Of a DNA stretch of 25,816 nt, positions 1 to 25,816 are shown in pieces (position 1 is the stretch's first letter; the number at the start of each line of letters is the position of its first letter). The notes beneath the pieces are model-generated. The model was not told the origin of the DNA, did no database searches, and worked only from the letters and a program-made list of their open reading frames with translations. The stretch is from Candidatus Hodarchaeota archaeon (GTDB lineage Archaea > Asgardarchaeota > Heimdallarchaeia > Hodarchaeales > YT1-039). The stretch lies in assembly GCA_016840025.1 (NCBI GenBank), contig JAEOTF010000237.1, forward strand, positions 1 through 25,816. The letters run 5' to 3'. Position numbers and translations under genes: made by a program.

Positions 1-1242
1 GAAATCTTCTTTAGGCTTACCTACAAATACACTGTTATTTGAGGGAGGACTCTTAATAAGATGAAATATCACCGTATCGACCTTAGCTTTAGGAAAGATC
101 TTGTAACCTCGTAAATCGATTATTTTTTTGATCTGGAACGTTTCGGTGAGATGACGACGAAGATATTTAGCATACTGTTCATCAAGAAATGAATCAGGAA
201 CGATAAAAACTAAAGACCCACCTTTTTTCAGGTTAACGAGGCTTTTTTCGATGAAAAGGACATAAAGATCCCATCTTTGATACCGAAATTGAGAGTCAAT
301 TTTTGAAAGCTTGTTCCGGTACTCCTCTTTCAAATTTAGATATTGAACGAAAGGTGGATTACCAATTACAGTAGTGAAGGCATTTGACTTGGTGGCAAAT
401 ACCTCAGACCAGTCAAGTAAAAGAGCATCTCCAGTAATAATCTGAGGTTTCTTTAAAACCGATATAGGCTTTAATGCATTCTGCGTCTCAATTCTTTGAG
501 AATTTTTATTCAGGAAGCCTCGAAATAAGATTAGCGTCAACGAAGTTAGAAAAGTAGCGTCTTCCGAGATATCTATGCCAAAGATGTTCTCTAAGGGGTC
601 GGAAATGGGGTTATAGTTGAAATTTGAATTTATTCTTTTTCTGTACTCTTTATTTAAACGACTATAGAGTGCAACCAAGAAGGAACCTACACCACAAGCA
701 GGATCAATGAATTTAAGGTGACGTAAATCCCCATGATAATTCTCCAAAATATCCTCAACTACATCATCGACTATCGTTTGTGAAATCTGTAGGGGTGTGA
801 AAAATTGCCCTTTCTGCTTTTTTTCGATGGGAGATGTTGTGAATGAGTTCATCAGCCATTCGGTGATAGAATAAAATGAGGATAGCTCCATTACGGCAAA
901 TTCAATAGAGTTTAAATCATGAATTAAGTCTTCGACAATAGGGGTAATTTTTGCTGAATTAAAAAATTCTAAAATCGCAGATATCATCCCTAAGTTATAT
1001 TTATTGTCTATTTGAGATAAGACAGACTGCACAAGGGAAATTACAGGCACTTTTTCACTCTTTTCTTTTAAAGTCTGGATTTTATTGCGAGTAACCCAAC
1101 GATCTTCTATTCCATGAGCTTCTAGAAATTTTGCGAAAATTAAAACACCGAGAAAACGTAAGATTACCTTTGTTGGAAAATCGTCTTTGGTTACCTGCTT
1201 TGAAAAACGATCTAAAATGGCAACTAAATCGGATGATTTCAT
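1..1242 (-). CDS. N6-adenine DNA methyltransferase, 3' part missing (runs off left edge)
   Basis: An open frame starts at ATG 1242 and runs without a stop to position 1, giving 414 residues with the C-terminus outside the window. An N-terminal helical region (about 1-140) precedes a GQFFTP motif (145-150). AdoMet-binding motif I follows as DPACGVGSF (180-188), and the catalytic motif IV is NPPF (295-298). This order and the NPPF form identify a gamma-class N6-adenine methylase of the HsdM/Eco57I kind. It would transfer a methyl group from AdoMet to adenine in a DNA target. The missing end would hold the target-recognition domain and perhaps a fused nuclease. It lies 22 nt downstream of the nucleoside phosphorylase on the same strand. 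It could be a type IIG enzyme, a type I M subunit, a BREX PglX relative or an orphan methylase; the visible part cannot decide. Confidence 0.88.
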   Translation of the reverse strand, partial: MKSSDLVAILDRFSKQVTKDDFPTKVILRFLGVLIFAKFLEAHGIEDRWVTRNKIQTLKEKSEKVPVISLVQSVLSQIDNKYNLGMISAILEFFNSAKITPIVEDLIHDLNSIEFAVMELSSFYSITEWLMNSFTTSPIEKKQKGQFFTPLQISQTIVDDVVEDILENYHGDLRHLKFIDPACGVGSFLVALYSRLNKEYRKRINSNFNYNPISDPLENIFGIDISEDATFLTSLTLILFRGFLNKNSQRIETQNALKPISVLKKPQIITGDALLLDWSEVFATKSNAFTTVIGNPPFVQYLNLKEEYRNKLSKIDSQFRYQRWDLYVLFIEKSLVNLKKGGSLVFIVPDSFLDEQYAKYLRRHLTETFQIKKIIDLRGYKIFPKAKVDTVIFHLIKSPPSNNSVFVGKPKEDF

Positions 1243-1264
1243 GTTTTTACAGCTACAATACAAT

Positions 1265-2017
1265 TCATGAATTGTCTTGATCGTATAGAATCTTCACAGC
1301 ATCAAGGGCTGTCCAAATCGCCTCCTGTTGGCCCTTCATATGGTCTATTACGGGCTGCCCAGAAACTGTCGATCCAACTACTGCAACCACGCATCCTATT
1401 CTCCAACCACGTATGCTACCGAGTATACTCATGGTGGAAAGCTCCATCTCCGTTGCAACGGCGTTTGCACGTTCCCAAATTTTCCAACGTTGAGCAACCC
1501 ATTCACGATTCGGGCACATTTCCACTTCTTCCGTATAAAAGGCATCTTTGCTATGGATAATCCCTAAATGAAAGCGATAACCACGGTTTTGTGCTGCTTG
1601 TCTTAAGGCAAGGGTAGTGTCAAGGTCACATACAGCGGGATATTCGATAGGAACATAACTGCGGCTTGTGCCTTCATCCCGGATCCCACCGACACCAATG
1701 CATAGATCACCGATCTCTATGTGTTTTTGCAATCCGCCGCTTGTTCCAACTCGAATAAACGTATCCGCCCCACATCGTCCGTATTCTTCTAAACCGATAG
1801 CTGTAGATGGGCAACCGATCCCACACGAAGCAACACTGATGGGAACCCCTTCATAAGTTCCTGTAAAGGTATGATATTCTCTATTGTGTGCTACTTCTTT
1901 CACATTATCAAGTAGTTTTGAAATGCGTACCGATCGCCCAGGATCTCCGACTATAAGCATATATCCTGCCACATCTCCCCGCTTACATTGGATATGATAC
2001 TCAACTTCATCAGACAT
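1265..2017 (-). CDS. Nucleoside phosphorylase, uridine phosphorylase-like
   Basis: A 250-residue member of the PNP/UDP family, which splits nucleosides with phosphate into base and ribose-1-phosphate. Visible motifs are GDPGR near residue 25 (phosphate binding), NREYHTF (cf. HREFTTW in E. coli Udp), RVGTSGG in the middle, and EMELS near the C-terminus, where Udp has EMES. I chose ATG 2017 over the upstream TTG at 2047. The protein from ATG 2017 aligns from its first residue with E. coli Udp (253 aa), and GGATGG (2024-2029) lies 6 nt upstream. The Gln and Arg that read uracil in Udp (the QER stretch after FYPG) appear as Glu and Glu here (FYTEEVEM), so the base specificity may differ. It follows the methyltransferase gene closely and is probably in the same operon. 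Confidence 0.87.
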   Translation of the reverse strand: MSDEVEYHIQCKRGDVAGYMLIVGDPGRSVRISKLLDNVKEVAHNREYHTFTGTYEGVPISVASCGIGCPSTAIGLEEYGRCGADTFIRVGTSGGLQKHIEIGDLCIGVGGIRDEGTSRSYVPIEYPAVCDLDTTLALRQAAQNRGYRFHLGIIHSKDAFYTEEVEMCPNREWVAQRWKIWERANAVATEMELSTMSILGSIRGWRIGCVVAVVGSTVSGQPVIDHMKGQQEAIWTALDAVKILYDQDNS

Positions 2018-2047
2018 TTGATTCCATCCACTTTCTGCTTTCTTCAA

Positions 2048-2776
2048 CTAACATTTTGCACCAATACCTATCAACCAAGGAATTGCATGCTTAATTTGAA
2101 CTGATGCAAAGTGATGAGATAAGATTTTTCGAAATGATCGGGGACTAAAACGTCCGATGTGGTCTTCATCCTCTCCCAATCTTCTCACATTCTTAAGACG
2201 AATTAAGTTTAGCGTACGATAAACCGTAGAAAACGGCACCGTAACAATTACTATTCCATATGGAGAGGTAAGAACACGTCCTAATTCTTGAAGTAATAAG
2301 TTTGGGTCAGGCACATGTTCTAACATTTCTAAACACAAAATGAGATCAAAACTTGCAGTTCGATAGGGGAGATGTTCTCCTGAACCACAAAGAAAATCCG
2401 AGTCTTTATTGATTTTCTTTGCAATTTGAAGCGCAGGAAGCGAAAGATCCAAACCTACAATTTTATGACCACTATACGCCGAGATTACTCCCTCGCCACA
2501 ACCGAGGTCGAGAATATTTTCAGGTTTTGGGCGTATATTGTTGATTTCTCGGAGAATAGCCTGAACAAAGCCATTAATTTGCCGATGGGCGAAAGGATTT
2601 TTTGTGGTATATTTTTTAAGGTTAGCACTTTGAGTATGACCTAATTCTCTTCGAACAGAGTTAGCATATACAACTACATCTTTGAGAGAAGGCAATATGA
2701 AAGACAACCTTTTGAAGGCAAGAAGTGTTTTCGATTCCTCGTGATTTTTTAAAATGCAGTTAGTATCAATTATCAT
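2048..2776 (-). CDS. Class I SAM-dependent methyltransferase (Methyltransf_11 type)
   Basis: About 242 residues if read from ATG 2776. AdoMet motif I is ILDLGCGEG (near 88-96), the acidic end of strand 2 is VGLDLS, and the post-I region EHLPYRTASFDLILCLEMLEHVPDP is typical of UbiE/Methyltransf_11 enzymes that methylate small molecules or lipids. The substrate cannot be read from the sequence. The start is unsure: ATG 2776 overlaps the first 23 nt of the divergent glycosyltransferase gene, and the only later starts before motif I are TTG codons. An open frame continues upstream to 2839 but would overlap the glycosyltransferase further. Its stop is followed within 31 nt by the nucleoside phosphorylase start, which suggests co-transcription. 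Confidence 0.8.
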   Translation of the reverse strand: MIIDTNCILKNHEESKTLLAFKRLSFILPSLKDVVVYANSVRRELGHTQSANLKKYTTKNPFAHRQINGFVQAILREINNIRPKPENILDLGCGEGVISAYSGHKIVGLDLSLPALQIAKKINKDSDFLCGSGEHLPYRTASFDLILCLEMLEHVPDPNLLLQELGRVLTSPYGIVIVTVPFSTVYRTLNLIRLKNVRRLGEDEDHIGRFSPRSFRKILSHHFASVQIKHAIPWLIGIGAKC

Positions 2777-3707
2777 CCCTGCATATAATGAAAAAGATAC
2801 TGTAAAGGATATAATAGAGGATACATTTCGGGTTCTCATTAAAAATGGGTTTAATAATGTAGAAATTATTCTTATAGACGATGGATCAAGCGATGGAACA
2901 ACAGAAGTCGGACAGCAATTGGCTCAAGAACATGACTATTGCAGTTTAATTTCGTTTCGTCATAATCGGGGAAAAACAGCAGCATTAAGGGAAGGCTTCC
3001 GTAATGCAAAAGGAGAATATATAGGAATAATTGATGCAGATTATCAATTTGATCCGACAGATTTCCCTGCGCTCTTAGAGCCTTTGGTAAAAGATGAAGC
3101 TGATTTCGTAAATGGAAGACGAGTAAAGAGAAAAGACCCCTTAACAAAGCGTTCACCTTCCTTTTTCTTCAATAGAATGAGTAGGTGGGTTTTTGGAGTC
3201 AAATTAAATGACTGGAATAGTGGAATTAAAATCATGCGAAGAGAATGTGTCCAAGGACAGGTATTACGAGCAGGGTCACATCGTTTTCTACCGGGTATTG
3301 TATCAAATTATGGCTTTCGAGTAATCGAACGACCTGTTGGTCATCAACGACGTAAATACGGGAAGTCTAAATATGGAGGTAATCGTCTTGTGGGAGGATT
3401 GATGGATCTTATTAGTCTTAAGTTACGAATTAGTTTCGAAAAAAGACCAATGACTCTCTTTGGAATCTTTGGAATCCTTCTTCTGCTCGCTGGTTTTTTG
3501 AGTGGAGCATATCTTGTGTATCTACAACAACAAGGCGAAGCGATAGGGGATCGGCCTCTCCTTCTACTAAGTGTGCTTCTACTCATTTTTGGGTTTCAGC
3601 TTTTCTCATTGGGATTTATTGCCGATTATCTTGCAAACACGCTTGCTGAAACCCAAGAACTTAGAAGAGATGTTTTTGAACTACAAAAGACTATCAAACG
3701 GAAATGA
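2754..3707 (+). CDS. Family 2 glycosyltransferase, polyprenyl-phosphate sugar synthase type (DPM1/GtrB-like)
   Basis: A 317-residue GT-A enzyme. It begins VSIIIPAYNE right after the start Met, which supports ATG 2754. Nucleotide-sugar motifs are IDDGSSDGT (41-49) and DAD (94-96, metal binding; DADYQFDP replaces the usual DADLQHDP). NRGKTAALREGF (71-82) matches the DPM1/GtrB signature. Two membrane helices (about 234-256 and 268-291) follow, then a charged cytoplasmic tail. Such proteins move a hexose from a nucleotide sugar to dolichyl or undecaprenyl phosphate at the membrane, feeding N-glycosylation or glycolipid synthesis. The many N-x-S/T sites in the surface protein at 17917-21462 would fit such a pathway. 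It is divergent from and overlaps the methyltransferase gene at its 5' end, and converges on the zinc-ribbon gene. Confidence 0.9.
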   Translation: MQLVSIIIPAYNEKDTVKDIIEDTFRVLIKNGFNNVEIILIDDGSSDGTTEVGQQLAQEHDYCSLISFRHNRGKTAALREGFRNAKGEYIGIIDADYQFDPTDFPALLEPLVKDEADFVNGRRVKRKDPLTKRSPSFFFNRMSRWVFGVKLNDWNSGIKIMRRECVQGQVLRAGSHRFLPGIVSNYGFRVIERPVGHQRRKYGKSKYGGNRLVGGLMDLISLKLRISFEKRPMTLFGIFGILLLLAGFLSGAYLVYLQQQGEAIGDRPLLLLSVLLLIFGFQLFSLGFIADYLANTLAETQELRRDVFELQKTIKRK

Positions 3708-3716
3708 ACTAGTCCA

Positions 3717-3733
3717 TTTCTTCTAGGAAGAAA
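3717..3733. terminator. Hairpin between convergent genes
   Basis: A perfect 7-bp inverted repeat, TTTCTTC and GAAGAAA, around a 3-nt TAG loop lies in the 28-nt gap between the stop of the glycosyltransferase and the stop of the zinc-ribbon gene. The short symmetric stem and its position suggest a two-way terminator. The oligo-T tracts are weak, so this is only probable. Confidence 0.45.
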
Positions 3734-3735
3734 AT

Positions 3736-4440
3736 TTAATGCAGACCAGCTGCAAAAGATACAGCTCGATCGAGATTAGTATCAGGTTCTCCTATTGTAC
3801 CGCATTCAGGACAGATGTAGAAATCAAACTGCTTTTCTTTTTCCCAAAAACCAAGAGAGTACTTTCCTTCTACATATTGAGTACTGCAACCCGGACAGTT
3901 AAATTCCGATTCTGTGAATTCTGAATGAATCTTACGCATTTTACTAATTATTGTACGAAGATAGGCTTTATGCTCGGGCAATTTAATAGCTTTCTCTAAA
4001 TTAAAGATCCCTGAGAAGAATGCAGTATTTTCTGCAAGTGGTCGAATTTCATCCTCGCTTTTTCCAACATATTCTGCCAAAACAGATAACCCACTAGTTG
4101 TTTGTTGTGCCAATTGAGGCATTACGATTCCTGAAACTACGTACATCAATCTTGCCTCAGGATTGGCCTCAAATACGGTTTTAAAGGCATTGAAGAAGCC
4201 CGCGTCCCCAGATCCATGAGCCATCAATTCTTCCTCATAATTTATGGCAAGAAAAGTGAGTTTCTTCTCAGAATCTAATGTGAGAATATCAAGGTGTTCG
4301 CCTTTTACAAGCTCAAGAAAAGGTTTAATATCCGCTCTGCTCGCTAAAGGAGCGGTTTGACGAGAATATTTGTGATCAGCAATTCTATGGCCGTTAGTTT
4401 TTAGCCAGTCAATTATTGCGGTTGTAAAGATCTGTTTCAT
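3736..4440 (-). CDS. Conserved-looking protein with C-terminal zinc ribbon
   Basis: I do not recognise the family. Read from ATG 4440 it has 234 residues. ATG 4440 has AGGT 6 nt upstream; ATG 4455 and TTG 4458 are alternatives. The first ~170 residues are a mixed alpha/beta soluble domain (e.g. HLDILTLDSEKKLTFLAINY and ARLMYVVSGIVMPQL, which look like strands). The C-terminus has two CxxC pairs, C182/C185 and C210/C213, forming a zinc ribbon (CPGC...CPEC). No signal peptide or membrane segment is seen. The N-terminal part, with a charged strand and an LTFLAINYEEE segment, could be restriction-endonuclease-like, but I cannot place catalytic residues. It is convergent with the glycosyltransferase and has the tnpB element inserted just upstream of its start. 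Confidence 0.75.
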   Translation of the reverse strand: MKQIFTTAIIDWLKTNGHRIADHKYSRQTAPLASRADIKPFLELVKGEHLDILTLDSEKKLTFLAINYEEELMAHGSGDAGFFNAFKTVFEANPEARLMYVVSGIVMPQLAQQTTSGLSVLAEYVGKSEDEIRPLAENTAFFSGIFNLEKAIKLPEHKAYLRTIISKMRKIHSEFTESEFNCPGCSTQYVEGKYSLGFWEKEKQFDFYICPECGTIGEPDTNLDRAVSFAAGLH

Positions 4441-4504
4441 TCGATTACCTGACATCAATATTCACAAAAGACTTAACATCCACTCTATATTTTAAAGTTG
4501 GTAG

Positions 4505-4518
4505 AACAGGATAGAACA
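4505..4518 (+). repeat. 14-bp direct repeat, left copy flanking tnpB element
   Basis: AACAGGATAGAACA here is identical to positions 6357-6370, on the other side of the tnpB gene. This copy overlaps a local tandem repeat (TAGAACAG at 4502-4509 and 4512-4519). A TATA-like CTATATTTTA lies about 20 nt upstream on the plus strand. Confidence 0.7.
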
Positions 4519-4541
4519 GTATCCAGCAAGCATTCCAAATC

Positions 4542-4557
4542 TATACAAATGCGTATA
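4542..4557. other. Small inverted repeat downstream of tnpB
   Basis: TATAC and GTATA pair around a 6-nt loop, 13 nt beyond the tnpB stop codon. This is where the right end and the 3' part of a guide RNA would be expected in an IS200/IS605-type element. Five AT-rich pairs are weak evidence on their own. Confidence 0.3.
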
Positions 4558-4569
4558 AATTAATAAGTC

Positions 4570-6201
4570 TCAATTCTCGGAAATGGGAAGAGATTCCTTC
4601 TTTGCATGGTTACGGGTTCGATCTCTACGTGACACGGTTGGAGAGATGTCATACCCGCTTGGGGAGGTACTGATCGCATCCACAGCCATCACACTCGTTG
4701 TTGGGCTTTCGCTAGCGGGGAGTGGTTTTATCAACCAATGGTCGAGGGCTGTTAAGTGTTTAAGTGACTTAATAAGTCTAAAGGCAATGTTCATTGCGCC
4801 ATTAATGTCAGCTTGGATATGTACGCCACAGTCCTGACAGATTATTAGGGATTGGAAAGGACGAATAGTGTTCTGTGAACCGCATTTTGAACAGGTCTTA
4901 CTTGTCCATGTTTCCCATATTGTGTGGAATTGCTTCAAAGGTAGACCACTCAATTCTAATTTGTATTGAAGAAAGGTTGTAATTCGATGAAACGCCCACC
5001 GATGAAGTTCTCGTCTATGTTTGCGTGACCTTCCATCGCCTTTCCGTCTAGAGTGACGAATCCCTTTCAGTTTTCCTAGAACCACATGGACTCGATATTT
5101 GTGTTGCAAGACTTCCACCCAATCACAGATCTGGGAAGTGAGTTCGTGATCGTATTGGATGGCTAAGTTTCTACGCTTTTTAGAGAGGCTCTTCAGTTTA
5201 CGGTTATGATTCTTCGTGTTTTTCTTAACCTGTTGGTAATACGCCTTCTGTCGTTGGAGGGACGCAATTTGATTGTCTAATTGATTGATTTGTCGTTTCT
5301 TTTCCTTTTGTTCAAAAAACCTGATGTCCTGTGCGCGTAAGCCCGAATGATTGTCGACAGTCAAAAGCACGGCTATCGCTGCCTTATTCATTCCTAAATC
5401 CGTGCTTACTACAGCAAGGGGTTTTTTCTTTTTGATTTGCTTAATTATGGGTACGTCTACTGTGACATGGGCATACCAGCGTTTATTTTGATGTTTAATC
5501 AAGTGAATAGTCTTTGTTTTCCCCAACTTCAAGTTGGACAGATGATATACCGCAGGATTGAGAGGAATCCATAGATGAACTCGTTTTTCGGGATAATAGA
5601 GTTCTAACCAGTATTTAGTAAGTTTAGTATTTCTCTCATGGAGGAACACGGTAGTTCGCAGATTCGCATAACGGAGTAATTTCTGCTGATGTGTTTTTTT
5701 GGCTTCACATGGTTTGGCAGGTCTCTTCTCTGTATCCCACCACTGTAAAACCTGAACTAAATCGTTTTCTTGGTTTTCATACTTCTCTTTCTGCATGATC
5801 TTCCAGTAGATACGAGTATGGTCTATGATCCTCTCACAATGACTATGCCACATCGCTATAGCAGTATCTCGACATTCTTTCAGTTCCCGCACTGTCAACT
5901 GGTCTTGGTATTGATGTTTCAGGTCATATTTGACTTCCTTTCTCCCTTCGGTAATGTTGAGAGAACCATCTTTTTTCTTCCGTTTCAACGCTCTACTCGT
6001 TAGTGTGAGTTCATCTAACTTCTTCTTACTGATCCGTTTCCCTTCCTTCCCACTTTGCCATAAATCATCTTGTTCTTGGGCTATGATCTGAAGATAATGT
6101 TTAATAACAGTGCTATCCCGTCCTGTCAATTTTTCCAGTTGATGATGCTTTTTCGGGCTTAATTTGTCCGACATGACTGGAATTCGTACTGTCAGGAACA
6201 T
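4570..6201 (-). CDS. tnpB: TnpB-family RNA-guided nuclease (IS200/IS605 OrfB type)
   Basis: A 543-residue TnpB-related protein. Family members use a guide RNA copied from the element's right end to cleave DNA and help the element persist. RuvC-I is VVSTDLGMNKA with catalytic D268. The RuvC-II position reads VVLGKLKGI, with G376 where canonical TnpB has Glu. A zinc finger, C437/C440 and C455/C458, follows, with RuvC-III D465 in ADINGAMNI. E430, in WETWTSKTC, sits where Fanzor proteins and some TnpBs carry the alternative catalytic Glu. About 75 residues follow RuvC-III, and the 3' part of the gene may double as guide-RNA template. The N-terminal half is long (RuvC-I Asp at 268, against 196 in the second TnpB of this window). 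ATG 6201 and ATG 6174 are both possible starts. No tnpA is nearby, so the unit is probably not self-mobile. Confidence 0.93.
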   Translation of the reverse strand: MFLTVRIPVMSDKLSPKKHHQLEKLTGRDSTVIKHYLQIIAQEQDDLWQSGKEGKRISKKKLDELTLTSRALKRKKKDGSLNITEGRKEVKYDLKHQYQDQLTVRELKECRDTAIAMWHSHCERIIDHTRIYWKIMQKEKYENQENDLVQVLQWWDTEKRPAKPCEAKKTHQQKLLRYANLRTTVFLHERNTKLTKYWLELYYPEKRVHLWIPLNPAVYHLSNLKLGKTKTIHLIKHQNKRWYAHVTVDVPIIKQIKKKKPLAVVSTDLGMNKAAIAVLLTVDNHSGLRAQDIRFFEQKEKKRQINQLDNQIASLQRQKAYYQQVKKNTKNHNRKLKSLSKKRRNLAIQYDHELTSQICDWVEVLQHKYRVHVVLGKLKGIRHSRRKGDGRSRKHRRELHRWAFHRITTFLQYKLELSGLPLKQFHTIWETWTSKTCSKCGSQNTIRPFQSLIICQDCGVHIQADINGAMNIAFRLIKSLKHLTALDHWLIKPLPASESPTTSVMAVDAISTSPSGYDISPTVSRRDRTRNHAKKESLPISEN

Positions 6202-6349
6202 AGGATTGCCACCTTCTCGCTTTTACTTGGAAGCTCTCTGAATATTTCTCTCACACTTCTTCTATCTTACTATATGTCATTTCTCTTATAAACCTCCAGA
6301 ATTCCCGATCCTCTCAATTTATACAGATAAATATATAATTTGTGAAGGT

Positions 6350-7582
6350 TTGGATCAACAGGATAGAACACCATTGTCTCCAGATTTATGTATTGGTTTT
6401 AATTCACGACCTATAGTTGAAGCTTTAAAGAGAATAAATCGCTCTGTAGCAGCAATTGACTATTTTGGAGATGTTGACATTCGTGAAAGGGCGGATTATT
6501 TGTTTAGTATTTTAGATCAAAGAGAAGATGAATCTATTGGCCGTCCCATGCATCGAACAGCTGCAGACTATCTTGTTGATTTAGCAGAAGTGATGGCAGA
6601 AGAAGTCGAGATAGAAAATGTAATTATCGGTAGTGGACTAGATGATTATCCTGAGCATTGGAACCGCTTAGCCACATTAGGAGAATTCTGTGGTAATGAT
6701 CCTAACAAACTTATGATCTTAAGAGATCGACAACTTCTCTACAAAGAAGCCCAAGAACATAATATTCTAACGCCTAAAATGGAAGTCATCACATCTTCCC
6801 AGAAGACTGCGTTACTCTCCGAAAATTTGTCTTTCCCAATCGTGGTAAAAGGATCAACAGGAGGAGGTGGATCCAATACAAGTTTGTGCTACTCACTAGA
6901 AGAAATAGAAGCAGCAACATCCGATATGCTTGATCGATGCCCCTCATGTTACCTTCTAGAGTTTCTTAAGGGAATCCCCGCCAGTATCTCGCTCATTGGT
7001 AATGGTGATCAATGTACGACTGTAGCAATAAATAAACAGCTGATTGGTTGTGATTTTGCAGCAGCACCAAGCCCTTTCACCTATACAGGCAATACAACTC
7101 CTCTTAATATACCCACTAACCAATTAACAAGTATCAAGAAAAGATTTGAAATGCTAGGGGAGTCACTACATTTGAAAGGGAGCAACGGTTTTGATTTTAT
7201 CATAGGAGAAGACAAGGAACCTTATCTCTTAGAACTAAACCCTCGAATCCAAGGAACCCTCGAATGCATAGAAATAGCAACAGAGCAATCCCTAATCAAG
7301 ATGCATCTGGATGCTTTTGGGGGAAAACTACCATTAATGCCACGTTTCCCTTATTTCAGCGCTAAAATTGTTATTTTTTCACCTGTTCATGCTAAAGTGC
7401 CTGTTATCACAAGAGAAGAGGCGAGGGATCGACCTATTCCAGGTAGTATAATAGAGCCAGGAATGCCATATTGTAGCGTTTTTAGTACAGGAAATTCGGA
7501 AAAAGAAGCTTTAACAGAAGGAAAAAAAAAGAGTGCTCATGTGTTAGAAAAATTACAAAAACAAACCTGTGAAATAGGCTGA
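6350..7582 (+). CDS. ATP-grasp ligase, archaeal COG2232 type
   Basis: Up to 410 residues. It begins with a pre-ATP-grasp strand CIGFNSRPI and the VAAIDYFGD segment typical of the archaeal COG2232 family of predicted ATP-dependent carboxylate ligases. ATP-grasp features are IVVKGSTGGGGS (K167 and the Gly loop), LLEF with E204, and LELNPR with E295/N297 for Mg-ATP. Such enzymes form an acyl-phosphate and join it to an amine or thiol; the substrate is unknown. No ATG lies near the 5' end. TTG 6350 and TTG 6374 are the candidates, and a TATA-like ATATATAATT lies at about 6329-6338. The tnpB element ends just upstream, and a 14-bp repeat of its far side (6357-6370) lies in the first codons. The original start may therefore have been altered by the insertion. 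A_n tract near 7523 codes for Lys. Confidence 0.82.
   Translation: MDQQDRTPLSPDLCIGFNSRPIVEALKRINRSVAAIDYFGDVDIRERADYLFSILDQREDESIGRPMHRTAADYLVDLAEVMAEEVEIENVIIGSGLDDYPEHWNRLATLGEFCGNDPNKLMILRDRQLLYKEAQEHNILTPKMEVITSSQKTALLSENLSFPIVVKGSTGGGGSNTSLCYSLEEIEAATSDMLDRCPSCYLLEFLKGIPASISLIGNGDQCTTVAINKQLIGCDFAAAPSPFTYTGNTTPLNIPTNQLTSIKKRFEMLGESLHLKGSNGFDFIIGEDKEPYLLELNPRIQGTLECIEIATEQSLIKMHLDAFGGKLPLMPRFPYFSAKIVIFSPVHAKVPVITREEARDRPIPGSIIEPGMPYCSVFSTGNSEKEALTEGKKKSAHVLEKLQKQTCEIG
6357..6370 (+). repeat. 14-bp direct repeat, right copy flanking tnpB element
   Basis: Identical to 4505-4518. It lies inside the proposed first codons of the ATP-grasp gene if TTG 6350 is used, or just upstream of its coding region if TTG 6374 is used. 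Confidence 0.7.
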
Positions 7583-7630
7583 TCTCTAGAGTAGAAAGTA
7601 AAAGTAATAATTCTAACTGTTTATAGTTTC

Positions 7631-7660
7631 AAAAAAAAGATAGGGGCATTAAAAAAAAAA
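7631..7660 (-). terminator. Oligo-T tracts downstream of the PH-like membrane protein
   Basis: On the minus strand, runs of ten T (7651-7660) and eight T (7631-7638) follow the stop codon of the 7682-8380 gene by 21-51 nt. Archaeal RNA polymerase terminates at such oligo-T tracts without needing a hairpin. Confidence 0.6.
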
Positions 7661-7681
7661 TGGGGGATATGAGTGAAGTAT

Positions 7682-8380
7682 TTACGAGGGTTCAACAGGA
7701 ACAATACCAAGGAGCTCGGTGATTGCTTTTTCTTTCTTATTTACGTTTAGTACGTTTTCCATGACAATTGCTGTTTCTCGACCCTTAGGGAGAATAGTAA
7801 TGTTGCCTGCTCTAAAGAGAATAAACTCAAAGAGGTCGGGAATATCTTTATACATCGTCGCATCCGATGCAGGCCAACGTTTAGCGTCACTGAAGGGACC
7901 GAAGTGGTGGATGATTTCCCGGGAGCGGATTTCATAGTATTCGATGTATGAGGAGATTACAATTATAATGAAACATATCAGCATGATGGAGCTCATCCAG
8001 AAATAGAAGTTTTTATCCGCGTCGGGGGGAGCATCAATCTTCAGAAAGAATTTTAGCTCGGAGTCCTCACTGGGTTCTCGTGGTGCAGCATCAATAGCCT
8101 GTAAGTAGAGATATAGGATAATAAGAAGGAGAAGTCCTAATACGATGGCTAAAGTTTTTGCAGTACCGAAGTCAAAGGCAATTATGATAAAATTGAAAGC
8201 AAAGATTAACAGAAAAGCTGTTGCGGCAATTTGTGAAACTTCAGGATCCGAAGGTTCAAAGACAAAGAGTAATAGCCATATTATATAACCGGCTATCATA
8301 GTGGGAATGAAAAAGAATACTTTCGGATAATGACGAACAATTACACGTCGCTGCTCGGAAGGAGCTGGTTTTTCGCCCAT
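7682..8380 (-). CDS. Four-helix membrane protein with PH-like C-terminal domain
   Basis: A 232-residue protein with a short charged N-terminus (EQRRVIVRHYPK) and four likely membrane helices at about 21-41, 50-69, 74-95 and 126-145. A soluble domain of about 80 residues follows. That domain (IRSREIIHHFGPFSD, then DIPDLFEFILFRAGNITIL, then VMENVLNVNKKEKAITELLG) resembles bacterial PH-type domains: hydrophobic strands, a 'G-x-I' strand after an acidic helix, and a final helix. That likeness is by eye only. ATG 8380 is well supported by GAGGTG at 8389-8394, 8 nt upstream. Function is unknown; a membrane-anchored scaffold or lipid-facing domain is possible. Confidence 0.8.
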   Translation of the reverse strand: MGEKPAPSEQRRVIVRHYPKVFFFIPTMIAGYIIWLLLFVFEPSDPEVSQIAATAFLLIFAFNFIIIAFDFGTAKTLAIVLGLLLLIILYLYLQAIDAAPREPSEDSELKFFLKIDAPPDADKNFYFWMSSIMLICFIIIVISSYIEYYEIRSREIIHHFGPFSDAKRWPASDATMYKDIPDLFEFILFRAGNITILPKGRETAIVMENVLNVNKKEKAITELLGIVPVEPS

Positions 8381-8388
8381 GTGTTTTC

Positions 8389-8394
8389 CACCTC
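8389..8394 (-). promoter_or_regulatory. Strong Shine-Dalgarno site (GAGGTG)
   Basis: On the minus strand GAGGTG lies 8 nt before ATG 8380 and fixes that start. Confidence 0.7.
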
Positions 8395-8470
8395 AATAAA
8401 ATAGACTGTAGATTTAAGTTAAAACTAACAAGTATCGATACAATTGAAAGTTCTTTCTATTTAATCAATT

Positions 8471-9781
8471 TCATAGTTCTCTAATAGTTCTTTCTAATGT
8501 TTTACACACAGCGACCAATTCTTCGTCCTTCCATCTCGTACCAATTACTTGCACTCCTACGGGTAACTCATTTACAAACCCAATAGGCAGGGTGACAATT
8601 GGGTACCCGATTACACTGAAAGGTACACAATATTCAATAGTAGCCCGCCAGTATGGAACTTTTTCTCCATTTATTTCGATTGGCTTATGGTTAGGATTAT
8701 GATCGAAAGGCAATGTCCCCGTAACAGGAACAATCCAGATCGAATACCGATTTAATAATTGAGTCACCAGTTTTCTCCCTTTATCGCGGATTTTTAACGC
8801 ATTAAGAATTTGATTTGCCGAGGGAGACATATCCGTTTCATCTTTAAGAGTGGGATTTTCAAGAGGTTTTACATGCATTAATTGGTCATAGAAGATTTTA
8901 TGTGCATATTTTAATTGCTTTAGGGGAAGTTCAGGGTTGATTTCTTCACTTGTAATCCCATTAGATTCTAATAATGATTGTATTTCTTTCATTTTATTGA
9001 TAATTCGATTGTCAATAGGCGCATATGGAAATCTATAGGTAAAAGCGACTTTTAGCGCCTCTTTGCTGGGTAACTTAGCTGGTTGATAAGGAATTTTAGG
9101 ATACTCATAATTTACCGATGAGCCACACATTGCTCGCATCAATAGTTCAATTCCTTCTAGACTATTCGCAATTGGTCCTACTACAATTTCATTTCGAGGA
9201 ATTGGATTTCCAGGTTCAGGTGGGATATGACCATCAAGTGGGAGTCGTCCTTCTGTTGGTCTTAGAGAATAAATCCCACAAAAAGAGGCGGGAATTCGTA
9301 AAGAACCCGCAAGGTCACTTCCTATAGCGAGTGAAACCATACCCGATGCAACAGCGGCAGTACTACCCCCACTTGATCCACCTGGAGTTTTTGTTATATT
9401 CCATGGGTTATTAGTTGTTCCAAAAAGCGAATTGAAGGTTTGTATATCCATTGCCATATCAGGTGTATTAGATTTTCCAAGGATGACGCCACCGTTATCT
9501 TTAATTCTTTTTACAATCTCCGCGTCTTTTCTAGGAATATAATCTTTGTATTTTTCAGAACCTGCAGTGGTGAGGATCTTTTTTGTTTCAAAAGTGTCTT
9601 TAATTAAAATTGGTAGTCCTTGGAGCAGATATTTTGTTTTTTCATTATTATTTTCTCTATCAAACCTTTTTGCTTCTTCTATAGCTGTTTCATTTAGCAC
9701 AGTAATTGCATTGACTTTTGGATTGAGCTCTTGGATTTTTGATAAGCAAGTAAGTAGTAAATCTTCGGATGATTTCATCAT
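8471..9781 (-). CDS. Amidase signature family hydrolase
   Basis: 436 residues, within the usual range for the family. The Ser-cisSer-Lys triad is visible as K61 (LPILIKDTF), S136 in the Gly/Ser-rich PGGSSGGS motif and nucleophile S160 (SDLAGSLR). The 24-residue spacing between the two serines is the same as in malonamidase and FAAH. The C-terminal half carries the usual GYPIVTLPIGF and PVGVQVIG segments. The enzyme hydrolyses a carboxamide to acid and ammonia; the substrate cannot be told. It lacks gatB/gatC neighbours and the GatA context, so it is more likely catabolic than a tRNA amidotransferase subunit. Two consecutive ATG codons (9781, 9778) can serve as start. It lies 90 nt upstream of the PH-like membrane protein on the same strand. 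Confidence 0.92.
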   Translation of the reverse strand: MMKSSEDLLLTCLSKIQELNPKVNAITVLNETAIEEAKRFDRENNNEKTKYLLQGLPILIKDTFETKKILTTAGSEKYKDYIPRKDAEIVKRIKDNGGVILGKSNTPDMAMDIQTFNSLFGTTNNPWNITKTPGGSSGGSTAAVASGMVSLAIGSDLAGSLRIPASFCGIYSLRPTEGRLPLDGHIPPEPGNPIPRNEIVVGPIANSLEGIELLMRAMCGSSVNYEYPKIPYQPAKLPSKEALKVAFTYRFPYAPIDNRIINKMKEIQSLLESNGITSEEINPELPLKQLKYAHKIFYDQLMHVKPLENPTLKDETDMSPSANQILNALKIRDKGRKLVTQLLNRYSIWIVPVTGTLPFDHNPNHKPIEINGEKVPYWRATIEYCVPFSVIGYPIVTLPIGFVNELPVGVQVIGTRWKDEELVAVCKTLERTIREL

Positions 9782-9870
9782 AGACTGATTTTATGAGTAA
9801 AACTTCATTTGTATTTCTGTAGCTTTAATTATGTAGGAGAAATTTTCAGCAATTTCATCATTCTAAAAAG

Positions 9871-10830
9871 TTAAGGAATGTTCCGCAGTTCACGAATTAG
9901 AGAAAGGACAAGTGGGATATTACGTTTGCAAACATAATTGATTTTACTGGGGGGTGGATTGAAATAGTCCCAAATATTGCCATAGTCTCCAACATAGACT
10001 TCAACACAAAAGCTAAGAGCGTCATATGTGGCATAGACATGATCTTCATAGGTACCGCTAGTAGGATAGAGATTAACAGATTGATAGGCATCGTACATTT
10101 TCACCTTCATCTTCTTAGCATATCTCTCTGTTGATGATATAATGCGCTTTATGATGCGTAAATCTTCTTCGGGGACACTCTCGTACCGATCTCCCCAAGG
10201 ATATAATATTGCCTCTATTCCCGAATGAAAGGTGATAGTGGTTTTTATCTGGAACTCTTTAAATAATGCATCAACTGCTTGTGTTTCAGACTCAGACAAA
10301 GGACTGGGACCACAGTAGTCTTGAGCGGACGGGCTGTGTGAACAACCAGGTCCACCCCAACCAAATTCATAATTGCGATTTAAATCGACATTTCTACCAT
10401 TTTTACGAGTGGCTTGATCTCTTCCGTCGGGATTAAGGATAATGAGAGTATGAATAGCATAATCCTCAATGATAGGGGCAAATAGTTTATGATTGCGGTT
10501 TTGAAGTATCGTTTCTAGAATGAATAGGGTGGTTTCAACACTAATGGCTTCTCTCCCATGATGACAGCCGATTAACAATATAGCCGGGGTGTTATCAAAA
10601 AATTTCTTCCTCTTTCCAATACTAATTAGCCAAATATCGCGGTTCTCTTTTGCAGAATTTCCTATAGATCGTAAAGTCGTGACGTCTTCATTTTTTTCAT
10701 GGAGTTCTTTTAATCGACGGCTTATCTCATTCGATTTTCGATAGTCAGTATAAGAAGGCAACTCAAACTCAAGTTTAGGAGATCCTGTATCCCATTTTAG
10801 GAAGTTACAGATTTTTTGAATGAAATTCAT
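9871..10830 (-). CDS. M14-family zinc carboxypeptidase
   Basis: 319 residues with all key positions of M14 metallocarboxypeptidases: zinc ligands H91 and E94 in CHHGREA, H202 in FHSG, the substrate-binding N151-R152 pair in VDLNRNY, and catalytic E277 in FCVEVY. It should cleave C-terminal residues from peptides or gamma-D-Glu-type bonds. There is no signal peptide or pro-domain, so it probably acts in the cytoplasm. The N-terminal ~50 residues carry YTDYRKSNEISRRLKELHEKN, the helix that usually opens the M14 domain. The unknown 198-residue protein is encoded 15 nt upstream and is almost certainly co-transcribed. Confidence 0.92.
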   Translation of the reverse strand: MNFIQKICNFLKWDTGSPKLEFELPSYTDYRKSNEISRRLKELHEKNEDVTTLRSIGNSAKENRDIWLISIGKRKKFFDNTPAILLIGCHHGREAISVETTLFILETILQNRNHKLFAPIIEDYAIHTLIILNPDGRDQATRKNGRNVDLNRNYEFGWGGPGCSHSPSAQDYCGPSPLSESETQAVDALFKEFQIKTTITFHSGIEAILYPWGDRYESVPEEDLRIIKRIISSTERYAKKMKVKMYDAYQSVNLYPTSGTYEDHVYATYDALSFCVEVYVGDYGNIWDYFNPPPSKINYVCKRNIPLVLSLIRELRNIP

Positions 10831-10845
10831 GTTTAACGCCTTATT

Positions 10846-11442
10846 TTATTCCAATACCGGCTTTCTCAAAGTGGAAACAATTCGTTTTGTGATGTTGCCT
10901 TCCTTATCATAATAGATGAATATTGCTGAACCCTTTTTACCTGTGGGTGGATGTAAAAAATGAGCAAAAATCCACTGATGGGTATCTGTATCCCACATTG
11001 TTCTTTGAACAGTATCTCGCTCTTCTACTGCCTTTTTTGGTAACATTAAGCGTTGGATTTCGTTAGCATGAGATCGAGCCTCATTTTCTAAATCTTTGTG
11101 GGCAACTGTTTCCACTTCTAAACAACTCTCTACCACAAAGACATCCGCTTCGTACTCCTTACCCGAGGGAAGTTTGAGCATTTTACGATCAAAATATCCT
11201 TCAACTTTAACAACCTTCTGTGATTCTACTTCAAGTGGTTCTGAAAGGGTTATTCTAACCCATTCTTTGTTTTTAACTATATATACAGAAGTATTCGGCC
11301 TGGAATCATAATAAATCCCTTCAATCGTTATTTTATCGTCTTTTATATCCCTAATTATCTTTTTAAGGAAGGATTTCACTTTGCCAGGTTGGATCATGAA
11401 GTTTTCATCTTCAATTATTTCGGTTGCCGTCATTATCATCAT
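10846..11442 (-). CDS. Uncharacterised protein paired with M14 carboxypeptidase
   Basis: 198 residues, family not recognised. The middle is strand-rich (DDKITIEGIYYD, TSVYIVKNKEWVRITL, KVVKVEGYFDRKML), then YEADVFVVESCLEVE, which could be a small beta-barrel of OB type. A charged helix (about 115-138) follows. The C-terminal part alternates strands around a short loop (HQWIFAHFLHPPTGKKGSAIFIYYDKEG). No signal peptide, Cys cluster or membrane helix is seen. Three in-frame ATG codons lie within the first four codons at 11442. No Shine-Dalgarno site is evident; a TATA-like TTATTTATT about 27 nt upstream would allow a leaderless transcript. The 15-nt gap to the carboxypeptidase suggests a shared operon and perhaps a shared substrate. 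Confidence 0.75.
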   Translation of the reverse strand: MMIMTATEIIEDENFMIQPGKVKSFLKKIIRDIKDDKITIEGIYYDSRPNTSVYIVKNKEWVRITLSEPLEVESQKVVKVEGYFDRKMLKLPSGKEYEADVFVVESCLEVETVAHKDLENEARSHANEIQRLMLPKKAVEERDTVQRTMWDTDTHQWIFAHFLHPPTGKKGSAIFIYYDKEGNITKRIVSTLRKPVLE

Positions 11443-11577
11443 TTTGTCTTGTGATAGAGGAAATAAATAAGTTATATCATTATTAATTCTGGAAGAACAA
11501 CCATGTAAGAATCAAACGGGGAATACATCAAGAGAGAGGCTTGGAAAAAAGAAATAGGACTAAAAAAGATCAATTAT

Positions 11578-12807
11578 TCATTTGTATCCTTCTTGCGCCA
11601 TTTTAAATATTTTAAGTAAGTTATTCTTGAATGCTTCACGGGAATACTTCAAAGCAGTTTGATATCCGTTTGTAGATAAGCGTTTGTGTAGTGCTTCATC
11701 CTCTAAAAGACGAATAATCTGATGTTTGGTATCTTCTACATCTAAAGGTTTTGTGAGAAGTGAGTTTCTTTCATCTTGAAGATAATCTAAAACCCCTCCA
11801 GCACGGGGAGCAATAACAGGTATAGATTGAGACATAGCCTCGATATAAGTAAGACCTTGAGTTTCTGTGTCAGATGGGCTTACAAAAACATCAGCCAAAG
11901 CATAGATCCGAGGTAGGTCTTCATGATTGACAAACCCCAGAAATGTAATCTCTTTTTCGGTTAAACCTAGTTTTTTCGCGATTTTTTCATAATGAAAAAA
12001 TTGAGGGCCAATACCCACAATCAGCAGATGTAATGATTTATCTTTCTGTCTGAGTTCATTAAAAGCTTCGATCAATATTTCAATGCGTTTCTCATAGGCA
12101 ATTCTACCTACATTCACGATTAAACGAGTATTGCTCGGAAGATTAAAGTGTTTGAGAAATCCGTCTTTTAAGACATCCCGCTGCTTTGGAGTATACTGTA
12201 CTTCAAAAAATACATCTGAAATCATATTTGGGACAGTAACAACAGGAGAACGAATACCATTCCGTTCAAGTTCTGCTTTGAGAATTTGAGAAGGTGTAGT
12301 GACAATATTTGCTGTGTTAAAATATAGACGAGTCCACCACCACCCAATAGCTTCTAAAAACATCTGTGTAAACTCTTTCGCAAAGCCAAGCTTAAGATGA
12401 GTCAAATAACCTTCATGCATAGTCCATGTGTGAAAAGTTGCTACTAACGGAACATGAAATTTCTTGGCGAGATACCAAGCGCCTATTCCTAAGGAAAATG
12501 GACCATGAGTATGAATTAAATCGATTTTCTCTTCACGAATAACCTTGCGAAATTCAGAATCAAACATAGCTACTCGGTAACCAGAATAGAATGGAAGATT
12601 AATTGATCGAAAAGAACGAACTGGAACAGAGGTATGTTCAAAAACACCTTTCTTTGAATTTTTGCCTAATTTGGGTTCAGGCATGCGAGGAATTAGAAGA
12701 AAAAACTCAAAATCTTCTTTTTCTAGAGCACGAATCTCATTCTGAATCGCTACCACCACCCCATTGACGTTCGGAATCCATGTATCTGAGGCAAGGGCGA
12801 TTCGCAT
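11578..12807 (-). CDS. GT4-family glycosyltransferase (GT-B fold)
   Basis: 409 residues. The N-terminal Rossmann domain opens IALASDTWIPNVNGVV, as in GT4 enzymes that act on diacylglycerol or phosphatidylinositol acceptors. H101 lies in IHTHGPF. The C-terminal donor domain has NVGRIAYEKR (R235 and K240 for the nucleotide phosphates) and the E-x7-E motif E315/E323 in TETQGLTYIE. It should be a retaining transferase at the inner membrane face, making a glycolipid or extending a glycan. The acceptor is not determinable. It stands 135 nt upstream of the 198-residue protein, so it may have its own transcript. Confidence 0.92.
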   Translation of the reverse strand: MRIALASDTWIPNVNGVVVAIQNEIRALEKEDFEFFLLIPRMPEPKLGKNSKKGVFEHTSVPVRSFRSINLPFYSGYRVAMFDSEFRKVIREEKIDLIHTHGPFSLGIGAWYLAKKFHVPLVATFHTWTMHEGYLTHLKLGFAKEFTQMFLEAIGWWWTRLYFNTANIVTTPSQILKAELERNGIRSPVVTVPNMISDVFFEVQYTPKQRDVLKDGFLKHFNLPSNTRLIVNVGRIAYEKRIEILIEAFNELRQKDKSLHLLIVGIGPQFFHYEKIAKKLGLTEKEITFLGFVNHEDLPRIYALADVFVSPSDTETQGLTYIEAMSQSIPVIAPRAGGVLDYLQDERNSLLTKPLDVEDTKHQIIRLLEDEALHKRLSTNGYQTALKYSREAFKNNLLKIFKMAQEGYK

Positions 12808-13016
12808 TAGAAACCCCTATTGAAACCAATTTAGATGATAAAAAAAATTAATTAAGGAGTGAACATTTATCTTTTGTGTAGAATGTTTAATTGAACTTAA
12901 AATGTTAATTAGAGCCTGTAAATAACTCAATTAGAAAGAAAATACTCCCCATCTTTATAATATTCTAAGATTCAGGTGAGTGAGGTTCTTTACCAGATAC
13001 TTGAATTTCCAAAAAA

Positions 13017-13409
13017 TTAACGCTGACGGAATAGTCGGTGAACTCCACCGCGACGCCCATTAGAGGATGTAGTTATCTGAAAAATGGGCACATCAAAATG
13101 ATTGGCAAGTTTGTATGCCTCGTCGAGAGAATTTCCGAGTTCGGCGTCAAAGATTGCATCAAATTTCTTTTTCACACCTCGCGCAAAAACCCGAATCTCT
13201 TCCTTTTTTTCTCCAAGTAGCTCTTTTTCGATTAACACCATTGAAGGCCAAAGTTCTCCTCGTTTAAAATCAGTCACAGCAAGTTGTTCAGTATTGAATG
13301 CCTCAAGAAATAGTTCAGACTCAAATGAATCATCGGTCAGTACCTTATCCTCTGCAAAGCGAACGCTAAACTTTTCCTTAGCCAGCGCTTTAAGAGATCG
13401 AAAGCGCAT
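13017..13409 (-). CDS. Small uncharacterised protein
   Basis: 130 residues, family not recognised. ATG 13409 is supported by AAGGAG (13422-13427) 12 nt upstream; a TTG at 13436 extends the frame by nine codons. The sequence is charged and alternates helices and strands. It has a possible alpha/beta pattern ending DAELGNSLDEAYKLANHFD, PIFQITTS and an Arg-rich basic tail (NGRRGGVHRLFRQR) that could touch nucleic acid. A long frame on the other strand (13102-13575) overlaps it but has a Ser/Arg-rich, non-protein-like composition. It is followed by nothing on its strand for about 200 nt and preceded by DUF99. Confidence 0.6.
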   Translation of the reverse strand: MRFRSLKALAKEKFSVRFAEDKVLTDDSFESELFLEAFNTEQLAVTDFKRGELWPSMVLIEKELLGEKKEEIRVFARGVKKKFDAIFDAELGNSLDEAYKLANHFDVPIFQITTSSNGRRGGVHRLFRQR

Positions 13410-13532
13410 CGATAGTTTACACTCCTTATGTCTCAATGAAGCTTATAGGAAATTAGTCTATTATTCTTTCGGGTATAAAAGTACACGAATAATGCCCAAA
13501 TATGGCTTCAATAAAACAAAAATATCTCGTTT

Positions 13533-14120
13533 TTATTCTTTTGAAGGATTTTTAAAGCTTCTAGCAATCAAATGAGCAATTCTAACAGGTTCTGGAATTC
13601 GCCCATAACAAGTAGTATACTCAATTAATTGAAATGCGCTGTTAACAGGCATTCCCGCAATTTGTAAATAAATATTCGTTTTAGGATAATGAATAGGAGT
13701 ACCTGCTCTCTTAAGAAGGTCCCATCGCTCCTTTCCATCCTCAAAATGAGTTAAAAGTGCACTTTTTATTTTATTGAAGTCAGGAAAACGTGATGTTATT
13801 GCAATTACTGGAATCCCTGTTTTTTCGACTAGAGAATGGATATCAATAATACCAAAACCTGCTAGGGTTAAACCATCGGTCATGATCACCCGTAGCTGCC
13901 CCTTATGTGATGAAGTCTCAATCAGCTCAATTAGTGGTGTTGTCACATCAAAGGCATCAATCATAATGGAGCCTTGAAGACAGCCTTCAAATGCGCTAGA
14001 ACCTTTCATAATAACACCAATGACAGGAATAGAGACATCACGAGCTTTGAAAGTGAAAGGAGTATCATCTATGCCAAGTACAGGTGTTTTCGGTTTGACA
14101 TTATTCCAAGAACGCGGCAT
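13533..14120 (-). CDS. DUF99 (UPF0215) protein, endonuclease V-like fold
   Basis: 195 residues from ATG 14120, which has GGATGA about 9 nt upstream. Starting at 14165 would add 15 hydrophobic residues and run into the divergent promoter. The family signature is clear: VLGIDDTPF at the start, VIGVIMKG, IDAFDVTTPLIELI, LRVIMTDGLTLAGFGIIDI, TGIPVIAITSRFPD, and the PEPVRIAHLIA tail. DUF99 is an archaeal family structurally related to endonuclease V; its activity is not established as far as I know. It is divergent from the transglutaminase-ligase operon, and the two share a 104-nt intergenic region. Confidence 0.9.
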   Translation of the reverse strand: MPRSWNNVKPKTPVLGIDDTPFTFKARDVSIPVIGVIMKGSSAFEGCLQGSIMIDAFDVTTPLIELIETSSHKGQLRVIMTDGLTLAGFGIIDIHSLVEKTGIPVIAITSRFPDFNKIKSALLTHFEDGKERWDLLKRAGTPIHYPKTNIYLQIAGMPVNSAFQLIEYTTCYGRIPEPVRIAHLIARSFKNPSKE

Positions 14121-14138
14121 GAATGAATCATCCAATAG

Positions 14139-14146
14139 TATAAAAT
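14139..14146 (+). promoter_or_regulatory. TATA-like box for the transglutaminase-ligase operon
   Basis: TATAAAAT sits in the gap between the divergent DUF99 gene and the operon. Archaeal spacing would put transcription start near 14167. That lies after the TTG at 14159 and favours a downstream translation start. Confidence 0.4.
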
Positions 14147-14224
14147 AAAAAATAAAAGTTGACATCTAAAAATGAACTTCAAACAAAAAGTAAAAGAGGA
14201 TTTTTAGGATTGGTTCCGAGTCGA

Positions 14225-15259
14225 ATGATCTGGATGCGGGAATATATTTCAGGAGATATTCCAATTCTCACTGAACCAATTCCTGAGATTTCTATTTTCA
14301 TGGATCACCACCCCGTCATCGATTTGGGTAATTATTGGAAAGAAATTCAGCGAATCATCGAATTTCTTGGTTATTCACCACAAAAAATGCGAAAAACTTT
14401 CAATAGTCGCAAAAAGAAAGACGCAGCTGATATTGAAGAATTTTTTATTCAAATCAATCGCCAATTTGGAACAGGAGGAGGAATCAATTTTTGTAAAAAA
14501 CATGAATTTGCAAGTCGTAACCTCATCTATTGGTGTTACTTGAATGCAAAGCAAACATGGAAACTTAAGCATGGAATATGCGGCGAACAAGCGGTCTTAT
14601 TGTTAGGAGTTCTACGAAATTTAGGTGCCCAAGCATGCATCTGTAGACCCTTTAGATCTCATTTTGGGGTATTAGTGAAAGTTCCTTCCCAGGCAGGCTA
14701 CTTTATGCTTGACCCGAGCGTGGGCAGAACTGTTAAATGGAAAGAAACACTTATCCGTAAAAAGTTAAGTTACCCCAGGGAAAAACATTTGGGAAGCAGT
14801 GAATATACGTTTGAAGGACCGATTACTCTTTGGGAATTTATGTATGGACATAAACACGCAGTTGGCTTTCGACAAATAGAGTATACTCAGATGCTTACAA
14901 ACCTTGGAATTTCAGTTCATGATCCACAAATTGGCTTAGAAATTGAAAAATATTGGACTAACAAAATACTAGATCCTCAATGTTCAAAAACTGAAGCAAA
15001 GAAAAGAATCAAGAACTATAGAAAAAAGAGAAAACAATTTCTTTTAGGAATTAGCAGTAAAAAAGACACTAAGGAAATCCTAGATATTTTGAAAAAAAAA
15101 TTTCCTCGCATTCAAATGAGGTTACCCTTTCTACCCCGACAGAAACTTGCGGAAACACTCTCAAAAGCAATATCGACGGATGGTCATGAAGAATATACTC
15201 CTGATAAGCTAGAAGATGTTATTCTCAAATCATTGCAGGATCTGTTTGGTGATGAATAG
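14225..15259 (+). CDS. Transglutaminase-fold protein (cysteine hydrolase/acyltransferase)
   Basis: 344 residues from ATG 14225; TTG 14210 and TTG 14159 are alternatives, and the position of the TATA box argues against 14159. The transglutaminase-like core has C119 in HGICGEQA, H146 in RSHFGVLV and D163 in YFMLDPS, in the Cys-His-Asp order of the family. Members hydrolyse peptides or move acyl groups between amines. The ~110 residues before the core are mainly helical and basic (FNSRKKKDAADIEEFF). The C-terminal ~150 residues are Lys-rich and helical with no known domain. There is no signal peptide, so it is cytoplasmic. Its stop codon touches the ATG of the zinc-finger gene, which makes it the first of three tightly coupled genes. 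Confidence 0.8.
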   Translation: MIWMREYISGDIPILTEPIPEISIFMDHHPVIDLGNYWKEIQRIIEFLGYSPQKMRKTFNSRKKKDAADIEEFFIQINRQFGTGGGINFCKKHEFASRNLIYWCYLNAKQTWKLKHGICGEQAVLLLGVLRNLGAQACICRPFRSHFGVLVKVPSQAGYFMLDPSVGRTVKWKETLIRKKLSYPREKHLGSSEYTFEGPITLWEFMYGHKHAVGFRQIEYTQMLTNLGISVHDPQIGLEIEKYWTNKILDPQCSKTEAKKRIKNYRKKRKQFLLGISSKKDTKEILDILKKKFPRIQMRLPFLPRQKLAETLSKAISTDGHEEYTPDKLEDVILKSLQDLFGDE

Positions 15260-15841
15260 ATGAGTTTAGGCTGTTTCATATGTGGTAAACATATTACAGA
15301 GAAGGAAGAGTCGAAAGTATGTAACTCATGTGGAATTAAATTTTGCCTAAATTGTTCCTACATCTTAGATAAGGACGTATGTTGGAACTGTGGAGAGAAT
15401 CAACATCCTGATATACCATTTATAGAGTTTAGAGAATTAAATGATAAAGAAGACGCGAATAAACTTAGAAAGTCGGCACTTGATGGCTATGCTAAAATTA
15501 TGATGGATTTATCACCTGCTTATCTTAATGCTGCCATCGACATGTCTTATGAAAAGCTAAAAGAACTAGGCTATAATGTTGAACGGAATATTATGCTAAA
15601 AACTAAGCATGGACGAATGCTAGTAGATATTTACGCACGAGGCAAGAAAGGACCGCTTGCCATCCTCTTTGCACAGAATGCTGGTGAAGGACGCGCTAAT
15701 TTAATGTTATTTCAACAATTAAAAGAACAATTCAAGGTTAAATACTTATATGTGATGAAAGAAGATCTCCCAACTAACCTTTTAGAAAACGCCTTCCTTC
15801 AGAGAATCAGGGTAATCCATTCTCCCGAACGAATCAGATAG
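15260..15841 (+). CDS. Eight-cysteine treble-clef zinc finger fused to restriction-endonuclease-like domain
   Basis: 193 residues. The N-terminus has four CxxC pairs: C5/C8, C21/C24, C29/C32 and C41/C44. This order (C-x2-C-x12-C-x2-C-x4-C-x2-C-x8-C-x2-C), with CGIKFCLNCS, matches FYVE/RING-like cross-braced fingers binding two zincs. The basic HHCR motif that binds PI3P in true FYVE domains is missing. After a linker, residues about 88-193 read LGYNVERN, then GRMLVDIYARGKKGPLAILFAQ, a PD-(D/E)XK-like strand pattern. D123 is present, but the expected E-x-K is F-A-Q, so nuclease activity is doubtful. The start ATG directly follows the previous stop (TAG-ATG), and its own TAG directly precedes the next ATG. 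GGTGAT at the end of the previous gene may serve as ribosome site. Adaptor or substrate recruitment is the likeliest role (inference). Confidence 0.82.
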   Translation: MSLGCFICGKHITEKEESKVCNSCGIKFCLNCSYILDKDVCWNCGENQHPDIPFIEFRELNDKEDANKLRKSALDGYAKIMMDLSPAYLNAAIDMSYEKLKELGYNVERNIMLKTKHGRMLVDIYARGKKGPLAILFAQNAGEGRANLMLFQQLKEQFKVKYLYVMKEDLPTNLLENAFLQRIRVIHSPERIR

Positions 15842-17173
15842 ATGATTAATCGCGAGCTAGTGAGCCTTATGTTTGGTATAGAATATGAATTATACCCATT
15901 CAAAGCGGACAGTGTTCTATTTGATCCAGATAATGAAAAAGATCAACGAAGAATTACGGAAATATGCTTTTACATGCGTCGAATGCAGAATTACGCGTAC
16001 GTTGAAGGATGTCACTGGCAGAAATGGTGTGCAGAAGAAACCGAACGATTCTCCAACCCGATTTGCCCTCAAATTGGACTAGATCAATTACGAATGAACG
16101 ATGAAGCTACCTTCCGTTTAGAAGTCCATACGGATCATACCCGTTGTCCTGACATTCATACAGCCATCCAAGATTTATCTAACCTTATTGAAGCATTAAA
16201 AGAGCATCAGGAAGTATATGATGTTCCTGTATGGGGAACAGTGCTCCGTGACCACAAAGGAAAGAAGAAAGTCACAATTGCGGCAACTCCACATGTTAAT
16301 ATGACGCTTTCCTATTCCTTCTTACCGAATAATGATATGAAAAAGCTATGGTTTCTTAATTGGGCCAGATTGATCCAATGGATCTGGCCTTGCATGCTTG
16401 CTGATGCAGGATCACCTGCACCTGACTTTGATAAAAATGGGAAGCCAATTCAAAACTCTAATGGAGAGTTAGAGTTTGTAGGTGATGCTAGACAGATAGG
16501 ATCGGGAAGTATTCGAGCAGGCTCTACTCTCTATTATACCCGACGTTCGAAGGAAACTGGAAGATGGGAAGTTGAGTTTCAAGAAGGATTTCTGTCAGAG
16601 GATCGCGAAATCGACTGGATTAGGTGGTTAAGAGACGAAGGAATCCCAGCTAAGCCCACATGGGACACTTCGGCCAGAAGAGGCGATTTACGACACCGAG
16701 AAGATGCTAAAGTGGGTTACTGTTTAGAGGCGCGGGTACTTCCAATGTTGCCCCCTGAAATGATGAAACATTATATAGCAGTCTATGTTCTTCTCGCTGA
16801 ACGGGCTTTTGAGGCTGCCAATAATTGGAAAGTTATTTCCCCTGCTCAATACACTCCATCGGGAGATATTATAGAATTTTGGCATCGCGCAATGTATAAA
16901 AGTGTTCGATATGGGTGGAGAGGACACATACCTAAAGAATATGGGGAAAAAATAGCAAAAGCACTTAATTTAGCAAAAACGGAAGTACCAAATAGCTCAT
17001 GGGAAGATGCAAATCTTTCTTCACTCTATGCAGTTATTGTACAACGTCTATACCAGAAGTATGGAAACATTCCTGATTCAGCATATGAACGGCATTGTGG
17101 AAATTTCAGACCGTTTGCCCAACAAGTCAATAAATTACGGATGAAGTATTTTACAAAAATCCTACTTCAATAA
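15842..17173 (+). CDS. Glutamine-synthetase-fold carboxylate-amine ligase (amidoligase/GCS2/PafA superfamily)
   Basis: 443 residues. First strand FGIEYELYPF places E14 and E16 as metal ligands. RLEVHTD carries E94, HVNMTLSY carries H151, and GYCLEARVLP carries E296 and R298 late in the protein. This order of acidic strand, second Glu, HVN strand and E-x-R strand is that of the glutamine-synthetase fold shared by gamma-glutamylcysteine synthetases, amidoligases and the Pup ligase PafA. Such enzymes phosphorylate a carboxylate with ATP and join it to an amine. It does not look like a standard glutamine synthetase (no N-terminal beta-grasp or NRPGGG-type motif seen). It is the last gene of the coupled operon. 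The assignment rests on motifs by eye; structure comparison would decide. Confidence 0.65.
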   Translation: MINRELVSLMFGIEYELYPFKADSVLFDPDNEKDQRRITEICFYMRRMQNYAYVEGCHWQKWCAEETERFSNPICPQIGLDQLRMNDEATFRLEVHTDHTRCPDIHTAIQDLSNLIEALKEHQEVYDVPVWGTVLRDHKGKKKVTIAATPHVNMTLSYSFLPNNDMKKLWFLNWARLIQWIWPCMLADAGSPAPDFDKNGKPIQNSNGELEFVGDARQIGSGSIRAGSTLYYTRRSKETGRWEVEFQEGFLSEDREIDWIRWLRDEGIPAKPTWDTSARRGDLRHREDAKVGYCLEARVLPMLPPEMMKHYIAVYVLLAERAFEAANNWKVISPAQYTPSGDIIEFWHRAMYKSVRYGWRGHIPKEYGEKIAKALNLAKTEVPNSSWEDANLSSLYAVIVQRLYQKYGNIPDSAYERHCGNFRPFAQQVNKLRMKYFTKILLQ

Positions 17174-17201
17174 AATAAAAAATGGAAAGCAAGTAAAAGC
17201 A

Positions 17202-17597
17202 TCATCCATAAAATTCGAGTACTGAGTCCGCAATTTTTAAGATACTGTCTAAATATTGTTTTATCTGTACACTTGAGAGGGCTCTTGCTTCTAATTTTTG
17301 ATGAAGTTTTAAAAAGGTCATAAGGCCTTCTTCCATTTTTTGGAAGGTCTCAGAGAGGCTATTTAGTTGAGATAGTTTTTCATTCAGGCTGGTTATTCGA
17401 CTATTCGCTTGATAAATCAGGCTATAATCCCTTTCGATGAGTTTAAGGTAAATTAAAGAGTGAAATAGGGCAAATTCGGTTGAATGAAGTAAAAAATGTC
17501 CAATAAAGATATCCCAATCTTCTTCCGATTGACAGTAGCCCATTGCCTCTTTTAGAAGCTTGGCATATTTAATAATCCAAGAGTCGGCCTCTGTCAT
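17202..17597 (-). CDS. Small all-helical protein of unknown function
   Basis: 131 residues predicted almost wholly helical, with a Leu/Ser/Gln-rich coiled-coil-like middle (about 58-105, e.g. ITSLNEKLSQLNSLSETF). ATG 17597 is backed by GAGGGAT at 17606-17612, 8 nt upstream. No motif or membrane helix is recognised. It is convergent with the transglutaminase-ligase operon, 28 nt from its end. An oligo-T tract on the minus strand (17171-17182) may terminate it. Confidence 0.72.
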   Translation of the reverse strand: MTEADSWIIKYAKLLKEAMGYCQSEEDWDIFIGHFLLHSTEFALFHSLIYLKLIERDYSLIYQANSRITSLNEKLSQLNSLSETFQKMEEGLMTFLKLHQKLEARALSSVQIKQYLDSILKIADSVLEFYG

Positions 17598-17916
17598 AAA
17601 ATAAGATCCCTCATAGGACTATATACGAACCAGATTTTTTTTTATTTTTCTTTATCTATCAAAAACGAAAAAGTGCTATGCGGTACAATGATGACACAGC
17701 GGGTATGTAACGGGGATAAAAAGGTACAAAGGATCTTTAAATTAATACAAGATTATTGTTCCATCGGCGGTTCGATTGATGAATGTTTCGAGGGTAAATA
17801 CAACCTTGAATTGATAGGGATGGAATAAATTTGGCTTATTCTGCCCGTTGTACTTCCATCCGCGGTATTTGGATATTCTAAAGAAAAGAGAGAAAAGAAA
17901 GGTTGGATGCTTGGTT
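17598..17916. other. 319-nt intergenic region
   Basis: Holds the Shine-Dalgarno site and a TATA-like TATATA for the helical protein on the minus strand, and a T-rich tract on the plus strand (17635-17655). A 46-codon open frame on the plus strand lies at 17688-17828. A purine-rich stretch at 17879-17901 would read as a weak pyrimidine-rich terminator for the surface protein on the minus strand. No RNA gene was recognised. Confidence 0.5.
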
Positions 17917-20900
17917 TTATGATTTCTTCCTAACAATTCGAAGCATACCAGCGCACCACACTAAAATTGCGACCACAAGACCACCTAAGGCGATAGGATA
18001 CGCTATAAAAGGCACTTCTTCTTCAGCCTCTTCAGTTGGTGGAGATAAAACTGTAAACGGAAGCTCAAATAATTTACTGTCGGTAGTTTTTATTAGAACG
18101 CTAAGAGTATGGTTACCTGGAGCAAAACGCCGAGCATCAACAGAAAGGTAGATGAAATAAGTCCCTGCTTCGTCCGTAATCATGACATAACCTAGAGAGG
18201 CATTATTATTGATAAACCCGTATAGATCCAAATCTTTCATTAATTCACCTGTTTCATTAAGAATGACAGTGAAATTAGCCCTGAAGACTTCACCTTGTGT
18301 TACTATGGCTGTATAGTGTATATCTTGATAATTTACGTGTAATGACCCTATAATCCTTATAATGACGTTAAACAGTTCATAAGAGGAAAGAGTAGTATTT
18401 GCCTGTCTTGCGTCTTCCCATATAAGAGAGAAACTATAGTTACCTGTTGGAGTATTAGGATCAACAAAACCGTAATAAGTGTAGGTATAATTGACGGGTG
18501 ACCAAAGAGTAAAGATATTGGCGTTTGTTCCATTCACTAGGCAAGTTATGTTCAAATGAATCTCAGCTGAGGGAATATTAAGCGGTAGAGAGGCATTAAT
18601 AATACCCCATGTACTATTGAGTATGTGACTATCATTATTCTCAATAATAAGCGTTGTATTGCTATCCGAGAAGTGTAAATCGTCGAGTGTTTCATTATAA
18701 TGGCTAGGAATTAATGTAAAGCTTTTAATAACCTTTTCGCCGAGAAGTAATTCATTGTCTTCGGGATAGTGACTTGGGTCGGTTATGGGATCGGTATCGG
18801 GAGAAAGGAGTTTATAAAAGATTGTTATGTTCTCGAAGACGATAGAAGAGTTGAAAAGTGTTGTGCCATATCCCCATTGAAGGTCAATGGTGCCATTAGC
18901 CTCTCCATATATTCCTTTATCAGGGATTTGAAGGTGAAATGCTATATCTGTATTATTAGGGGGGACAAGAGAGTTATTATAGTATACCCAATGAGTTTGA
19001 TTATCCGTCGCATCATCATCATAGAGAGTATGATTGGAAAGTTCATACATATCGGGTTCAGAGGCAGCATCGGCATCGTATCCTGTTACTGACCACGTAA
19101 GATTTTCTTTAGTGAAAATCTGCCAGTCATAAGCACCTGATGCTTGAATATCTACAAACTGGGTATCGACGGGTATGCTTTCATTAGATCCATAGAAGAA
19201 AGAGGTTATGAATATGATTTCATCCCCGGGCGACAAAATCGCGTCACTTGTATCTTTCAAGTAGTTCGGCGAATAATAGGTGGTTGTGTTAGTATGTGTT
19301 ACGTTTTCCGTGGTGTTCTGTAGTCGAACAGTCGTTGTATATTTGATGCCTTTTTTTATCCATAATTCCACATCAGAGGGCTTATAGACAATATCTTCAT
19401 CTACTGTGAATGCAACTTCATATGTTTTAGTCTCAGATTCCGTATTCAATACCAAAATTAATTTATATGTTCCTAATGACATTGGTACTTCAGGTAATGT
19501 TCCGTTTATTGAAATGTAGGTAATGCTACCAGTATTATTCTGTGTATTATTGAGAACATCTACTTGCCACTTGAATGAGGTTATATCTGAGAATAAAGTA
19601 GGCGTTCCAGAAGCTGTTCGACTCGTTCGATCCCAAAGATAGCTTACCGTGCCATTTCTTCTTAAATAAAAGACCGGAATGGTCTTATTAACAGGATCAT
19701 AGAAATAGTAACTTGGTCCATAGCCTGTGTTATCAGCAGCAGATATGAATTGGCCTTGGGTATTATGGGGTAGACCAACAATTTCTTCCCACGCCAGTGG
19801 GGTTTGAATCGTTTTCAAAGTAGGATCAGAATAAAGAGTATATTCTATGGAACCTATACCTCCAAAGGTAGGATCAAGCACTAAGTCAATACCATCCCCA
19901 GTCACATTCACTAGAAATAATGATCCGTTATTTACTGCCATAAGAATTTGGTATGTATCTGCTGTAAAATTTGCTTCAAGAGCATATGCTAACCCTCCAA
20001 GAGTAGAAGAAGTATCCATTAATACATGTGCTTCCCCCCATCCCTCAGTTCTATCAAAATCATACCAAAACAGTGTATTCGGACTGGTACCGCCTGAAGT
20101 AGAAACCAAAAGCTCAGTAATGGTATCATTATCCATGTCAAATACAAGGAAATCAACTGGGCTTCCGTAAGCAGCAGTTAAACCAAATACCTTCTGACCA
20201 AATAAAAAGAAATCAGTTCTATCATCAAGAGCTGTATCTTCGGTTAGAACCGCAACAGACTGCGAATCGGATGCAAATGCAACTACGAGATTCTGATGTT
20301 CGTCTTCTGTTATATTTGCTATAGCTAGTGAAACAATTTTAGCAATAGGGGGTTCAATCTCAGTTCCACCCTCAATCTGGCGCATTATTAACAGACTTTC
20401 ATTGAAGGTACTGGTGGTAGCATTCCAGCGAAATACATGAACGCCAGAACGGTCTCTATTTTCGGCACCAGATCCTGGGTTAGCACCTACAAAGATTTCT
20501 GATACATTTACATCGGTTCCAGATCGTCTAATATTACCTATTGCAATAGAATAAGCATCATGAATCATTCGCTCGGATAGTGCTAGGTCTGTTGTTTCAG
20601 TGCTAGTCCAATTGAGAGCAAAGCTATGAGTGGTCTTATCCCAGGTATAAACGTGGACTAATCCGATACTGTCACCTACTACAAGGTCGGTCATGCTATC
20701 ATTGTGCACATCACCGACAGCTAATCCATAACGATGATAGGCTAAGGAAGACTCTCCTTGCCAGTAGTCTTGTTGCCATTCGGTAATCAATTCACGATCT
20801 GGAATTGGAATTGTAGTATTAATGGAATAGGTCGAACCGTTGTGTGAAATGATGTAAATTTCACCATCATCCCCGCTTGCGACTAAATCTAAATTACTAT

Positions 20901-21462
20901 CATTATGAACATCGCCAATTGTTAATCCAAAGGCGTTACGACCGAGGTCAAAAGAGGCTTCTTTATTTATTTCATCATTGGCGATATTAAGAATTCTCAC
21001 CAAACCATCGTAGCTGCCGACAAAAAACTCCTCTAAACCATCGTTATCAAGATCACCTCTGCGTATTTCTTGTTGATAGCCTTTATTTATCGAATTGAAG
21101 ACAGTGTCATCTGAAGGAGACTCGATGTACCATGAGAAGGTTCCGTTAAGCGTGGAGTTGAATGCGGTGATGTTAATGCCAATGTTTTGTCCAGGATAAA
21201 ATGTTGTGGCATTGAGCGTGATATTTAAGTTCCCGCCTTCAAATATTTGGGTAGTTGGCTCGTTATTGTCGTCTTCTTCGTTTAAAGAAGAGTAGATAGT
21301 TCTTCCATTTTCACTTTCAGCTATTGCTACTTCAGTTTCAGTAGCTAATGAGCTGTTTACCTGTCCACCAACATATATTGAGGGAAGAATCCCTATAACA
21401 AGAATGAAGAGGACAACTTTGGCGTAGTCAAAGGATATTCTGTATTTGTTCAACTCAAGCAC
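17917..21462 (-). CDS. Large secreted membrane-anchored FG-GAP/VCBS surface protein
   Basis: 1181 residues. A hydrophobic N-terminal segment (14-31) acts as signal peptide or anchor. Residues about 130-470 hold at least six FG-GAP/VCBS-type repeats with acidic calcium-binding loops: DLDNDGLEE (137-145), DVHNDSNLD (184-192), DVHNDSMTD (251-259), and later NIRRSGTDV, NITEDEHQN and DMDNDTITE. These should form a beta-propeller. The rest (about 500-1140) is rich in beta-sandwich-like segments and N-x-S/T sites, consistent with a heavily N-glycosylated surface protein. A membrane helix near 1152-1171 and a basic RIVRKKS tail anchor it. GTG 21462 or TTG 21453 (GGTG 6 nt upstream) can start it. Roles in adhesion or the cell surface layer are inferred from this layout. 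Confidence 0.88.
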   Translation of the reverse strand: MLELNKYRISFDYAKVVLFILVIGILPSIYVGGQVNSSLATETEVAIAESENGRTIYSSLNEEDDNNEPTTQIFEGGNLNITLNATTFYPGQNIGINITAFNSTLNGTFSWYIESPSDDTVFNSINKGYQQEIRRGDLDNDGLEEFFVGSYDGLVRILNIANDEINKEASFDLGRNAFGLTIGDVHNDSNLDLVASGDDGEIYIISHNGSTYSINTTIPIPDRELITEWQQDYWQGESSLAYHRYGLAVGDVHNDSMTDLVVGDSIGLVHVYTWDKTTHSFALNWTSTETTDLALSERMIHDAYSIAIGNIRRSGTDVNVSEIFVGANPGSGAENRDRSGVHVFRWNATTSTFNESLLIMRQIEGGTEIEPPIAKIVSLAIANITEDEHQNLVVAFASDSQSVAVLTEDTALDDRTDFFLFGQKVFGLTAAYGSPVDFLVFDMDNDTITELLVSTSGGTSPNTLFWYDFDRTEGWGEAHVLMDTSSTLGGLAYALEANFTADTYQILMAVNNGSLFLVNVTGDGIDLVLDPTFGGIGSIEYTLYSDPTLKTIQTPLAWEEIVGLPHNTQGQFISAADNTGYGPSYYFYDPVNKTIPVFYLRRNGTVSYLWDRTSRTASGTPTLFSDITSFKWQVDVLNNTQNNTGSITYISINGTLPEVPMSLGTYKLILVLNTESETKTYEVAFTVDEDIVYKPSDVELWIKKGIKYTTTVRLQNTTENVTHTNTTTYYSPNYLKDTSDAILSPGDEIIFITSFFYGSNESIPVDTQFVDIQASGAYDWQIFTKENLTWSVTGYDADAASEPDMYELSNHTLYDDDATDNQTHWVYYNNSLVPPNNTDIAFHLQIPDKGIYGEANGTIDLQWGYGTTLFNSSIVFENITIFYKLLSPDTDPITDPSHYPEDNELLLGEKVIKSFTLIPSHYNETLDDLHFSDSNTTLIIENNDSHILNSTWGIINASLPLNIPSAEIHLNITCLVNGTNANIFTLWSPVNYTYTYYGFVDPNTPTGNYSFSLIWEDARQANTTLSSYELFNVIIRIIGSLHVNYQDIHYTAIVTQGEVFRANFTVILNETGELMKDLDLYGFINNNASLGYVMITDEAGTYFIYLSVDARRFAPGNHTLSVLIKTTDSKLFELPFTVLSPPTEEAEEEVPFIAYPIALGGLVVAILVWCAGMLRIVRKKS

Positions 21463-21636
21463 CTATGATGTTTTATGAGAAGCGGGAAAAGCCTCTGCTA
21501 ACAGCAAATTAAGGGATTATAAGGCAAATACTGTCCGATTGTTTGAGTCATTTAAATTCTTCAGTGAGTCAAAAATTGTTGGTGCTGTAAAAGAGACCTG
21601 AAAGTACTACAGAAATTGCTCTTGTTTATCTATTTC

Positions 21637-22638
21637 TCATGAATTATGCATGAGTTTTCTTGCTGCTTCTTGAATCTTCTCAGCATTAGGGAGTACAGCT
21701 TCTTCTAAAGGACGACTAACTGGAAGAGGAACATCATGAACAGCTAGACGCTGAAAAGACTTCAATATTGTAGGATCATGCTCAACAACAGTAGCAGCAA
21801 TTTCACCCGTTAATCCATAACTTAAGTAATCCTCATCTACCACCAAAACACGGCCTGTTTTTTGGGCTGTACGGATTATAGCATCCCGGTCAAGTGGGAC
21901 TAAACTTCGAAGATCTAAAATTTCTACATCTATATCCTCCTTGGCCAATTCTTTTACTGCTTCTTCTGCTCTATGAACCATTAGCGATAGTGTGATAATG
22001 GATAAATCAGACCCTTTTCTTCGAATACACGCCTTACCGAAAGGGACTGTATAGGATTCTTCAGGAACTGGTCCAGAAACACCATAAGTCATCAAAAAGA
22101 CGTTGTACAACATCTTGTGCTCTAATATGATTACAGGATCGTTACTCCTAATCGCTTCAATAAGCATTCCTTTAGCGTCATAAGGGGTTGAAGGAGCCAC
22201 TACTTTTAATCCCGGGATATGTGCAAATGTTCCCCAGAGGACTTGAGAATGGGTTGCTGAATTTTGATAGCCGCCCCCTATACCAGCTCGAAGAACTAAG
22301 GGAACTGAGACAGTTCCTCCGCTCATATAATGAATCTTCGAAAGATGGTTTAGTATCATATCAAAGCATACACCCACAAAATCCACATAAAGTAGTTCCA
22401 CAACTGGTTGTAATCCATGAATGGCGGCCCCAATTGCAGCACCTAAAAACGCAGTCTCAGAAATAGGGGTATTACGCACTCGTATGCCGAATTTTTCCTT
22501 CAAACCTTCCGTAGCAGTAAATAAACCGCCAAACTCAACATCTTCACCTAGAATAATAACCCGTTCATCTCGTTCCATTTCTTGGAACAGTGCTTCTCGA
22601 ATAGCCTCAACATAATCTAATTTTCGTTCGTTTGTCAA
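21637..22638 (-). CDS. Thiamine-dependent 2-oxoacid/acetoin dehydrogenase E1, beta subunit
   Basis: 333 residues of transketolase fold, the partner of the E1 alpha subunit encoded just upstream. GEDVEFGG (31-38) and PISE with the thiamine-activating E61 are diagnostic, as are the AAIHGLQPVVELLYVDF segment and the C-terminal LRSLVPLD and VLVVDEDYLSYGL stretches of the transketolase C-domain. With E1 alpha it decarboxylates a 2-oxoacid (or splits acetoin) and passes the acyl group to a lipoyl E2. The start is TTG 22638, directly after the E1 alpha TAA. GGAGG (22647-22651), 8 nt upstream inside the last E1 alpha codons, supports this and shows translational coupling. No E2 or E3 gene lies in the window. 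Confidence 0.94.
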   Translation of the reverse strand: MTNERKLDYVEAIREALFQEMERDERVIILGEDVEFGGLFTATEGLKEKFGIRVRNTPISETAFLGAAIGAAIHGLQPVVELLYVDFVGVCFDMILNHLSKIHYMSGGTVSVPLVLRAGIGGGYQNSATHSQVLWGTFAHIPGLKVVAPSTPYDAKGMLIEAIRSNDPVIILEHKMLYNVFLMTYGVSGPVPEESYTVPFGKACIRRKGSDLSIITLSLMVHRAEEAVKELAKEDIDVEILDLRSLVPLDRDAIIRTAQKTGRVLVVDEDYLSYGLTGEIAATVVEHDPTILKSFQRLAVHDVPLPVSRPLEEAVLPNAEKIQEAARKLMHNS

Positions 22639-23610
22639 TTAAGATCCCTCCTTTTCATAAAATACCTGTTGAAATGCCAATTCTGGATCGGGGTAAGGAC
22701 TTTCCAAAGCAAAATCCACAGCATCTTTGATTTGAGCTTTAACCTCTTGCTTAATGTCTTTCAGTTTCGCAAAAGTGAGGATATTTTCATCTAATAGTCG
22801 TTTTTCAAATTGGGAGATAGGATCTTTTTTTTCCCAGGTTTCTTGTTCTTTTTCGGATTTATAAAGCTCGGTATCTCCTTCCATGTGAGATGCTAAGCGA
22901 TATGTCTTTGCTTCAAGAAGAACTGGTCCTTTTCCTTCCCTAATATGGGCAATAGCATTAGCTGTTATCTGATAGACATTTAAAACATCATTTCCATCGC
23001 AAATATAACTTTTCATAGCATACGCACAAGCTCGATCTGCAATATTATCTATAGGACTCATGTCTGTGAAGGGAGTAGATATGGCCCAGTGATTATTCTC
23101 ACAAACAAATAGAACTGGTAACTTCCAAATACTGGCTAAATTTAGACTTTCATGAAACATACCTTGATTTACTGCCCCATCCCCAAAAAAAGCCACGGAG
23201 ATCCTATCCGAACCTTCCAATTGAGCTTTCAGTGCACTCCCAAGAGCTAATGGCATACTTGCACCTACAATTCCACTACACCCAAACTTAATCGAGTGAT
23301 CGAATAAATGCATATGGCCGCCTTTCCCTTTGCATAAACCAGCTTGTTTTCCAAAGATCTCTGCGGCTAGTGGGCGTAATTCAACACCTTTTGCGATGAT
23401 ATGGCCATGTGATCGGTGTGTTCCCTCTACTGCATCATTAGTTCGAAGATGTAAACAAACTCCCGCAGCTATGGCCTCTTGACCCCGACAAAGATGTAAT
23501 TCGCCGAAATTGATTTGAAAATCCCAATATTGTTCAGCAATTTGGTCTTCAAATTCACGAATGGTTTGCATAATCCTGTATAATTGAATTAGAATCTCTG
23601 GGTTCGTCAA
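22639..23610 (-). CDS. Thiamine-dependent 2-oxoacid/acetoin dehydrogenase E1, alpha subunit
   Basis: 323 residues. The thiamine diphosphate motif is GDGAVNQG (143-150) ending at ENN (171-173). THRSHGHIIAKG (64-75) and GLCKGKGGHMH (91-101) are the substrate-channel segments and read most like acetoin dehydrogenase (AcoA) or bacterial PdhA subunits. Start TTG 23610 is preceded 9 nt upstream by AAGGTGG (23620-23626), which overlaps the stop of the SCP2 gene. ATG codon 14 would remove the conserved first helix. It forms the E1 heterotetramer with the beta subunit. Pyruvate, branched-chain acids or acetoin are all possible substrates. Confidence 0.94.
   Translation of the reverse strand: MTNPEILIQLYRIMQTIREFEDQIAEQYWDFQINFGELHLCRGQEAIAAGVCLHLRTNDAVEGTHRSHGHIIAKGVELRPLAAEIFGKQAGLCKGKGGHMHLFDHSIKFGCSGIVGASMPLALGSALKAQLEGSDRISVAFFGDGAVNQGMFHESLNLASIWKLPVLFVCENNHWAISTPFTDMSPIDNIADRACAYAMKSYICDGNDVLNVYQITANAIAHIREGKGPVLLEAKTYRLASHMEGDTELYKSEKEQETWEKKDPISQFEKRLLDENILTFAKLKDIKQEVKAQIKDAVDFALESPYPDPELAFQQVFYEKEGS
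22647..22651 (-). promoter_or_regulatory. Shine-Dalgarno site deciding the TTG start of E1 beta
   Basis: GGAGG on the minus strand, 8 nt before TTG 22638 and inside the last codons of E1 alpha. Confidence 0.75.
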
Positions 23611-23619
23611 ATGACTTTA

Positions 23620-23626
23620 CCACCTT
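23620..23626 (-). promoter_or_regulatory. Shine-Dalgarno site deciding the TTG start of E1 alpha
   Basis: AAGGTGG on the minus strand, overlapping the TAA of the SCP2 gene and 9 nt before TTG 23610. Confidence 0.75.
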
Positions 23627-24068
23627 AATCTTGAAGAATTTTCTCGGGAAAGCCGATGTCCTCAAGAAAACTCGGGAACTCCCGAAAAGCGGGTTTGATA
23701 GCAGGTAGCAGCTTAAGTGCTTTTCGAAGCGATCCCTTAGCAACAATTTTTCGCTTAGCTAAAGCCGCTAGAACATTAACCTTCCCGTGCCAGAATTCAT
23801 GACTGATATCCGCCTTTAGATGGAAGGTGACATCTATTCGCTCATCTAAAAATGCACCCTCATCCCCCAAAAAGACACTACCATAGGTGTTGTCCTCAGA
23901 GGGAGGATGTTGAAAATCTAAAGTCACTATACCATCCGGTTCACGACAACAAAATCGAACAATCAATTTAGATTTAGCAACCCTGGAACCTATCTTGGGA
24001 TCTCGACGGAGCCGTTCAAACCAAGCAGAATATATCTTGTAAAATTCCTGTGAATCTTGATAATACAT
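23625..24068 (-). CDS. SCP2 sterol/lipid-carrier domain protein
   Basis: 147 residues that make up a single SCP2-like domain: an N-terminal amphipathic helix (YKIYSAWFERLRRDPKIG), LIVRFCCREPDGIVTLDF, then DVTFHLKADISHEFWHGKVNVLAALAKRKIVAKG, and a final helix with LKLLPAIKPAF. The FW-x-GK-x-N and kGs-x-x-k pattern is characteristic. These proteins bind acyl chains, acyl-CoA or sterol-like lipids in a hydrophobic tunnel. ATG 24068 is chosen because GGAGAT lies 9 nt upstream; a TTG at 24077 would touch that site. Its stop overlaps the ribosome site of E1 alpha 14 nt on, so the three genes form one operon. The link suggests it may carry an acyl product or a hydrophobic 2-oxoacid, which is inference. 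Confidence 0.87.
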   Translation of the reverse strand: MYYQDSQEFYKIYSAWFERLRRDPKIGSRVAKSKLIVRFCCREPDGIVTLDFQHPPSEDNTYGSVFLGDEGAFLDERIDVTFHLKADISHEFWHGKVNVLAALAKRKIVAKGSLRKALKLLPAIKPAFREFPSFLEDIGFPEKILQD

Positions 24069-24363
24069 GATGATCAAATCTCCAGCTAAATAGAAGTAAT
24101 TTGTGCCAAATAGTTTCCTAATCTAAGTTAAGCAACATACGGTTAATTTTCATCACACATATTAATAATGATTAGATGCTACTTCTTTTCTGAAATTCAC
24201 AGCAATGAAGTTATTTTCTATCAGAGCAATGGACTTTTGTCGTCTTAACATATCCATTTTTGTCGGAGAACATCCTCATATCCATCCACATCTTAGATAT
24301 GTTTTTACCCGTTGTCTCCAAGAGTAGTAAGAGAAATATTGAAAAATATGAACTTACGTTGAG

Positions 24364-24579
24364 GTGAACATCTTAAAACCTGATTCTCAACGACAAAATA
24401 CTCTTATTCGGGAATACTGGGAAAAAGAACTACAGTTTTATTTGAATGAAGTACAAAATTCTTTAGCAAGAATAAAAGAGCTGCTTTTACTTATAGGGTA
24501 TACGAATGAAGTTGATGAAATCGAAGAGGTAATGAGTCACCTCGAATTAATTGACTCAACTCGTCAAAAGGTCTTCTAA
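24364..24579 (+). CDS. Possible small helical protein
   Basis: 71 residues from GTG 24364, predicted helical (REYWEKELQFYLNEVQNSLARIKELLLLIG), with an acidic second helix. No family is recognised. The composition is protein-like, but there is no clear Shine-Dalgarno site, because GAGGTG here includes the start itself. An AT-rich stretch about 25-30 nt upstream (GAAATATTGAAAAATA) could be a TATA box for a leaderless transcript. Confidence 0.42.
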   Translation: MNILKPDSQRQNTLIREYWEKELQFYLNEVQNSLARIKELLLLIGYTNEVDEIEEVMSHLELIDSTRQKVF

Positions 24580-24746
24580 TACAGGTACGTTCAAGATCAA
24601 TCATCTGGACTGGCTCCTCAAAATAGTAATTACTTAATTATAGATGTCTCACAACCGAGTTGGTAAAAAAGTAAGATCGGAAAAAGGCGCAGTTTAAGAG
24701 TTTTTTTTGAGAGCATAATTGAGCTTTTGACTAAACACGCCAGAAG

Positions 24747-24768
24747 TCCCCTTCCTTCAGGTGGGGGA
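24747..24768 (+). repeat. Hairpin of IS200/IS605-type element end
   Basis: TCCCC (24747-24751) pairs with GGGGA (24764-24768), extended by a T-G wobble, one mismatch and two C-G pairs around a TTCA loop. The CTTCAGG...GGGGGATGAATGG sequence resembles hairpins found at the ends of archaeal tnpB elements. It lies about 50 nt before the tnpB start and probably marks the left end of the element. Confidence 0.5.
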
Positions 24769-24787
24769 TGAATGGCGAACAGATAGG

Positions 24788-24795
24788 TTTAAAAA
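24788..24795 (+). promoter_or_regulatory. TATA-like box for the second tnpB
   Basis: TTTAAAAA is centred about 27 nt before ATG 24819, the spacing expected of a leaderless archaeal transcript. Confidence 0.4.
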
Positions 24796-24818
24796 GGGGA
24801 CAAGCCTAAAAGAAAGAT

Positions 24819-25816
24819 ATGATTCTAACCTACAAGACGCAGATCTATCCCACCGAGGGGCAAAGGCAGGTTTTGTGGGATCTTGCGGAACGTTGTAGGT
24901 TAGTGTATAATTTTGCCTTACAAGAACGCCAAGAACGCTGGAAGAGCCATCTCAAGAACCCTAGTAAGCCGTACAAGCCTGTTCAATACATTGAGCAACA
25001 AAATAACCTCCCTGCGCTAAAGAAACGCTATCCCGAATACACGTGGGTCTATTCCAAAGTCCTCCAGCTCACGTTGAAGACCTTAGACGCGGATTATAAA
25101 TCGTTTTTCACCTTACGCAAGAATGGCGATAGGAATGCCCGTCCCCCTAGGTTTAAAGGAGAAAGGTATTTCACCACCCTGAAATATAACCAGAGTGGGT
25201 TTAAAGTGCACCACAGGGTCTTAACCCTCTCCCATAGGCATCCCTCGAAAACCCCCCTCGCCTTTAAGCTGCCCTACCTTCCCACCGGGGAGATTAAGCA
25301 GCTCGAACTCTACCAAGACCATGTGTCTCAAAAGTGGTTTGTCGCGTTCAATTGTCGCATCGAGGTCAAAACCTACTCCGATAACGGGTTATACCAAGCA
25401 GTTGACGCGGGGGTCGAGAATATTGTCTCTGCCATTAATTCGCAGGGCAAATTTCTCCAAATTAAGAACAAGCGTCCCGAGAAGTATTGGCGCCCGAAAA
25501 TCGCGGAAGTCCAGGCGAAACGGGATCGATGTAAAAAATGCAGTCGGAAATGGCACCGGTATAACCGCAAACTGGAGCGAATGATCCGGAAACTTACTCA
25601 CCAACTCCGTGATTTTCAGCATTGGGTGAGTAAGAAGATAGTGACCAATACCAAGGCAAATACCCTCATTTTCGGAAAACCTGCCGTCAAACAGATGGCT
25701 CAGACCAAGAGTGGGGGGAAAAAGCGCAAACGGAGGAAAAGCACTAAAACCCTCCACTATACCCTGCAAAATACAGGGACGATCGGTCGCTTCATCGAAT
25801 TGGTAGCCTACAAAGC
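24819..25816 (+). CDS. tnpB: TnpB-family RNA-guided nuclease, 3' end missing (runs off right edge)
   Basis: 332 residues are visible with no stop before the edge. The N-terminus TYKTQIYPTEGQRQVLWDL...RLVYNFALQERQ is the classic helical start of IS1341-type OrfB/TnpB. RuvC-I is QAVDAGVENIV with D196. A basic helical region (about 226-276) leads to the RuvC-II position TLIFGKPAVKQM, where G286 stands in place of the canonical Glu. The zinc finger, the possible substitute Glu and the RuvC-III Asp lie outside the window. Its GC content is clearly higher than its neighbours (many GCC, CCC and CGC codons), a sign of recent transfer. No tnpA lies upstream in the window. It belongs to a different TnpB lineage from the gene at 4570-6201. 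Confidence 0.92.
   Translation, partial: MILTYKTQIYPTEGQRQVLWDLAERCRLVYNFALQERQERWKSHLKNPSKPYKPVQYIEQQNNLPALKKRYPEYTWVYSKVLQLTLKTLDADYKSFFTLRKNGDRNARPPRFKGERYFTTLKYNQSGFKVHHRVLTLSHRHPSKTPLAFKLPYLPTGEIKQLELYQDHVSQKWFVAFNCRIEVKTYSDNGLYQAVDAGVENIVSAINSQGKFLQIKNKRPEKYWRPKIAEVQAKRDRCKKCSRKWHRYNRKLERMIRKLTHQLRDFQHWVSKKIVTNTKANTLIFGKPAVKQMAQTKSGGKKRKRRKSTKTLHYTLQNTGTIGRFIELVAYK

Follow-up and report, generated by a model that had tools for sequence, protein, structure and literature searches.

The window analysed here is contig JAEOTF010000237.1, positions 1 to 25,816 of the forward strand (25,816 nucleotides). It carries three touching plus-strand genes that share one reading frame. The ORFs and both TAG-ATG junctions are present as described in the initial annotation, as are all of the residues it named in proteins 1, 2 and 3, which are invariant among the few relatives found (n = 1, 2 and 1, respectively). 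The features of the locus are as follows.

14225..15259, + strand: protein 1 gene, 344 aa, putative transglutaminase-fold cysteine enzyme; alternative start at 14234
14579..14713, + strand: span of the putative catalytic triad (C119, 14579-14581; H146, 14660-14662; D163, 14711-14713)
15248..15253, + strand: GGTGAT, Shine-Dalgarno-like, 6 nt upstream of the finger ATG; putative role
15257..15262, + strand: junction 1, TAG-ATG, stop of gene 1 touching the start of gene 2
15260..15841, + strand: protein 2 gene, 193 aa, zinc finger and orphan alpha/beta domain
15272..15391, + strand: zinc-finger part, four CxxC with treble-clef/cross-brace-like spacing
15482..15838, + strand: C-terminal domain of protein 2, residues 75-193, predicted alpha-beta-beta-beta-alpha-beta (low-confidence model, mean pLDDT 47)
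15839..15844, + strand: junction 2, TAG-ATG; the ligase may in fact start elsewhere than at this ATG
15842..17173, + strand: protein 3 gene, 443 aa (434 aa from 15869), putative GS-fold-type carboxylate-amine ligase
15875..15889, + strand: GhExE motif, G12-I13-E14-Y15-E16, aligned with an E-x-E that is invariant across 50 GCS2 sequences
16121..16123, + strand: E94, putative acidic active-site position, aligned to Glu in 50/50 GCS2 sequences
16292..16300, + strand: H151-V152-N153, [HD]x[NH] motif, aligned to columns that are HxH (41/50) or QxN (9/50) in GCS2
16727..16735, + strand: E296-A297-R298, Ex[RK] motif, placed by eye; hhalign did not recover the segment

Two of the three starts may lie slightly downstream of the ORF starts. 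Protein 1 may begin at 14234, because its relative P0003 begins there, and the ligase may begin 27 nt downstream at M10 (15869), because its sole relative, P0001, does so; no Shine-Dalgarno-like site was seen by eye ahead of 15842. Abutting or in-frame pairs also occur elsewhere in the window: the E1 alpha/beta ORFs touch at 22639/22638 (TAA-TTG) without a change of frame, and 9871-10830 comes after 10846-11442 in the same frame.

Protein 1 had been described as having a transglutaminase core, and the comparison bears this out. Aligned by hhalign with a profile of 27 Transglut_core sequences, it scored 27.9, a value that none of 500 shuffles matched, and C119, H146 and D163 fell in register with the GYC, aHaW and fDP motifs of the profile; all three residues are kept in P0003. 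The alignment used for protein 1 is shallow (two sequences), and as a single sequence it scored 25.0 against the transglutaminase profile, compared with 23.9 for an unrelated TnpB-like protein of the window. The Pfam Transglut_core model matched protein 1 at E = 0.011 (16.4 bits) and P0003 at 17.8, both below the cut-off of 23. Protein 1 is probably a transglutaminase-fold enzyme that breaks amide bonds.

The initial annotation recognized in protein 2 an eight-Cys treble-clef protein with a FYVE/RING-like finger. The eight cysteines (residues 5, 8, 21, 24, 29, 32, 41 and 44) are indeed present and invariant in 3/3 sequences, but a second domain, residues 75-193, had been overlooked. The finger makes up about one-quarter of the protein and gave weak Pfam matches, none reaching the cut-off (DZR, 0.0038; IBR, 0.028; Prok-RING_1, 0.013 in P0006). 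The protein thus does not consist of a finger alone: residues 75-193, which matched no Pfam family, are its most strongly conserved part. When this domain was compared with Mrr_cat of the PD-(D/E)XK type, the match was not significant, with 7/200 and 6/200 shuffles scoring as high; D123 was in register, and the Lys position resembles Q139 by eye.

Protein 3 had been read as a ligase of the glutamine synthetase (GS) fold. Features of this superfamily include GhExE or Ex[EH] in core strand 1, [HD]x[NH] in strand 4, Ex[RK]x2D in strand 6, arginines within strand 5 and its preceding loop, and the GS saddle fold, and GhExE has been called distinctive for carboxylate-amine/ammonia ligases (PMC2588565, available text). 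Against a 50-sequence GCS2 profile, protein 3 scored 30.4 in hhalign; 0/300 and 1/300 shuffles reached this value (1/600 overall, the one scoring 41.3). The best of 20 other window proteins scored 19.5, and a true Amidoligase_2 protein only 24.2, against the same profile. Of the 23 columns that 40 or more of the 50 GCS2 sequences conserve, protein 3 is identical at 13, and it matches 5 of the 7 invariant ones. GhExE, E94 and HxN were aligned with GCS2, in agreement with the earlier reading, whereas E296/R298 is present by eye only, in a segment that hhalign left unaligned and with P301 at the Asp position of Ex[RK]x2D. The GhExE segment by itself scores 16.5 (P 0.26). R225, R234 and R235 lie in the region expected for the strand-5 and preceding-loop arginines, a choice among them being without alignment support. 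The alignment is again shallow, with two sequences, and the structure model is unusable (pLDDT 34), its Foldseek list being meaningless. No library named a family for the ligase: neither a Pfam search with it (E up to 1, the GCS2 model PF04107 included) nor one with P0001 (E up to 10) gave a match. Protein 3 is probably an amide-bond-making, GS-fold-type carboxylate-amine ligase related to GCS2.

The closest relatives of the trio belong to Promethearchaeota (Asgard), which bears out the archaeal origin first suggested. The genes for the finger and the ligase also adjoin in a second Asgard genome, on a 9564-bp contig (locus tags ACFFCQ_07205/_07200); linkage of gene 1 to genes 2 and 3 was observed in the window only. 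None of the three proteins had a relative among viral contigs, and the ligase had none in the search of genome contigs, nor in phages or plasmids at E up to 1; protein 1 gave just four chance rows against plasmids (E 4-6). Archaeal relatives of an Archaeoglobus genome yielded no more than fragments near E 0.001, for protein 2 in 2/392 genomes (the finger part only) and for the ligase and protein 1 in 2/354 each. No such trio is described for Asgard archaea in the titles and abstract openings searched, and the literature search returned no paper containing the word DUF2126.

Pairing of a transglutaminase-like protein with an amide ligase is nevertheless known, as had been noted. Fusions of a transglutaminase with a GS-fold ligase (DUF2126, Rv2566-type, PF09899) have been described and read as makers of peptides or secondary metabolites (PMC2588565), and we found one such 1160-aa protein with Transglut_core and DUF2126. 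As in these fusions, a transglutaminase fold lies upstream of a predicted GS-superfamily ligase, in the same order; a Pup-like neighbour is not reported for them in the available text of that source, and none was seen in the window. The fusions, which are accompanied by ATP-grasp and further transglutaminase genes (PMC2588565), differ in being one polypeptide of 1100-1160 aa rather than three proteins and in lacking a finger/orphan-domain protein. The trio ligase showed no detectable kinship with DUF2126: it had no Pfam match, and its hhalign score of 18.9 was reached by 52/200 shuffles (8/25 plasmid records used). The ligase shares GhExE, the invariant Glu (E94), HxN, NxxR and PxxLA, in register, with GCS2/YbdK-type ligases, but it lacks a Pfam match and the Asp of Ex[RK]x2D, and exceeds most of the GCS2 sequences used by about 70-100 residues; an operon of GCS2 with a transglutaminase and a finger is not reported here. 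PafA also departs from Ex[RK]x2D, with [QH]x4D, and PafA and Dop have the GS superfamily, GhExE and HxN-type motifs in common with the trio ligase (PMC2588565, available text). Pupylation is reversed by the GS-fold Dop, whereas here reversal, if any, would fall to the transglutaminase fold. In the Anbu/ATP-grasp/alpha-E/transglutaminase operons, an amide ligase likewise adjoins a transglutaminase-like protein (PMC6376114, in part), an arrangement we also saw in loci L121 and L124; the ligase there is ATP-grasp rather than GS fold, and L121 and L124 lack a finger protein. The archaeal E1/E2/small-RING ubiquitin operons are also found in Asgard and also include a small Cys-rich finger, but the trio, unlike the operons in the available text of PMC5654768, has no ubiquitin, E1 or E2 alongside. 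The make/break pairing is known in bacteria, but the version seen here matches no named family.

We favour, with somewhat better than even confidence, the reading that the operon is a module which makes and breaks an amide bond, its substrate probably being a peptide or small molecule rather than a protein tag. We infer the enzyme activities, the common substrate, the reaction directions and the role of protein 2 as follows. Protein 3 would phosphorylate a carboxylate with ATP, probably a glutamate-type side chain, and would join it to an amine, the new bond being gamma-glutamyl-like or an isopeptide bond. The same kind of amide bond would be hydrolysed or transferred by protein 1, presumably cytoplasmic, which could be an amidase, a peptidase that trims or an enzyme that reverses the ligation. 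Protein 2 would serve as a zinc-finger adaptor, with its conserved C-terminal domain holding either the partner enzymes or a substrate carrier. No 19-residue segment of the operon proteins is so hydrophobic as to point to a membrane helix.

An unlikely alternative is thiol or cofactor biosynthesis. Protein 3 would then be a gamma-glutamyl-amino-acid ligase of an unusual kind, protein 1 would be an amidase acting on another substrate, protein 2 would have a regulatory role, and the operon would reflect co-expression only. The profile match is to GCS2, and the archaeal members used include haloarchaeal-type gamma-glutamyl ligases; the extra length of protein 3 and its failure to match the GCS2 Pfam model argue against this, and a transglutaminase-fold partner is better suited to make/break chemistry. 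Protein tagging by the trio, as proposed in the initial annotation, is possible but unsupported, and we regard as improbable a scheme in which target proteins chosen by the finger protein receive a small modifier or amino acid from the ligase and lose it again through the transglutaminase-fold enzyme. The relationship of PafA, with its GhExE and HxN motifs, to GCS2 (PMC2588565, in part), the ubiquitin operons with small RING fingers reported in Asgard archaea (PMC5654768, in part) and the invariant finger cysteines speak for it. Against it, none of the 152 small ORFs of the window (30-140 aa) ends in GG, GGE, GGQ, GE or GQ as a Pup- or ubiquitin-like protein would, although a modifier gene could lie outside the window, and the published fusions likewise appear without a Pup-like neighbour and are read as making peptides or secondary metabolites (PMC2588565, available text).

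We judge it very unlikely that chance explains part of the likeness to ligases or transglutaminases and that protein 3, its motifs fortuitous, has a new enzyme fold: the two-sequence alignments of proteins 1 and 3, the one shuffle that outscored the ligase and its unusable model leave room for this, but the motifs occur in the correct order and spacing and include the invariant GCS2 positions counted above. Decoding of TAG, for example as pyrrolysine and at least in some of the transcripts' translations, would yield a fused enzyme of 982 residues or more, like the bacterial fusions. The single frame, zero gap and TAG at both junctions invite this reading, as does the count that TAG stops run in frame into the next gene in 3/3 cases, against 2/18 for other stops (21 listed genes), and pyrrolysine recoding is known in some Asgard archaea (PMC9723677, in part). 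We consider it scarcely credible: the 3/3 pattern was spotted post hoc, TAG interrupts none of the window's genes internally, an ATG follows both TAGs, with a Shine-Dalgarno-like site at the finger ATG, and the relatives are separate proteins with ends and starts at the same places; among Asgard, pyrrolysine is limited to Sifarchaeia in the available text of PMC9723677.

Asgard archaea are the lineage nearest to eukaryotes. With this locus they would gain a highly divergent, library-unnamed GS-superfamily ligase together with an orphan finger protein, and the operon recalls tagging systems in its presumed logic of making and breaking an amide bond and choosing a target. At its most speculative, and in our view quite doubtfully, the trio would form an Asgard-specific third GS-fold conjugation system, in which the ligase would decorate proteins with an amino acid or a modifier yet to be discovered, the transglutaminase-fold enzyme would strip it off and protein 2 would be an E3-like selector, the parts possibly being fused by partial TAG readthrough. 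Were the product a protein adduct, it would represent another independent origin of protein conjugation; were it a peptide, it would be a new Asgard metabolite.

The three genes touch one another on the plus strand:

14225-15259, plus strand: protein 1 (344 aa), a probable transglutaminase-fold cysteine enzyme
15260-15841, plus strand: protein 2 (193 aa), a zinc finger with a C-terminal orphan domain
15842-17173, plus strand: protein 3 (443 aa), a probable GCS2-related carboxylate-amine ligase of the GS-fold type

They share one frame, with an ATG directly after the TAG at both junctions, so the ORF listing of the window agrees with the coordinates and junctions initially annotated. Both the codon-position base composition (0.46/0.34/0.30, 0.46/0.30/0.32 and 0.52/0.39/0.33 in turn) and the existence of conserved relatives for all three products support the ORFs as real genes. 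Judged by their relatives P0003 and P0001, protein 1 may start at 14234 and the ligase at 15869.

No Pfam or NCBIfam family matched protein 3 with an E-value of 1 or less. With the limit raised to 10, it gave one chance-level PHROG row (E 0.17) and nothing in PADLOC; its best PDB row had E 0.95. The structure model (pLDDT 34) was unusable for fold. Against a GCS2 profile of 50 sequences from archaeal genomes, however, hhalign aligned residues 91-193 with a score of 30.4 (P 0.0028), which was reached by 1/600 column shuffles (0/300, top 27.2; 1/300, 41.3); the best of the 20 other window proteins scored 19.5 and the reversed query 15.8. An undisputed Amidoligase_2 protein reaches 24.2 against this profile, so protein 3 lies at least as near to GCS2 as an accepted relative. 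A second, collinear local alignment, not significant alone (16.5), places G12-I-E-Y-E16 on the GCS2 GxExE. The alignment includes 23 columns that 40 or more of the 50 sequences share; protein 3 is identical at 13 of them, and at 5/7 invariant columns (E14, E16, E94, N173 and A187). The superfamily motifs described in PMC2588565 include GhExE, [HD]x[NH] and Ex[RK]x2D; the first is present at residues 12-16 and the second as H151-N153. Of the acidic positions one is assigned, to E94, and R225, R234 and R235 are candidates for the superfamily's arginines. Among the GS-fold motifs proposed in the initial annotation, E14/E16, E94 and H151 fall on GCS2 columns or motifs, whereas E296/R298 is a by-eye, partial match to the third, lacking its Asp, in a segment left unaligned by hhalign.

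The proposed Cys-His-Asp transglutaminase core of protein 1 was supported. Pfam Transglut_core was matched below the cut-off by protein 1 (E 0.011) and P0003 (E 0.0041), and hhalign against a profile of 27 Transglut_core sequences gave 27.9, with C119, H146 and D163 on catalytic columns and no shuffle as high (0/200 and 0/300). Speaking against it, protein 1 as a single window sequence scored 25.0, barely more than the next among 21 window proteins, a TnpB-like one (23.9). A membrane helix is not expected, because the best 19-residue hydropathy mean is only 1.39.

Residues 5-44 of protein 2 contain four CxxC motifs, and the eight Cys, first suggested to form a treble clef, are invariant in 3/3 sequences. 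Their spacing, C-x2-C-x12-C-x2-C-x4-C-x2-C-x8-C-x2-C, may resemble that of FYVE fingers; the similarities to DZR, IBR and Prok-RING_1 are weak and under cut-off. Residues 75-193 are almost invariant among relatives. The model of this part (pLDDT 47) has the order alpha-beta-beta-beta-alpha-beta of the PD-(D/E)XK fold; comparison with Mrr_cat was not significant (7/200 and 6/200 shuffles as high), a fold search with the low-confidence model gave no informative match, and the region is left as an orphan domain.

Relatives are few. Protein 3 has one, P0001 (86%; 4562 candidates from 5.8 billion proteins searched); besides themselves, protein 1 has P0003 (73%, on a 1483-bp contig) and protein 2 has P0005 (74%) and P0006 (72%). 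P0001 and P0006 are ACFFCQ_07200 and ACFFCQ_07205 of a Promethearchaeota MAG (a phylum name at NCBI, which we take to mean Asgard); from these locus tags and the common longest contig of 9564 bp, genes 2 and 3 therefore adjoin there. The genome-contig scans covered Archaeoglobi; in Archaeoglobus-related genomes the three proteins, each searched singly, gave only fragments near E 0.001 (protein 2 in 2/392, ligase in 2/354, protein 1 in 2/354).

PMC2588565 interprets as peptide makers a set of large proteins in which a transglutaminase-like domain at the N-terminus is fused to a carboxylate-amine ligase domain at the C-terminus, and which have no Pup-like gene beside them. We found one fusion (1160 aa; Bact_transglu_N, Transglut_core and DUF2126), adjoining an ATP-grasp and another transglutaminase gene. 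DUF2126, which we take to be the Rv2566-type Pfam family, scored 27.3 on the GCS2 profile; the window ligase did not match DUF2126 (18.9, 52/200 shuffles as high; 8/25 plasmid records used). A Caballeronia plasmid locus (L129; 1-397, 523-7533) carries a transglutaminase-DUF2126 fusion, ATP-grasp and transglutaminase genes and a putative zinc-binding metallopeptidase. ATP-grasp/alpha-E/transglutaminase operons, treated in PMC6376114, are present in two further comparison loci, L121 and L124. Compared with the transglutaminase-DUF2126 fusions, the window trio is split into separate proteins and has one additional partner; the operon logic is already known, and the trio is a new version of it.

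Most likely, to judge from sequence, proteins 1 and 3 would break and make a single amide bond, with protein 2 as their adaptor. Protein tagging, a less likely reading, would need a modifier; the Pup- or ubiquitin-like protein sought near the ligase did not appear within the window, where 0/152 small ORFs (30-140 aa) end in GG, GGE, GGQ, GE or GQ, although a modifier might be encoded elsewhere or the tag might be a single amino acid. TAG readthrough joining the ORFs is a minor rival to the make/break pair: 3/21 listed genes end in TAG, and for 3/3 of these the following gene continues in the same frame, compared with 2/18 for other stops, but no window gene is interrupted internally by TAG, and PMC9723677 reports pyrrolysine within Asgard from Sifarchaeia only. 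The TAG stops at 2048, 15257-15259 and 15839-15841 are each followed by an in-frame ORF with no intervening stop.

Elsewhere in the window, 6350-10830, less than 8 kb from the operon, encodes further amide-bond chemistry (ATP-grasp_3 protein, amidase and zinc carboxypeptidase). Convergent with the operon, 17202-17597 (minus strand) encodes a 131-aa coiled-coil-like protein with weak, sub-cut-off Snf7 (ESCRT-III) similarity (E 0.013). The ORF at 17917-21462 (minus) encodes a 1181-aa surface-like FG-GAP-repeat protein with hydrophobic segments at both termini, seen by eye. TnpB/Cas12f-like transposon-type proteins are encoded at 4570-6201 (minus), with a Cas12f1-like TNB domain, and at 24819-25814 (plus), assigned by eye. 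The pyruvate-dehydrogenase-type E1 alpha and beta ORFs at 21637-23610 (minus) touch as TAA-TTG, and their chemistry would be unusual if the host is an anaerobic archaeon.
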